In this document: positions 1 through 57,475 of the stretch, piece by piece
Position numbering within the stretch: position 1 is the stretch's first letter
Layout: each line of letters starts with the position of its first letter
Source: Chitinophagales bacterium
GTDB taxonomy: Bacteria; Bacteroidota; Bacteroidia; Chitinophagales; UBA10324
Direction of reading: 5' to 3'
DNA: 57,475 bases
Assembly (NCBI GenBank): GCA_025056305.1
Contig: JANWWJ010000025.1
Location: forward strand, 1 to 57,475
Notes under the pieces: model-generated
Database searches by the model: none
The model's input: the letters and a program-made list of their open reading frames with translations, nothing else
Told to the model about the DNA's origin: nothing
Made by a program: the position numbers and the translations under genes

Positions 1-1221
1 GCAAATCAGCGGCGCCACACCGGTGCTATCGGCCGAGAAGAACACCGTACGGTATGGTTGGCTGCCGAGGCTCCCAGTGATGCCGCCCAGGTTCAGCGCC
101 AACGGCTCCAGAAAACGCAGCAATTCCGGATAGGGCATGCGCTCCACTCCGGGAACCAGTTTGGATTTGTGATAGTACGGTATCGACTGCGAAGTATCCA
201 GTTGAATGGCGGTATTGAAAGCATCCCAGTAGTAAGTACCATCTTGGGACCGACGAGCTGTGGGGGTGGCCCGATGGTCGTACCGCGCATATGCGTGAAT
301 TCCTGTGATGAGCCGGGCCTGAGGATAATTTCTCAAAAACTTCCGAAGCTCCAGAAGGGATGCGTCAGTATGGAGTTCGTTCAGAAAAATTCCGTAGGGA
401 ATGGCCGTTTCAGGAAACACAATGTAGTCTGTAGAGCTGTCTGCTTTTGATGCAGCAAGGTGGATCAAATTGAGCAACTGCACCTTCAAGGTACCGGGAT
501 CAAACTTTTCGGAATACGGATCAACGTTAGGCTGTACCACAACCACATTTTTGATGGATCCCCGGGCCTGATAGCGCCCGTAACACCACCACGAGGCCAG
601 AGCAGGTAAAAGCAAGACAGCCATGGCCGGCAGAGCCAATACCATGGGCCGCTGAGCAGTAGGCCATTGTTGCTGCAGACGAAAAACCAATACGTTAACC
701 GTCAAAATCCATAAAGAGCCCCCCAATGGTCCTGTGTACTCGTACCACTGATACAGTTGTGGCGCCTTAGCCAGTCCATAACCTAATGTAAGCCAGGGCC
801 AAGCCAGCTCCCAACGCAGATGCAGAAATTCAAAAGCAAGCCAATATGCCACAAAGGCAGCATACCCTAAGCGATCGCCGAAGCGCAGGCGGGTGAAATG
901 GAAAGCAGCCATCGGCAGGCACATCAACAACGGATTGGCCACGTTTGCCAGCAAGCCGGCAATGGCCGTTGCGGGATCGCGCGTACCGAAATAGGTGGCC
1001 GCAATCCACCAGGTAGTGAGCAGATTCCACAGAAGCAGGCCTATGTAGGTCCACAATATATATGACTTAAATGATATATGTTTTCTGAAACGTGCTTCTT
1101 CCAGCCATAACAGCGGGACAAAAGCTACAAACAAGAGTGGAATCAGGGGCAAGGGGGGCCATGCCAGCCACAATAGCAGGCCGGAAGCAATGGCCAGCCA
1201 CGGTACACGAAAGCGCAGCAC
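1..1221 (-). CDS. lnt: Apolipoprotein N-acyltransferase Lnt, C-terminus cut by window edge
   Basis: Inner-membrane enzyme that N-acylates the N-terminal Cys of apolipoproteins, the last step of lipoprotein maturation. The frame is open from 1263 to the window edge. It shows an N-terminal set of hydrophobic membrane segments (for example SGLLLWLAWPPLPLIPLLF) followed by a nitrilase domain. The catalytic Glu lies in VFPETAIPYG and the catalytic Lys in HKSKLVPGVERMPY. The last codon in the window (3-1) is the expected catalytic Cys of APLIC, so about 407 residues are present and the C-terminal part is missing. I chose the GTG at 1221 because it gives MLRFRVPWLAIASGLLL, like the usual Lnt start; no ATG is available after the rsmI stop. 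It is downstream of rsmI, in the same frame, 42 nt beyond its TAG. Family assignment is firm; the start is less certain. Confidence 0.93.
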   Translation of the reverse strand, partial: MLRFRVPWLAIASGLLLWLAWPPLPLIPLLFVAFVPLLWLEEARFRKHISFKSYILWTYIGLLLWNLLTTWWIAATYFGTRDPATAIAGLLANVANPLLMCLPMAAFHFTRLRFGDRLGYAAFVAYWLAFEFLHLRWELAWPWLTLGYGLAKAPQLYQWYEYTGPLGGSLWILTVNVLVFRLQQQWPTAQRPMVLALPAMAVLLLPALASWWCYGRYQARGSIKNVVVVQPNVDPYSEKFDPGTLKVQLLNLIHLAASKADSSTDYIVFPETAIPYGIFLNELHTDASLLELRKFLRNYPQARLITGIHAYARYDHRATPTARRSQDGTYYWDAFNTAIQLDTSQSIPYYHKSKLVPGVERMPYPELLRFLEPLALNLGGITGSLGSQPYRTVFFSADSTGVAPLIC

Positions 1222-1263
1222 AGAAACAGTCGCCGCAAAGAAAGCAGAATTGGCAGGCCGTAG

Positions 1264-1935
1264 CTATGACTTTTCTGCCCCCGCCACGACAATGACCCAT
1301 TCGCCCCGCAGCTGCTGGGCAGCCGCCCACTGATACGCCTCCGCCGCCTTCATCCGTATGGCCTGTTCATGAACTTTAGAAATCTCCCGACACAAGCAAA
1401 CCTGACGCTCCGCCCCGAAATAGCAGACCAAATCTTCCAGAAGGTGCAATAATCGATGCGGCGCTTCATAGAGGATGAGCGTGCGAGGCTCCTGCGCTAG
1501 CTGTTGCAACCGCTGTCGCCGCCCCTTCTTTGACGGCAGGAAGCCACAAAACAAAAACTCATGAGCCGGCAGTCCCGACATCACCAATGCCGGTACAAAG
1601 GCCGTAGCTCCCGGCAGGCAGCTCACCGATACACCAGCTTCAATGCAATGACGTACAAGCAAATAGCCGGCATCACTGATGCACGGCGTGCCGGCATCGC
1701 TGATCAAAGCCATTCGTTCCCCTCCGATCATGCGACGGACCAATGAGGTAGCCAGCCGATGTTCGTTGTGTTGGTGATAAGCCAAAACTTTTGTTTTGAT
1801 CTGATAATGCCGCAACAACTTGCTGCTGTGCCGGGGATTTTCTGCAAGAACAACATCAACCGTTTGCAGTACCTGGAGGGCACGCAGCGTCATGTCTCCC
1901 AGATTGCCAATAGGCGTAGGAACCACATAAAGCAT
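1264..1935 (-). CDS. rsmI: 16S rRNA (cytidine-2'-O)-methyltransferase RsmI
   Basis: A cytoplasmic SAM-dependent tetrapyrrole-methylase-fold enzyme that 2'-O-methylates C1402 of 16S rRNA in characterised members. The start at 1935 gives MLYVVPTPIGNLGDMTLRAL, the family signature; an in-frame extension to 1986 lacks homology. Other motifs visible are ISDAGTPCISDAGY, LPGATAFVPALVMSGLP and GFLPSKKGRRQRLQQL. Length is 223 residues, normal for the family. Two usually conserved spots differ: the EDTR segment reads ENPR, and HDHNE reads HQHNE. It sits 31 nt after the M28 peptidase and 42 nt before lnt, so it is inside the long minus-strand run. Function follows from family membership; the effect of the substitutions is unknown. 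Confidence 0.93.
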   Translation of the reverse strand: MLYVVPTPIGNLGDMTLRALQVLQTVDVVLAENPRHSSKLLRHYQIKTKVLAYHQHNEHRLATSLVRRMIGGERMALISDAGTPCISDAGYLLVRHCIEAGVSVSCLPGATAFVPALVMSGLPAHEFLFCGFLPSKKGRRQRLQQLAQEPRTLILYEAPHRLLHLLEDLVCYFGAERQVCLCREISKVHEQAIRMKAAEAYQWAAAQQLRGEWVIVVAGAEKS

Positions 1936-1966
1936 ATGATTAAGGTATGTTAAGCGAAAAAACCAC

Positions 1967-3253
1967 TTAATCTTTGCTTTCCACACTGAAACCGCTGAGC
2001 ATTGCCGTAAAGTGGATCAACACCCAAAACAAATCGGCAAATTCGGTGAGGGGTAATGTTTCAGGCTTATCGTAAATATCGTGATAAGCTGTTATGCCAC
2101 CTAAAGTATAAATGAAAAAACAATGTACTCCCTGTTGAAAAAAAGGATAGTGATCGCTATTTTCCGCACTACCCCTGGGTTGTACCGAAGGCAAAGCATT
2201 CAGTTTTTCATTAATAAGTACTAACTGCCGAAACGTTTCGCCGAACTCTGTAGCGTTAACGACTTTAATTCCTTCGTCACCAGTACCCACAATATCCAGG
2301 TTGATGAGAAATCGAATGCGGTCCAGAGGTATCGGTGGATTTTGTACAAAATGATTCGAGCCCAATAGACCCAGTTCTTCGGCTCCAAAGAACAAGAACG
2401 CCACCGAATATCGCCCTGGATGTTGTTGAAACCACCAAGCCAATTGTAATAACATGGCTACTCCGCTGGCATTATCGTTGGCCCCCGGAAAACAAACCTG
2501 GGTACCCAAGCATCCCAGATGGTCGTAATGGGCAGTAAATACAATGAAGGAGTCGGGCACCTGCGTGCCGGGTACATAGGCAACAACATTTTGGGTTTGA
2601 TAGTTCGCCTTCCAAACAGCCTGAATGTTCAGTTCCACTTTTCGTGGCCATTCGGCCACAGCATGCTCCGCAATCAAAAGCCACGGAAGCTTTTCCTGTC
2701 TTTGAGACACATGCCAAGTGAGCTTTCCGCTTCTCAGCTCTAAGACTCCTAAAACAGGTAGAAACCCGGTTTGCAACACCTCGCGCAGCAGGTCGAATTG
2801 CTCGTCGGTAAAAGTGCTGCGATCCAGAAGCAGCAAGCGAGGCTTTCCCTTGCGCAGTTTTTTCAATATGGGCACCAACGCCTGTATGGATGTGTCAGGA
2901 TTTTTCAGCATGATTCGCTGTAGCCGGAACTTGCCCTCCAGTGTCGGTGAAGAGGGACCAACCAAAAAATCTTTACCGGCCACCATAGACTGGCCATTGA
3001 GACAAAGCTGCACCGGCCCTGGGAAGGTGTTGACACTGACCGTGAACGGCTGCAGATAGTCATTGGCAAGAGGTAAAAGACCAACACGCCGAAGGTAGTT
3101 TACCAGAAATTGAGCAGTGCGCCAATCCGCCGAATCAACATAGCCACGCCCCTGAAAGGAGCATAAGGTATCTATATGCCCCCGCACCACGTTCATGTCG
3201 GGCACTTGTCCAGCAGCCCACAGCGGCCACAACCAAAGCAGCCAGCTACGCAT
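1967..3253 (-). CDS. Secreted M28-family zinc aminopeptidase
   Basis: Predicted exported metallopeptidase of the M28 (aminopeptidase Y/S) family, which removes N-terminal residues from peptides. A short hydrophobic signal peptide (about residues 1-15, Trp/Leu-rich) precedes a PA-like insert region (about 80-220) and the peptidase domain (about 220-420). The two-zinc ligand set is present: H242 in AHYDHLG, D260 in GANDNASG, E292/E293 in AEELGLLGS, D320 in NLDIVG and H391 in YHDIYDKPET. No membrane anchor or sorting domain is visible at the C-terminus. Its ATG lies inside the 3' end of purS, overlapping by 8 nt, which suggests translational coupling. Substrate is unknown. Confidence 0.9.
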   Translation of the reverse strand: MRSWLLWLWPLWAAGQVPDMNVVRGHIDTLCSFQGRGYVDSADWRTAQFLVNYLRRVGLLPLANDYLQPFTVSVNTFPGPVQLCLNGQSMVAGKDFLVGPSSPTLEGKFRLQRIMLKNPDTSIQALVPILKKLRKGKPRLLLLDRSTFTDEQFDLLREVLQTGFLPVLGVLELRSGKLTWHVSQRQEKLPWLLIAEHAVAEWPRKVELNIQAVWKANYQTQNVVAYVPGTQVPDSFIVFTAHYDHLGCLGTQVCFPGANDNASGVAMLLQLAWWFQQHPGRYSVAFLFFGAEELGLLGSNHFVQNPPIPLDRIRFLINLDIVGTGDEGIKVVNATEFGETFRQLVLINEKLNALPSVQPRGSAENSDHYPFFQQGVHCFFIYTLGGITAYHDIYDKPETLPLTEFADLFWVLIHFTAMLSGFSVESKD

Positions 3254-3494
3254 GAATGCGGATTTCGAAGCGCTCCATGACCGGATTTACCAGCAACTTA
3301 CGACAAGCCTCTTCGGCCAGTTCTCGGGCCTGTTCTGCCGAGTCGGCTTCCAGCTCCAGACGAATGTGCTTACCAATGCGCACATCGCGTGCGGCTGCCA
3401 CCCCCAACTGGCGCAAGCCTTGTAGGGTCGCTTTGCCTTGCGGGTCAAGCAACTCCGGATGCGGCATTACATCAATTTCGGCCAAAAAAACCAT
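3246..3494 (-). CDS. purS: Phosphoribosylformylglycinamidine synthase subunit PurS
   Basis: Small (82-residue) dimeric subunit of the three-component FGAM synthase (PurS-PurQ-PurL) of purine biosynthesis; it bridges the glutaminase and synthetase subunits. The protein has the family layout: a beta strand (FLAEIDVMPHPELLDPQG), a conserved GLRQLGV-DVRIGKHIRLEL segment and a helix with the EQARELAEEACRKLLVNP pattern. It begins 1 nt after pssA and overlaps the M28 peptidase gene by 8 nt. No purQ or purL is in this window, so here it is separated from its partners and embedded in a lipid/peptidase/rRNA-methylation run. Whether purQ and purL exist elsewhere as separate genes cannot be seen. Confidence 0.92.
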   Translation of the reverse strand: MVFLAEIDVMPHPELLDPQGKATLQGLRQLGVAAARDVRIGKHIRLELEADSAEQARELAEEACRKLLVNPVMERFEIRIHA

Positions 3495-3495
3495 G

Positions 3496-4296
3496 CTAAT
3501 ATGAATTAAAATTTTTTTTATTAAAAAGAAAAATCACACCGTTGACAGCAATGTAACCCAATACCGCCAGCGCTATGCCGGCATAGGCAAACGCGCCAAT
3601 AAATACTGCTGCCGTTGCCAGGAAGAGATAGCGAAGTTCATTGCCACGCCAACGGTAATGGGTAAATTTTAATCCAAACATGGGCAGCGGTGCAAGCATG
3701 AACCACGACAGCAGGATTGCAAGCGAGTACAACACCCATTTGTTACCCACCACCTCACCAAGGTTAAGGTTGTTGGTAAAGATGATCAGCGGCAAAGCAG
3801 CGATCAACAAGGCTGCTGCCGGTGCCGGAAGGCCAGCAAAGCTCGTGTGCTGGCTTTGAACGGTGAATCGAGCCAGACGGTAGGCAGCTGCCAGTACAAC
3901 GATGTAAGCAAAGAAGGGATAAATCATAGGCACCAACAATGCATCGGGTTCGGCACTCCAGGAAGCCAACAAAAGCTGATACAAAATGGAAGCGGGAAGC
4001 ACGCCAAATGAAACAACATCAGCCAGAGCGTCTAAGGCTTTCCCCAGTTCACTGTGCATGCGAAGCAAACGGGCCAGAAAGCCATCGAGAAAGTCCAAAG
4101 CGGCAGCGACAAAAACCATAAAAGAAGCCAGATACAACCGCTGCGAATAACCCAGGGTGATCAACAATTCCGAAGCTACGGGATCCGCTTCCTGCAGCCG
4201 AACCGGCACTACGCGCTCCGAAAAACAAAACACAATTCCGGCACAACCCGCCAGCAAGTTTCCCAGCGTAAACAAATTTGGAAGGAACGATCGCAT
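3496..4296 (-). CDS. pssA: CDP-diacylglycerol-serine O-phosphatidyltransferase
   Basis: Integral membrane enzyme making phosphatidylserine (precursor of phosphatidylethanolamine) from CDP-diacylglycerol and serine. The complete CDP-alcohol phosphatidyltransferase motif is present at residues 68-93: D68, D71-G72, A75-R76, G85, D89, D93, with the canonical spacing. About eight hydrophobic segments span the 266 residues, and the N-terminus reads SFLPNLFTLGNLLAG as in PssA homologues. Length is normal. It is followed after 1 nt by purS and preceded after 47 nt by a secreted hydrolase gene on the same strand. A 7/8 match to TAnnTTTG (4306-4313, minus) just upstream might give it its own promoter. 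The serine specificity is inferred from overall resemblance to bacterial PssA. Confidence 0.9.
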   Translation of the reverse strand: MRSFLPNLFTLGNLLAGCAGIVFCFSERVVPVRLQEADPVASELLITLGYSQRLYLASFMVFVAAALDFLDGFLARLLRMHSELGKALDALADVVSFGVLPASILYQLLLASWSAEPDALLVPMIYPFFAYIVVLAAAYRLARFTVQSQHTSFAGLPAPAAALLIAALPLIIFTNNLNLGEVVGNKWVLYSLAILLSWFMLAPLPMFGLKFTHYRWRGNELRYLFLATAAVFIGAFAYAGIALAVLGYIAVNGVIFLFNKKNFNSY

Positions 4297-4343
4297 GCAG
4301 TGCGGCGAAGATACCTTACCCCCTGCACCAAAGGGTCTCCTGA

Positions 4344-6410
4344 TTATTCGGTAACCTTCCAGTGCCAGCGCTGCTGGCCCACTTGTAGCTCAACGACGTA
4401 CAACGAGGGTAAAGGAAATTCCAGCGCAATGTGTTGTGTGCCGGCATCTAAAAAAATCTCTTGGTGTTGCTGCAGGCGCCCCCACGGATCGGTAAACCGG
4501 ATCAATGCGTCCTGAGGTTGCGCTGTTGACACAACAAGCTGCCATCCACCGCCATAACGTCGCAACGTCGCCTCCAACCCTTCGGGCTCTGCTTCCCGAG
4601 AGAGGCATGTCCCGAATTTCAGCTCCAGCCGGTTGCCTGCTTTGGAAATCTGAACCCCCGGCACGGTATGCGGTACTCCCTGCTGTGAAGTGATGGTTCC
4701 GGATTGGACCAGATTTCCTGATGCATCATAATTATACCAATATATAGTGCGGCCGGGTTGCGCTTTGAAAGCCTGAAGCCGCCGTAAGGTGACATCGGCG
4801 CTGCAAGAGGTAGGTTGGTTTGCCTGCAGCTGTCCACCGACGACGTAGTCTTTTAGATAAAGCTTAACCGAAAAGCTGCATTTGGTTTCGCTCACCTCAC
4901 TCCAGGCCAGAAGACCATTGATGGTGCCGAAAGCATCCCCATCGTTTTTCTTTCCGTTACCTGGATTGCCGTTCACCGAACAGTTACTAAATGCCGGATA
5001 CGCTACATTGAGGGCCAGCTGCTGATAGGGAATTAAGGTCTCCGTATCTAACCATTTGGCTTCATCGCCATTGTGTTTGCGCCGATCCCAAAAAAAGACT
5101 GCCGGCATCTTGTAAAGCTGGGCCGTGTCGTAAAAAGAGGGCTTATCACTCCATCCCACTGTAGCATCTTGCTTACCATGAACGCACCATATGTGCGGAA
5201 GGCTGCGGTGATAGTTCTTCATAAAAAGCTTCTTTATATTCATTAAATCAAAAATGCGTAATGAGTCATTCAGATTGCTCATGTCAGGCACGTTGGTTTT
5301 GAGGTTAGTGCTTGCCGTACCCCATAGTTGTTGATGCCAGCCATCGCCACTTTTCAAGGCAGTGGGATGAGCAATGGCATACACGCCTGTAATTTTTTCG
5401 GGCACCAGGGCTGCAGTAATCAAGGCGCCCAAGCCACCGGTACTTACCCCGACGAGAAAAACTTTTGTCGTATCCACGGGCAAATAGTTACGTGCCCATT
5501 CAATGGTGTGAATGATCCGATGCTGGGTATAAGCCATCACTACTCCCGAAGTGGGAATGGGATTATCACTGACATATATGTCATAGCCTGTATGATATCC
5601 CACCCAACCGGTGGATTTGCCGGCTTCTTCGTGATAGCCATCGGGATAGGGAATCCAGTCATCCAAACTCAAGATGATACAGTTCGACAGCGTATCAAAA
5701 GGATCAAGGCCGTTTCCCTTAATGGCATTTTTTTGAAGACCCTCCAGAAAAACAAAGAGAGGATAGCGTTCAGCCTGCCCACGACGAATTTGGAAAAAAT
5801 TATATCCAAACGATCCTACATTGTTGAACGGCTTGCGATACACATTTTGCCGGTTGTCTCCAAACTGGGCATAGTAGTGGACCACATCACCATTGCTCCA
5901 TACCACTGAATCTTGCCACACAGGCAAAGGAAATGCCACCGTTTCCGAAACGGGATTAATTAAAGTATTCTTTCCCGAAAGCAAGGTCTTGTCCTCTACG
6001 CCGCTAGCAAGATCCATCACGGTCACCGCATAATAAAAAAGGCCCGTTTCTGTGCACGTGACCACATAAAGACCAATGTTGGAACCCAAAGGCTCTCCAT
6101 TGGGCTGCCAGCGAAAGTATATCGGCATTTGTTCCAGCCTGCTGCGTCTGAGGTTTTTGCTGGAGCTGTCCCTTACCTGACCTATGTAGGTGGTTGAATT
6201 GAGTTGATCAGCAGAGGTGAACGGCGTTGAACTTCGATAAACCTTATAGGCCTGGCCCGTAGCAGTCACGTTTTGCCACGCAAGAAAAACTTGTCCGTCG
6301 CGGTAGTGGGCCTGCAATTTGGTTACAGTAGCTGCATGTATCCCATGGCTACAAAAAGCAAAAACCAAGAACGCAGAAAGACGATTTAAGATCACATGAA
6401 CAGTTTGCAT
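4344..6410 (-). CDS. Secreted alpha/beta hydrolase with FnIII-like and T9SS sorting domains (paralog A)
   Basis: One of three paralogues in this window; I do not recognise a named family. The start at 6410 gives a clear signal peptide (cleavage near residue 26, after SHGIHA). Layout of 688 residues: FnIII-like domain (27-150, with QAYKVYRSSTPF), a beta-rich region, an alpha/beta-hydrolase core (about 215-470), a Cys-containing domain with CSADVTLRR, and a C-terminal domain of type IX sorting type (IRFTDPWGRLQQ ... LYVVELQVGQQRWHWKV). Likely triad: Ser323 in GVSTGGLG, Asp415 in HGKQDATVGW, His446 in WDRRKHNG. A conserved NCSVNGNPGNG motif follows the core. It is tandem with paralog B. Export through the T9SS and hydrolysis are inferences; substrate (ester or peptide) is unknown. 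An in-frame extension to 6530 would destroy the signal peptide. Confidence 0.82.
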   Translation of the reverse strand: MQTVHVILNRLSAFLVFAFCSHGIHAATVTKLQAHYRDGQVFLAWQNVTATGQAYKVYRSSTPFTSADQLNSTTYIGQVRDSSSKNLRRSRLEQMPIYFRWQPNGEPLGSNIGLYVVTCTETGLFYYAVTVMDLASGVEDKTLLSGKNTLINPVSETVAFPLPVWQDSVVWSNGDVVHYYAQFGDNRQNVYRKPFNNVGSFGYNFFQIRRGQAERYPLFVFLEGLQKNAIKGNGLDPFDTLSNCIILSLDDWIPYPDGYHEEAGKSTGWVGYHTGYDIYVSDNPIPTSGVVMAYTQHRIIHTIEWARNYLPVDTTKVFLVGVSTGGLGALITAALVPEKITGVYAIAHPTALKSGDGWHQQLWGTASTNLKTNVPDMSNLNDSLRIFDLMNIKKLFMKNYHRSLPHIWCVHGKQDATVGWSDKPSFYDTAQLYKMPAVFFWDRRKHNGDEAKWLDTETLIPYQQLALNVAYPAFSNCSVNGNPGNGKKNDGDAFGTINGLLAWSEVSETKCSFSVKLYLKDYVVGGQLQANQPTSCSADVTLRRLQAFKAQPGRTIYWYNYDASGNLVQSGTITSQQGVPHTVPGVQISKAGNRLELKFGTCLSREAEPEGLEATLRRYGGGWQLVVSTAQPQDALIRFTDPWGRLQQHQEIFLDAGTQHIALEFPLPSLYVVELQVGQQRWHWKVTE

Positions 6411-6563
6411 GGATGAAAAGTTTATGAAAGCAAGCCAGGCAGAGCCCCTGCTGCTCACCAGCATCCTCGAAGCCACAGCCGGATGTCTAACGCGGCTGCT
6501 GCAGGCCTGACTTCGCGTCAGCCACATCATGGCTGAAACGAAGAAACATGATGAACTAATTAT
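6411..6563. other. 153-bp spacer between the two tandem hydrolase genes
   Basis: No gene is visible. A small imperfect dyad (CTGAC / GTCAG around a TTCGC loop near 6509-6523) is present but lacks a T-run on either side, so I do not call a terminator. I see no TAnnTTTG box close to the start of paralog A, which may be expressed by read-through from paralog B. Confidence 0.4.
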
Positions 6564-8660
6564 TTAATAGATAAAACTCACAGACTTACTCACACGACCA
6601 GTGTTAGACGTATATAAAAGCACATAATTCCCCGGTGGCAACAGGGGCAAACGTATGCAATGTTGCTCCGAAGCCGACGAAACAACATATTGCCAACGGC
6701 GAACTCCCTTCATGTCAACTACTGTGAGTACCCCTGATTCGGCGGAAGGAGTGCTCAGACAAGCATATAATTCCCCCAGGTGATATCTTACCTCCAGGCG
6801 CAAACGCTGTGCTTCTTCCGATGCAGGATGCTGCTCCGCCTGGCGCAGACATCCATCAATACTGATGGTCAGCCGGCTTTTAGACTTATGGATCATTACG
6901 CCCGGGATGGTCAAAGGTCCTCCTAGGTACACAAAAGAACCCGACTGAATTTGAGTGTTGTTGGCATCAAAAGTCTTCCATTTGATAAGCTGACCGGGCT
7001 GCGGCTTGAAATTTTGTGCCCGTCGAACTGTAACGTCGGCTGTACAGGTGTGGTATTGATTGGGTGCCAAGACGCCGCCTACGTAAAAGTCGCGGATGAA
7101 AAGCTGGAATCTTAACTCACACAGTCCGTCGAACACACTGTCGCGCGTCCAATCTAAGTAACCATTAATGGCTCCGTAAGGATCACCATTGGCTGGGTTC
7201 CCATTGCCGGGATTTTGATTGATGCTACAGTTTGAAAAAGCAGGATGAGGTCTGTTGTTGACAAGGGAATACCACGGGGGCATCGTTTCGCTGTCCAAAA
7301 AATTTTTTCCGTTTCCATTATGTTTTCTCTGATCCCAAAAGGAGATGCCTCCCACAGCGTTTCGCTGCAAAGAGTCAAAAAAACTTGTGACGATTGGACT
7401 CCAAACAATAGTCTGATCTTGTTTGCCAAAAACACTGTACATGAGCGGCATCTTTTGATTCCGGTTAACCCTGACCATATGGCGTATATCAAACAAATCA
7501 AAGACCCGAATAGGCTGCCCGGTTTCAGGATGAAGAATATCGGTGTGAAGATTTGATGCAGTATCACCCCACATTTGTTCGGGTTGATCATCGCTGTTAT
7601 CAATGGTAACGAGCTTGAAAGCCGGAACCACGCAATAAGCTGCGGTGATCTTGTGCGGGATCAAGTTGGCAGTCAGATAAGCACCGATACCTCCATTGCT
7701 TACTCCTACCACATAGGTACGCTGGGTATCTAGCGGGAAAGTCCGTTGCGCCCATAAAATGGATTGAATGTATCGCCTCTGCGAGTACATCTTGACCGTG
7801 CCACTGGTCGGTATGGGATTGTTCTCCTCGTAGAAATTGTAATGCTCATGATAACCACTCCAAAACGTATTTTCCCCTGTATTGTTTCCGTTTGGTGTTG
7901 GCAGCCAATCGTCAAAACCCAAGATGTAACAATCGGTGATGTTTTTGAAGGAATCCAGGCCGTTTCCTTTCAGCGAGTTTTCACGCAAACCTTCATAAAA
8001 AGCAAACAACGGATATTGCGTCGCTTGGCCCCTACGAATCACATAAAAATTAAACCCATAAGATCCCACAGAACTTAATGCAGGAAAATGGGCTGTTTCC
8101 ATATTGTTGCCAAACCACGTATAATACTTCACCACATCCCCATGGCCCCATGTCACTGAGTCTTGAAAAACCGGTGCGGGCTGAGCTATTGCCTCCTGTA
8201 CGGGAGTACTTAATGTGTTCTTGCCTGAGCGAATCTTCTTGTTTTCTGTGTTGCTGGACAATTTCACCACCATCACGGCATAATAGTAGGCCTGATTGTC
8301 GGTACAGGTGGTAACAAACAAACCCTGATTCTTCTGCAAGGTCGTTCCATTGTCGTCGATCTTGTAATAGCGAGATCCCCCAAGAATTTCGCTCAGCCGT
8401 ATGTTTTTGCACGAAGAGTCCCGCACAAACCCAACAAATGTGCTGCTGTTTAACTGCGAGACATCGGTAAACTTGGTCGTGCTCCGATAGACGTTGTATT
8501 GGCGATTAGTCCCTTTTGGGCAGGTCCAGCGCAAAAACACCTGACCATTCCGATAGGTTGCCGTCAGGTTTGAAACCGTTTGACCGAGGGCAGGCATCCT
8601 CGACCCTATGAACAACGTCGCCAGATAAAAACACCAGGCGAGGGAATGCGATAACTTCAT
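6564..8660 (-). CDS. Secreted alpha/beta hydrolase with FnIII-like and T9SS sorting domains (paralog B)
   Basis: A 698-residue sister of paralog A, aligned along its whole length. Signal peptide about residues 1-26 (ending near RMPALGQ), FnIII-like domain with RQYNVYRSTTKF, hydrolase core with Ser321 in GVSNGGIG, Asp415 in FGKQDQTIVW and His447 in WDQRKHNG. The conserved NCSINQNPGNGNPANGDPYG block follows, then CTADVTVRR and a C-terminal type A sorting-like domain (LTVVDMKGVRRWQY ... PGNYVLLYTSNTGR). The residue before GKQD is Phe instead of the His seen in A and C. It lies 13 nt after the TPR gene, so it is probably co-transcribed with it. Hydrolase activity is inferred from fold and triad; substrate unknown. 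Confidence 0.82.
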   Translation of the reverse strand: MKLSHSLAWCFYLATLFIGSRMPALGQTVSNLTATYRNGQVFLRWTCPKGTNRQYNVYRSTTKFTDVSQLNSSTFVGFVRDSSCKNIRLSEILGGSRYYKIDDNGTTLQKNQGLFVTTCTDNQAYYYAVMVVKLSSNTENKKIRSGKNTLSTPVQEAIAQPAPVFQDSVTWGHGDVVKYYTWFGNNMETAHFPALSSVGSYGFNFYVIRRGQATQYPLFAFYEGLRENSLKGNGLDSFKNITDCYILGFDDWLPTPNGNNTGENTFWSGYHEHYNFYEENNPIPTSGTVKMYSQRRYIQSILWAQRTFPLDTQRTYVVGVSNGGIGAYLTANLIPHKITAAYCVVPAFKLVTIDNSDDQPEQMWGDTASNLHTDILHPETGQPIRVFDLFDIRHMVRVNRNQKMPLMYSVFGKQDQTIVWSPIVTSFFDSLQRNAVGGISFWDQRKHNGNGKNFLDSETMPPWYSLVNNRPHPAFSNCSINQNPGNGNPANGDPYGAINGYLDWTRDSVFDGLCELRFQLFIRDFYVGGVLAPNQYHTCTADVTVRRAQNFKPQPGQLIKWKTFDANNTQIQSGSFVYLGGPLTIPGVMIHKSKSRLTISIDGCLRQAEQHPASEEAQRLRLEVRYHLGELYACLSTPSAESGVLTVVDMKGVRRWQYVVSSASEQHCIRLPLLPPGNYVLLYTSNTGRVSKSVSFIY

Positions 8661-8673
8661 GATTAAACAAGTT

Positions 8674-10485
8674 TTAGTTTATTTGATCACCGCGAAGCAA
8701 CCGATACCGCTTCCGCGCTTCTACGGTATAAATGCTGCCTTTATAACGTATAAGTAATTGCTTGTATAATTCCATGGCCTTCTGAGGTTTCTGGAGGTAC
8801 AGCTCATAAACCTCGGCCAAGCGGAATAAGGCATCATCAGCTAATAAATCATAAGAATAGTATTCATCGATACGCTGAAAAGCTTCGGCTGCTTGCGGAT
8901 AAGCCCGTTGAGCCAGATAGATTTTTCCTTTTTCCATCCACACATCGTCCACCAGACTGTGCTGAGGATATAGGAACAACAGGCTGTCCAATACCTGCAA
9001 GGCTTCATTATAGCGGCGCTGAAAAGCAAGCAAATCAGCTCGGGCAAAAAGTTTCATCGGTTGAGTAGTGGTATCTAAACCGAGATTGTCCGTGATCAGA
9101 ATAGACAAGGCCAAAGCATCGTTAGCCACCAGCTCACTGGTAGAACTTTTGAGCACATTGAGCTGTGCCTGGGCCCATTCGAAATCGCCCATATAAAAGC
9201 TCAGGCGAGCATTTTTGTACCTTGCCTCTTCCCCCAGCGGTTCATCTTTAAATTCTTTATCAACCTGGCCATAAAGAATCATAGCTTCCCAAGGCTCATT
9301 TTGAATGAGCCAACAATCCCCCAGATCCAATTTTATGGCGCCGATGAGTTTTCGATCCGAGGTGGGAATGCGCAGAGCTTCCTCCAGCAGCGCTATTGCT
9401 GTATCGGTTTGATGCAGGAATTTCAATTGAAACAAGGCATAGTCGCGTAGCACATTTAAGGTGCGGTTGTTTTTTCCGAATTCCTCAAGATACTGCCTGT
9501 AGCGATTGGCCAAACGCAATAGCTCTTCCCGCGTTGGCGCTGCAGCCACCGTCAAGCGCATGCGTTCGGTTTCCAATTCGGCGGCATGCGCCTCTGCATA
9601 ATAAGGACTTGACTTTCCTTTTTCCATAATCAGGTACCGATAGGCCTGAATGGCTATGGAGTACGCACCTTCTTCAGTTGCTGAGCGGGCAAACTGCATG
9701 ATGCGGTTGCCATCCTCGCGGTTGCGGCGATCCAACGCTTTCACCTGCTCGAAGGCAGCATCGAATTGTCGGAGCTGGACAAAATACCAGATTAATAAAC
9801 TGCTCAACAACTCGTTGCCGGGATATTTCTGAATGCGTCGATACAATTCAGCCTGAAAAGTGCGAGAAAAAGATTCGCTTTCCAGCAAAGGCTGAAGCTG
9901 ACCTTGCACGTACTCCAGACGCGAGGGATTGAAAGCTAAAATATCCAGGTAAGCGGCGACGGCAGCCGCTACATTCCCTTGCTTGCGGTACAAAGTGGCC
10001 AGTTCAGGTAGAAACAAATCAGAATGATCGGCGTGAAACACTTTACGCCCTTGTTCATAGGTGCGCAGGGCATAATCGTTCAGGCCTGCGCTTTGAAAAC
10101 GGGTAGCCAACCGGTTGATCTGTTGCATGTTGGGAGAGATGCGCTGAATGGCTTCTTCAAACTGTTCCACTGCATTCTTTTCCTGCTCGCGCAGCCGATA
10201 AAGCAAGCCAAGATCCACATGATAGGAGAGCTCTTGAGGATAGCTTTTCAATTGCTTTTTGATGACCCGCTCGGCTTCGTTATACTGCTTCAGTTCTTGC
10301 AAACATTTAACATAGTTTTGATAATAGACCTGATTGGAGGGCTGCTTGCTCCATAATTTCTCATATAGAATCACCGCTTTATCGAATTCACCATTACGGA
10401 AATATTGCTCTGCCAGTTGAAACTCGGTTTGCGCTGCTACAACTGTCGACAGCAGCAGCAATAATGAAAACCATATTCTCCTCAT
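8674..10485 (-). CDS. Exported tetratricopeptide-repeat protein
   Basis: A 603-residue protein with a signal peptide (MRRIWFSLLLLLSTVVAAQ) followed almost entirely by TPR-type helical pairs, for example AEQYFRNGEFDKAVILYEKL at the N-terminus and AMELYKQLLIRYKGSIY at the C-terminus. TPR proteins act as protein-protein scaffolds; this one is predicted periplasmic, with no lipobox and no catalytic motif. The start at 10485 is chosen because it opens the signal peptide; the frame extends to 10632 but would overlap vanZ. It is 34 nt after vanZ and 13 nt before the secreted hydrolase B gene. Its specific partner is unknown. Confidence 0.85.
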   Translation of the reverse strand: MRRIWFSLLLLLSTVVAAQTEFQLAEQYFRNGEFDKAVILYEKLWSKQPSNQVYYQNYVKCLQELKQYNEAERVIKKQLKSYPQELSYHVDLGLLYRLREQEKNAVEQFEEAIQRISPNMQQINRLATRFQSAGLNDYALRTYEQGRKVFHADHSDLFLPELATLYRKQGNVAAAVAAYLDILAFNPSRLEYVQGQLQPLLESESFSRTFQAELYRRIQKYPGNELLSSLLIWYFVQLRQFDAAFEQVKALDRRNREDGNRIMQFARSATEEGAYSIAIQAYRYLIMEKGKSSPYYAEAHAAELETERMRLTVAAAPTREELLRLANRYRQYLEEFGKNNRTLNVLRDYALFQLKFLHQTDTAIALLEEALRIPTSDRKLIGAIKLDLGDCWLIQNEPWEAMILYGQVDKEFKDEPLGEEARYKNARLSFYMGDFEWAQAQLNVLKSSTSELVANDALALSILITDNLGLDTTTQPMKLFARADLLAFQRRYNEALQVLDSLLFLYPQHSLVDDVWMEKGKIYLAQRAYPQAAEAFQRIDEYYSYDLLADDALFRLAEVYELYLQKPQKAMELYKQLLIRYKGSIYTVEARKRYRLLRGDQIN

Positions 10486-10519
10486 ACCATCTAAACGCCT
10501 GACGATGAGCAAAATTACA

Positions 10520-10933
10520 TTAGGTGCCTGGGGGGTGCCTGAGTTCCGCTCTGACTGATTCAGAAGTTTTCCAAAACAGCCCATAACCCAAAGCTGCTCC
10601 CACCACATTGGCCAACATGTCAAGCAATTCATGCGTACGGTACAGGGTGAGGACAGGTTGCAAGATTTCGATCACCAGCCCAATAAAGGCACAGAAGGCC
10701 ACACGCAGCCATGCTTGGTTTGCCTCTATGTGTGCTCTCCGGCATTTGCGGTAACCCCACAGCAATAAAAACGACATGGTGCCATACATGAACAGATGAA
10801 TCAACTTGTCTAAAAAAAGTTGCTCAAACAAGCCCGGTTTGGGCCAGCCTTTAAGCGGCGAAAAACTCAAATAGACCACCCATGCTACCCACACCGTAAA
10901 CGGCAGGTAATACCTAAAACCAGTCCACCGCAT
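10520..10933 (-). CDS. VanZ-like family membrane protein
   Basis: A 137-residue membrane protein with about four hydrophobic helices. The VanZ-like signature residues are visible: LSFSPLKGWPKP near the N-terminus, DKLIHLFMYGTMSFLLLWGY, and a final IGLVIEILQPVLT ... ELLDMLANVVGAALGYG. The family is named after VanZ, which confers low-level teicoplanin resistance, but chromosomal relatives such as this have no established role. The ATG shares one base with the gcvH stop (TGATG), so the two genes are translationally coupled. A gcvH-vanZ pair near sprA is, as I recall it, typical of Bacteroidota. Confidence 0.88.
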   Translation of the reverse strand: MRWTGFRYYLPFTVWVAWVVYLSFSPLKGWPKPGLFEQLFLDKLIHLFMYGTMSFLLLWGYRKCRRAHIEANQAWLRVAFCAFIGLVIEILQPVLTLYRTHELLDMLANVVGAALGYGLFWKTSESVRAELRHPPGT

Positions 10934-11313
10934 CAGGCACCGATTAAGGCACGATATTCAGCAGCCGACAATAAACCATCCTTCTGCATCGGATCAAGTA
11001 TTTTAATTTTTATCATCCATCCTCTTCCATAAGGATCTTGATTAACCCACTCCGGATGTTCGGCCAGGTCCGGATTAACTGCTACGATGGTGCCGGCTAC
11101 AGGCAAAAACAAATCAGACACGGTTTTGACTGCCTCTACCGTACCAAATACCTGCTCTTTTTCAAGGGTTTGCCCTACGGTAGGAATATCCACATAAACA
11201 ATATCACCCAGTTCGCGTTGAGCAAAATCGGTAATACCCACATAGGCCTCCTGACCTTCAAAACGAATCCACTCATGGTCTTTGGTGTAGCGAATATCTT
11301 CCGGAAATGTCAT
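10933..11313 (-). CDS. gcvH: Glycine cleavage system H protein
   Basis: Lipoyl carrier of the glycine cleavage system; it shuttles the methylamine group from P to T protein. 126 residues, start at 11313 giving MTFPEDIRYTKDHEWIRFEG, the family's usual N-terminus. The lipoylated lysine is K63 in GTVEAVKTVSDLF. A GTG two codons upstream (11319) is possible but less likely. It lies 33 nt after the small membrane gene and overlaps vanZ by 1 nt. gcvP and gcvT are not in the window. Confidence 0.96.
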   Translation of the reverse strand: MTFPEDIRYTKDHEWIRFEGQEAYVGITDFAQRELGDIVYVDIPTVGQTLEKEQVFGTVEAVKTVSDLFLPVAGTIVAVNPDLAEHPEWVNQDPYGRGWMIKIKILDPMQKDGLLSAAEYRALIGA

Positions 11314-11346
11314 GCGCACAGATTTGGGCCAAACCTAAAAGAATTT

Positions 11347-11565
11347 TTATTGCCATTCGCTTTTACCCGCCGCGCGAGCCTCAGGCACCAGCGGCTTTTG
11401 CGAGTTAGGTTTCGAGAACAGCCGGCGAAGGGCTGCCGCCACTAAGCCCGTGCCTATCCCGATAAGCAGGTAGGGATAAAAGCTTTGGGTCAGCAACCCG
11501 AACACGATACCTACCAAGCCACCGGCGCAAAAAAGTACCAACGGATGCAACCAAACCTTACTCAT
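11347..11565 (-). CDS. Small membrane protein, unknown function
   Basis: A 72-residue protein not recognised. Two hydrophobic segments (HPLVLFCAGGLVGIVFGLL and YLLIGIGTGLVAAAL) are joined by a short loop and followed by a basic, proline-containing tail ending GKSEWQ. It is supported by position: same strand as gcvH, 33 nt upstream of it, and preceded by a perfect TAnnTTTG box whose last base is only 4 nt before its ATG. It would be the first gene of the long minus-strand run. Because the start codon is so close to the box, its mRNA may be leaderless. Confidence 0.7.
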   Translation of the reverse strand: MSKVWLHPLVLFCAGGLVGIVFGLLTQSFYPYLLIGIGTGLVAAALRRLFSKPNSQKPLVPEARAAGKSEWQ

Positions 11566-11569
11566 GCGC

Positions 11570-11577
11570 CAAAGGTA
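11570..11577 (-). promoter_or_regulatory. Bacteroidota-type -7 promoter box (TACCTTTG)
   Basis: Perfect match to TAnnTTTG on the minus strand, ending 4 nt before the ATG at 11565. A TTG (11597-11595) lies 17 bp upstream of it as a possible weak -33 element. Probably drives the small membrane protein-gcvH-vanZ run. Confidence 0.6.
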
Positions 11578-11625
11578 CGGAGCGGGCCTTCAGGCAAGCG
11601 ATATTTGCGGCAAGGTACACTGCCC

Positions 11626-12033
11626 ATGCGCACCACCATCATCCGACGTGCACATTTCAATGCAGCTCATCGCGTTTATCGCAAAGACTGGTCCGATGAA
11701 AAAAACCGTGAAGTGTTCGGTCCTTGCAGCAATCCACGCTACCACGGCCACAATTATAGCCTTGAAGTGCAAGTTACCGGCCTGGTAGACCCCACTACCG
11801 GCTACGTCATGGACCTGCGCGACCTCAAGCAGATAATTGAAGAGCAGGTTATCCGGCCTTTTGACCACCGTAACCTCAATTTAGATACCGAGGAATTCCG
11901 TGACCTGAACCCCACGGCCGAAAACATTGCTCGTGTTATTTATGAAAAAATTCGTAAGGTATTACCTCACCATCTGGACCTGCGCATCCGGCTGATGGAA
12001 ACGGAAAATAATCTTGTGGAATATCCGGCCTGA
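11626..12033 (+). CDS. queD: 6-carboxytetrahydropterin synthase / 6-pyruvoyl-tetrahydropterin synthase family
   Basis: A T-fold zinc enzyme. Bacterial members usually convert dihydroneopterin triphosphate to 6-carboxytetrahydropterin for queuosine/7-deazapurine synthesis; close relatives make 6-pyruvoyl-tetrahydropterin. 135 residues. Zinc ligands are H15 (FNAAHRV), H40 and H42 (RYHGHNY); C34 is the candidate catalytic Cys, and H81 in FDHRNLN and the ETENNLVEY segment complete the active site. The start at 11626 gives MRTTIIRRAHFNAAHRV; the frame opens upstream but without homology. It is the only plus-strand gene between sprA and the gcvH run, convergent with sprA (7-nt gap). A 7/8 promoter box (GATATTTG, 11600-11607) lies upstream. 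QueD against PTPS specificity cannot be settled here. Confidence 0.88.
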   Translation: MRTTIIRRAHFNAAHRVYRKDWSDEKNREVFGPCSNPRYHGHNYSLEVQVTGLVDPTTGYVMDLRDLKQIIEEQVIRPFDHRNLNLDTEEFRDLNPTAENIARVIYEKIRKVLPHHLDLRIRLMETENNLVEYPA

Positions 12034-12040
12034 TCCCCGC

Positions 12041-15000
12041 TTACTGGCCTAATGAAAACCGTAGGGTGACGCCCCCCGCCGTGTAGCGGATGGGATAAGA
12101 TGCAGAAATACGTGGATTGGTGATGCGTTTGTCAAAAAAGACGCGCACGTTGAGACGGTTGTTTACGGTGTAATCGGCAGAAGGAGATATGGTGATGGTC
12201 TGCACGCCTGCGGTAGGCTGTGAAGCCACGGGCTCATCAAGCCGCTGGCTATAGGTGACGTTGTCGGTTACCGATGTGTTGAACTGAAAATTCACATCGT
12301 TTTTCAGGAACTTACGCTTGCCGTCTACCTTCCAGGGTAACGGAACGTTGCGGAACTTATAACCCACACTCAGACTGATTTCTTCATTGCGGCTTTCGGC
12401 CAATTGAAAGTCGAGAAAGCTGAAAGTAAGATTGCGAGATTTTTTGTATTCAATTTTTGTGCTTAATGAATTTTTCCACGTCATGTCTATGCCGATAAGC
12501 GGGCTGAATTGTTCGGAGATGGTAACGGCAGGAATGTTGTAAAACGGAACGAAGTTCAACGAGTTGGGATCAATATAAGAAGGCAACATGAGGTCGGCGG
12601 CTGGATCTCCTTCAAACAACAACGACTGGGCAAAAGACGATATGGCCAGCGTACTGGTGTAGCCATGCGAGATGTTCACGTTATTCCAAATTTTCTTTGC
12701 CCATGGCAACTTGGTTAAGCCATTGTAAGTAATGCGCCAGTTGGGTCTGGGCAATTCATCAAACGGCAGGCCCAGCCCGATGCGTCGGGGATCTTTGCCC
12801 GAATAGGCTGCCAGAAATGCAGGCAACAATACATCCGGAGCATAGGGACCATAGCCTTTATAGTAGATTCCCTGCACGGTGTCCGTACCAAAAGGCTCAA
12901 AATTGGAATAGGGGTTGATGGCTGTAAGCCGCTCGGAGATGATTTGGCGATAATTCTGAAAATCTAAGAATGTTTGTGAAAACTTATTAGGCCTAACCCG
13001 AACAAAGGTGGTTTTTATCGGCAAATACGACATAGTAAAGGTGCCTGACTCCAAACGGCTGAGGTGAGCAAAACCTCCACCTGCATTGGGTACCTTGAAA
13101 TACTCCGACAGGTTGTTGCCGCGCGTCTTGTTGAAGTTGATATCAACCAGCACATCTTTGAACGGCTCTGCCGTCACTTTCATGGTCAGCTGGCGTTGAC
13201 GGGTTTGCAGAAATTGATAATTCAGGGCGGTATCGGTGGAAATCCATCCGCGTTGGGCTGCACGGTTCAACCAGTTGCTGTCGGGTTGATAGCCGAAAGC
13301 GAAGGGCCAGCCCGGGGCACTCAAAGTCAGATCTTGCCCCACAAACCGAGGTTGCGGCAAAAAGCCCGGCAACACCGTCGTTCGGTTATCGCTAAAGCTT
13401 ATATTAAATTTTTTCACCATCATGACCAGCCGAAACACCACTTTTTCATTTCCTACCGGTTTTTCGGACGGCTTTTTGGCCGAACCCGCCCCCTGACCTT
13501 TCTTCTCTTCCTGACCGGCGGCTTCCTTGCCTCGCTCGCCTTTACCGGTTTCGGCACGTGGTTTCTGCTGCGTTGCCTGTGTGTCGTATCGTTTTAGGAA
13601 CTTGGATTTGGCGTAAAGGTTCCGGAAGTTAAAATCACCGTTGACCGAAATGTTCTGACTGTTATTGATCGTATGGCCTAAGGTGGTAATCGTCATTTTT
13701 TGAGTAACCGGGTCAATGACCATAGGGCCGGTAAGCCAACCAAACGTACTGCCATAGCGCGCTGTAGTCTGAGTCCAATCCAACAAGGGGATTTTATTCA
13801 ACGGCAGCGTGTAGGCAGCATTGGCGGCATGCGTGTAGTTGGTCGTACGGCCGAAACGCCTGATGTTATGCCAGACGGAATCTTTTTTTTCCGGCGTATC
13901 CAATCGGCCCGGTGGCTCGTCGATGCGGGTGCGTGTGGTGGCATTGAAATCCAAATTCAGCCCCTTGCTGAATTCGTACTTAAAGCCCCCAAAACGATCC
14001 CAGGTCCAAAACTTATTGTAGGTGGGAATTATGGTTTCTGTTTCATCCAAGGGCCGCAGCTTCAATTCTCCGAACTGGCGGTCCATAGTGGTACGGAAAT
14101 TCAGATTGGTAGGAAGAAAGTTGATGTTAAAGTCGCGGATGATTTTAAGATATTTCGCTTTGGCCGGAATGGCCTTTTGCAATGGGGAAAGAAAACGGGC
14201 CTTACCCGGAAACTGATACCCCAGCTCGGCCCTGTGATTGCGCAATAAATTCGAAGCGATGATGGGTGTTCGGCTGAAGTTTCGCGTATAGGCATAAGTG
14301 AAATTCCAGTTTTGCGGTGAATAGACCTTTTGCTTAGCGCCCTTGGTCTGCGGCTGAAGCCGAACATTGGTAAAGTTGATGCTGCCGATGGAAGAGTATG
14401 TCTGTGCTGCCTTGCGGGCTTCACTGCGCTGCTGGCCATCACTGATGAGGCGCAGCTTATCTGCCAGTAAAATGTCTTGATCGTAGGGATCGTACTGAGG
14501 TGTGCTGATGGACTTAGAGATGCCCGCATAGAAGGGCAATTTCAGTCCTATTTTTTCAGGGGCAAGTTTGCCCAGCTCAATAGTTGTGCCCAAATCATAG
14601 GCCACGAAGTTGTCGCGGTATCGTTCGTTAAGTTTTTGCTGCAGTTGTCCAAAGCCGATGGAATGATAGGAAGTGGCCAAAGCGATGTTTCCGAGGTCGG
14701 CCAGTTGAATTTCAGCTCGGGCCAATGCAGCATTGCCACCTTGCTCGTTGAAGCCGGTAAGGCGAAATTCATCGAACCACACCTCAGCGCATTTGGGCTG
14801 CCCGTCATCGTCAACGGAACCTCCTTTGGGATTACGCACCCCCAGCATGGCTGTAACCACATTTCCCAGATCGGGATTGCCCATCACGGTAACGCGGCCC
14901 CCGTTGGCCAGATCCACAGTAAAAGGCTGATTGACCGGCCATGCCTGCTGATTGCGCGTGCTCTTGATGGCAACCAACTCGCGCAGAACGATGTGTATTT

Positions 15001-18000
15001 GGTTTTCGTCCGGCCAAACCTTGCGTTGTTCGGTCGGACTGTTGGGATTGTAATAGCCAGGCGGCGTGATCACCAGCGGAATGGCATATTCATAATAATT
15101 ATTTGTAAAGTCAGAACCCAGGCGTACAAAAGCCCAGATGTCGCCGTAATTGAGCGTGCCCTGCCCTTCCACCGCTTCGGCATGCACAAAAACCTTTGCG
15201 TTGTGATATTGCCTAAGGTCCAAATTGATGTTCTTGTACACGGCTCGGGCATCCCCATCGCGAAGGTTACAGACCTGCAGAGCCAGCGATTGCTCGTTTT
15301 GAAACTGTGTGCCCAGCTGGCCGACAATCTGCTCGCGCAATATGCCAGGCGGCATGACGTAGTTGATGGGTTCGCGCGTCGAATTTTCTTCCAAGCTTAC
15401 GCTGGTAACGTTAAAGGTGGTTACATTGCTGTTATCGGTAGGCAGGTACTCACCTGGCGATTCCAATGAATACAAATATTTACGCCATTGATTGCGCACC
15501 AGCTCCATTCGGGCAAAACGCAGAATGACTGTCGTATCAAAATCCGTTAGATACATGCGCACAAACCGGATGGACTTGAAGTCCTGAATACTGCCCACCT
15601 TGGTGGAAAATTCGCTGACAGGAATTTTGAGCTGTATCCATCGGGCGATGCCTGGGCTGAAGCCATTGCGGTCGGGGGGCACTTGATATTCCCGCACATC
15701 GGTTACAAAACGGTCACCAACCACCATGTTGGGACGCAAGCGCACGTGATATTGGAAAAACTCTTCATTCTCGGTAATGGTGTTGTCGCGGTTTAAATCT
15801 TCGGATTCCGGAGCATTAGTAGCTGCCTGCGAGATGACAGCCGTAGCCGCTGAAATCGGCGAATTGCCTTCGGGATTGTTGTAGCGGCTGTAACGGTCCA
15901 GAATGCCTACGTTAGGTCCAAAGCTGCCGTCGTCGTAATAACGGTAATCGTCAGCAGCAGGGTCGGCGAATGCAGCTTGATAGACCGGAGAGTTGACCCC
16001 ATAGATTTTAGCCAAGGCGTTGAGATAGGAGCCGTAAACGACTTGTTCACTGGAGGTACCGGGTGCAGCCGTCTGGCTGCGCACACCATCATAACCCACA
16101 TCTTGCCACTGACGGGCATTGGGATCTGTATCGAAAGCATTGGTGACGGGGGGAATTTTAGGAGAAAAGCCCCATGCTGTACGATTCAAAATCGTCGTAT
16201 CGCCACTGGGCGAAAGTCCGTTTTCATAGAAAAATTTTGAATCTTTCAAAACATCCTCCGAAACATTTCCGAGGTCTATGTATAAGCTTCCCCCGCTGCT
16301 GTTTTGATCGTACAGGAAGGGATCTAACAACCACAGTTGAATGTATTCGATGTTGGCTTGTTCGAAATCCGTCTGGTCAAGGCTGCGCTGAATACCGGCC
16401 CACCGCTTGCGCAAGTTGGCTGACGCGCTGGTATCGAAACCGATGGATCCGTCGGCTAACACAATCAGGCCCGCGGTGTCGAAATTGTAGGGGCCGCGCT
16501 TACGGGGTTCATAACGCAGATCAAAAGTGTTTTCGCGCTGATCAAAGGGGGTATTTGTAAGGTCTTTTTCAGGGAAAATCTCCGTCTGCAGCACTTCACG
16601 CGAGTAAAAGTTGCTTTGCTGTGCCGAATTGTTGCGAATGCCATCAGGGGCCTGGTTGCTCCAAAAGAAGGGATCAATCTGGTACCAGCTGAGTTTAGCA
16701 CGGTTGAACCCGTACGACCAATCGTTGACACGTGAGGCCTCGGGAAATCGGGATACCTGTGGTGTACTGGCCAGCTTCCAACTGATAAATGGAAAACGCA
16801 GGTCGTAGGAGGTCTGTGTGCCTTCAAAATCATCGATGTAAATCGTACCTTCCTCTCCGATCACCCGTGAATGGCCGGGATCCAATCGCGCCGTTTCAGC
16901 CGTGATATTTATGGATGAACTGCCAGTGGTTTCGATTAACGGCAAGGCATTGATCCAGCGTGTGAGAATAGGAAGTTCGCGCTGATACGTCCCGTCCAAT
17001 CCATAGATCGCATTGCTGATAGGATCGTAACCGGCATTGAGCTTGTTGGTATAAGGGCGCTCCCATAATTTCAAGAAGGTACCTCCCAACATGAGGTTGC
17101 GATTGATGTAATAATCCAGGCGCGTGCCAAACAGGGTTTGTGTTTGGAAGCTGAACAAGTCGGTATTTTCAAAAGAAACATTGATGGGGATGCCTGAATT
17201 CAACAAACTCTGATTGAGGATGCGTACGCGACCCAAGTTGTAGTCAACGGTATAGTCCACATTTTCGGTCAGCTTTTGCCCGCCGGCAGTCACCACTACC
17301 GAGCCTTGAGGCACATTGAAGGCGCCCAAAAAAATCTCATTGCTGCTGCGCGACTTATAGGTGCCTTTGAGCACATAGCGGTTATACTGCGGAAACTGTT
17401 CTGCCACGGTCTTTGTGGAATCGTACAATTGCTGATATACATAAGGATCTGCTTCCAGAGGGTTGGAAAATTTGTTGCGCAGGTCTTTACCGAAAGGTTG
17501 AACTACTGGGAAAATGACTTTGCCGTTGGCAGGGATGATGGTCAGGTTCGGAACAAAGTCAAACACGCCATCGGGCTGTGGATCCTGATTGTTGTTGAGG
17601 CGATCCAAGCCCAACACACTGATGAGTGGCGTACCGCTCAGCTCCGCAGCAGGCAGATATCTTTTTTCTCCACCGCCCGGATCTAAATAGTAGATGTCCA
17701 GATAAAAATCTTCTTGATTAATTTGAAAAGCCCCAAGCGAGTACACATTTTTCATCATCAAATTCCAGATCGGCAGCTTGGGCCGCGTGCTGGTGCCCTT
17801 AAGCATTTTCACGAACAACACCTTGGCGGAGTCAGGGTCAGGCGTGATGTCGGTGCTGAACTCACCTACCTGATATACTTTTCCGTTCACCGTGTATTGA
17901 TAGGCCACCGCCAAAACCTCATCAGGCTGCAGTTGCTGATTGAGCAAGATGTAGCCGAGGCGCGGTTCCAGTGTGTACTCATTGGGTGCTAATTTTCTTG

Positions 18001-19330
18001 CATATGTTTTTTCAAAATCCTGAAAAGGCACAAACTGATTTTCAGTCAGGGTTTGCAGGGCAAAATCCAATCGGCGCGCCTGGCTTAAGGCAGGGTCTTG
18101 GGTAAGGCGCAGGTATAAGTTGTTGGAGTTTAAATCAGGACCATCGGTAGGCGGATGATATCCGTAAGGCAAGGGATTGGCGGGGTTTCCGGTAGTCACC
18201 AATTGATTATAGGGTCGATATTCGCCCAAATCAGCAAAGGCAACAATATTGCGCACATCGGTGGTTACTCCTGTTTTGTTGGTGACCCAAACTTCGATAC
18301 GCGTGATGTTTACCTGCGAGTTGATTAACGGAAGTTGGGCCATGGCCTCGTTGAAGGTCTCGTAGAAATACTGGCCGAGAAAGAAGTTGCGGTTTTCGTC
18401 GTAGCGGTCGCAGCTGATGCGAAACGTCTGCATTTGGGCGCCGCCTTCCAGAGTGATGCTTTGCGACTTGGATTGTTGCTGAGAAATGACCGAGGTAATG
18501 GTTAACCGCCCGAACTGCAGTTGGGTTTTTAATCCGAACAAATTCTGGCTGCCGGTGATCAACGATCCCTTTAACGGCAAAGCCACATTACCGGCCTCAA
18601 TCTTTCGGATGATTTCATCTTGATAGCCGGTATATTCCAGCTTGACCTGATTTTCAAAACTGAAGTTGGCTCCCGTGTTGTAGTTGACGTTCATGCGCAG
18701 CTTATCGCCGATTTTGGCCAGCACGTTCATCTGAATCTGCATGTCGAAATCAAATCCCCCCTGCCGCCGCTGGCGCTTGGTGAGTGTCGGATTTAAAATA
18801 TTCTGATAATTACCTCCAAACGTAAGGTCAATATTTCCCTGCGGACGTATATCAACCCGCGTTCCTCCAAAAATTCGGTCGACAAGCCGGTTGTTTACGT
18901 TTACCTCAGGCAGTATGCCTTGTTCACTGAGCAAGGCGCTGGCATTGCTGCGCTTGCGCCAATACTCAGCTTCCTGCTTTTTGAATTCCAGCTCTAAGAA
19001 TTCCTCGAAAGTGAGGTAGGTGGGGTTACGAAAAAAATCTCGGCCTATGGTTTCGGTAAGCAGATAGTTGCCCGATTCAGGATCATATTCAATTTTCTGT
19101 TCGATAGCGGAAGGATCATCCAAATCAAAACCATTGTAGGAATTAGTGGTGTAGTAGTCGGTGTATCGGTCGTGAATGGGGTAACGAAGCTGAGTGCCGG
19201 GTGGCGAGTCTGACGGAAAGGGGGGCCGCACGTCGGCATCGGTGCGGTTTCCGGCTACAGACAAGACTGTCAAGCCGACGAGGGCTGTCAGCAGGCCCGC
19301 TATAACTCCATGGTTGCTTTGGCTCACCAC
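12041..19330 (-). CDS. sprA: SprA, outer-membrane translocon of the type IX secretion system
   Basis: A giant (2429-residue) outer-membrane beta-barrel. In Flavobacterium johnsoniae SprA forms the 36-strand T9SS export channel and is needed for gliding. The N-terminus has a hydrophobic export signal (VIAGLLTALVGLTVLSVAG), then the SprA-type start (RYPIHDRYTDYYTTNSYNGF) and repeated aromatic/charged beta-strand patterns to the end (GGVTLRFSLGQ). Length matches the family. The start must be GTG: an in-frame TAG lies immediately upstream (19333-19331), and GTG occurs at 19330 and 19327. Residues about 1923-1957 form a Lys/Glu/Gly-rich low-complexity insert. It is the last gene of maeB-ruvA-sprA, a gene order I recall from other Bacteroidota, and probably exports the sorting-domain proteins encoded nearby. 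Confidence 0.96.
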   Translation of the reverse strand: MVSQSNHGVIAGLLTALVGLTVLSVAGNRTDADVRPPFPSDSPPGTQLRYPIHDRYTDYYTTNSYNGFDLDDPSAIEQKIEYDPESGNYLLTETIGRDFFRNPTYLTFEEFLELEFKKQEAEYWRKRSNASALLSEQGILPEVNVNNRLVDRIFGGTRVDIRPQGNIDLTFGGNYQNILNPTLTKRQRRQGGFDFDMQIQMNVLAKIGDKLRMNVNYNTGANFSFENQVKLEYTGYQDEIIRKIEAGNVALPLKGSLITGSQNLFGLKTQLQFGRLTITSVISQQQSKSQSITLEGGAQMQTFRISCDRYDENRNFFLGQYFYETFNEAMAQLPLINSQVNITRIEVWVTNKTGVTTDVRNIVAFADLGEYRPYNQLVTTGNPANPLPYGYHPPTDGPDLNSNNLYLRLTQDPALSQARRLDFALQTLTENQFVPFQDFEKTYARKLAPNEYTLEPRLGYILLNQQLQPDEVLAVAYQYTVNGKVYQVGEFSTDITPDPDSAKVLFVKMLKGTSTRPKLPIWNLMMKNVYSLGAFQINQEDFYLDIYYLDPGGGEKRYLPAAELSGTPLISVLGLDRLNNNQDPQPDGVFDFVPNLTIIPANGKVIFPVVQPFGKDLRNKFSNPLEADPYVYQQLYDSTKTVAEQFPQYNRYVLKGTYKSRSSNEIFLGAFNVPQGSVVVTAGGQKLTENVDYTVDYNLGRVRILNQSLLNSGIPINVSFENTDLFSFQTQTLFGTRLDYYINRNLMLGGTFLKLWERPYTNKLNAGYDPISNAIYGLDGTYQRELPILTRWINALPLIETTGSSSINITAETARLDPGHSRVIGEEGTIYIDDFEGTQTSYDLRFPFISWKLASTPQVSRFPEASRVNDWSYGFNRAKLSWYQIDPFFWSNQAPDGIRNNSAQQSNFYSREVLQTEIFPEKDLTNTPFDQRENTFDLRYEPRKRGPYNFDTAGLIVLADGSIGFDTSASANLRKRWAGIQRSLDQTDFEQANIEYIQLWLLDPFLYDQNSSGGSLYIDLGNVSEDVLKDSKFFYENGLSPSGDTTILNRTAWGFSPKIPPVTNAFDTDPNARQWQDVGYDGVRSQTAAPGTSSEQVVYGSYLNALAKIYGVNSPVYQAAFADPAADDYRYYDDGSFGPNVGILDRYSRYNNPEGNSPISAATAVISQAATNAPESEDLNRDNTITENEEFFQYHVRLRPNMVVGDRFVTDVREYQVPPDRNGFSPGIARWIQLKIPVSEFSTKVGSIQDFKSIRFVRMYLTDFDTTVILRFARMELVRNQWRKYLYSLESPGEYLPTDNSNVTTFNVTSVSLEENSTREPINYVMPPGILREQIVGQLGTQFQNEQSLALQVCNLRDGDARAVYKNINLDLRQYHNAKVFVHAEAVEGQGTLNYGDIWAFVRLGSDFTNNYYEYAIPLVITPPGYYNPNSPTEQRKVWPDENQIHIVLRELVAIKSTRNQQAWPVNQPFTVDLANGGRVTVMGNPDLGNVVTAMLGVRNPKGGSVDDDGQPKCAEVWFDEFRLTGFNEQGGNAALARAEIQLADLGNIALATSYHSIGFGQLQQKLNERYRDNFVAYDLGTTIELGKLAPEKIGLKLPFYAGISKSISTPQYDPYDQDILLADKLRLISDGQQRSEARKAAQTYSSIGSINFTNVRLQPQTKGAKQKVYSPQNWNFTYAYTRNFSRTPIIASNLLRNHRAELGYQFPGKARFLSPLQKAIPAKAKYLKIIRDFNINFLPTNLNFRTTMDRQFGELKLRPLDETETIIPTYNKFWTWDRFGGFKYEFSKGLNLDFNATTRTRIDEPPGRLDTPEKKDSVWHNIRRFGRTTNYTHAANAAYTLPLNKIPLLDWTQTTARYGSTFGWLTGPMVIDPVTQKMTITTLGHTINNSQNISVNGDFNFRNLYAKSKFLKRYDTQATQQKPRAETGKGERGKEAAGQEEKKGQGAGSAKKPSEKPVGNEKVVFRLVMMVKKFNISFSDNRTTVLPGFLPQPRFVGQDLTLSAPGWPFAFGYQPDSNWLNRAAQRGWISTDTALNYQFLQTRQRQLTMKVTAEPFKDVLVDINFNKTRGNNLSEYFKVPNAGGGFAHLSRLESGTFTMSYLPIKTTFVRVRPNKFSQTFLDFQNYRQIISERLTAINPYSNFEPFGTDTVQGIYYKGYGPYAPDVLLPAFLAAYSGKDPRRIGLGLPFDELPRPNWRITYNGLTKLPWAKKIWNNVNISHGYTSTLAISSFAQSLLFEGDPAADLMLPSYIDPNSLNFVPFYNIPAVTISEQFSPLIGIDMTWKNSLSTKIEYKKSRNLTFSFLDFQLAESRNEEISLSVGYKFRNVPLPWKVDGKRKFLKNDVNFQFNTSVTDNVTYSQRLDEPVASQPTAGVQTITISPSADYTVNNRLNVRVFFDKRITNPRISASYPIRYTAGGVTLRFSLGQ

Positions 19331-19426
19331 CTATTTAAAAAATTGATATAAACACAACACTTGCTTCCGCTATCGAGGGCAACGTCTCAAGGCGATGCCT
19401 TATTGTTTCCACACTAGGTTCCGATT

Positions 19427-20026
19427 TCATCCTGATTGCTTTAGTGCAAGTCGCACCAACGTTTCGGTATTGGCGTCAGGTTGCTGCCTGCAGGCAAAAG
19501 ATACTGCCTGCTCGGCCTGTGCACGCCCATATCCCAATGCCAGCAATGCCGCCACAGCCTCTTGCCGCGCCGATAACTGGGCCGGTGTGGCGGCCACCAC
19601 TTCAGAAACAGCCTTTCCTATCTTGTCTTTTAATTCCAGGATAAGCCGACGGGCTGTCTTGGGGCCTATCCCTTTTACCCGCTCCAGCAATGCAGCATTT
19701 TCTGTCAAAATGGCGTGTCGGATTTCTTCTGCCGTCAATGAGGAAAGCAGCAGGCGCACTGTAGCTGCTCCTATCCCCGATACTTCCAGCATGGTCGTAA
19801 ACAATTGCCGCTCTTCTTCATCATAAAAACCGTAGAGTTGAGCCTGAATGCTGCCGGAAACAGGCGCCGATAAGTGCACATAGGTAAACAATCGGCATTG
19901 CGTTAACCGGTTGAGGCGCGTGAAGGTATTAAGGGTGATGTGCAAGAGGTAGCCCATACCGCCGGTTTCCAGTACGACCTGTGTGGGCGTCAGCGAAACG
20001 ATTTTACCCTGAATGTAGGCAAGCAT
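19427..20026 (-). CDS. ruvA: Holliday junction branch migration protein RuvA
   Basis: DNA-binding subunit of the RuvAB branch-migration motor. 199 residues: N-terminal OB domain (MLAYIQGKIVSLTPTQVVLE ... GMGYLLHI, then SAPVSGSIQAQLYGF), central helix-hairpin-helix motifs (LLEVSGIGAATV-type and RVKGIGPKTARRLILELKDK), and a C-terminal three-helix domain that contacts RuvB (ARQEAVAALLALGYGRAQAEQAV). It lies 48 nt after maeB and 96 nt before sprA. A small AAGGC-GAT-GCCTT hairpin (19389-19401) in that spacer lacks a T-run, so it does not look like a terminator. Confidence 0.96.
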   Translation of the reverse strand: MLAYIQGKIVSLTPTQVVLETGGMGYLLHITLNTFTRLNRLTQCRLFTYVHLSAPVSGSIQAQLYGFYDEEERQLFTTMLEVSGIGAATVRLLLSSLTAEEIRHAILTENAALLERVKGIGPKTARRLILELKDKIGKAVSEVVAATPAQLSARQEAVAALLALGYGRAQAEQAVSFACRQQPDANTETLVRLALKQSG

Positions 20027-20074
20027 AGCAATTAGGTTAATAAGATTTTGACCTCATATAATTAAACATGGGTA

Positions 20075-22348
20075 TTATTTCTTTTTGGCCTGAGCATCCA
20101 CTACGGCAATGGTCACCATGTTGATGATTTCGCGCACGCTGCTGCCCAATTGCAGGATGTGTACCGACTTGCGCAAACCGAGCAGCACCGGCCCTATGGC
20201 CTCTGCATAGCCTAGCGATTGCATGAGCTTGTACGCGATGTTCCCCGCCGACAGATTGGGAAAGATGAGCGTGTTGGCGCCTCCGTCCACTAATTCACAA
20301 AACGGGTAGTTTTCGCGCAGCAGTTCTGTATCAAAAGCAAAGTTGGCCTGCATTTCTCCATCCACGACGAGGCCGGGGTACCGCTCTTTGAGAACAGCCA
20401 CCGCTTCGGCAACGATTTGCGCTTCGCCACCACGGCTGGAACCAAAGTTGGAATACGACAACATGGCTACCCGCGGCTGAATGTTGAAATGCTGCACCGC
20501 ACGGGCAGTGAGCATGGTGATTTCTACCAGCTCTTCCACCGTGGGGTTGAAGTTCACCGTGCAATCGGCAAAAAACAGGGGGCCGCGCTTGGTAAACAAA
20601 ATGTACATGCCCGCTACCCGGCGCACCCCTTCTTGAGTGCCAATCACCTGCAGGGCCGGTCGTATGGTTTGCGCATAGTTGCGCGTGAGGCCGGAAATGA
20701 GGGCGTCGGCTTCCCCACTGACCAGCATCATTGCGCCAAAATAGTTGCGCTCACGCATCAACTTCTTGGCTTCGTACAACGTCAGTCCTTTGCGTTTCCG
20801 TTTATCGAACAGCCAACGACCGTACTCATCACGCAGACCATCCATCTCAGGTTCACTGGGATCAATGATGGGCACATCTTCAAGATCCAAATGGTGCTGT
20901 TTGATGATGGCTTTGATTTTCTTTTTGGGCCCAAGCAGGATGGGGCGGGCCAGCCCTTCTTCATAGACCGACTGGGCTGCCTTAAGCACTTTGAAATTAT
21001 CTGCCTCGGCAAACACCACCCGTTGCGGATCTTGGCGCGCCCGGTTGACGAGCGCCCGTAACATGGCATCGTCGCGGCCCAAACGCTGCGACAGTTGATT
21101 GATGTAAACGTCCCAGTCGGTAATTGGCTGGCGCGCCACCCCCGATTCCATGGCTGCCCGTGCTACTGCCGGAGCCACAGTGGTTAACAACCGAGGATCG
21201 ATAAGTTTTGGTATAATATAATCTTTTCCAAATGTCAGATTTTTCTCTCCATAGGCGAGGTTGACGAGGTCGGGGACCGGCCGGCGGGCTAATTCCGCCA
21301 GCGCATGAACGGCAGCCAGCTTCATGGCTTCATTGATTTCGGTAGCCCGCACATCCAAAGCCCCTCGAAAAATGAAAGGAAATCCTAATGCATTGTTCAC
21401 CTGATTGGGATAGTCAGACCGGCCCGTAGCGATGATGGCATCGGGCCGGGCTTCCGCCGCCTCGTGATACGGAATTTCTGGATCGGGGTTTGCCAAAGCA
21501 AAAATGATGGGGTTGGGCGCCATGGTCTTGACCATGGCTCGGGTGACGATGTTCCCTTTCGAAAGACCCAAGAAGACATCAGCACCAACGAGAGCTTCTT
21601 CCAACGTGCGCACCGGCAGCCTGGTGGCAAACTCCGCCTTGTAGCCATCTAAATCGTTGCGCTCTACATGAACCACGCCCTTGGAATCGGTCAAAATGAG
21701 GTTTTCTTTTTTTATCCCTAATGCCAAATACAACCGAGCACACGACAGAGCTGAGGCCCCGGCTCCCGAAATAACCACTTTAACCTCCTCGGCTTTTTTT
21801 CCTTGCAGCTCCAGAGCATTGATCAATGCAGCCCCCGAAATGATGGCCGTGCCGTGCTGATCGTCATGCATTACCGGTATGCTGAGCTCTTTCTTGAGCC
21901 GCTGCTCTATTTCAAAACATTCGGGGGCCTTGATGTCCTCTAAATTGATGCCACCAAATGTGGGTTCCAGCGCTTTGACAACCTGGACGAATTCATCCAC
22001 CGTTTTTGCTCTGATTTCTATATCAAAAACATCTATATCTGCAAACAGCTTAAACAAGATGCCTTTTCCTTCCATAACTGGTTTGGCAGCTTCAGGTCCG
22101 ATATCTCCGAGGCCCAAGACAGCAGTACCGTTGGTAATTACCGCAACCAGATTGCCCTTGGCGGTATAGGTATAGACCTGCTTCGGATCGGCGGCTATTT
22201 CCAGGCAAGGTTCTGCCACGCCCGGAGAATAGGCCAGGGCTAAGTCGCGCTGCGTTTTAGTTTGCTTGGTAGGCACTACCTCAATCTTGCCCGGCCTTCC
22301 CGAGCTGTGATACAGCAGCGCTTCCTTTTTATTGATTTTGATGCCCAT
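20075..22348 (-). CDS. maeB: NADP-dependent malic enzyme with phosphotransacetylase-like C-terminal domain
   Basis: Converts malate to pyruvate and CO2 with reduction of NADP. 757 residues in the MaeB hybrid layout: malic enzyme N-terminal and NAD(P)-binding domains (about 1-430; [59 protein letters not shown]) fused to a phosphate acetyl/butyryltransferase-like domain (about 430-757; [48 protein letters not shown]). In such hybrids the second domain is thought to be regulatory, binding acetyl-CoA. The start at 22348 gives [20 protein letters not shown]; an upstream in-frame start lacks homology. It heads the maeB-ruvA-sprA run. Confidence 0.95.
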
Positions 22349-22583
22349 CGTAAGTCGGCAAAATTCGCAGCCCGACAGAAACAATAATAGCCCTCAAGGC
22401 TCCCTCATGCTTCTGCCTTTCCTGCACGAATTGTTTCTGGCGTGTTTAAACGTCTTTTTGTGCGCGTAACAGTAGTACGATAGGCACCTCTTTTAACGCT
22501 GCCAAATTAACGGTTTTGCCCTTAGGTCATCTCCTCATCCAGTTCGTTTGCGCCGTTACTTTTGTGCTGCATTGCTGTAAACG
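22349..22583. other. Divergent intergenic region between maeB and holB
   Basis: 235 bp, the only promoter-bearing gap between the sprA operon and the gldH operon. A perfect plus-strand box lies at 22557-22564 for holB. No perfect TAnnTTTG is seen near maeB on the minus strand. An 8-bp palindrome GTTTAAAC (near 22444) is present. No gene is seen. Confidence 0.4.
22557..22564 (+). promoter_or_regulatory. Bacteroidota-type -7 promoter box (TACTTTTG)
   Basis: Perfect TAnnTTTG ending 19 nt before the holB GTG start. No convincing TTTG-type -33 element is seen at the expected 19-21 bp spacing. Confidence 0.55.
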
Positions 22584-23711
22584 GTGCGTTTTCAAGATGT
22601 CATAGGGCAGGAAAAAGTCAAAAGGCAGCTACGTGCTGCCGTTGCTTCCGGAAAAATTTCTCATGCATATTTGTTTACCGGCGAAGAAGGCTACGGAACC
22701 TTACCGATGGCCCTGGCATTGGCTACTTACCTCAACTGCCCTCAACCCGTTGCGGAGGATGCTTGCGGCGAATGTTCGAGTTGCCGGAAATTGAAAAAAC
22801 TAATGCATCCCGACCTTCATGTGCTCTTTCCTGCCTATAAACAGAAAAGTGGGGATAAGGCTGCCTCACCTGCTTCGGCCATGATGCAACATTTCCGCTC
22901 TGCACTTTTGGCCGACCCTTACATGGATTACGAAACATGGCTCAACCATCTCGGAGCTGAAAACAAACAACTCAACATTTCAGCCGAAGATTGCCGTAGC
23001 CTGTTGCAGCGCCTGACGTTGCGGCATTTCGAAGGCCGCTTCAAAATAGCTTTGATCTGGCATGCGGGCTTTTTAGGCAAAGAAGGAAATATCCTTTTGA
23101 AGCTGTTGGAAGAGCCGCCGGTAGGTACGTTATGGTTGCTGATAGCCCGCACTGCAGACGAGCTGCTGCCCACGATTGTTTCTCGGTGCCAGCAGGTTAG
23201 CGTAGGACCTATTGCCGAAGAAGACCTGGCGGATGCGCTGATTGCTCGTTTCCATCTACCCATCGGGCGAGCGCAAAACATAGCGCGCATCAGCGACGGA
23301 AACTGGAGTGAGGCCACACGCCTTGCCCAACAACACGTAGCCGCATTTGCTCCCCTGTTATTGGAATGGCTCCGCTTGCTTCAGTCCACTGACCTATTAC
23401 CGGTTTGGACCTGGGTCGAGCAAAGCGGCAACCTCAGCCGCGAAGAGCAAAAGGCTTTTTTGCGCTATGCCGTGGCCTTCGTGCGCCAGTCCTTATTGGA
23501 ACATTGTGGCATCTATCCTAACCGAAAACTAGATTTAGAAGAAAGCCAATTAGCGAACCAACTACTGAGTCGGCTGGAACCACGGCAACTCTTAGAACTA
23601 TTCATCGTATTGGAACGAAGCCATTACTTCATTGAACGCAACGTTCATGCTCGGCTGGTGTTTTGGAACCTTACCTTGAATACTCGGTCCTTAATTGGAG
23701 CCCGCTCATAG
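22584..23711 (+). CDS. holB: DNA polymerase III delta' subunit
   Basis: Clamp-loader subunit needed to load the sliding clamp. 375 residues. The N-terminus MRFQDVIGQEKVKRQLRAAV and ISHAYLFTGEEGYGTLPMALA match delta', whose P-loop is degenerate as here (no GKT/S). Zinc-type cysteines C52, C61, C64 and C67 lie in NCPQPVAEDACGECSSCRKL, followed by HPDLHVLFP. The region LLKLLEEPPVGTLWLLIART with SRCQQVSVG is the conserved sensor/SRC motif. The start is GTG at 22584, preceded by an in-frame stop and by a promoter box. It heads a plus-strand run holB-PSP1-gldH, with 42 nt to the next gene. Confidence 0.92.
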   Translation: MRFQDVIGQEKVKRQLRAAVASGKISHAYLFTGEEGYGTLPMALALATYLNCPQPVAEDACGECSSCRKLKKLMHPDLHVLFPAYKQKSGDKAASPASAMMQHFRSALLADPYMDYETWLNHLGAENKQLNISAEDCRSLLQRLTLRHFEGRFKIALIWHAGFLGKEGNILLKLLEEPPVGTLWLLIARTADELLPTIVSRCQQVSVGPIAEEDLADALIARFHLPIGRAQNIARISDGNWSEATRLAQQHVAAFAPLLLEWLRLLQSTDLLPVWTWVEQSGNLSREEQKAFLRYAVAFVRQSLLEHCGIYPNRKLDLEESQLANQLLSRLEPRQLLELFIVLERSHYFIERNVHARLVFWNLTLNTRSLIGARS

Positions 23712-23753
23712 CGCAGCAACAGCGCAAAGACCTTTTGCAAGTAATTTCACCCC

Positions 23754-24902
23754 GTGAGCTGTAACGGATGTACGGTAGGTCCGGGTGGCAAGCCCCCCGG
23801 CTGCCTGAGCCTAGGTAATTGCACCAACGGCAGTTGCAACCGGTTGAATACGTTCGACTGGCTGGCCGATCTGCCGCTGCCTTCAAGTGATTCCTATCCG
23901 TATATAGAAGTCAGTTTCAAAAACGGAAGCCGAAAGGCATTTTTTGTCAATAAGCTGCGCATTCCTCTTCGTGCACGTGATGTGGTTGTGGTAGAAGCCC
24001 CCATGGGTTACGATATGGGTGTAGTGACGCTCGTCGGAGCCACCGCTTGGCTTCAGATGAAAAAAAAGAGCGTTGATGCGCAAAAAGGCGAGCTGCGCTC
24101 GGTGCTGCGGCTGGCCACCGAAGCCGACCTGCAACGTTGGCATCAGGTAAGAAGCAAAGAAAAACCCACCTTGATCCGTACCCGGGCTATTGTAGCCCAA
24201 ATGAAACTGGACATGAAGGTTTCTGACGTAGAATATCAAGCCGATGGTCGCAAAGCAACTTTCTATTACATAGCCGACCAACGCGTCGATTTCCGGGAGT
24301 TGATTAAGGTATTAGCTCGTGAATTCCACATCAAGGTGGAAATGCATCAAATGGGTAGCCGACAGGAGGCAGGCCGTATCGGAGGGCTTGGCCCCTGCGG
24401 CCGTGAACTGTGCTGCAGTACCTGGCTTACCCAATTCAAAAACGTAACGACAGCCGCAGCTCGTTATCAACAGTTGGCCATCAATCACGCAAAACTGGCT
24501 GGCCAGTGTGGCCGCTTGAAATGTTGCCTTAATTACGAACTCGATGTTTATGTGGAGGCGCTCCAAAACCTCCCCATGTCGGTAGAAAAGCTGGAAACGA
24601 AGGCAGGAACAGCCACATTACAAAAAGCTGATATTTTTAAAAATCTGATGTATTACAGTTACGCCAACAGTACCGACACTTACGCCCTCTCTCCCGAACA
24701 GGTCCTGGCCATCCAGGCCATGAATCAAGCCGGTGAACAGCCGGATAACCTAAGCAGCTTTGTGAAAAGCTTGCAGCCAGATGCACCTGCCGAATTTTCC
24801 AGTGCCGTAGGTCAGGTGTCGTTGCAAACGTTGGAGCAAAGCAGCAAAAGACGTAAAAAGAAGAAACAGAAAAAATCAGGGCCTTCGCAGAAAAAACTGT
24901 GA
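23754..24902 (+). CDS. PSP1 domain protein, RicT/YaaT-like
   Basis: A 382-residue protein of the PSP1 family. The Bacillus member RicT (YaaT) works with RicA and RicF in an Fe-S-bearing complex affecting RNA processing; the Bacteroidota form is uncharacterised. The N-terminus is Cys-rich (C3, C6, C17, C23, C28). The PSP1 core carries FVNKLRIPLRARDVVVVEAP and the conserved cysteine motifs GPCGRELCCSTWL and QCGRLKCCLNYE, plausible metal or Fe-S ligands. The C-terminus is a Lys-rich tail (SKRRKKKKQKK). The start is GTG at 23754. It overlaps gldH by 1 nt (TGATG), so translation is probably coupled. That link to gliding genes may reflect only conserved gene order. Confidence 0.88.
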   Translation: MSCNGCTVGPGGKPPGCLSLGNCTNGSCNRLNTFDWLADLPLPSSDSYPYIEVSFKNGSRKAFFVNKLRIPLRARDVVVVEAPMGYDMGVVTLVGATAWLQMKKKSVDAQKGELRSVLRLATEADLQRWHQVRSKEKPTLIRTRAIVAQMKLDMKVSDVEYQADGRKATFYYIADQRVDFRELIKVLAREFHIKVEMHQMGSRQEAGRIGGLGPCGRELCCSTWLTQFKNVTTAAARYQQLAINHAKLAGQCGRLKCCLNYELDVYVEALQNLPMSVEKLETKAGTATLQKADIFKNLMYYSYANSTDTYALSPEQVLAIQAMNQAGEQPDNLSSFVKSLQPDAPAEFSSAVGQVSLQTLEQSSKRRKKKKQKKSGPSQKKL

Positions 24903-25438
24903 TGGTAAATAAGAGAAAAAGAACCGCACGGCTCCTTACCACACTGCACCCCACTTACCTCAAGAAACGGCTGCTGTGGTTTCTCATTGCTTTGTTGCCG
25001 CAGGTTTCGTGCGAACCAAACCGACATTACGAAAAAAACATCGTTATCAAAAAATACGTTTGGGACTCTGCATTTGTGCCCGAATTTGTCGTTGAAATCA
25101 GCGATACCTCGCACTTATACAACCTCTACTTAAATATTCGTCATGCTACTCATTACCCTTACCGCAACATTTGGTTGATTGTATCCATGATAAGTCCCGA
25201 TGGCCAACAACACAGCCGTCGCATCGAGGTACAATTGGGTGATGAGCACGGTAAATGGTTTGGCGATGGCCTGGGCGACATCTGGGACTACCAAACCCTC
25301 ATCCAACAGCATGCGTATTTTCCGGCTCCGGGCCTCTATCGCTTTCAAGTTATCCACAACATGCGCCAAGATCCCTTACCCGGAATCATGGCCATAGGCT
25401 TGCGTATAGAGAAAGCAGGTTGGAAAAAGACCTCCTGA
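24902..25438 (+). CDS. gldH: Gliding motility lipoprotein GldH
   Basis: 178 residues. GldH is a lipoprotein required for gliding in Flavobacterium johnsoniae and associated with the GldJ/T9SS-linked set. The N-terminus has a basic stretch, a hydrophobic segment (LLWFLIALLPQV) and a candidate lipidated Cys at C37 (PQVSCEP), a loose lipobox. The remainder shows the GldH pattern: YEKNIVIKKYVWDSAFVPEF, YNLYLNIRHATHYPYRNIWL, EHGKWFGDGLGDIWDY and a C-terminal Phe/Tyr-rich beta region. The ATG at 24902 overlaps the upstream stop by one base; a GTG one codon earlier is less likely. It ends the holB-PSP1-gldH run. Confidence 0.9.
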   Translation: MVNKRKRTARLLTTLHPTYLKKRLLWFLIALLPQVSCEPNRHYEKNIVIKKYVWDSAFVPEFVVEISDTSHLYNLYLNIRHATHYPYRNIWLIVSMISPDGQQHSRRIEVQLGDEHGKWFGDGLGDIWDYQTLIQQHAYFPAPGLYRFQVIHNMRQDPLPGIMAIGLRIEKAGWKKTS

Positions 25439-25719
25439 GCGCTGAAGCCAACAAAGGACATTTCCGTTTTAAAGCAAGCACACCTCAAGGCTCCAGCAAG
25501 TGATTTTGCAGAAAAATTCTAACATATTTGCGCCGGAACTCGCCTTACCTCCACCCCTACAGGCAACAATTTAGGTTGAAACATTGGTGCAGCGTGCTCG
25601 TAAAAAGCGGACATGCAAGGGGCTATCCAAATGCCCACTTCATAAGCAAAATCTTTTCATTCAAAGTTTTCTGCTACCTTGTTTTGCAAGAAATGCATAC
25701 AAACACAAAATGCGTCACG
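25439..25719. other. Leader region before hydrolase paralog C
   Basis: 281 bp without a supported gene. An in-frame upstream extension of the hydrolase (to 25528) has no homology and would hide its signal peptide. A one-mismatch promoter box (TACCTTGT, near 25675) is the best candidate for expression of paralog C. No terminator hairpin for gldH is visible. Confidence 0.35.
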
Positions 25720-27834
25720 ATGAAAACTAAACGACTCACACGAAAGCCGTTCATTCTTCGCATGATCGGTATTTGCGCATTTTTCGGTTTGCCAGCATTC
25801 TTGGCTCGAGGGCAGGCGGTGTATGTTTCCAATCTAAAAGCCACCTACCGGCACGGCCAAGTTTTTTTGACATGGACCTGCCCTGCCGGTACAGGATATA
25901 AGTACAAGATTTACCGCAGCACTTCCCCTCTGGATAAAAAAAGCAAGATCAATTCCTCAACGTACTTAGGCGGCTATGTACTTGATTCCTCATCCCTAAA
26001 CGTACGGCTCACCCGAAAGCTGGGCGTTAAAACTTTTTACACAATCGAAGACGGTGGCCAGCCGCTGAGTGCCAACACAGGTCTTTATGTGGTTACTTGC
26101 GATGCACCTGGGGCTTACTATTATGCGGTAACCGTAACTCGTCTGTCTAATGGAAAAGAATATTCCAAGATGACAGTAGGCTCTAACACACTGGCCACGC
26201 CGGTTCAGGAATATGTTGCCGATCCGCAACCGGTGTTGCAGGGATCTTTCGTAACCGGCTCTACAGGAGAAACCTGCTATCGCTATGTCCAATTCGGTGA
26301 CCACCGAAATCTGCCACATTATCCCTACATGTTCAATCAGGGATCTTATGGTTTCAATTTTATCATGATTTACCGGGGCAACTATGTGGGAGGCCCATTA
26401 TATGTTTTTTATGAAGGTATTGAAGGCAGTGCTTTCATCGGATCAGGTTTGGAACAGTTTTCCTCGTTTGCTATCAATAATTGCATTATGATCAGTATGG
26501 ATGATTGGATTCCATTGCCCAACGGTTATGGCAGCACAGCTGGAAGTAACACCTTTTGGACAGGGTATCATGAAAATTTTAATCCATACATTCTGACCAA
26601 TCCGATCCCCACCACCGGTACAATTCGCATGTACCACCAGCACCGCTATATTCATACCATTCGCTGGGCATGTAAATACCTGCCTATTGACTCCCATCAG
26701 GTCAATCTAGTCGGAAAATCAGCCGGTGGTTTTGGCGCGTTGGTAACGGCCATGATCATTCCGAAAAAAATCAATACCGTCTATTCCATTGTGGCCCCTA
26801 TCAAGATCAAAAGCTACAACTTTGATTCGGACACCAGCGATGAGCAATTATGGGGCAAGAGCAATTCACGCCTGCCGTGCGACATTCTTGATCAAATCAC
26901 CGGAACTGCCTTAGTTGCTTTTGATTTGATGGACATCAAAACCATGATGCAGAAATACACTTCTCTAGGCCTGCCGGTCATTTACACGATCCATGGCAAA
27001 AACGACGCAACGGTCGGATGGAGCGATAAGCCCGATTACCTCAACCAAAACGAACAGTACTGGCATGGCGGCGTTCATTTTTGGGATCAGCGCAAACACG
27101 ATGGCTCTCAAGCCAACTTTTTCGATAGCGAAATCACGCCGCCCTTCAGTAAGTTTCGCGCCAATATTTCCTATCCGGCTGTCAGCAACTGCGATATCAA
27201 TCAAAACCCCGGCGATGGCAATCCAGCCAATGGCGACCCCTACGGTGCTTTCAGCGCGTACGTCACCTTCGATTCCGTTACCGACAATCCCTGCAAGTGG
27301 ACATGTAAATTTAATTTGGTGAACTACACGGTTGGTGGTGTTGCTCAGGGCAACTACACCGCTTGTTATGCGGACATTACCCTGAGGAGAACCCAACATT
27401 TCAAACCTACGGGAGGTGCCACCATTAAATGGGCTAATTACGATAAGGATAATGTGAAAATTCAAAGTGGTTCGTTCACTTATTCAGCCGGAGCCAACAT
27501 CACAATCGGAGGGGTAAAAATCAAAAAAAGCGGCAACCGCCTTGAGGTAGAAATAAAAAACTGCTTGACTCGCGAAGAAACTGATGAAGCCCTACCCCAG
27601 GCCAACCCCTTCCACGTCACCTACACCCACGATGGTTGGCAATTGACCTTTTCCACAGCAGAGGAAGGAGAAGCCCACCTGCAACTGGTGGACATGCTCG
27701 GTCGTGTTTTGGAAGAACGCTCAATTTGGATAGCTCGAGGCATGCTGCATCATCTCCCTGCCCCGGGACGCGGCACCTACATCTTGCGCATTCGGTTGCC
27801 GCAAGGTGATTTCGAGCAAACCCTCGTTTTCTAA
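25720..27834 (+). CDS. Secreted alpha/beta hydrolase with FnIII-like and T9SS sorting domains (paralog C)
   Basis: A 704-residue third member of the family seen at 4344-8660, with the same domain order throughout. Signal peptide about residues 1-32 (ILRMIGICAFFGLPAFLARG), FnIII-like domain with YKYKIYRSTSPL, hydrolase core with Ser334 in VGKSAGGFG, Asp429 in HGKNDATVGW and His460 in WDQRKHDG. Then come the NCDINQNPGDGNPANGDPYG block, CYADITLRR, and a C-terminal type A sorting-like domain (LQLVDMLGRVLEER ... GTYILRIRLPQGDFEQTLVF). It lies alone between gldH and icmF, about 17 kb from the tandem pair and on the opposite strand. T9SS export is inferred from the C-terminal domain and the presence of sprA and gldH; substrate unknown. 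Confidence 0.82.
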   Translation: MKTKRLTRKPFILRMIGICAFFGLPAFLARGQAVYVSNLKATYRHGQVFLTWTCPAGTGYKYKIYRSTSPLDKKSKINSSTYLGGYVLDSSSLNVRLTRKLGVKTFYTIEDGGQPLSANTGLYVVTCDAPGAYYYAVTVTRLSNGKEYSKMTVGSNTLATPVQEYVADPQPVLQGSFVTGSTGETCYRYVQFGDHRNLPHYPYMFNQGSYGFNFIMIYRGNYVGGPLYVFYEGIEGSAFIGSGLEQFSSFAINNCIMISMDDWIPLPNGYGSTAGSNTFWTGYHENFNPYILTNPIPTTGTIRMYHQHRYIHTIRWACKYLPIDSHQVNLVGKSAGGFGALVTAMIIPKKINTVYSIVAPIKIKSYNFDSDTSDEQLWGKSNSRLPCDILDQITGTALVAFDLMDIKTMMQKYTSLGLPVIYTIHGKNDATVGWSDKPDYLNQNEQYWHGGVHFWDQRKHDGSQANFFDSEITPPFSKFRANISYPAVSNCDINQNPGDGNPANGDPYGAFSAYVTFDSVTDNPCKWTCKFNLVNYTVGGVAQGNYTACYADITLRRTQHFKPTGGATIKWANYDKDNVKIQSGSFTYSAGANITIGGVKIKKSGNRLEVEIKNCLTREETDEALPQANPFHVTYTHDGWQLTFSTAEEGEAHLQLVDMLGRVLEERSIWIARGMLHHLPAPGRGTYILRIRLPQGDFEQTLVF

Positions 27835-27912
27835 AGAATTCGTACTGATCGCTACCGGCTGTCCTAAGCCAGCCAAGGGTGTTGTTATCTTTACAAAAAC
27901 AAAACCGTCTGC

Positions 27913-30900
27913 ATGACGCCAGCAGAGGTTTATACACCTGTTAACAAAATCCGTATAGTTACCGCCGCCGCACTGTTCGACGGCCACGATGCTGCCATCA
28001 ACATCATGAGGCGCATCATGCAATCCAGCGGGGCTGAGGTCATTCATCTGGGCCACGACCGTAGCGTCGATGAGGTGGTCCGTTGCGCCATTCAGGAAGA
28101 CGTACAGGCCGTAGCTCTTACGTCTTATCAAGGCGGTCATATCGAATATTTCAAATACACATACGACTTGCTGCGCGAAAAAGGGTGCGGACACATTAAA
28201 ATTTTTGGCGGAGGGGGTGGGGTGATCCTACCGCACGAAATAGAAGAGCTGCATAACTACGGCATCACACGCATCTATTCGCCCGACGACGGGCGTGCCA
28301 TGGGATTGCAGGGTATGATCAATGATGTGTTACGCCGATGCGATTTTCCGTTGGGCAACAACCTTAATGGGGAATGGAATTTGATTCGCCAACGCAACCA
28401 CCTGGCTATTGCCCGAACCATCTCAGCTATAGAAAATTTCCCCAACGTAGCCGAAGGCGCTTTGCAAATCCTGCGCAGCGAAGCAAGCCGATCAAAAACC
28501 CCCGTGTTAGGCATTACAGGCACAGGAGGAGCCGGTAAATCTTCCTTAGTGGACGAGCTGGTACGCAGATTTCTGCTGGATCACCCCCACATCAACCTGG
28601 CTATTTTGTCTATTGATCCTACTAAGCGTAAAACCGGAGGCGCCTTACTGGGCGATCGTATCCGGATGAATGCCATCAATGACGACCGGGTGTACATGCG
28701 CTCCATGGCCACGCGCCAGGCACACATGGCTTTATCGCGTTCAGTGCAAGATGTTCTCGTTGTCCTTAAAGCTGCTGCTTTCGACTTGATTATTCTGGAA
28801 ACAGCAGGCATTGGTCAAAGCGACACGGAAGTACATGACTTTGCTGACCTTTCTCTTTATGTGATGACTCCAGAGTATGGAGCACCCAGTCAGTTGGAAA
28901 AAATCGATATGCTTGATTTTGCTGACGTGGTGGCCATCAACAAATTCGACAAACGAGGTGCTGCTGATGCGCTGCGCGATGTACGAAAACAATACCAGCG
29001 CAACCGTATGCTGTTCGACCGTAAGCCGGAAGAATTACCGGTGTTTGGTACCATTGCCTCTCAATTCAATGACCCGGGCGTCAATCAGTTGTATGCGGCA
29101 TTGGTAGAACTGTTGCGTACCCGTACCTCCGCTCCCATTTTTCAGACCCAATTGAAAATAACGCTACAAGGAACCGAAAAACAATACATCATTCCTCCGG
29201 CACGCACCCGCTATCTGGGTGAAATTGTCGATACAATACGCTCGTACAACAGCTGGGTCGAACAGCAAGCCAAAATGGCAGCTGATTTGCAAGCTATTCA
29301 CCGCAGCATCTTACTGCTGGGCGGCCCTGATGTCCTAATTACCGGGGTACAAGACGTTCCGCAAGAGCAGAAGGCCCTTGCTGAACTCATGCAACGATGG
29401 CAGGAACTTTCGACTCAGCTAGACTCAAGATTGCTATCGGCCATCAGGAACTGGGATGAAATGCGTCAACAATACCGCAAGGAAGTTTATACATATCGAG
29501 TCAGAAATAAAGAAATCCGGGTAACAACGCACCGTGAGTCATTAGCGCATCTTTCAATCCCGCGTGTCGCCACGCCCCGTTTCACAGCATGGGATCAGAT
29601 CGTTGCCTGGTATTGTCAGGAAAATTTTCCCGGCTCTTTCCCCTACACCGCCGGCATCTATCCCTTCAAGCGGGAAGAAGAAGATCCCACCCGTATGTTT
29701 GCCGGTGAAGGTGGACCTGAACGTACCAACCGCCGATTCCATTATTTGTCATTGCATATGCCGGCCAAACGGCTGAGCACGGCCTTCGATTCGGTTACGC
29801 TCTATGGCCGTGACCCTGACCGTCGCCCTGACATTTATGGCAAAATCGGTAATTCGGGTGTCAGCATCTGCTGCCTCGACGATGCCAAAAAATTGTACAG
29901 CGGCTTCAACTTATGCGACCCGAAAACATCGGTCAGCATGACCATCAACGGGCCGGCATCCATCATTACGGGATTTTTCTTCAACACAGCCATCGACCAG
30001 CAATGTGAACTATACATAAAGCAGCATTGTCCTGACCTGCACATTCCGCCCCCACCCCCTGAAGTCTGTTACCACGGCCCTATTCCGGAAGGCAACGACC
30101 GGCTAGGCCTGCTGCTGCTGGGCACCACCGGCGATCAGGTTTTGCCCCGAGAGGTATATGAAAAAATCAAGGCCGATACCCTTCGCCAAGTGCGGGGGAC
30201 CGTGCAGGCCGACATCCTCAAAGAAGATCAGGCACAGAACACCTGCATTTTCTCCACAGAATTTTCATTGCGCCTGATGGGCGATATGCAACAATATTTT
30301 ATTGATAATAAAATTCGTAATTTTTATAGCGTCTCTATCTCGGGCTATCACATTGCCGAAGCCGGCGCCAATCCCATCACGCAGCTGGCCTTTACGCTGG
30401 CCAACGGGTTTACATATGTGGAATACTACTTAAGCCGGGGCATGCACATCGATGACTTTGCCCCCAATTTCTCATTTTTCTTTTCTAACGGCCTGGACCC
30501 AGAATATGCCGTTATCGGTCGAGTGGCCCGTCGGATCTGGGCTAAAGCGATGAAATTCAAATATGGCGCCAACGAACGCAGCCAAATGTTGAAATACCAC
30601 ATTCAAACTTCGGGGCGCAGCCTCCATGCCCAGGAAATAGACTTTAACGACATCCGCACCACTTTACAGGCTTTATACGCCATTTACGATAACTGCAACA
30701 GCCTTCATACCAATGCTTATGATGAAGCGATCACCACTCCTACGGAAGAAAGTGTGCGGCGGGCTATGGCCATTCAGTTGATCATCAACAAAGAGCTTGG
30801 CCTGGCAAAGAATGAAAACCCACTGCAAGGCAGTTTCATCATCGAAGAATTAACCGATTTGGTGGAAGAAGCGGTGATGGCTGAATTCGAGCGGTTGAAC

Positions 30901-31293
30901 GACCGAGGGGGTGTGTTGGGCGCTATGGAATCGATGTACCAGCGCAGCAAGATCCAAGAAGAAAGTTTGTATTACGAAACGTTAAAGCATTCGGGAGCAT
31001 ATCCGATCATCGGGGTCAACACCTTTCTGTCTTCAAAGGGGTCACCTACCGTCATTCCTGCAGAAGTAATTCGCAGCACCCCCGAAGAAAAAGAATTACA
31101 GATAGCTCGGGTAAATGAGCTGCATCGCCGCTATGCCGATAAAGCACCCAAGCTGCTGGCTGAATTACAAAAAACCGCAACGACCAATCAGAATTTGTTT
31201 GCCGCCTTGATGGAAGTAACCAAATACTGTTCTTTAGGTCAGATTACCAAAGCTTTGTTTGAAGTCGGTGGCCAATACCGACGCAACATGTAA
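27913..31293 (+). CDS. icmF: Fused isobutyryl-CoA mutase IcmF (B12 mutase with built-in G-protein chaperone)
   Basis: Adenosylcobalamin-dependent carbon-skeleton mutase interconverting isobutyryl-CoA and n-butyryl-CoA (some members use other acyl-CoAs). 1126 residues in the IcmF order: N-terminal B12-binding domain with the cobalt-ligating His25 in DGHDAAIN and [12 protein letters not shown]; MeaB/MeaI-like GTPase (Walker [10 protein letters not shown] about 202-210, DxxG-type [17 protein letters not shown]); then the mutase TIM barrel (about 540-1126) with [32 protein letters not shown] and [14 protein letters not shown]. The [10 protein letters not shown] form resembles IcmF more than methylmalonyl-CoA mutase. 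A 7/8 promoter box (TATCTTTA, 27886-27893) lies 19 nt before the ATG. No other acyl-CoA genes are adjacent. Activity was not tested; specificity is by resemblance. Confidence 0.93.
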
Positions 31294-31448
31294 CCCTCCG
31301 CCTTTGCCTGCATGATTGCTCCATGCTGCCTCAACGAAGGCAGGCAGCAAATTTTTTCGGCGTAGTACTTTCGCTGGGTCTGCCGAAGGCGTGCAGAACC
31401 ACTCAAAACATGTAATTTTCTGTTTGTTTCCAAAATAGTCCTATCCTC

Positions 31449-34400
31449 ATGAAAAAATTTTTTTGCATTTTGCTGTGCCTGGCCACTTCGGGCTGGGCTG
31501 TTGCCGATGTAAGTAACTACACCTTTTATCAAAGCAATGGCACCTATAGCGAAATCACCGGCGGTATCGTGTTGGGAACGGAAAACAACGACGATCAACG
31601 CTTTGTAGATCCTCTGAACCCGCAGGGGGGCACTACCTTGCAAGGACCAGGCTTTGACATCGGATTTGGATTTTATTTCAACGGCGTATTGTTTGACCGC
31701 ATCGGCATCAACACCAATGGATGGATTGCCTTCGGAAGCTCTCAATTGTCGCCTGCCGTTGACTTGTCGTCCACCAGCAGTTATATGCCGTTGGCCTCCG
31801 TTTTAGCTACAGCCCATCCGGTGCAACGTAACCGCATTGCTGCTTTGGGGCGTGACCTGCAAGGCCAGTCGGGAGCTTCTTTGCGCATACAGACCATCGG
31901 CACAGCTCCCTATCGAATATGTGTGATCCAGTGGAAAAACTACAAGCGCTATGCCTCAGCAGGCACGGGCGATACCCTCAATTTTCAAATTCGCTTGCAT
32001 GAAAACGGCGGCTTAGAATCTGATCAATACATTGAAATCGTATATGGAAAAGTTGTATTTGGATCATCCTCCACGTTTTCTGCCGTAGCTCAAGTAGGTT
32101 TGGGCGGCCTTTCTGCTGCTGATTTCAACAGCAGACGCACCGACTTCCCTCACAATTGGAACAACACCACGCAAGCACTGACCAGCTCTGATGGCTGTCA
32201 ATTACCCTTCACCACTTTGAGCGTCGTTCCCCCGGCAAATGGTTTGACCTTTACGTTCGAACCCCCGGCCGCCTGCAGCGGTTATCCTTATCCGGGAGCT
32301 ACCCTTGCCTCCTCCACCAACGTTTGCCCGGGACAGAGCGTTACTTTGTCGTTACAGAACTTTCTCGGCACGAATGTTACCTATAACTGGGCTTATTCAC
32401 TGGACGGAATAAATTACTTCTACTTGTACGTGCCCAGCCAGAGTCAAATTTCGTACACCATAACGCAAGACATCTGGTTTCTGTGTGAGGTGATTTGTAA
32501 CACCAGCGGTATGATCGCTTATTCCGATCCAGTGCAGGTGACCGCTTTTTCTTCCCTGACCTTACCCTATACCGAAAGTTTTGAGAGCATCACCGCAAAC
32601 AACGAATTGCCCTCCTGCATGCAAGCCACCAATTTAGGCGTCATGACCTTGACCTATACGGCCGATCAAGGCAGTTACAATCGCTATCCATACACGGGCA
32701 ACAAGTTTGCTTCCTTTCGCTATGGCTGCAACGACTATTTCTTTACCAACGGTGTAGTACTGGAAGCAGGAAAAACCTATGAGTTTTTTCTTTATTACAT
32801 CACCGATGGATATAACGGCTGGAACACACTGGCCATATACTACGGTAACGCACCTATGGCTTCGGCCATGACCACGCTGGTGGCCAGCGTGAGCAACCCC
32901 AACAACACCACTTATCAGCAACTGAAAGGTCAAATAACTCCAATGGTCACTGGAACCTATTTTATTGGCATCTATTGCCATGCAAGCTTCGTTCCTTGGT
33001 ACCTCTCTTTTGACGAGCTTACGCTTTATGAACTGCTTCCATGCTCTGGGCAACCCAATGCAGGCAGCACGATAGCTTCAGCTTCTACCATTTGCCCAGG
33101 CAACAGTGTCACACTTTCGCTCAGTGGCAGCACGGTGGCTAGTGGAATCGCTTATCAATGGCAATCGTCGCCCGACGGCAATGTCTGGACCAACATCGCT
33201 AATGCCAACACCAACATTTACAGTTTAGTTCCCTCGGCTTCTGCTTATTACCGATGTCAGATTACCTGTACCCTTTCAGGACAAGCCGCATTTTCAACCC
33301 CCATGTTCGTTCAAGTAGTCAGCAATATGACCTTGCCTTATACGGAAGGTTTTGAGTCCATCACGCAGAATAATCAATATCCGAACTGTATGACTTCTAC
33401 CAATCTGGGAATTTTTACCCTCACCTATGTTGGTGACCAAGGATCATACAACCGATATCCTTACAGCGGCAACAAATTTGCTGCATTCCGGTACGGTTGC
33501 AACGACTGGTTTTTCACCACCGCTATTCCGGTAACGATGGGTAACACGTATCTGCTGAGTTTATATTACATCACTGACGGATACCCCGGATGGGAAAAAC
33601 TCAGCCTGCATTACGGCGCTGCTCCAAGCAGCACATCTATGTTGGGTACCGTTGCAGAAGTGCTTACTCCAAACAACACCACCTATCAAAACCTCAGCGG
33701 CACGTTCACAGCGCCCTTTACCGGACAATTATACGTAGGTGTGTACTGCAGTTCATCTTATGTGCCTTGGTATCTGAGCTTTGATGAGCTACTGGTGGCT
33801 GAATATCCTCCTTGCTCAGGAACACCCAATGCCGGTACGGCAGTGTCTTCAGGCATCAGCGCCTGTTCAGGTGTACCCTTTAAACTTTCCCTTACCGGCT
33901 CTTCCCTGGCATCAGGACTGGCTTACCAATGGGAAAGTTCGCCCGATGGCATAAACTGGTCAGCTATGCCCGGTGCTACTACCCAGGTTTATATGGCAGC
34001 CCAAACCACTCCAACGTATTATCGTTGCAAGGTCACCTGTACCAACTCAGGACTTTCAGCTTATTCAACAGTGGTTTATGTAGATCAGCTAGGTGCGCCT
34101 TCCCTACCTTATATTGAAAGCTTTGAGACCATTACCGTTGATAACGAGCTGCCCAACTGCATGAGTGCCACTGATCTGGGCAAAGCCAACCTTACCTACA
34201 CTTCGTTTCAGACGACGCACAACCGTGTGCCGCATACCGGAAGCAAGTTTGCTTCTTTTGCCGCCCCCTGTGATGACTACTTCTTTACCTCCGGGCTATC
34301 GTTGACGGGCGGCATACCCTATCAGTTCATCGTCTATTACGTGACGGACGGCTTTCCGGGTTGGAGTCATCTTTCCTGCTACTACGGAGACGCTCCTACT

Positions 34401-35144
34401 CCCGCAGGAATGACGAATCTCCTGATCAGTCAGAGCCAGCCCAAGGTATTACCCTACACTCCGCTTCAGAAAGTGTTCGTACCAGCGACCTCGGGCATTT
34501 ACTATTTCGGCATTCATTGCGCATCATCCACCAGCGCCCCGCCTTTTTATCTGACTTTTGACGATCTGACAATAAAACAATTTTCGTGCGATGCCCCCTC
34601 TACACTCAACGTAACCAACATTACCGCTAATTCGGCCACCGTGAGCTGGCTCTGTAATGAATGTTTCTTTCCTTTTTATGCCGAAGTTGGCAAGGCGCCA
34701 ACCTACTTCGGTGCTCCGGGTAACATGATTTTTAATCCAGCTGCTTCACCGTTGCAACTTTCGGGCCTGCAGAGCAACACCACCTATACCGTCTTCGTGC
34801 AACAACAATGCACCCCCTATGGTCAAAGTGTTGAAGTACAATTCGATTTTACTACCCTTTTGGCCACGGGATTAAAAGAAGAAGCTGTGCCGGTAACCTT
34901 ATCCGTTTATCCGAACCCATCGGATGGTCTGTTCCAGGTTGAGCTTCAGTCAGACAAACCTTCGATAGAAAACGTTAGCATCGAAGTCAGAAACATGATC
35001 GGACAATCCATTTACGCGCGCCAATACAGCCAATTAGCCGGCTCCTGGAAAGGCACTATTGACCTTTCTGCTGAGAAAGGATTGTATCTGCTTCAAATTC
35101 GCATAGGGTCGGCTTCCTATGTAAGTCGCTTGATTGTTCACTGA
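31449..35144 (+). CDS. Large secreted repeat protein with T9SS sorting domain
   Basis: A 1231-residue predicted surface protein or adhesin. Signal peptide about 1-19 (KKFFCILLCLATSGWAVA). Residues 20-275 form an N-terminal beta domain (FYFNGVLFDRIGINTNGWIA). Residues 276-1046 hold three tandem units of about 257 residues, each an Ig-like part (CSGxPNAGxxxxS, YxWxSSPDGxxW) followed by a jelly-roll/adhesin-like part (LPYTESFESIT, YNRYPYTGNKFASF, CNDYFFT, FVPWYLSFDEL). An FnIII domain (NITANSATVSWLC) and a type A sorting domain (VYPNPSDGLFQVEL ... RNMIGQSIYARQY ... KGLYLLQIRIG) follow. No catalytic motif is seen. Role in adhesion is inferred from architecture. Confidence 0.85.
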   Translation: MKKFFCILLCLATSGWAVADVSNYTFYQSNGTYSEITGGIVLGTENNDDQRFVDPLNPQGGTTLQGPGFDIGFGFYFNGVLFDRIGINTNGWIAFGSSQLSPAVDLSSTSSYMPLASVLATAHPVQRNRIAALGRDLQGQSGASLRIQTIGTAPYRICVIQWKNYKRYASAGTGDTLNFQIRLHENGGLESDQYIEIVYGKVVFGSSSTFSAVAQVGLGGLSAADFNSRRTDFPHNWNNTTQALTSSDGCQLPFTTLSVVPPANGLTFTFEPPAACSGYPYPGATLASSTNVCPGQSVTLSLQNFLGTNVTYNWAYSLDGINYFYLYVPSQSQISYTITQDIWFLCEVICNTSGMIAYSDPVQVTAFSSLTLPYTESFESITANNELPSCMQATNLGVMTLTYTADQGSYNRYPYTGNKFASFRYGCNDYFFTNGVVLEAGKTYEFFLYYITDGYNGWNTLAIYYGNAPMASAMTTLVASVSNPNNTTYQQLKGQITPMVTGTYFIGIYCHASFVPWYLSFDELTLYELLPCSGQPNAGSTIASASTICPGNSVTLSLSGSTVASGIAYQWQSSPDGNVWTNIANANTNIYSLVPSASAYYRCQITCTLSGQAAFSTPMFVQVVSNMTLPYTEGFESITQNNQYPNCMTSTNLGIFTLTYVGDQGSYNRYPYSGNKFAAFRYGCNDWFFTTAIPVTMGNTYLLSLYYITDGYPGWEKLSLHYGAAPSSTSMLGTVAEVLTPNNTTYQNLSGTFTAPFTGQLYVGVYCSSSYVPWYLSFDELLVAEYPPCSGTPNAGTAVSSGISACSGVPFKLSLTGSSLASGLAYQWESSPDGINWSAMPGATTQVYMAAQTTPTYYRCKVTCTNSGLSAYSTVVYVDQLGAPSLPYIESFETITVDNELPNCMSATDLGKANLTYTSFQTTHNRVPHTGSKFASFAAPCDDYFFTSGLSLTGGIPYQFIVYYVTDGFPGWSHLSCYYGDAPTPAGMTNLLISQSQPKVLPYTPLQKVFVPATSGIYYFGIHCASSTSAPPFYLTFDDLTIKQFSCDAPSTLNVTNITANSATVSWLCNECFFPFYAEVGKAPTYFGAPGNMIFNPAASPLQLSGLQSNTTYTVFVQQQCTPYGQSVEVQFDFTTLLATGLKEEAVPVTLSVYPNPSDGLFQVELQSDKPSIENVSIEVRNMIGQSIYARQYSQLAGSWKGTIDLSAEKGLYLLQIRIGSASYVSRLIVH
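32274..34586 (+). repeat. Three tandem ~770-bp coding repeats (Ig-like plus jelly-roll units)
   Basis: Units start at 32274, 33042 and 33813 and end at 34586, with lengths of 768, 771 and 774 bp, all in frame. Each begins with a CSG codon triplet and carries the same landmarks in order. Units 1 and 2 look more alike in the GNKFA-FRYGCND part than unit 3, which has AAPCDD instead. Confidence 0.85.
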
Positions 35145-35420
35145 CAGACCCATACAGGCGTGAAAGCCTTAAGCATGGCTCAATGGCATACAACAATTAC
35201 AGGTGATGGCGGGTGAGATGGTTTCTACTCCTGACAACCCTTATTAAAAAACAGCTTAGGCTTTCCGAACAGCTTTCAGCGAATTCCTGGCCCGATTATC
35301 TTACAGAAAATCTTTCGCAAGGTGTTGATAAATAACATCTAATTGCATCCAAAATTCTTTTTGCCAAACAACAGGCAGGGATGTTCATTTGTTTGCTCAC
35401 TTATGGGGTCAGCGATTATG
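35145..35420. other. Convergent spacer between surface protein and membrane miniprotein
   Basis: 276 bp between two convergent transcription units. No gene, promoter box or clear terminator hairpin is visible; the sequence is AT-rich toward 35340. Confidence 0.4.
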
Positions 35421-35564
35421 TCAATGATGATGTTCATCCTCATCGTGATGTTCCAGGTGTTTTTCGAAATCTGAGAAATACAGAATGATTGAAATCAGAG
35501 CTCCAAGAGCAGCCAGTACCAACACGATGATGGGAAAAAGAATCTTTAACAACAACATGAACAT
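35421..35564 (-). CDS. 47-residue membrane miniprotein with His/acid-rich tail
   Basis: A short gene read directly from the minus strand. It encodes one strongly hydrophobic helix (about residues 3-27, LLLKILFPIIVLVLAALGAL then SIILYF) followed by a charged tail ending EHHDEDEHHH and a TGA stop. Two ATGs are possible, at 35564 and 35558; an AAGGA lies 1 nt before the first and 7 nt before the second, so 35558 (45 residues) may be the true start. It lies 32 nt after the AAA ATPase stop on the same strand, consistent with one operon. The tail could bind divalent metals, an inference from composition. It resembles CcoS-like miniproteins in layout only and lacks their motif. No family recognised. 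Confidence 0.65.
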   Translation of the reverse strand: MFMLLLKILFPIIVLVLAALGALISIILYFSDFEKHLEHHDEDEHHH

Positions 35565-35596
35565 GTCCTTGTAGCCACAAAAATAAGCAGCTCAGA

Positions 35597-38221
35597 TTAC
35601 CCGGCCTGTCCGCCTTGGGTATCAGGCAGGGTGAAGCCCACCGGCCTGCGTATTTCCGTCGAAGTATCGACAAGCTGAAATTCTTCTACGTCACACAGCA
35701 AGATGGCAGTTACTTCAGGGGAGCGCTGTTCTTTACTCAAGGAAGACAAACGCAGGTCGCGATTTTTAATGGCTTCTTCAACGACTTTTCGCACCAGACG
35801 GGCATTTCCGAAGTTGATTGAACGCCGTTCATGAATAAATCGGAAATAGCGGGCGAGGTGTGCTTCAGCAACGGGATCTATACTAAGCCCCTCACGGCTA
35901 ATCATCTCTTTGGCTATTTGCAGCAGCTCGTCGGGTGTGTAGTCTTCAAAAACCAGAGTTTTATCAAAGCGGGAATGCAAGCCCGGGTTCGACTGCAGGA
36001 AGCGACGCATGTTTTCCGGATAGCCTGCAACAATAACCACCAGTTGGCCCCGCAGATCTTCCATACGCTTAAGCAAGGTTTCTATGGCTTCGTAGCCATA
36101 ATCATTGGGGCCTCCGGATGCCAACGAATAGGCCTCATCGATGAAGAGCACCCCACCTTTAGCTCGGTCAATTACTTCAGCAGTCTTCAGGGCCGTTTGA
36201 CCCACATAGCCAGCCACCAACCCCTGGCGATCCACCTCAACTAAGTGGCCCCGCTCCAACAGGCCCAGCGCTTTGTAAATCCTAGCTAGCAATCGGGCTA
36301 CCGTGGTTTTGCCCGTGCCTGGATTACCCAGAAAAATGGTGTGCAAGGAAAACCTACTGAGCACTTCCTTCCCTTCTTCTTTGTAAAAGCGCACCAATTT
36401 GACCAGTTCGTGAATTTCTACCTTAATGCTGCCAAGCCCCACCAGGCTGTTGAGTTCTTGCAAAGCAGCCTTGAGTTGTGCCTCGTCAATAGGGATGTGT
36501 GGCAAACCGGATTTTTTTGAAATAAAAATTTTTTCTATGTCTTCTCGCTGAATCGTAGAGAACTGTTCTTTATCCAACTGCTGCGGATTTTCGTGCCGCA
36601 TCACACGTAAGGCCATGTTCAGCCTGGCCTCTTCAATCCAAGCGTTGATCAAGCGGGCATTTCCGAAGGTTCGATCACGGTTTCGGTAGGCCTCTACAAT
36701 CTTGTCACGCAGATAGTCTAATGCCGCAGGCGTAAAACTGAGCTGTCGTTCAGCAGCTGCATATTCGGCAATCTGGAGAAGCTCTTGGGGCAGGTAATCA
36801 GGAAATTTAAAATGCCTTCCGAAGCGGGACTTTAAGCCCGGATTGCTATTGAGAAAGACATCCATTTCCTCGGGATAGCCGGCTACAATGATGGCGAGGT
36901 CCCCAGGACCATCACTCATTTCGCGTAACAACACTTCAATAGCCTCACGCCCAAAGTCCCGCCCGTCGTCGGCTTTTCGGGCCAAAGCATAAGCTTCATC
37001 AATGAACAGCACACCGCCGCGGGCTCGGTTGATGACCTCGCGGGTGCGTGGGGCCGTTTGACCGATGTATTCCGCCACCAAATCGCCGCGATCTACCTCC
37101 ACTAGATGACCGCGGCTTAGGAGCCCTAAGCGCGCCCAAATTCGGCTTAACAAGCGCGCCACAGTGGTTTTTCCAGTTCCCGGATTGCCTGTAAAAACAC
37201 AATGCAGATTGATTCGCCTTTCTACCGGTAACCCCTTTTGGCTTCTAAGCTGTTCAAAGCGCAAAAAATCGACATAATCATGAACGAACTTTTTGATTTC
37301 CGTAAGGCCTATCAGCTTATCCAATTTGGCCAGGAGCATTTCCAGTGTCTCTTCTTCGGGCGAAGTTTTTTCTGACGTGCGAGGCAAGGTATAGGGAACC
37401 TGGCGCAACAAAGGCACTTCCCCCGCAATAGCCTCATCACCTACTTTAAAGGGAACGACCGCTAAGAGCTGATCCATAAAGACCACCTCCAGGGTAAAAT
37501 CGTCGGCATGCCAGGTGCCCTTTACGTCTGCACCCCAGCCTGTGGTGACGGTAAGCTGCCCGCTGTGGTCGGGTTGAAACATGAAAAATTCTACACATTG
37601 ACCTTTGAGTTGCCGAGCATCGTTGTAGAAATCAAAAAACAATTCGCAAGGCCATGGCGTTTCTTTATGCAGGTTTTGCAAAACCAGTTCCACCCATACG
37701 TAGCGGGTGTTGGCAGCGTCAAACTGTTTCAGGTAAATGCGGTCTTTTTTGGCCACCCCGGCATTGGGCCCTTCATATAATTTGATTGAAACGATGTTGA
37801 AATAGGGGTTTTTTTCAGCGGTTACCGGCCCGCCATTTACGATGTAAAACTTGCGGCTTTCGAGCAGCACATCGTCAGCCCATGCTTCAAAGCGATACTC
37901 TCCTTTTTTCCAATAAGCCCCGGGTTGCTGGTGGCCCCATCCCTCACGGATGTAAACCACGTTCTCGTCGCTGCGAACAGGTCGTTCTATGCGAATGTTA
38001 CACAACTCCTCCCCTCGCTGGTTGTATGCCCTGATGCTGCCGTCAAACAACCAGTCTTCTTCATCAAACTTTTTGTTATACAAGGAAAGTTCTGCATACA
38101 CATATGATGTTGTGGATTCCTCCAAAACGGTTTGATATTTTCTCTTGCTGTCAGCCAAAGGTTCAGGCGTCCCGAAAATCTTCAGGTCGCGGACTTTGAA
38201 ATAAGCTTGACTTTTGCCCAT
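35597..38221 (-). CDS. Double AAA+ ATPase, CbbX/SpoVK-like, with duplicated N-terminal beta module
   Basis: 874 residues, predicted cytoplasmic. Residues about 1-130 and 138-265 are two related beta-rich modules (compare YVYAELSLYNK-DGSIRAYNQRGEEL with YVWVELVLQNL-FFDFYNDARQLKG). Two CbxX/CfqX-type AAA domains follow: the first with Walker A GNPGTGKTT (K351) and Walker B VLFIDEA (about 405-410), the second with GNPGTGKTT (K638) and VLFIDEA. Each has the pore-loop-type GQTA segment and the NPGLxSRF arginine region. Relatives include the Rubisco activase CbbX and SpoVK, which remodel protein complexes. The start at 38221 (MGKSQAYFKVRDLKIFG) is preferred over an upstream GTG. It sits between a small hydrolase gene and a membrane miniprotein. 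No rubisco gene is near, so the client is unknown. Confidence 0.87.
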   Translation of the reverse strand: MGKSQAYFKVRDLKIFGTPEPLADSKRKYQTVLEESTTSYVYAELSLYNKKFDEEDWLFDGSIRAYNQRGEELCNIRIERPVRSDENVVYIREGWGHQQPGAYWKKGEYRFEAWADDVLLESRKFYIVNGGPVTAEKNPYFNIVSIKLYEGPNAGVAKKDRIYLKQFDAANTRYVWVELVLQNLHKETPWPCELFFDFYNDARQLKGQCVEFFMFQPDHSGQLTVTTGWGADVKGTWHADDFTLEVVFMDQLLAVVPFKVGDEAIAGEVPLLRQVPYTLPRTSEKTSPEEETLEMLLAKLDKLIGLTEIKKFVHDYVDFLRFEQLRSQKGLPVERRINLHCVFTGNPGTGKTTVARLLSRIWARLGLLSRGHLVEVDRGDLVAEYIGQTAPRTREVINRARGGVLFIDEAYALARKADDGRDFGREAIEVLLREMSDGPGDLAIIVAGYPEEMDVFLNSNPGLKSRFGRHFKFPDYLPQELLQIAEYAAAERQLSFTPAALDYLRDKIVEAYRNRDRTFGNARLINAWIEEARLNMALRVMRHENPQQLDKEQFSTIQREDIEKIFISKKSGLPHIPIDEAQLKAALQELNSLVGLGSIKVEIHELVKLVRFYKEEGKEVLSRFSLHTIFLGNPGTGKTTVARLLARIYKALGLLERGHLVEVDRQGLVAGYVGQTALKTAEVIDRAKGGVLFIDEAYSLASGGPNDYGYEAIETLLKRMEDLRGQLVVIVAGYPENMRRFLQSNPGLHSRFDKTLVFEDYTPDELLQIAKEMISREGLSIDPVAEAHLARYFRFIHERRSINFGNARLVRKVVEEAIKNRDLRLSSLSKEQRSPEVTAILLCDVEEFQLVDTSTEIRRPVGFTLPDTQGGQAG

Positions 38222-38280
38222 GATATGCTGAACCACATGCCGATTCGGTACTCATGACCGCTGCAGGTTGGCACCCAAAT

Positions 38281-38949
38281 TTAGTTACTGACTTCATGAC
38301 TGATTCCTTCCACCCGTTGGTACAACAATCGGTCTAAATGGCTTTGAACGGCCGGGCGCTGTTGCACAATTACAAAATGCTGACCACCTGCTATTACAAT
38401 ATCGGCAGCTGCATAAGACAGAGGGAACAGCCGATCCCTGTCGCCGTGAATTTTTACGATGTCATTCGTGTAGCGACAGCCGGCCCAGCGCGGTACCGCT
38501 TCAAGTGCCCAACGAACAAAATCCATATCGGCTTTGAGCACCATATCGCATAGCAACTGGCGTTGCTCACGGCTTTTTGAAGTAAAAACATCACCGAGCA
38601 GCACGATGATCGCGCGCAGCACGCGATCAGGCAGCCATCGATGCAACGGCAACCACAGCGGAAGGCTAATCCACCACGGGCGATCACAATTCACCAGCGA
38701 AGCAATGGTAATCACTTTGCGTACCGAAATCTGTTCTCGAATCACAGCAGCAATCATGCCTCCCAAGGAAAAACCAATTAAAATGCTGTTGTCGTCAAAC
38801 TCATACAAAGCCCCCAAGCGACGAGCGTAAGCTTCCAGTGTTTCTTGGGGTGTGGGCTTGGGGTAGTTTACCACCACCACCGGTTCACTAAAACGATAGC
38901 CATTGAGCAACCGTCCATCAGTGGCTAATCCGGGAAAGAAATAAATCAC
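38281..38949 (-). CDS. Alpha/beta-fold hydrolase
   Basis: A 222-residue cytoplasmic-type hydrolase without signal peptide. Likely triad: Ser61 in IGFSLGGM, Asp172 in HGDRDRLFP and His190 in GGQHF. The N-terminus YFFPGLATDGRLL holds the oxyanion-loop region. The family covers esterases, lipases and acyltransferases; I cannot name the substrate. The start is GTG at 38949, with a perfect TAnnTTTG box ending 4 nt upstream, suggesting a leaderless message. It precedes the AAA ATPase gene by 59 nt on the same strand and is divergent from acylphosphatase. Confidence 0.82.
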   Translation of the reverse strand: MIYFFPGLATDGRLLNGYRFSEPVVVVNYPKPTPQETLEAYARRLGALYEFDDNSILIGFSLGGMIAAVIREQISVRKVITIASLVNCDRPWWISLPLWLPLHRWLPDRVLRAIIVLLGDVFTSKSREQRQLLCDMVLKADMDFVRWALEAVPRWAGCRYTNDIVKIHGDRDRLFPLSYAAADIVIAGGQHFVIVQQRPAVQSHLDRLLYQRVEGISHEVSN

Positions 38950-38953
38950 ATGG

Positions 38954-38961
38954 CAAAGCTA
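38954..38961 (-). promoter_or_regulatory. Bacteroidota-type -7 promoter box (TAGCTTTG)
   Basis: Perfect TAnnTTTG on the minus strand ending 4 nt before the hydrolase GTG at 38949. It lies in the 47-bp divergent gap shared with acyP, whose own candidate box (TGTCTTTG, 38987-38994, plus) has one mismatch and ends 2 nt before its ATG. Confidence 0.55.
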
Positions 38962-38996
38962 TCTTAGAGGAAAGCAACCTGAAGGTTGTCTTTGCG

Positions 38997-39290
38997 ATGA
39001 AGGAAGCAGTTGTGCACTATCGGATTCGCATACGCGGGCGAGTGCAAGGGGTCTTTTTCAGGGCTACTGCCCGAAATCAAGCCCTGAATCTTGGGCTGAA
39101 AGGCATAGTGCGCAACGAAGCCGATGGCTCCGTCTATGCAGAAGTAGAGGGACCAGAGGACAAGGTTCAGCAATTCATCGCCTGGTGCCACCGAGGTCCC
39201 AAACAGGCTATCGTAACCGAGGTGATTGCCGAACAAAGCACTCCAAAAGGCTATAATTCATTTGAGGTGGAAAGAGGTTTGTATCATTGA
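38997..39290 (+). CDS. acyP: Acylphosphatase
   Basis: Small (97-residue) enzyme that hydrolyses carboxyl-phosphate bonds. The signature GRVQGVFFRATARNQALNLGL carries the phosphate-binding loop and catalytic Arg22; GIVRNEADGSVYAEVEG carries Asn40. Length is normal. It is divergent from the hydrolase operon and followed on the same strand, 32 nt later, by a secreted protease gene. Physiological substrate in bacteria is not established. Confidence 0.95.
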   Translation: MKEAVVHYRIRIRGRVQGVFFRATARNQALNLGLKGIVRNEADGSVYAEVEGPEDKVQQFIAWCHRGPKQAIVTEVIAEQSTPKGYNSFEVERGLYH

Positions 39291-39322
39291 AGTGCAGTAA
39301 CTTCAAATCAAGAACGCCTGGG

Positions 39323-41602
39323 ATGAAAAGATTGCTTCATTCAGCGATGATCCTAGCCGCATTCCTACCAAGGAGTGAAGGGCTGCAGGCTCAATGCTCT
39401 ATGATTCCCTTATCGCTCCAAGATCGAGTACGCCATGCTTCCCTTATTGTAGAAGGAAAAGTGACAGAGCTGCGTGCTTTCTGGAATGAGCGGAAAACCA
39501 TGATCTATACCGCCTACCGCATAGAAGTATATAAAATTTTCAAAGGTGAAAATGTGCCTTCCCAACTTACGGTTTTAACGGAGGGGGGTGTGGTGGGCAA
39601 TCGGATGATCATAGCTCATCCCAACGTATCGCTGCAGCCAGGCGATGTGGGGCTTTTTCTGCTTATAGCCAATCCTTATCCCATAGGAAATGTGGAAGGC
39701 TTGTCCGATCCTTATGCGCTCTACGGTGCTGCTCAGGGCTTCATCCGCTATGACACCTATGAGGACTCGGCCGCTGATCCTTTTTTCCATTATCCCGACA
39801 TAAGAAAAAACCTCTATAGACCGATACTGCGCTTCACCAACAAACACACTTATCAAGAGTTGAAGATTGTTGACTTTTTTGTGGAGAAGAAAAAAAAGTT
39901 TGCTCCTCCCGTAATCAATTCTTTTTCGCCCACAGCCACCGTAGCCGGTACTTTATCGGCCAACCTTCTTACCATCAATGGTAACAATTTTGGCTCCAGT
40001 TATGTAATAGGTACTTCCAAACTTGAATTCAAAAATTCCAACGATGGTGGTGCCACCTACATTGCCGCACCCGACAACCACATTGTGTCGTGGAGCAACA
40101 CCTCTATTACAGCATGGATTCCCACCGGTGCCGGTACCGGCACCATCCGGGTTACCAATAATTTAGGGGAAAAAGGCACCTCTTCCTCATCGCTTACGAT
40201 ATATTACAATGAAATTAATGTAATTTCCGGCGGCACTTATTACCTCCCCGACCTTGTTGATGACAACGGGAGCGGCGGCTATACGTTTGTTTACAACACT
40301 GCGTTCAACAGCAACACCGATGCAGTGGCTGCCTTTGAGCGCTCGCTCGTTACCTGGCGGTGTGGTGTCTATGTTCATTTTACACGCTCCGGAACAACAA
40401 CCATAGGCGACAATGCCAGCGATGGGGTTAACGTGGTCACTTTTGACGGAATTAGTCCCTTGCCTTCAGGTGTATTAGGGACGGCTTATAGTTACTACGT
40501 CGGTTGTGGCTCGGGGGTATGGTACGTCTCGGAGCTGGATTTGAAGTTCCGTACCAACGGCACCGGAGGAGTTACCTGGAACTATGGTCCAGGCGCCACC
40601 AGTGGCGGTAAGTACGATTTTGAATCCGTTGCTCTGCACGAATTAGGTCATTGCCTCCAATTAGGCCATACCAATCAATCTCCTGCCACAGTCATGCACT
40701 ATGCCCTGCCCTCAAACACCGACCGGCGAACGCTTACACCTGCCAGCGAAGTGGACGGTGGCAATGATGTGGTAAGCCGGAGCAGCGTCAACAACAGTTG
40801 CGGCCCCACCAAGATGATTGCGCTCAACTCTTCCAACTGCACCTTTGCCGTACCTCCCGTGGCCGACTTTACGGCTTCCAGCACTTCCGTTTGCAAAAAC
40901 AAAACGATAAATTTTACTGACCTAAGCATCAATGCACCTACTGCGTGGTCGTGGTCTTTCAGTGGAGGCACACCTTCTACCAGCACGGCACAGCACCCCA
41001 CAGGCATTAAGTACAAGACGGTGGGCACCTTTGACGTGAGCCTCACGGCCAGCAATGCCGCAGGGTCAGATACTGAAACCAAAAGCAATTACATCACGGT
41101 GAATTCTCTTCCCTCGGTAACGATTAGTGCTGCACCTTGTTCGGCAGGCTCCGTTCTGTTGACGGCAACCGCCTCTCCCTCCACCGGAGTCACTTACCAA
41201 TGGAAGAAAAATGGATCAAAAATTTCAGGTGCCACCAATCCCACTTATTTGGCCACCAGCAATGGGGAATACAAGTGCGAAGTCAAAATCACCGCCACGG
41301 GTTGCAAAAAAACCAGTTCGGGCATTACCGTGACCATTAACTGTCGTACGGGCGACATCATGTATGCTGAGCCTGTGTCGGTCTATCCGAACCCAAGTCC
41401 ACAGGCATTTCGCGTGCTGCTTTCAGCCGACCCGGCCACCACCACAATTGTCGTTCGGGATATGACAGGCAAATGGATGGAAACCCTCCGACCGCAGCAC
41501 GAGCAGTTCTGGCTTGGCAATCAGTGGCCGGCAGGAACCTATCTTGCAGAAGTTTGGATCGAGGGTCGTCGGTCGCAGGCCTTACGGCTGGTGAAAGAGT
41601 GA
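39323..41602 (+). CDS. Secreted metzincin-like metalloprotease with IPT/TIG, PKD, Ig-like and T9SS sorting domains
   Basis: 759 residues from the ATG at 39323, which opens a signal peptide (KRLLHSAMILAAFLPRSEGLQA). An in-frame TTG at 39287 is less likely. Order: beta domain (about 24-190), IPT/TIG domain (INSFSPTATVAG ... LLTINGNNFGSS, about 195-300), zinc protease domain (about 305-515), PKD domain (VADFTASSTSVCKNKTINFT ... WSWSFSGGTP), Ig-like domain (YQWKKNGSKISGAT) and a type A sorting domain (VYPNPSPQAFRVLLSA ... GTYLAEVWIEG). The zinc site is HELGHCLQLGH (H439, E440, H443, H449) with a Met-turn-like VMHYAL. The Gly normally two residues before the last GH is Gln446. Secretion by T9SS and proteolysis are inferred. 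Confidence 0.85.
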   Translation: MKRLLHSAMILAAFLPRSEGLQAQCSMIPLSLQDRVRHASLIVEGKVTELRAFWNERKTMIYTAYRIEVYKIFKGENVPSQLTVLTEGGVVGNRMIIAHPNVSLQPGDVGLFLLIANPYPIGNVEGLSDPYALYGAAQGFIRYDTYEDSAADPFFHYPDIRKNLYRPILRFTNKHTYQELKIVDFFVEKKKKFAPPVINSFSPTATVAGTLSANLLTINGNNFGSSYVIGTSKLEFKNSNDGGATYIAAPDNHIVSWSNTSITAWIPTGAGTGTIRVTNNLGEKGTSSSSLTIYYNEINVISGGTYYLPDLVDDNGSGGYTFVYNTAFNSNTDAVAAFERSLVTWRCGVYVHFTRSGTTTIGDNASDGVNVVTFDGISPLPSGVLGTAYSYYVGCGSGVWYVSELDLKFRTNGTGGVTWNYGPGATSGGKYDFESVALHELGHCLQLGHTNQSPATVMHYALPSNTDRRTLTPASEVDGGNDVVSRSSVNNSCGPTKMIALNSSNCTFAVPPVADFTASSTSVCKNKTINFTDLSINAPTAWSWSFSGGTPSTSTAQHPTGIKYKTVGTFDVSLTASNAAGSDTETKSNYITVNSLPSVTISAAPCSAGSVLLTATASPSTGVTYQWKKNGSKISGATNPTYLATSNGEYKCEVKITATGCKKTSSGITVTINCRTGDIMYAEPVSVYPNPSPQAFRVLLSADPATTTIVVRDMTGKWMETLRPQHEQFWLGNQWPAGTYLAEVWIEGRRSQALRLVKE

Positions 41603-41613
41603 GCGAAGCAGCG

Positions 41614-44313
41614 TCAAAGCTTTCGACGTACCTCTTCTTCTTCAAAAAATTCTAATATATCACCTTCACGCACGTCGTTGTAGCTTTTGATGGCCAGGCC
41701 GCATTCCTGCCCACTGACTACCTCACGCACATCGTCCTTGAAGCGCTTCAGAGAGGCCAGCGCACCGGTGAAAACGACAATACCATCGCGGATCACGCGC
41801 ACCTTGTTGCTTCGCTGCACTTTGCCTTCCGTAACCAAACAACCGGCCACGGTACCCACCTTTTTGATGTGAAAAATCTGGCGCACCTCGGCCGTCCCAA
41901 TGTTCTTTTCTACAATGCTGGGCTTCAGCATCCCCTCGATGGCGGCTTTGAGCTCTTCCACCGCATGGTAGATAACGGAGTAAAGACGTATATCAATTTT
42001 TTCTCTTTCGGCTAAGACACGAGCTTGTGGGGATGGGCGCACCTGAAATCCGATTATGATGGCATCGGAAGTCAGGGCGAGGTTAACATCGCTTTCGGTG
42101 ATTTGCCCCACCGCCCGATGCAAGATCTTGAAATTGATTTCCGGAGTGGACAGCTTCTGCAAGGCATCGGCAAGGGCTTCCACTGATCCGTCCACATCAG
42201 CTTTGATGATGAGATTCAGTTCCTTAAAGTTGCCCAAAGCACGGCGGCGGCCAATTTCTTCCAGGGTTATGTGCTTGCGGGTGCGCAACCCTTGTTCGCG
42301 CAAAATCTGTTGCCGCTTTTGTGCCAACTCGCGGGCCCGTTGTTCTGACTCATATACTCGGAATTTTTCACCGGCCTGAGGAAGGCCTTCCAACCCCAAC
42401 ACTTGCACAGGTGTTGAAGGACCGGCAGCCACTACCCGATTCCCTCGTTCATTGAACATGTTACGGACCCGGCCGTACTGAGCTCCCGCCACTATGATGT
42501 CGCCAATATGCAGAGTACCGTCTTGAACCAATAAATTGGCCACATACCCTTTGCCGCGGTCTTTTGTGGCTTCGATCACCGTGCCTCTAGCCGGTTTGTT
42601 TGGATTGGCTTTTAGGTCGAGCAGTTCGGCTTCCAGCAAAATTTTTTCAAGCAATTCATTGACGCCCATGCCCGTTTTGGCCGAGATCTCTTGCGATTGG
42701 AATTTACCACCCCATTCTTCGACTAGATAATTCATGTCAGCCAGTTGCTGGCGTATTCGGTCGGCCGAAGCACCGGGCTTGTCCATTTTGTTAAACGCAA
42801 AAATTATCGGAACACCTGCGGCCTGAGCATGGCTGATGGCTTCTTTAGTTTGAGGCATCACCCCATCGTCCGCAGCTATGACGATGACGGCAATGTCGGT
42901 GAGCTTTGCACCCCGTGCCCGCATGGCGGTAAAGGCTTCGTGGCCCGGAGTGTCCAGAAAAGTGATTTTTTTCTGATTTTCTAACGTGACTTCGTAAGCA
43001 CCGATATGCTGGGTGATACCACCCTTTTCTCCAGCTACCACATTAGACTGTCTGATGAAATCCAACAGCGAAGTTTTTCCGTGATCTACATGACCCATGA
43101 TGGTCACTACCGGAGGCCGGGGTTGCAATAACGATGGATCGTCAGGCTGTTCTTGTTCTTCCAATAACTCCTGCTCTTCCAACGATATGAATTGAACCCG
43201 ATAACCATATTCGGCACTAATTAACTCAATTAAATCAGCTTCGAGCCGTTGATTGATAGAAACAATTTGGCCCAGCTCAAGGCATTTTGCGAGTATGTCA
43301 TTGGGTTCAACATTGAGCAGTTTGGCCAATTCATTTGGCGATATGAATTCGGTTACCATGATGGTTTTGGCCTCGGCCGCCTTAGTGTCGGCCGATTGTT
43401 CCGAGCCGCCGGCGGGTCTGGCTGCTTCTTGGTGCCTTGCCCTTGTCGGTCGGGTCTTGGGCTGAGGCATCATGCGAGTCAAGATCTCGCGTATGCGATC
43501 CTGAGCCGACTTTTCATGTTCGATATCAGGTTTTTCTTTGGGCCCGACAGCTTTGCGCTCAGGCTCAGCTTTAGGTGGAACACGCTCTGTGGTTGGAGCG
43601 GGCGGGGGTATTTTATCAGTCTTATAGATGCGTTTGCGTGGTCTTCGACGCTGCTCTGGTGCCTTTTCAATCTTGGGTGGCTCTTCAGTGGATTTTGTCT
43701 TAGTGACTCTTTCTTCGACCGGCAGCTCTACTTTTCCCACTACTTTGGTTCCGGGCAACACGGGAGCCTTCAGGCTGATCAAATCTGGATGGGAAGGGGT
43801 TACGGGCGGCTCCGGTGCCTTAACTTCTTCAGTAATCACCGTAGTGGCCCCTTGAGCGTCTGTTTCAGGTGCCGTGGGTGCCTCTTCCACGGTTTTTTTC
43901 ACTCGCCGCCGAGCCGATCTTTTAGTTTCCAGTTTATCCGGATCTATCTTGGTGATTACTTTGGGCCCTTCCAGACTGACGTGAGATGTCACCACCTTTT
44001 CTTTTGGCTTTTCTTGAGTAGTGGTGACGGTAGGCGGAGCTTTCGGCGAGGGGGTTACTATTGATTCACGATGCTTTTCTTTATCGGAAAGCCGATTGCT
44101 TAGTCCTAACTGAGTGGCTTTTTCTTTTTCGTGTCGGTCTTTACTAAAAACCTTTAATAGGTGTTCATAAGCCGCTGGTGAAATCTTGGCATTGGGCTGT
44201 TTTTTTTCCGGCTGCAACCCTACCCGCTCCAACTCTTCATAGAGATGGTGGTAGCTTACATTCAGCTCTTTTGCTACAGGTAGCAATCGTAATTCTCGTA
44301 CTTCCTGGTCCAT
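41614..44313 (-). CDS. infB: Translation initiation factor IF-2
   Basis: GTPase that places fMet-tRNA on the 30S subunit. 899 residues: a short N-terminal helical domain ([20 protein letters not shown]), a long charged Pro/Lys/Glu-rich linker (about 60-320), the IF2-N fold ([21 protein letters not shown]), then the G domain with [13 protein letters not shown] (around residue 405), DTPGHEAF and FNKMDKPG, and domains II-IV ending [20 protein letters not shown]. It lies 51 nt after nusA in the rimP-nusA-infB run, and is convergent with the protease gene (11-nt gap). Confidence 0.97.
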
Positions 44314-44364
44314 AGTTGTTTTTAAACCCCGGATTTATCCGCTGTTTGGAGCGACAAACCGGAG

Positions 44365-45705
44365 TTATGGGTTTTCCTCCGTTTTTGACCCAGCATCAGC
44401 CTCTTGTGGAGCAGACTGCGCAGGGGATGATGGCTGATCAGCCTTTTGCTTTTGCCCATCGCTTTCGAATTCGGCCCTCAAAATTCGCATAACCTCGTCA
44501 ACTGTTTCTTCTTCCAAATCAGCACGGCGCGCTATTTCGTCACGACTGAGGGCCAGGACGCTTCGGGCTGTATCGCAGCCAATCTTGCGTAATTGTTCAA
44601 TGATCCATGGTTCTATTTCATCGCTGAATTCGCTCAGGTCAATATCATATTCAGCCTCGGTTTCTTCGCTTTCACGGAATACATCAAGAGTGTAACCGGT
44701 CAATTTGCTGGCCAAACGGATATTCACGCCGCCGCGACCAATGGCGAGCGAAATTTGATCCGGTTTCAGATAAACGATGGCGCGCTTGTTGACATCGTCA
44801 ATTTCCATAGAGCTGATTTTAGCCGGCGCCAATGCCCGCGTGATAAACAATTGCGTGTTGGTCGTAAAGTTGATGACGTCAATGTTTTCGTTGCGCAACT
44901 CCTTGACGATGCCATGGATGCGTGAACCCCGCATCCCCACGCAAGCACCCACCGGATCGATGCGGTCGTCATAGGATTCGACCGCCACCTTGGCCCGCTC
45001 GCCAGGCTCGCGCACGATGCGGCGGATGGTAATGAGGCCGTCGTAAATCTCAGGTACTTCTTTTTCTAGCAGTTTGGCCAAAAAGCGCGGATCAGTACGC
45101 GAAACAATGATGAGCGGCATGCTGCCGTTGAGCTCAACGGATTTGACCACAGCCCGAACCGTATCGCCTTTTCGAAACTGCTCGTTCGGAATCTGTTCAC
45201 TTTTCGGCATGATCAGCTCGTTGCCCTCTTCATCCAGCAGCAAAATTTCTTTTCGCCAAATCTGATATACTTCTCCGGTAACGATTTCGCCTTCTTTTTC
45301 CTTGTATTTGCGGATCACCTCATCGCGTTCCAGTTCAGCAACGCGGCTGGCCAGCGTCTGTTTAGCGGTCAAAATAGCTCGGCGGCCAAATTCCTTGATG
45401 ATGTCGATTTGTTCCATGACTTCCTCGCCCAGCTGGAAGTCAGGCTCGATGGCCCGCGCTTCGGTCAGGCCGATTTGCGTGTTCACATCGGTAACCTGAT
45501 CATCTTCTACGATGAGGCGACGTCGCCAGATTTCCAAGTCCCCTTTCTCGGCGTTTACGATGATATCAAAATTTTCATCCGAACCATATTTCCGGCGCAA
45601 TAAGGTGCGAAACATATCTTCAATCACCTTCATCAGCCGAATTCGGTCTATGTTTTTCAGGTGGATGAATTCGCCAAAAACCTCTACTAATGACTGATGA
45701 TTCAT
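44365..45705 (-). CDS. nusA: Transcription termination/antitermination factor NusA
   Basis: RNA polymerase-binding elongation factor. 446 residues: N-terminal domain (EVFGEFIHLKNIDRIRLMKV), S1 domain (GEIVTGEVYQIWRKEILLLD), KH1 (DPVGACVGMRGSRIHGIVKE), KH2 (QISLAIGRGGVNIRLASKLT) and a short C-terminal helical part with an acidic/Gln-rich tail. It lies 12 nt after rimP and 51 nt before infB, the widespread rimP-nusA-infB order. Confidence 0.97.
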   Translation of the reverse strand: MNHQSLVEVFGEFIHLKNIDRIRLMKVIEDMFRTLLRRKYGSDENFDIIVNAEKGDLEIWRRRLIVEDDQVTDVNTQIGLTEARAIEPDFQLGEEVMEQIDIIKEFGRRAILTAKQTLASRVAELERDEVIRKYKEKEGEIVTGEVYQIWRKEILLLDEEGNELIMPKSEQIPNEQFRKGDTVRAVVKSVELNGSMPLIIVSRTDPRFLAKLLEKEVPEIYDGLITIRRIVREPGERAKVAVESYDDRIDPVGACVGMRGSRIHGIVKELRNENIDVINFTTNTQLFITRALAPAKISSMEIDDVNKRAIVYLKPDQISLAIGRGGVNIRLASKLTGYTLDVFRESEETEAEYDIDLSEFSDEIEPWIIEQLRKIGCDTARSVLALSRDEIARRADLEEETVDEVMRILRAEFESDGQKQKADQPSSPAQSAPQEADAGSKTEENP

Positions 45706-45717
45706 GTTCTGGAATTT

Positions 45718-46170
45718 TCAAAATTCAATGACCACATTCGTTGACTTTATGTGCAAAAACGGCAGCGCACTGTGCCGGATGGTTTTTTGCTTGTTCACTA
45801 ACTCGGTTTCTTCGATTACCAATTTTTCCTCATCAACATATAGCAACAAGCCTCTTTTCTTTTCGCCGGTGACCGTAATGACTTCTACAATACGACCAAT
45901 GTTTTTTCGGTATTGCCGCAGCACTTTTAGGGGCTGGTCTAAACCGGGGGAAGAAACCTCCAGGGCATAGCGGTCGGTGAAAGCCAGTTCTTCATCCAGT
46001 CGCCGTACCAGCATGCGGTTGATACGGGCACAGTCTTCAAGAGTAATGTAAGGATCGCGGTCAACAAACACCTGTACCTTTCCGGTACGGATCTTCAGAT
46101 CGACCAGGTAGGCGTCAGTTTGATCCAACAACTCATTGACAATAGCCCTGATGCGTTGTTCTTCGTTCAT
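45718..46170 (-). CDS. rimP: Ribosome maturation factor RimP
   Basis: 30S assembly factor. 150 residues from the ATG at 46170 (MNEEQRIRAIVNELLDQTDA); the upstream in-frame extension to 46233 runs through the hairpin and has no homology. Family landmarks are KVQVFVDRDPYITLEDCARI, ALEVSSPGLDQPL and a C-terminal SH3-like domain (ITVTGEKKRGLLLYVDEEKL). It is the first gene of rimP-nusA-infB. Its leader starts near a perfect promoter box at 46231-46238 and contains a 12-bp hairpin. Confidence 0.94.
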   Translation of the reverse strand: MNEEQRIRAIVNELLDQTDAYLVDLKIRTGKVQVFVDRDPYITLEDCARINRMLVRRLDEELAFTDRYALEVSSPGLDQPLKVLRQYRKNIGRIVEVITVTGEKKRGLLLYVDEEKLVIEETELVNKQKTIRHSALPFLHIKSTNVVIEF

Positions 46171-46187
46171 GACTTTGAAACCTAAAG

Positions 46188-46218
46188 AAAAGAGGGGACT
46201 AAGCCGGTCCCCTCTTTT
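46188..46218 (-). terminator. Perfect 12-bp hairpin between serS and rimP
   Basis: Arms AAAAGAGGGGAC (46188-46199) and GTCCCCTCTTTT (46207-46218) pair perfectly around a 7-nt loop. On the minus strand the 3' arm ends in TTTT followed by CTTT, so it can act as a rho-independent terminator for serS. It also lies downstream of a promoter box (46231-46238), so it may be the 5'-end structure of the rimP mRNA; the two roles are compatible. Confidence 0.75.
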
Positions 46219-46230
46219 CCAAGTCGCTTG

Positions 46231-46238
46231 CAAAGATA
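46231..46238 (-). promoter_or_regulatory. Bacteroidota-type -7 promoter box (TATCTTTG)
   Basis: Perfect TAnnTTTG on the minus strand in the serS-rimP gap, 9 nt from the serS stop and 60 nt before the rimP ATG. Initiation a few bases downstream would start the transcript just before the 46188-46218 hairpin. Confidence 0.55.
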
Positions 46239-46246
46239 CGGCAAAA

Positions 46247-47533
46247 TCAAGCTGCCGTTGATGTGACCAGCATCGAACCTCCCATATAGGAATGCAAGCA
46301 TGCCGGCAGTCGAATGCCGTCTTCCGATTGATTGTTTTCCAGAAGCGAAGCCACTATGCGGGGCAGGGCCAAAGCACTGCCGTTCAATGTATGAGCCAGA
46401 TGGGTCTTCCCCTGAGCATCGCGATAGCGCAACTTCATGCGCTGGCTTTGAAACGTTTCAAAGTTGGAAATGCTGCTGACCTCCAGCCATCGTTGCTGCA
46501 CGGCACAGTAAACTTCCACATCGTAGGTGAGGGCAGAGGCAAAACTCATATCTCCACCGCATAGCTTGACGATTCGGTAGGGTAATTCCAGCATTTGCAC
46601 CAGACGTTCCACTTCATGGACCATTTCTTCCAAAGCTTGATAGCTGCGGTCAGGGTGCTCAATACGCACGATTTCCACTTTATCGAATTGATGCAGCCGG
46701 TTGAGGCCTCTGACGTCCTTACCGTACGAACCTGCTTCGCGACGAAAACAGGCTGAATACGCCGTCAGCTTTACCGGAAGATGATGCTCTTCAATAATCT
46801 CATCGCGATAAATATTGGTAAGCGGCACTTCAGCCGTGGGAATCAGATACAATGCATCGGCAGGCACGAAATACATCTGCTGGTCTTTATCGGGTAATTG
46901 CCCCGTGCCAAAGGCTGTATCGGCATTAACCAGCAAGGGGGGCTCGTACTCGGTATATCCGCAAGCAATGGCTTGGTCTAAAAAAAAGCTTATGAGCGCC
47001 CGTTGCAGCTTGGCGCCAGCACCCCGATAAAAGGGGAAGCCTGCCCCCGTAACCTTTGCACCAGCTTCAAAATCGATGAGGCCATAGCGGGCAGCCAAAT
47101 CCCAATGCGGCAGGGCGTCTGGGGGCAACTCGGGTACCGCACCGCCCGACCGCACGATGACGTTATCGCCGGCTGAGCGACCTTCGGGCACGGCTTCGGC
47201 CGGAAGATTAGGTAGCCGAACCAACAAGTCGTGTATAGAAGACTGTTTTTGTTCCAAATCATGTTCTAACTGCTGAACCTGTTGTTTGAGCCTACCACTT
47301 TGCTGCTTTAAGGCCTCAGCCTCTTGCACCTGCCCTTGAGTCATAAGCTGCCCTATTTGCTTGGATAATTGATTTATCTGCGCCAGCAACTGATCGCGTT
47401 GGGTTTGCAAAGCCCTTCGCTCGGCATCAAGGTTCAAGATTTCTGTTACCAGGGGGCGAGCTTCAAAATGCTTTTTGGCCAATCGGGCAATCACCAATTC
47501 CGGATTACTGCGCAACAACGGCAATTCAAGCAT
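46247..47533 (-). CDS. serS: Seryl-tRNA synthetase
   Basis: Class II aminoacyl-tRNA synthetase charging tRNA-Ser. 428 residues: N-terminal long coiled-coil arm that binds tRNA (RRALQTQRDQLLAQINQLSK to about residue 110), then the catalytic core with TAEVPLTNIYRDEI, motif 2 FRREAGSYGKDVRGLNRLHQ and motif 3 NGSALALPRIVASLLENNQ. Length is normal. A perfect promoter box lies 16 nt upstream of its ATG and a strong hairpin follows its stop, so it can be its own transcription unit. Confidence 0.97.
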   Translation of the reverse strand: MLELPLLRSNPELVIARLAKKHFEARPLVTEILNLDAERRALQTQRDQLLAQINQLSKQIGQLMTQGQVQEAEALKQQSGRLKQQVQQLEHDLEQKQSSIHDLLVRLPNLPAEAVPEGRSAGDNVIVRSGGAVPELPPDALPHWDLAARYGLIDFEAGAKVTGAGFPFYRGAGAKLQRALISFFLDQAIACGYTEYEPPLLVNADTAFGTGQLPDKDQQMYFVPADALYLIPTAEVPLTNIYRDEIIEEHHLPVKLTAYSACFRREAGSYGKDVRGLNRLHQFDKVEIVRIEHPDRSYQALEEMVHEVERLVQMLELPYRIVKLCGGDMSFASALTYDVEVYCAVQQRWLEVSSISNFETFQSQRMKLRYRDAQGKTHLAHTLNGSALALPRIVASLLENNQSEDGIRLPACLHSYMGGSMLVTSTAA

Positions 47534-47549
47534 TATAAAAAATTTCGCG

Positions 47550-47557
47550 CAAAGATA
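47550..47557 (-). promoter_or_regulatory. Bacteroidota-type -7 promoter box (TATCTTTG)
   Basis: Perfect TAnnTTTG on the minus strand, ending 16 nt before the serS ATG at 47533. Confidence 0.55.
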
Positions 47558-47756
47558 GCAGGACGCCCTGCAGATGCAGGACGGCGGTTTTGTGTAGCCT
47601 TAGGCACAGGTACCTAAGCTCACTTGTTCTATATTTGCCTCGTGTATTGCAACATTCCAATTGCGCACATCACATGCGGTCTTAGTCGGCCGAGCGCTGC
47701 TTGCTAAGTGAAGCAAGTGAAGTAGCCTCTGTTTTGTCTCTCTTGGTTTAACACCC

Positions 47757-47776
47757 AAACCGCTGCCCGGCGGTTT
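47757..47776 (+). terminator. 7-bp hairpin in the leader of marC
   Basis: AAACCGC (47757-47763) pairs with GCGGTTT (47770-47776) around a TGCCCG loop; two further Ts and an A-rich stretch follow. It resembles a weak intrinsic terminator 18 nt before the marC ATG, although no plus-strand gene lies upstream. A perfect TAnnTTTG (TATATTTG, 47630-47637) about 120 nt upstream could make a leader transcript containing it. Confidence 0.45.
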
Positions 47777-47794
47777 TTAAAAAATCTTTTAACG

Positions 47795-48355
47795 ATGTTG
47801 ACGATTTCCGGAATGCTTAGCGTGGCACTTACCCTTTTTTTAGTCATTGATGTCATCGGCAATGTGCCGTACATCTTGAACATCCGGCAAAAAACCGGTC
47901 CCTTGAATGCACGGGCCATCGTGCTGTTTTCAGCACTGTTGCTGTTGCTGTTCACGTTTTTTGGTGAGCCCTTACTGCGGCTGTTGGGTATCGATGTGAG
48001 TTCATTTGCAATAGCCGGTTCAGTGGTGCTGCTGCTGTTGGCCCTCGAGATGGTTTTAGGCATTTCCATCTTTCAGGTTGAAGGTAACGGGCGTTCAGGC
48101 GGTCTTGTACCGGTGGCCTTTCCCTTGTTGGTAGGCGTTGGCACACTCACTACCGTCATTTCTTTACGCACGCGCTTTTCCCTACCGGACCTGCTTGCCG
48201 GCATTGCTATTAACTTGCTTATCATCTACCTGGTGCTGCTGGCTTTAGACTGGCTCAACCGTCATCTGGGCGAGCAAGTGCTCATCGTATTAAAAAAATT
48301 TTTTGGCATCTTGCTCCTGGCTCTCGCCGTGCAACTTTTCCGCAACCACCTTTAG
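47795..48355 (+). CDS. MarC family integral membrane protein
   Basis: A 186-residue protein with about six hydrophobic segments. MarC (UPF0056) signatures are FLVIDVIGNVPYILNI near the N-terminus and VPVAFPLLVGVGTLTTVISL in the middle. Despite the name, E. coli MarC has no confirmed role in antibiotic resistance; function is unknown. It is monocistronic, between the serS leader and the isc upstream region. Confidence 0.88.
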   Translation: MLTISGMLSVALTLFLVIDVIGNVPYILNIRQKTGPLNARAIVLFSALLLLLFTFFGEPLLRLLGIDVSSFAIAGSVVLLLLALEMVLGISIFQVEGNGRSGGLVPVAFPLLVGVGTLTTVISLRTRFSLPDLLAGIAINLLIIYLVLLALDWLNRHLGEQVLIVLKKFFGILLLALAVQLFRNHL

Positions 48356-48468
48356 TCACGAGCTTCTGCCCGCATCATCCGACTTCAGAACTGGCAAGAC
48401 CCACATCTGTGCTGTCGCAAATGGTGTAGCGACTGCTATGAGTTTGACCGAACCACAGAACCGTCTTG

Positions 48469-48489
48469 AAAAAAATGGGCGAAGCCCAT
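48469..48489 (-). terminator. Minus-strand intrinsic terminator-like hairpin
   Basis: On the minus strand ATGGGC-TTC-GCCCAT is followed immediately by a run of Ts (seven As on the plus strand, 48469-48475, the last inside the stem). The nearest gene reading toward it on this strand is the methyltransferase at 50.8-51.6 kb, beyond the whole isc operon. On the plus strand there is no T-run. Confidence 0.45.
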
Positions 48490-48760
48490 AGAAATCAACG
48501 CGGCACAGCCATTTAAGACGTTTGGGAATTACACGCGTGCTGATCGAAAATTTTAAACACTAAATCGCTTTGATGGCGTTCAGTTAAACCAAATCATTTG
48601 ACGGATAACATTCCTAAGCTTTGGGAACAGTGTTCATAGGCTGTTTTTGCCAATTCCGTTAATTAAAAGGTCAGCGAAACAGCCTGTGCTATGCGTGGGT
48701 TTGAAGCCCATGTTCCCCGAAAAAATAAATTGGAATAATTCTAAACAGGCATTCTTTTTG

Positions 48761-48768
48761 TACCTTTG
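48761..48768 (+). promoter_or_regulatory. Bacteroidota-type -7 promoter box (TACCTTTG)
   Basis: Perfect TAnnTTTG ending 28 nt before the iscS ATG. A TTGG at 48730-48733 lies 27 bp upstream, longer than the usual -33 spacing. Confidence 0.6.
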
Positions 48769-48796
48769 TTGAGCCCCGAGAAGATCACATTTAATC

Positions 48797-50011
48797 ATGA
48801 ACCTTCCCATTTACTTAGATAACAGTGCCACCACGCCGGTTGATCCGCGGGTACTGGATGCCATGCTTCCTTACTTTAAGGAAAAGTTCGGCAATGCAGC
48901 CAGCCGTTCACACCCATTCGGTTGGATTGCCGAAGAAGCGGTTGACTACGCGCGTGAGCAGGTGGCTCGCTTAATCAATGCCGATGCTAAGGAAATCATT
49001 TTCACCTCGGGAGCCACAGAATCCAACAACCTTGCCCTGAAGGGCGTCTTCGAAATGTACCGGAGCAAGGGAAACCACATCATCACCGTCGTTACGGAGC
49101 ATAAATGCGTGTTGGAAGCTGCCCGACACTTAGAGCGCTTGGGTGCCGAGGTTTCCTACCTTCCGGTAAACCATCTGGGAGAAATAGATCTCGATCAGTT
49201 GGAAGATGCCATTAAGCCGACAACGATCCTCATATCGGTAATGTATGCCAATAATGAGATTGGCGTCATCCATCCGATTGCAGAAATAGGGGCTTTGGCG
49301 GAACGGCATGGCGTGCTTCTGCATACCGACGCCACTCAGGCAGCAGGCAAGGTTCCCATTGACGTTAAAAAGGAGCACATCCATCTGTTAAGCATGAGTG
49401 CCCACAAGATGTATGGTCCGAAAGGTATAGGTTGCCTGTACGTGCGCCGGCGTGGGCCGCGCGTCAAGGTAACGGCTCAAATGGATGGAGGCGGTCACGA
49501 ACGAGGGATGCGCTCCGGTACACTGAATGTACCAGGTATTGTGGGCTTTGGTAAGGCGTGTGAGCTCTGTCAGCAGGAAATGCCGCATGAATCCGAACGT
49601 TTGCGCCGCCTGCGCAATAAGTTAGAATCGGCCCTGCTGCAGATCGAAGAAGTCACCGTCAATGGCAGCACCGAAAACCGGCTGCCGCACATCACAAACC
49701 TCAGCTTCAAGTGGGTGGAAGGGGAAGGCCTCATGATGGCTTTCAACAAAGACATTGCCGTTTCCAGCGGAAGCGCTTGTACCTCGGCGTCACTCGAACC
49801 AAGCTACGTGCTTAAGTCTCTTGGCTTAGGCGACGAACTGGCACACTCCTCAATTCGTTTCTCCCTGGGGCGTTTCAACACGGAAGAAGAAATTGACTAC
49901 ACCATTGAACGCGTAACCGACGCCGTACATCGCTTACGCGAAATGAGTCCGTTGTGGGAAATGTATAAGGAAGGCATTGACTTAAAGACTGTTGAATTTC
50001 GTCCTCATTAA
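48797..50011 (+). CDS. iscS: Cysteine desulfurase IscS
   Basis: PLP enzyme that removes sulfur from cysteine for Fe-S clusters and tRNA thiolation. 404 residues. The PLP lysine is K204 in [12 protein letters not shown]; the persulfide Cys is C328 in [17 protein letters not shown], the long-loop group I form. Other motifs are [33 protein letters not shown] and [15 protein letters not shown]. It is the first of three genes iscS-iscU-iscA, with 24 nt to iscU. The upstream dyads could be regulator sites, but no iscR is in the window. Confidence 0.97.
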
Positions 50012-50035
50012 TGCATTTTTAAAAAATTAACTGCC

Positions 50036-50467
50036 ATGGCATACAGCAAAAAAGTTCTGGACCATTACGAAAACCCACGTAACGTAGGTACGTTGGATAA
50101 GAACAAGCCAAACGTGGGCACAGGATTGGTCGGAGCCCCTGAATGCGGCGACGTGATGCGCTTGCAGATTGAAGTGGACCCTGAAACCCAACGCATCATC
50201 GACGCTAAATTCAAGACCTTCGGCTGCGGCTCTGCCATAGCTTCTTCCTCACTGGCCACTGAAATGATCATCGGAAAAACTATTGACGAGGCCATGAAGC
50301 TTAATAACATGGACATTGTGGAAGAGCTGGCTTTGCCTCCGGTAAAAATCCATTGTAGCGTCTTGGCTGAAGATGCCGTCAAGGCCGCCATAAACGATTA
50401 CCGAATCAAAAACGGCCTACCGCCAATCATCACCGAAGAGCCCATCGGCCAAAAAGTCGGCACCTAA
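50036..50467 (+). CDS. iscU: Fe-S cluster assembly scaffold IscU
   Basis: Scaffold on which [2Fe-2S] and [4Fe-4S] clusters are built. 143 residues with the three ligand cysteines C37 (GAPECGDVM), C64 (FGCGSAIASSS) and C107 (VKIHCSVLAEDA), Asp39, and the PPVK chaperone-recognition motif before C107. It lies between iscS and iscA. No hscA, hscB or fdx follows. Confidence 0.97.
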   Translation: MAYSKKVLDHYENPRNVGTLDKNKPNVGTGLVGAPECGDVMRLQIEVDPETQRIIDAKFKTFGCGSAIASSSLATEMIIGKTIDEAMKLNNMDIVEELALPPVKIHCSVLAEDAVKAAINDYRIKNGLPPIITEEPIGQKVGT

Positions 50468-50496
50468 TCATCTGGTGCGCTTTTTGTGCTTTTTAG

Positions 50497-50829
50497 ATGC
50501 CCATGATTACGATCAGCGATAAGGCAAAAAACAAAGTTCTTCAACTGGCTCAGGAAGCCGAATTGAACGAAAATTGGTTCCTACGCATCAGTGTGGTGGG
50601 GGGTGGCTGCTCAGGTCTATCCTACAAAATGGATTTCGATACCGAACTGCAGAAAGACGACCAGGTCTTTGAAGATAAGGGTATTAAGCTGGTTTGCGAC
50701 TTAAAGTCTTTTCTGTACCTATGTGGTACCCAGTTGGATTTCAGCGATGGGCTGAACGGCAAGGGTTTCCATTTCATCAATCCCAACGCCACCCGCACGT
50801 GTGGCTGTGGTGAAAGTTTTGCCGTTTAG
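50497..50829 (+). CDS. iscA: A-type Fe-S carrier IscA/HesB family
   Basis: Carrier that delivers Fe-S clusters to targets. 110 residues with the three cysteines C38 (VVGGGCSG), C102 and C104 (TCGCGESF). Two ATGs are possible, 50497 and 50503 (MITISDKAKNKV); the second resembles homologues. Last gene of the isc run. Its TAG overlaps the stop of the convergent methyltransferase gene by 4 nt. Confidence 0.94.
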   Translation: MPMITISDKAKNKVLQLAQEAELNENWFLRISVVGGGCSGLSYKMDFDTELQKDDQVFEDKGIKLVCDLKSFLYLCGTQLDFSDGLNGKGFHFINPNATRTCGCGESFAV

Positions 50830-51584
50830 GCGATTTGCCTTTGGGCAACCAGAATAAGCCGAGGTGATTTGCGCTCATCAAAAGGCTCCAGGCGATACGA
50901 GCCAAAAATATTGACCAAGCGTAGCCCGCTTTTTTCGCACCACTTTTCAAAGTCGCTGCGTTCATAAGCAACCACACGCTCAAAAAACTGCATGGGCGGG
51001 CTTCCGGCAGAGTGTACAACGATTTCTTTGACAACCACCGGTTTGCTGCCCTGCTCAATACGGCGCCGCAGAAAAAAGGTAATGCCTTCCCGGCTTAACT
51101 CTTCCTGTGCCACCAGGTGGTCAAAAACATAGCGAGCATTGAAAAAGTCAAGCACCAGCTTGCCGCCATCCTTCAGCGCCAAAGCCATGTTGTGAAACAC
51201 ACGCGCATTTTCAACATCGGAATCAAAGTAGCCAAAACTGGTAAACAGGTTAAACACAGCATCGAAATAATGGACATGCAGCAGTTGGCGCATGTCGTGT
51301 TTCAGAAAGGTCAGCCGGTCGTTTGCAACGGCGCTGGCCTGCAGAACATTTTGCTCAGACAAGTCGATACCCATGACTTCAAATCCATAGCGCGCCAGCA
51401 CACGGGCATGGCGACCTTCACCGCAGCCTACATCCAGCACACGTGCCCCTATGGGGAGTGCTAGCAGGGGCAACAGCTGTTGCAGAAACATGTCTGCTTC
51501 TTGCGCATCGCGATGCGCATACAGCACATGATAGTACGGTGTACCAAACCACGTTTCATACCAGGCACTGGATTCACGCTTCAT
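50826..51584 (-). CDS. Class I SAM-dependent methyltransferase
   Basis: 252 residues. SAM-binding motif I is VLDVGCGEGRHARVLA (about 49-64), with the acidic residue of motif II in VMGIDLSEQN and a motif III-like FDAVFNLFTSFGYF. The C-terminal part (MQFFERVVAYERSDFEKWCE) is a substrate-side extension seen in small-molecule methyltransferases. Substrate is not recognisable. Convergent with iscA; upstream is a 699-bp gap containing a 16-bp palindrome. Confidence 0.87.
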   Translation of the reverse strand: MKRESSAWYETWFGTPYYHVLYAHRDAQEADMFLQQLLPLLALPIGARVLDVGCGEGRHARVLARYGFEVMGIDLSEQNVLQASAVANDRLTFLKHDMRQLLHVHYFDAVFNLFTSFGYFDSDVENARVFHNMALALKDGGKLVLDFFNARYVFDHLVAQEELSREGITFFLRRRIEQGSKPVVVKEIVVHSAGSPPMQFFERVVAYERSDFEKWCEKSGLRLVNIFGSYRLEPFDERKSPRLILVAQRQIA

Positions 51585-52283
51585 CCTATATTTCTGATGA
51601 TTTATAAATTGAAAAAAACTTCATCACACAATACCCACTTTAATTTTTGACTACAAATGCATCATAATTTTTTATAACTTCCGCTTGAGGTGAAACGAAT
51701 TTAAAGGGTCTGGACTGCATGGGGGTAACAAGCCATCCGCAAGCTCTGCAAAATTTCGCTGAGATTGGAGAAAAATATACTTGCGGCTAAAAACTGCAAC
51801 CGCTGCTGCAAAAGTCATGTTTGAAGCTGTGTCTGATCTTTTCATGCCGGAAAAATTTTTCCGCTAATCGTGCTTACCAGAATGCGCAATAGACCCCCCG
51901 GGCAAAAGTTGGTTGAAGTGCTCTGCGGCATACCAATACTTTTGATGCTTTCTCAAATACAACAGCAACACAGCAGGCTGGAAAGAATAGAGAAGTTGAG
52001 GCAATGAGTGTTCTTTCTGTTAGTCATATTAAAAAAATAAAATTCGTATGTGAAAAATGTAAATCCTGTGGTTTTGAATGTACCGGGTTGATCCGGACCT
52101 TGAGCTATAGCTTGAGGGAAGACGCAATTTTGGGCGGAGCCGGGCAATCGGCCAAGCATTAGCAGTGTCTGATGCACTCTGTCAACCACGGCAGAAAACT
52201 TCATTTGATTAAAAACTTGCTGAAGTAACACATTCCGTGCAGCTGATGGAAGCGCAAGTGCACCCTATTTTTGCCGGCCCATC
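51585..52283. other. 699-bp intergenic region without a supported gene
   Basis: AT-rich next to the methyltransferase. It contains a perfect 16-bp palindrome CGGAAAAATTTTTCCG (51848-51863) and a 10-bp palindrome AGCTATAGCT (52103-52112). A 92-codon minus-strand reading frame (51953-52231) has Cys/Phe-rich, family-less content and no promoter box, so I do not call it. The promoter box for the phosphohexomutase lies at the right end. No tRNA-like T-loop is seen. Confidence 0.5.
52266..52273 (+). promoter_or_regulatory. Bacteroidota-type -7 promoter box (TATTTTTG)
   Basis: Perfect TAnnTTTG ending 10 nt before the ATG at 52284, implying a very short leader. Confidence 0.55.
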
Positions 52284-53669
52284 ATGACATTGATCACTTC
52301 GGTATCCGGTATTCGCGGCACATTAGGAGGACGGCCCGGATCAAACTTGACGGCCGAAGATGCCGCCCGATTTACGGCAGCTTTTGCGTGGTGGCTTCAG
52401 CAGCAACAAGTGCCCCGCCTGGTGGTCATCGGCCGCGATGCCCGACCATCGGGCACGTGGTTGGCTCAGGTGGTATGCGCCACCCTGCAAAGTATGGGGT
52501 TGGACGTCATCGATCTGGGGCTTTCAACCACCCCCACCGTTCAGCTTATGACTGCAGTGCACCAAGCCGGTGGAGGCATCGTCATTACAGCCAGCCACAA
52601 TCCTGCACAGTGGAATGCCCTTAAACTGCTGAACCACCATGGGGAGTTGCTCACCGAACAGCAAGGGCAGCACATGCTCGAATTGCTGCAGCAAGGTCAG
52701 CTTCAATACGCACCCGCCGAACAGCAAGGCCAGGTTCGAGGCGACGACAGCGGCTTCGATATACATATAGAAAAGATATTAAACTTACCCTTGGTGCAAC
52801 GCAATGCCATTAGAAAAAAGCGTTTTCGCATTGTAGTGGACGCTGTCAACAGCAGTGGAGGAGTGGTGATCCCAAGGTTGTTGCGTGCACTGGGGGTAGA
52901 TCAGGTTATCGAACTGAATTGTGAGCCCACCGGTCGTTTTGCCCATCCACCGGAGCCTTTGGAAGAAAATCTCACTGCCTTAGCGCAAGAGGTGCGGCTG
53001 CAGAAAGCCTCTATAGGCTTAGCCGTCGATCCTGATGTAGACCGGCTGGCTTTCGTCAGTGAAGACGGTAGCATGTTTGGTGAAGAATATACACTGGTGG
53101 CCGTAGCAGATTATGTATTGCAGCACCAGCCGGGTCCCACGGTTTCAAATCTTTCCTCTACGCGGGCATTGCGCGACATCACGCACAAGCACGGCTGCGT
53201 GCATCATTATGCGCCGGTAGGGGAAGCCCATGTGGTAGCACGAATGAAAGAAGTCGGTGCCGTTATCGGAGGAGAGGGAAACGGTGGCATCATCTATCCC
53301 GCCCTTCATTATGGTCGCGATGCACTGGTGGGCATTGCCTTGTTCCTGTCGCATCTGGCTACCAGTGGCAAAACGCCTTCGGTGCTGCGTTCTACCTACC
53401 CGAACTACGTCATTTCAAAAAACAAAATACAGTTGACCCCTGACAGCGACCTCAACCGGCTTTTGGAAGGGATCCGACGTAAATACAGTGCTCAGCCCAC
53501 AAACACCGAAGACGGTTTGCGCATCGAATTTGACGGGGATTGGGTGCATTTGCGCCGTTCAAACACCGAACCGATCATCCGGATTTATGCCGAGAGCCGA
53601 AGTGCCACTACGGCTGCCAACTTGGCTGCAAAAATGATAGAGGATCTTCGCCAGCTAATGAAAGAATAA
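52284..53669 (+). CDS. glmM: Phosphohexomutase, phosphoglucosamine mutase GlmM-like
   Basis: Alpha-D-phosphohexomutase superfamily, 461 residues. Probably converts glucosamine-6-phosphate to glucosamine-1-phosphate for peptidoglycan precursors. The phosphoserine is S104 in TASHNP, the Mg site D249/D251/D253 in DPDVDRLA, the sugar loop GEGNGG (330-335), and the phosphate loop RRSNTEPIIRIYAES near the end. GlmM usually has GEQSGH and phosphomannomutase GEESGG in the sugar loop, so substrate is uncertain; the short N-terminus SVSGIRG fits the GlmM-like form of Bacteroidota. Monocistronic by appearance. Confidence 0.85.
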   Translation: MTLITSVSGIRGTLGGRPGSNLTAEDAARFTAAFAWWLQQQQVPRLVVIGRDARPSGTWLAQVVCATLQSMGLDVIDLGLSTTPTVQLMTAVHQAGGGIVITASHNPAQWNALKLLNHHGELLTEQQGQHMLELLQQGQLQYAPAEQQGQVRGDDSGFDIHIEKILNLPLVQRNAIRKKRFRIVVDAVNSSGGVVIPRLLRALGVDQVIELNCEPTGRFAHPPEPLEENLTALAQEVRLQKASIGLAVDPDVDRLAFVSEDGSMFGEEYTLVAVADYVLQHQPGPTVSNLSSTRALRDITHKHGCVHHYAPVGEAHVVARMKEVGAVIGGEGNGGIIYPALHYGRDALVGIALFLSHLATSGKTPSVLRSTYPNYVISKNKIQLTPDSDLNRLLEGIRRKYSAQPTNTEDGLRIEFDGDWVHLRRSNTEPIIRIYAESRSATTAANLAAKMIEDLRQLMKE

Positions 53670-53723
53670 AAAAGGCCGATAGACTTCTGCCAATTTTTCT
53701 CATGCCTGCAGCCTTCAATTACA

Positions 53724-53731
53724 TAGTTTTG
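53724..53731 (+). promoter_or_regulatory. Bacteroidota-type -7 promoter box (TAGTTTTG)
   Basis: Perfect TAnnTTTG ending 18 nt before the citrate synthase ATG at 53750. Confidence 0.6.
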
Positions 53732-53749
53732 CTGTAATAATTTTTTACA

Positions 53750-55087
53750 ATGGGTTATGTAAAAGAACGCTTCAGAGCCAAGGCTCTGCCTTTGGCTGCT
53801 GAGATAAAGCAATTCGTTAAACAAAACGAAAACGTGCCCTTGGGTACGTACACGATTGGACAGGTGTATGGGGGCATGAAGGGCATAAAAGCGTTGGTAA
53901 CCGAAACATCATTGCTGGATCCGGAAGAGGGCATCAGGTTTCGGGGTTATACCATTCCGGAACTGCGCGAAAAGCTGCCTCACCTGGAAAGTTGCTCAGA
54001 GCCCCTGCCCGAAGGACTTTTTTACCTGATGCTGCTTGATGAACTACCCACCTTCAAAGATGTACAACATATCGCCAATGTTTGGGCGCGTCGTGCTATT
54101 GTTCCCCTTCATGTTTTCAAAACCATAGACCGGCTGCCTCGCGACACCCATCCCATGACGCAGTTTAGCATTGGCATCATGGCCATGCAAACGGAATCCC
54201 ATTTTGCCAAAGCTTATCGGGCCGGAATCAACAAAAAGGATTTATGGGATCCGATGTATGAAGATGCCATGACGCTCATCGCTCGGTTGCCGCGTATTGC
54301 TGCATACATCTACCGACGTTCTTACAAAAAGGGCAAGCACATAGAACCCAATCCCGACCTTGACTGGGCGGCCAACTTTGCCCACATGTTGGGTTATGAC
54401 CAGCCCGATTTTTACAGCTACATGCGTCTGTTTCTGACCATTCACGCTGACCATGAAGGTGGAAATGTTTCGGCGCACACCACACATTTGGTCGGATCGG
54501 CCCTAAGCGATGCCTACCTGAGTTTTGCCGCAGGCATGAATGGCCTGGCAGGCCCCTTGCATGGGTTAGCTAACCAAGAAGTTGTACGCTGGTTGTTAGA
54601 TCTCAAAAAGACCTTAGGAAAAAATATCACCACAGAGGGTATAGAACAGTACATTCGAAAAACCTTGGCTGAAGGCAAGGTAATACCGGGCTATGGCCAT
54701 GCCGTGTTGCGCCGCACCGACCCGCGCTTTATTGCGCAAATGGAATTTGCCAAAAAGCATTGTCCTGATGATGAACTGGTCAACATCGTGTGGAAGGTTT
54801 ACGAAGTAGCCCCACGCATTCTGATGGAGACCGGCAAGGTAAAAAATCCATGGCCCAATGTAGATGCTCATTCAGGTGCTTTGTTGGTACATTACGGATT
54901 GGTTGAATATGATTTTTACACCGTATTGTTTGGAGTTTCGCGTGCTTTAGGGGTGTTGGCATCCTTGGTATGGGACCGCGCTTTGGGCCACGGCATCGAA
55001 CGGCCCAAGTCGGTTACCACCAAATGGCTGATGGATTATGTAGCTTCTATGCAGAGCAAGAAAGAGGAAGAGGTGGCCGCCACTTGA
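53750..55087 (+). CDS. gltA: Citrate synthase, eukaryotic (mitochondrial) type
   Basis: First enzyme of the TCA cycle (acetyl-CoA plus oxaloacetate to citrate). 445 residues. Catalytic residues are H271 (PLHGLANQEVVRWL), H317 (PGYGHAVLRRTDPR) and D372 (NVDAHSGALL). The C-terminal stretch YTVLFGVSRALGVLA ... RALGHGIERPKS closely resembles animal mitochondrial citrate synthase rather than the E. coli GltA type. The N-terminus (MGYVKERFRAKALPLAAEIK) lacks a targeting peptide, as expected for a bacterium. The eukaryotic-like type is, to my knowledge, present in some other Bacteroidota. Monocistronic, with its own promoter box; mnmE follows 61 nt later. Confidence 0.95.
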   Translation: MGYVKERFRAKALPLAAEIKQFVKQNENVPLGTYTIGQVYGGMKGIKALVTETSLLDPEEGIRFRGYTIPELREKLPHLESCSEPLPEGLFYLMLLDELPTFKDVQHIANVWARRAIVPLHVFKTIDRLPRDTHPMTQFSIGIMAMQTESHFAKAYRAGINKKDLWDPMYEDAMTLIARLPRIAAYIYRRSYKKGKHIEPNPDLDWAANFAHMLGYDQPDFYSYMRLFLTIHADHEGGNVSAHTTHLVGSALSDAYLSFAAGMNGLAGPLHGLANQEVVRWLLDLKKTLGKNITTEGIEQYIRKTLAEGKVIPGYGHAVLRRTDPRFIAQMEFAKKHCPDDELVNIVWKVYEVAPRILMETGKVKNPWPNVDAHSGALLVHYGLVEYDFYTVLFGVSRALGVLASLVWDRALGHGIERPKSVTTKWLMDYVASMQSKKEEEVAAT

Positions 55088-55148
55088 AGTGCAGGTATTT
55101 CTGCTTGCCGTCGAAGCCGGCCACTGAGCAAGTGAAAGAGCCACACAC

Positions 55149-56516
55149 ATGGAATTAAGCGACACCATTGCCGCACTGGCAACGCCGGAAGGTGTGGGTG
55201 CTCTGGCTGTGGTGCGCCTTAGTGGTCCTCAGGCTTTAGCTATTGCTGATCGTGTGTTTCGACCTGCACAGCTCAGTGCGGTGCCGCCCAATACGGCTCA
55301 CGTAGGCTGGATTCATCAAAAAGGTAACGTCATTGATGAAGCCGTAGCGGTGGTGTATCGGGCACCCCGTTCCTACACACGCGAAGACGTGGTAGAATTT
55401 TCCGTTCATGGCTCGCCTTACATAGCCCGCAGGGTACTCGAAGTGCTCATCGATGCCGGCGCCAGACCTGCACGAGCCGGGGAGTTCACCCTAAGGGCAT
55501 TTTTAAACGGTCGAATTGACCTGGCCCAGGCCGAAGCGGTTGCCGACCTCATTGCTGCCGACAGTGAGGCGGCCCATCGCTATGCTTTGCAACAACTGCG
55601 CGGAGGTTACTCAGCCCGTTTCAAAGAATTACACGACCGACTGGTCCAGCTGGCTGCTTTACTCGAATTAGAACTCGATTTCAGTGAAGAAGATGTGGCA
55701 TTTGCTTCGCGCGCCGAACTGCACGCCTTAACGCAACAGGGACTAAACCAAATCCAAGAGCTGATCGATTCCTTTCGATGGGGTAATGCTGTACGACAAG
55801 GCGTTATGACCACGATAGCAGGGCGCCCGAATGCCGGCAAGTCCACCTTGTTAAATGCACTGCTGCAGGAAGATCGCGCAATTGTTTCAGATATTCCCGG
55901 CACTACACGCGATACTGTTGAAGAACCCCTGATTTTAGACGGCATTCGCTTCAGACTTATTGATACGGCTGGCTTGCGCCAAGCTACAGACCAAATCGAG
56001 CGCACAGGTGTTCAACGGGCTTTGGGAAAAATACAACAGTCGTCGATAGTACTTTATGTTTTCGACGTCACTGCACTGAAGGCTCAAGACGTGCTTAACG
56101 ACCTGAAGCAACTCCCTGTGGAATCGGGCCAGTGCATAGCCGTAGGTAATAAAATCGATCTGGCAGATGTTTCGGCTGTACGAACATCTTTTAGCTCCAT
56201 AGCCCCTTTGGTCTTGGTCTCGGCTCAACGGGGTACCGGATTGGAAGAGCTTAAATCAGAACTGGTGCGGCTGGTGCGCAGCGGAAGTGTTTCCGGAGAA
56301 CAAATTGTCGTAACCAATGTGCGCCATATAGCAGCATTGCAGCGTGCAGCAGCAGCACTCCAACAGGTACAGGAAGGCCTCAAGGAAAACCGAACCAAAG
56401 AACTCATTGCTGCCGACCTGAGGCAGGCCTTGCATGCCCTTGGAGAAATCTTGGGTAAGGTTACGTCCGAGGACATGCTCGATTACATATTCAGCCATTT
56501 TTGTATAGGTAAATAA
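55149..56516 (+). CDS. mnmE: tRNA uridine-5-carboxymethylaminomethyl GTPase MnmE
   Basis: With MnmG, modifies the wobble uridine (cmnm5U) of several tRNAs. 455 residues: N-terminal formyl-THF-binding domain (DTIAALATPEGVGALAVVRL; YTREDVVEFSVHGSPYIARR), helical domain (LRAFLNGRIDLAQAEAVADL), inserted G domain with GRPNAGKSTL (225-234), DIPGTTRD, DTAGLR and GNKIDL, and the C-terminal FCIGK with catalytic Cys452. Convergent with the EnvC-like gene, 3 nt apart. mnmG is not in the window. Confidence 0.97.
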   Translation: MELSDTIAALATPEGVGALAVVRLSGPQALAIADRVFRPAQLSAVPPNTAHVGWIHQKGNVIDEAVAVVYRAPRSYTREDVVEFSVHGSPYIARRVLEVLIDAGARPARAGEFTLRAFLNGRIDLAQAEAVADLIAADSEAAHRYALQQLRGGYSARFKELHDRLVQLAALLELELDFSEEDVAFASRAELHALTQQGLNQIQELIDSFRWGNAVRQGVMTTIAGRPNAGKSTLLNALLQEDRAIVSDIPGTTRDTVEEPLILDGIRFRLIDTAGLRQATDQIERTGVQRALGKIQQSSIVLYVFDVTALKAQDVLNDLKQLPVESGQCIAVGNKIDLADVSAVRTSFSSIAPLVLVSAQRGTGLEELKSELVRLVRSGSVSGEQIVVTNVRHIAALQRAAAALQQVQEGLKENRTKELIAADLRQALHALGEILGKVTSEDMLDYIFSHFCIGK

Positions 56517-56519
56517 CGA

Positions 56520-57475
56520 TCAGCGGGCCAACCACTGTTCGGGATTAAGCATCGATGCCCCTTTCCAGATCTCCAGATGAACGGTGGTAAGGCCCGTAGC
56601 AGGATCTGTATACGCAGAGCCGATTTTTTGACGCGTTTCTACTTCTTCGTTTACAGTCACCTCTACGGTTTTCAAATTAGAATAAACGGTAAAGTATTCT
56701 CCATGACGGATGAGAACTGCCTTTTGATATGCGGGATTTGATAAAATGGCCACGACCGTCCCTTTAAAGATGGCCCGAACGGCAGCCCCTTTAGTGGTTT
56801 GTATATCGATACCGTTGTTTTTGATTTTCAGATTGCCAAATACTTCATGAGCATGCGTGCCAAATCGCTCTACGATGGTGCCACGTTCCACCGGCCACGG
56901 GAGCTTCCCCTGATTGCTGGCAAAGCTCTGGGAGAGCGCTCTGGCTTCAGGCGTAAGCGGAGCTGCCGTCTCTTTCCGCGTGCCACTTGTTTTTTCAGCA
57001 CCTTTACCACTGGCCATCTCACGCCGGATGAGGTCGGAAATTTGCTTCTTTAGCTTTTCCTGTTCCTTCTGTTTGTAGGCCAGTTGCCTTTTGAGCTCCT
57101 TTTCCTGCTTGCTGAGCTTTTTGACGAGTTTGTCTTTATCCCGTTTTTCATTGAGCAACTTACTGCGTTGTTCCTGTTCTTGCTCCAACAAACGACGTTG
57201 CTCTTCCTGTCGCAGCAGTAACTGTTGTGTCTGTAGCTCCAATTCCTTCTTGGCCTTGGTTATGAGCGCGGCCTGCTGACGCCGATATTCATTGTATCGG
57301 CGCACATAGCGAAGCCGCATTAAAGCATCATTGAAATTTTGAGCGGAGACTAAAAAAGCAATCCAATTACCGGCATTTCGGTTTTTATAGGCATAAACCA
57401 CCATCCGGGCATAGCTCTTCTTGAGTTCATTCAACTGTTGCTGTAGGGTGGTCACAGCCTGCTGCTTCTGATCAA
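56520..57475 (-). CDS. EnvC-like murein hydrolase activator, N-terminus cut by window edge
   Basis: The frame stays open to the right edge of the window, so the signal peptide and the first part are missing; the GTG at 57455 is not the true start. About 318 codons are visible: a long coiled coil rich in Gln/Glu/Lys (to about 56990) followed by a LytM/M23 domain (GTIVERFGTHAHEVF ... VHLEIWKGASMLNPEQWL). In active M23 enzymes zinc is held by H-x3-D and HxH; here the sites read NNGID and TVH, and the usual HL after the central Tyr reads NL, so it is probably non-catalytic. Coiled coil plus degenerate LytM matches EnvC, which activates septal amidases in E. coli. Role inferred. Confidence 0.85.
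   Translation of the reverse strand, partial: DQKQQAVTTLQQQLNELKKSYARMVVYAYKNRNAGNWIAFLVSAQNFNDALMRLRYVRRYNEYRRQQAALITKAKKELELQTQQLLLRQEEQRRLLEQEQEQRSKLLNEKRDKDKLVKKLSKQEKELKRQLAYKQKEQEKLKKQISDLIRREMASGKGAEKTSGTRKETAAPLTPEARALSQSFASNQGKLPWPVERGTIVERFGTHAHEVFGNLKIKNNGIDIQTTKGAAVRAIFKGTVVAILSNPAYQKAVLIRHGEYFTVYSNLKTVEVTVNEEVETRQKIGSAYTDPATGLTTVHLEIWKGASMLNPEQWLAR

Follow-up and report, generated by a model that had tools for sequence, protein, structure and literature searches.

Gene pair and domain architecture

The window, a stretch of 57,475 nucleotides from a Chitinophagales bacterium, carries two tandem genes on the minus strand, gene B (6564-8660, 698 aa), supported by its open reading frame, BLASTP and alignment, and gene A (4344-6410, 688 aa). 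The mechanical open reading frame of gene A runs from 4344 to 6530, but a signal-peptide-like start is found at the ATG at 6410; taking this ATG as the start of the gene gives the 688-aa product and a 153-bp gap between A and B, in agreement with a preliminary description of the locus as two tandem genes 153 bp apart encoding proteins of about 690 residues. By BLASTP, A and B are 43% identical over 662 columns (E = 0.0), and a third paralogue in the window, gene C (25720-27834, plus strand, 704 aa), is 42-45% identical to both. The same pssA-side locus in another genus holds one copy nearest to B (62-65% identity) and one nearest to A, which supports divergence between the two genes.

Alignment revealed the identical five-part domain order that had been described for A and B, namely signal peptide, FnIII-like domain, GxSxG hydrolase, Cys/TLRR domain and C-terminal domain. 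In gene B (all minus strand), a signal-peptide-like N-terminus at residues 1-26 (8583-8660), judged by eye as were all signal peptides, is followed by the FnIII-like domain at about residues 27-152 (8205-8582; model and fold match), the alpha/beta-hydrolase core at residues 160-466 (7263-8183; profile and fold comparison), the TLRR-type domain at residues 472-600 (6861-7247) and a C-terminal sorting-like domain (6567-6845). In gene A, also on the minus strand, the TLRR-type domain lies at 4617-5000 and a degenerate C-terminal sorting-like domain at 4347-4601. The cysteines of the TLRR domain are not universal, Cys539 being present in 12 of 16 members and Cys514 in 7 of 16. The domain has no named Pfam relatives other than weak Ig_7 matches, and a search of 99 genomes of the order found it confined to proteins of this family. 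Extra Ig, PKD and MopE-type domains occur in some paralogues.

Structure models were computed from five sequences, A, B, C and two from a further locus (L015), and are of low confidence, with a mean pLDDT of 55.7 and a pTM of 0.43 for the full mature protein and a mean pLDDT of 37.2 for the core alone. In the low-confidence full-length model the N-terminus folds as FnIII, the middle as an esterase D/S-formylglutathione hydrolase and the tail as an Ig-like domain. The FnIII-like block of B has pLDDT values mostly of 70-91 with a dip to 36, and in this model it matches 2gee with Z 9.7 and rmsd 2.5 over 85 aligned residues. Glycoside hydrolases stood at the top of the Foldseek list for the 55.7-pLDDT model with TM scores under 0.2 and were set aside as matches to a single beta-sandwich. 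PHA depolymerases and EstA were absent among the fold matches listed for this model, which is no argument against either.

The preliminary description had proposed export by the type IX system, and this is probable: the components PorU and SprA are present, although neither the A nor the B tail scores up to the curated threshold. PorU scored above its cut-off in 8/8 genomes, that of the host included, and SprA is encoded within the window. Against the TIGR04183 cut-off of 23 bits, B reached 14.9 and C 16.2 bits and A had no match, while 12 of the 16 tested members matched this model at E up to 0.1 and 7 of 16 matched PF18962 at E up to 0.01. A tail profile was trained on 65 other members, leaving out the four A and B tails of the window and its sister and a further 4 whose tails were shorter than 55 aa (two of them cut by contig ends). 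This paralogue-trained profile gave 32.1 bits for A and 25.8 bits for B, supporting homology to sorting tails; it also recovered the window's other tail-bearing proteins (60.1 and 32.2 bits), and 28 of 310 neighbour proteins matched it at E 1e-5, of which just these two were compared with Pfam. Taken from sequence, these results indicate that A and B are probably exported by the type IX system.

Catalytic triad and relationships of the core

In gene B, the putative nucleophile Ser321 lies in the motif GVSNG (7698-7700), the acid Asp415 in FGKQD (7416-7418) and His447 in WDQRKH (7320-7322), and the corresponding residues of gene A are Ser323 in GVSTG (5442-5444), Asp415 in HGKQD (5166-5168) and His446 in WDRRKH (5073-5075), all on the minus strand; the triad of gene C (Ser334, Asp429 and His460) spans 26719-27099 on the plus strand. 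The Ser, Asp and His were each invariant in an alignment of 73/73 full-length family members, this set being the 79 family open reading frames from the fetched loci minus 6 partial ones. Mean pairwise identity in the set is 36%, and 14 of 580 positions are invariant. The nucleophile elbow strays from GxSxG, with Gly in 69/73 members at position 319 and in 51/73 at position 323. In the low-confidence model, Ser321, Asp415 and His447 follow strands 289-294, 380-386 and 413-417 (mature numbering), so that sequence and model together give the arrangement of an alpha/beta-hydrolase, with the serine at the elbow and each triad residue after a strand. Across 14 orthologue pairs, pN in the core was 0.07-0.17 compared to a pS of 0.72-0.81, indicating that the core is under purifying selection; the tails of the family proteins change fast. 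The earlier reading of these genes as Ser/Asp/His triad hydrolases of a family without a name is thus supported, the triad being invariant and no Pfam or NCBIfam model spanning the whole architecture of the window genes.

Profile comparisons place the core in the alpha/beta-hydrolase esterase group, where it falls under no named family. The core profile aligned with small Bacteroidota esterases at an hhalign E of 3.2e-17 and with an alignment of 11 proteins retrieved with the PHA-depolymerase model at 1.6e-11, the two sets having been limited to 220-420 aa (13/13 and 11/14 kept, respectively). In the comparison with the PHA-type set, Ser321 falls on the GxSNG serine and Asp415 on the GxxD aspartate, and His447 was unaligned even when the alignment was forced; with the small esterases, His447 falls on the GHxxW histidine in forced alignments only and with near-zero confidence. 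Pfam Esterase (PF00756) matched 9 of the 16 tested members at E up to 0.1, and at its gathering score of 22 bits A (23.5) is over by 1.5 bits, across 127 residues, while B (12.8) and C (15.5) are under. None of the three window genes comes near the NCBIfam cut-off of any esterase family that it matches.

Among solved structures, the top profile matches were esterase D, acetylxylan esterase, LC-Est1C, feruloyl esterases and the esterase 3doh. The best of these was S-formylglutathione hydrolase/esterase D (TIGR02821; 3fcx, 3e4d; E = 1.6e-6), and 3fcx and 3e4d also match the fold of the 55.7-pLDDT model (Z 9.3-9.4, rmsd 4.2-4.5 over ~220 residues). These enzymes, however, have one domain of about 280 aa, and A, B and C score 23, 17.8 and 20.5 bits where the TIGR02821 cut-off is 281.7. 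A search of 61 phylum genomes with the FGH model at E 1e-60 returned 0 proteins. The structure 3doh, listed in the search as 'esterase', is presumably EstA of Thermotoga maritima with its Ig-like domain. EstA carries a beta-sandwich domain ahead of an esterase-type alpha/beta-hydrolase and is not known to have a TLRR domain or a type IX tail. The family profile matches it at E 0.0011, but over only about 45 residues around the nucleophile.

Copy number and distribution

The host genome (2.41 Mb) contains 14 family copies, of which the A/B pair makes up two, and the 14 together fill 1.4% of it. Matches were found in 8 of 16 genomes of the host's taxonomic family, at 6-14 per genome. When the order was searched with the full alignment, 99/99 genomes matched at E 1e-5; this result was swamped by sorting tails, and the search was therefore redone without the tail. 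With the tail-less profile, no full-length relatives were found in the 89 other genomes of the order. Searches of 197 and 394 genomes sampled from the phylum, for which few candidates were scored per genome, also found none. Viral contigs gave no match to one family pattern, and plasmids gave none for B. Among the genomes searched, the family is restricted to one bacterial family, within which the sequences point to its repeated duplication. Clustering of neighbouring proteins by sequence showed locus-specific synteny only, with no shared partner across loci. A literature search for type IX-secreted esterase paralogues with fibronectin type III domains returned nothing related, as judged by title.

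Predicted activity and substrate

We consider A and B most likely to be serine hydrolases with the alpha/beta-hydrolase fold that are exported and probably act on carboxylic esters, in a lineage-restricted subfamily, a reading based on sequence comparison to which we assign a probability of about 0.68. The signal peptide would carry the proteins across the inner membrane, and the C-terminal domain would guide them into the type IX system, by which they would reach the cell surface or the medium. There, Ser321, activated by His447 and Asp415, would attack an ester bond in a substrate outside the cell, probably a polymer, and the FnIII-like and TLRR domains flanking the core may serve as structural or substrate-positioning modules.

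Two narrower forms of this explanation concern the substrate. Polysaccharide of plants or microbes that carries acetyl or feruloyl esters is an unlikely choice: acetylxylan and feruloyl esterases do rank among the top matches in the profile search of solved structures, and the name of the sister genome SKYG5 suggests the green mat on plant litter of the SKY hot spring (a deduction from a name that is absent from the main text of PMC11071339), but GH10 xylanase was found in 0/8 genomes, the host's included, and by sequence clustering the different copies have no recurring family of neighbours in common. Polyesters, either polyhydroxyalkanoate or of a cutin-like kind, to which the TLRR domain would bind, are improbable. 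The model for extracellular short-chain PHA depolymerase type 1 (NF050058) does match 16/16 tested members at E up to 0.1 (best E 1.1e-8), but weakly, with A at 25.4, B at 21.3 and C at 15.3 bits against a cut-off of 150; other esterase models match too, and the TLRR domain has no named Pfam relative beyond the weak matches to Ig_7. Polyester-active esterases with type IX tails do exist in Bacteroidota: PET27 and PET30 are exported alpha/beta-hydrolase esterases with a C-terminal Por-type domain (PMC8767016). They differ in their length of about 330 aa and their PETase-like core, and are not known to carry FnIII or TLRR domains.

That the proteins are instead exported serine peptidases akin to prolyl oligopeptidases, using the same triad on peptide bonds with FnIII in place of the propeller, seems quite improbable. 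At E up to 0.1, 4 of the 16 members do have a match to Peptidase_S9 (PF00326), the best of them at 0.0028, and prolyl oligopeptidase 6jci is among the structural matches (Z 9.4, rmsd 4.2, 215 aligned residues in the 55.7-pLDDT model). This Z is tied with that of esterase D, however, B reaches 13.6 bits against a gathering score of 22.6 with A and C not listed, and the domains listed for the window genes include neither a propeller nor an N-terminal S9 domain. In the comparison with esterase and prolyl-oligopeptidase families, which the preliminary description had called for, the esterase profiles find more of the members and give stronger matches. That the proteins are non-catalytic and serve at the surface as adhesins or matrix proteins built on a hydrolase scaffold would be consistent with the many copies, the domains added in some paralogues and the fast-changing tails, but is very improbable given a triad invariant in 73/73 members that a structural protein would not need.

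Returning to ester hydrolysis, the retention of the triad while the rest of the copies diverged would fit copies that differ in substrate. A bolder proposal, which we advance tentatively and hold to be somewhat doubtful, is that of a new hydrolase family specific to one bacterial family, in which an esterase-type core joined to a beta-rich TLRR domain with no counterpart elsewhere has been amplified to about a dozen surface-displayed enzymes per genome, acting on different extracellular substrates. Fourteen divergent copies with intact triads would mean that the cell invests heavily in a single extracellular chemistry to which no annotation gives a name and, if active, would offer a ready panel for studying how a single exported scaffold comes to serve several substrates. 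The genome of a relative may come from a hot spring, a guess from its sample name, in which case the enzymes could be thermostable.

The tandem pair and its hydrolase core

Gene B (6564-8660, minus strand, 698 aa) and gene A (4344-6410, minus strand, 688 aa) lie 153 bp apart and their products are 43% identical over 662 columns, in agreement with the tandem pair recognized in the preliminary description. For gene A, the ATG at 6410 suits a signal peptide better than the reading-frame start at 6530. A TPR-protein gene is followed after 13 bp by gene B, and gene A is followed after 47 bp by a CDP-alcohol phosphatidyltransferase (pssA-like) gene. The third family copy, gene C (25720-27834, plus strand), is equally distant from both; directly downstream of it, 27913-31293 encodes a fused B12-binding/MeaB/methylmalonyl-CoA-mutase-type protein.

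These proteins had been proposed as an unnamed hydrolase family, and the matches to Pfam, NCBIfam, solved structures and other profiles bear this out, indicating by homology an esterase-type alpha/beta-hydrolase core that lies outside named families. Gene A passed the Pfam Esterase cut-off (23.5 bits against 22), while genes B and C reached no Pfam family cut-off. The comparison of esterase with peptidase models suggested earlier gave, among 16 members at E <=0.1, Esterase in 9 and Peptidase_S9 in 4, with Abhydrolase_1 in 8. The NCBIfam model for PHA depolymerase type 1, NF050058, matched all 16, the three window scores being far below cut-off. Solved-structure matches included esterase D (1.6e-6), acetylxylan esterase (5.5e-6), LC-Est1C (6.5e-5), feruloyl esterases and esterase 3doh (0.0011). 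In profile-profile comparison, the core matched 13 small Bacteroidota esterases at E 3.2e-17 and 11 proteins drawn by NF050058 at E 1.6e-11, with Ser321 and Asp415 (B numbering) meeting the corresponding Ser and Asp of the latter set. Forced alignment set His447 on the GHxxW histidine of the small esterases with near-zero confidence and, for the PHA-type set, left His447 unaligned.

When 73 full-length members, drawn from 8 genomes and averaging 36% identity, were aligned, 14 of 580 positions proved invariant: Ser321, Asp415 and His447, and eleven beyond the triad, including Asp443 and Trp420. The elbow is looser than GxSxG: Gly occupies position 319 in 69 members, and at position 323, 51 members have Gly and 16 have Asn. 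The relative G004 has a member on a very long branch (L128:451-2820, branch 1.57) that likewise keeps the triad. Between orthologues of the host genome and its relative G008, core pN (0.07-0.17) is well below pS (0.72-0.81, synonymous sites being saturated in most pairs), indicating purifying selection; in 13 tail-bearing pairs, the part after the core is 29-73% identical, compared to 75-88% for the core.

The best reading is that the family proteins would be exported serine ester hydrolases, with activity, bond type and substrate all inferred. No GH10 xylanase was found in the 8 genomes searched, which is mild evidence against a role in xylan degradation. A search limited to open-licence papers returned none on the family, and the closest parallel found is a T9SS-tailed esterase pair of ~330 aa, active on PET according to PMC8767016. 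The family is a variant of a known enzyme kind, not a new kind of system.

Copy number, distribution and history

The family is real, under-described and more extensive than first seen. The host genome (2,409,590 bases, 99.46% complete) holds 14 copies, of which three are in the window, four consecutive ones and a pair on contig C41, two on C15, and one each on C9, C4 and C38. Together they occupy 34,194 bp of reading frame, or 1.4% of the genome, with core identities of 25 to 62%. Within the host's bacterial family, matches numbered 6-14 per genome, fragments counted, in 8 of the 16 genomes, representing 5 of the 8 genera; the remaining 8 genomes had none at E 1e-20. A tail-less profile run on 99 genomes of the order found full-length members in 4 of them, each belonging to the 10 included from that bacterial family; the other order genomes gave only short hits (<=31 bits), mostly around the nucleophile. 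Across 198 genomes of the phylum, the same profile found full-length members in the host genome only, and the best match elsewhere was 39.9 bits to a 263-aa frame, among the at most 6 candidates scored per genome. The full profile gave the same result in 395 genomes among 2 candidates scored per genome. A peptide-pattern scan of genome contigs gave one locus, L015, in the MAG Chitinophagales bacterium SKYG5.

A profile of the TLRR domain (residues 472-600) matched 4 of the 99 order genomes, all of the host's bacterial family, with 14, 14, 11 and 11 matches, those in the host genome being exactly its 14 family members. In these searches, the domain is a fixed partner of the family hydrolase and not a mobile module. 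It had been described as Cys-containing; its cysteines are not universal among members.

In the 73-member tree, each of the 14 host copies pairs with one G008 copy, and several such pairs are nearer to copies of other genera than to copies in the host genome. Family members are found at a conserved pssA locus in the host genome and in the relatives G004, G005, G007, G008 and G009. The pssA-adjoining copy in G007 groups with A (SH-aLRT 99), and its partial neighbour is closest to B (62-65% identity), so the divergence of A from B probably predates the split of these genera. The two copies at this locus in G004 fall in another branch, indicating that copies there turn over too. One G009 member (L119:4773-6613) is split over two overlapping frames by a frameshift or assembly error.

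Probable export and variation of the tails

Type IX export of the family proteins, as proposed earlier, is probable given the secretion components and the tails of paralogues, although the tails of A and B themselves are weak. PorU was above cut-off in all 8 genomes searched, and SprA is encoded in the window at 12041-19330. The host genome had 128 matches to the sorting-tail model TIGR04183 at E 0.001, with passing of the cut-off established for part of them at most. Member tails matched TIGR04183 in 12 of 16 cases (E 0.1) and PF18962 in 7 of 16 (0.01). In the window pair, B matched TIGR04183 weakly (14.9 bits) and A did not match it, while a profile built from the tails of 65 other members scored 32.1 bits for A and 25.8 bits for B, so that for these two export is supported via homology to better tails.

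A matrixin-like metallopeptidase at 39287-41602 carries PKD and a weak sorting tail. One paralogue (L144:4359-6383 and L099:5432-7366) ends ~5 aa past the TLRR domain and is without a sorting tail in both the host genome and G008; the related G006 copy (L122:4432-6681) retains ~90 residues beyond the core. Four consecutive family genes at L142:4481-15979 encode proteins of 904-981 aa with extra MopE-type metal-binding motifs and Ig/PKD domains ahead of the tail.

Follow-up and report, generated by a model that had tools for sequence, protein, structure and literature searches.

A double-AAA ATPase of the SpoVK-EccA-CbbX group with tandem N-terminal β-sandwiches, and its gene neighbours, in a Chitinophagales bacterium

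On the minus strand of a 57,475-nucleotide stretch of DNA from a Chitinophagales bacterium (contig JANWWJ010000025.1 of assembly GCA_025056305.1, here called the 57.5-kb window), the gene of a double-AAA ATPase (AAA) lies between those of a small hydrolase (HYD) and a membrane miniprotein (MINI). We favour, with moderate confidence, the reading that the ATPase is a dedicated non-proteolytic remodeller of the SpoVK-EccA-CbbX type on a separate Bacteroidota and Ignavibacteria branch, with MINI as a separately promoted, probable membrane partner and HYD as a most likely independent enzyme. The gene cluster as such is ordinary; the ATPase at its centre is somewhat unusual, widely distributed and apparently uncharacterised, and no report on its branch was found in the literature searched.

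Layout and recurrence of the locus

The positions of the three minus-strand open reading frames were confirmed as follows.

38281–38949, minus strand: HYD, small α/β-hydrolase of 222 residues with a GTG start; predicted triad Ser61, Asp172 and His191
35597–38236, minus strand: AAA, double-AAA ATPase of 879 residues from the GTG start, or 874 residues from an ATG at 38221
35421–35564, minus strand: MINI, predicted one-helix membrane protein of 47 residues with an Asp/Glu/His-rich tail; seven homologues, dN/dS about 0.1

HYD and AAA are separated by 44 nt when counted from the GTG start of AAA and by 59 nt when counted from the ATG, AAA and MINI by 32 nt. A preliminary description of this DNA, made from the sequence alone, had reported three same-strand genes with gaps of 59 and 32 nt, which is correct, the former value presupposing the ATG start. 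Judged by their conservation, all three are genuine genes. On both sides of the locus large proteins with a Por_Secre_tail sorting domain are encoded (39287–41602 and 31449–35144); the first of these proteins additionally shows PKD domains and a match to a matrixin-like peptidase.

Among 16 genomes of the host's family AAA is present in eight, HYD in seven and MINI in seven. The preliminary description had proposed neighbourhood conservation as a check and had named a trio never co-occurring in related genomes as the outcome that would speak against it; the full trio in the order HYD-AAA-MINI is in fact present in three genomes, G000, G001 and G004, which belong to two genera, and it was not seen outside the family among 198 genomes of the host's order.

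Domain structure and classification of the ATPase

The ATPase consists of two N-terminal β-sandwiches followed by two AAA domains.

37838–38200, minus strand: β-sandwich 1, residues 13–133, GWG at 99 (AlphaFold model)
37439–37801, minus strand: β-sandwich 2, residues 146–266, GWG at 233 (AlphaFold model)
36542–37354, minus strand: AAA domain 1, residues 295–565; Walker A 350, Walker B 410, sensor-1 GY 452, NPGLKSR 465, FGNAR 524
35702–36484, minus strand: AAA domain 2, residues 585–845; Walker A 637, Walker B 697, sensor-1 GY 737, NPGLHSR 750, FGNAR 809

Profile matches delineate both AAA domains together with their lids, and to judge from the motifs both ATPase sites are intact. Full-length relatives share 43–75% identity. 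The signatures of the SpoVK-EccA-CbbX clade include a sensor-1 tyrosine in the form GY and a retained sensor-2 arginine (PMC10659427). Both are found here: AGYP at residues 452 and 737, at least 90% conserved, and FGNAR at residues 524 and 809, the arginine being assigned by motif alone. The segments NPGLKSR and NPGLHSR, likewise a feature of the clade and the site of the candidate finger arginine, correspond to NPGLQSR in SpoVK and NPGFRSR in CbbX.

Each AAA domain matches the SpoVK, CbbX and EccA models. With the SpoVK model the domains score 283.6 and 274.4 bits, both below the NCBIfam equivalog cut-off of 422.95, and the 550.8 bits of the whole protein exceed it only by the addition of the two domain scores. 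The same applies to CbbX (259.2 and 212.5 bits per domain; 464.3 bits for the whole protein, over the cut-off of 459.25 only as a two-domain sum), while the EccA model gives 448.4 bits for the whole protein and 228 per domain, below its equivalog cut-off of 466.65. In a domain tree, calculated with few outgroup references and rooted at the midpoint, the Bacteroidota and Ignavibacteria copies separate from the CbbX, SpoVK and EccA references (support 0.96). Between these two groups domain 1 pairs with domain 1 (0.82) and domain 2 with domain 2 (0.98), which indicates that the double layout is old. By sequence, the protein is thus a member of the SpoVK-EccA-CbbX group on a branch apart from the named families.

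The host genome as a whole contains no match to the rubisco large subunit (PF00016), for which the control genomes were positive. This bears out the preliminary description, which had noted a CbbX/SpoVK-like double ATPase without a rubisco gene nearby, and rubisco was rejected as the client.

Comparison with characterised relatives

SpoVK, which in Bacillus is a chaperone of MurG (PMC10659427), shares the clade signatures and provides the best NCBIfam model for each single AAA domain of the window protein. It has, however, a single AAA domain preceded by a short N-terminal domain and occurs in spore formers, whereas here two AAA domains follow an N-terminal region of about 290 residues with two sandwiches. 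CbbX, the activase of red-type rubisco, has the same AAA core, and among solved chains its structures 3syk and 3zuh come closest to the window protein; its reference genes adjoin rbcL/rbcS, in contrast to the rubisco-free host genome. The general plan of an N-terminal recruiting module joined to a CbbX-like AAA core is also that of EccA of type VII secretion, although EccA carries TPRs and a single AAA domain instead of β-sandwiches and two. The Ignavibacteria relatives, with apparent TPR-like repeats (assigned by eye), share this feature with EccA. Two CbbX-like AAA domains per chain are likewise present in tandem double-AAA proteins of Streptomyces (with a β-helix), Calothrix and Virgibacillus, but their N-terminal parts are different, and in the domain tree they fall outside the Bacteroidota branch.

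The tandem β-sandwich module

In the AlphaFold model (mean pLDDT 89.8) the N-terminal region is predicted to form two tandem β-sandwiches, each bearing a GWG...G.W motif. The sandwiches match no Pfam family. A 'beta-prism' is mentioned for some CbbX-like versions in the clade description (PMC10659427), and it may or may not be equivalent to the sandwich domain. A survey of 149 genomes of the class placed almost every sandwich match in a frame of ATPase length, the others being two frames with one AAA domain and one frame of 368 residues. The best structural matches, at Z scores of about 9–10, are RbmA, C-terminal domains of transglutaminases, sandwiches of GH2 enzymes and the carbohydrate-binding domain of Wzt. 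As these share just the common Ig/FnIII-like fold, a function derived from the fold was rejected. In two genomes of one family (L221 and L225) both sandwiches are followed by the second AAA domain alone, a natural single-ring version of the protein.

Distribution and gene neighbours of the ATPase

AAA is present in 109 of the 198 sampled genomes of the host's order and also in Ignavibacteria. Its distribution is patchy between the families of the order and near-universal in the sampled genomes of some of them. The gene usually stands alone: the most frequent neighbour family is found in 8 of 81 Bacteroidia-type loci, and none of these loci offered a conserved neighbour that would name the client. 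In Ignavibacteria a gene pair for the ATPase and permease of an ABC transporter often lies downstream; it was discarded as a clue to the client, being without recurrence in Bacteroidia and possibly a matter of inherited synteny. The Ignavibacteria relatives (L083–L112) have apparent N-terminal TPRs, one sandwich and three AAA domains. Genomes of two families (f2 and f11; L126 and L127) encode extra CbbX-like proteins in which a single AAA domain follows another kind of N-terminal part, judged by eye to be TerB-like.

The miniprotein

MINI has seven homologues in the host's family, with L6, I8, F10, P11, G21, F30 and H39 invariant. Comparison of the window copy with that of the congeneric genome G001 gives dN 0.156 and dS 1.68, and that of G009 with G011 dN 0.065 and dS 1.03, the changes in both pairs being mostly at third positions. 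The resulting dN/dS of about 0.1 marks MINI as a real gene under strong purifying selection. The curated databases contain no match to it, and outside the family no convincing match was found elsewhere in the order.

In all seven genomes that possess MINI it adjoins AAA, in two of them on the opposite strand, and it is absent from the eight family genomes that lack AAA. Because of this constant adjacency MINI is a candidate partner, and plausibly a lineage-specific one, of the ATPase. A narrower proposal is that within the family MINI serves this ATPase specifically, either as adaptor or as client, the sandwiches or the pore engaging its acidic, His-rich tail, with a membrane and possibly metal-related target; for direct contact with the ATPase the tail would have to be cytoplasmic. 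This we consider a possibility, yet a minority one. It would suit a gene under strong selection that occurs solely beside AAA, is missing where AAA is missing and has no convincing counterpart elsewhere in the order; on the other hand, AAA occurs without MINI in G008 and, elsewhere in the order, in about 100 genomes, which speaks against a general requirement, and the adjacency may be inherited synteny. Less probable still, and rather speculative, is the combined proposal of a separate Bacteroidota/Ignavibacteria set of dedicated AAA+ chaperones in which the tandem sandwich is a recruiter of undescribed type and the His-rich MINI, in one family, an adaptor to an envelope or metal-dependent target.

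Promoter-like boxes and the question of an operon

The sequence TAnnTTTG is the -7 box of Bacteroidota promoters (PMC7366714). One copy precedes each gene of the trio.

38954–38961, minus strand: promoter-like box TAGCTTTG, 4 nt ahead of the HYD start codon (motif match)
38276–38283, minus strand: box TAAATTTG, overlapping the HYD stop codon and preceding AAA (motif match)
35578–35585, minus strand: box TATTTTTG, preceding MINI and kept in G001, G004 and G007 (motif match)

The whole window contains 12 copies on the plus strand and 13 on the minus strand, and three of the latter are those at the trio (38961, 38283 and 35585). The first of these, described previously as a perfect promoter box ahead of HYD, was found again at 38961–38954, while those at 38283 and 35585 had been missed. 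The spacing of 4 nt between box and HYD start is identical in the congener G001, which suggests a leaderless HYD message. Boxes are enriched upstream of AAA: 22 of 60 loci have one, where mononucleotide shuffles predict 5.7. The MINI box of the window, and likewise that of G001, G004 and G007, lies at -21 to -29; the other MINI genes have near-matches.

The preliminary description had seen in the trio a single operon, with the hydrolase as the client of the ATPase and the miniprotein as its membrane tether. The small intergenic gaps are in favour of this, as are the gene order shared by G000, G001 and G004, the adjacency of HYD and AAA also in G008, and the co-occurrence of HYD and AAA within the family (seven genomes with both, one with AAA only, none with HYD only and eight with neither). 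Descent confounds the last pattern, as all eight genomes with neither gene stem from only three genera. Furthermore, neither gap contains a terminator-like site, so that read-through is possible, and a transcript spanning all three genes may exist. With one box before each gene, instead of one box for all, a three-gene operon is nevertheless doubtful, and HYD and MINI seem to be served by separate promoters. In G009 and G011 MINI is on the opposite strand and must there be transcribed alone, and in G003 and G007 HYD is located away from AAA.

In gene content HYD and AAA are independent of each other across the order. HYD is present in 99 of the 198 genomes, together with AAA in 55, and 45 contain neither (odds ratio 1.04). 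Outside the family 48 genomes have both genes, 53 AAA only, 44 HYD only and 37 neither (p 0.38), and in the loci seen there HYD is never next to AAA. HYD as dedicated client was therefore rejected as the leading reading, and the scheme of operon, client and tether as a whole is unlikely.

The hydrolase

HYD matches Abhydrolase_6 with a score barely over the cut-off. In the 34 members of its family Ser61 and Asp172 are invariant and His191 is at least 90% conserved, and the model (pLDDT 94.2) shows an α/β-hydrolase fold with nucleophile elbow and Ser-Asp-His triad, from which hydrolase activity is predicted. In fold (Foldseek E 2e-9, TM about 0.7) and triad positions HYD is similar to BioH/MenH-type and aryl-esterase α/β-hydrolases, but it shares with them only 14–20% identity and scores far under the BioH cut-off. 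An acylphosphatase gene (38997–39290) is divergent from HYD in the window, G001, G003 and G008, including G003 where HYD lies away from AAA, and thus accompanies HYD more steadily than the ATPase does. Most likely HYD is an enzyme of esterase- or thioesterase-like type, independent of AAA and found upstream of it by chance in some genera, and at this locus it is probably a bystander.

Proposed mechanism and implications

A role in anti-phage defence or another kind of conflict would account for the patchy distribution of the ATPase between families, and the protein does give weak matches to the models of IetA and TRIP13. This reading is nevertheless very improbable and was rejected: the matches (20–68 bits) reflect generic AAA domains, no nuclease or other effector recurs beside the gene and, unlike a mobile defence gene, it is carried by almost every sampled genome of some families.

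Those members of the clade that have been characterised act as narrow, dedicated chaperones; their N-terminal recruiting domains vary, and they have no peptidase partners (PMC10659427). By analogy, in the favoured reading of a dedicated remodeller, the two tandem Ig/FnIII-like sandwiches would recruit and hold one dedicated client, on which two stacked ATP-driven AAA rings would pull, and the client would thereby be activated or released without degradation. The hexamer, the threading through the pore, the single client and the absence of proteolysis are all inferred from these relatives. In the host's family the one-helix MINI, with a putative promoter of its own, probably acts with the ATPase at the membrane, as its genetic linkage suggests.

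Since the scores of the two AAA domains sum past the cut-off, automatic naming will label these proteins 'stage V sporulation protein K' even in non-sporulating bacteria. The characterised clade members each serve one client, namely rubisco, MurG or type VII secretion. With a widespread branch whose two-ring layout is old and whose recruiting domain is absent from Pfam, the hunt for the client of this ATPase is well posed, and in one family MINI provides a concrete, testable partner.
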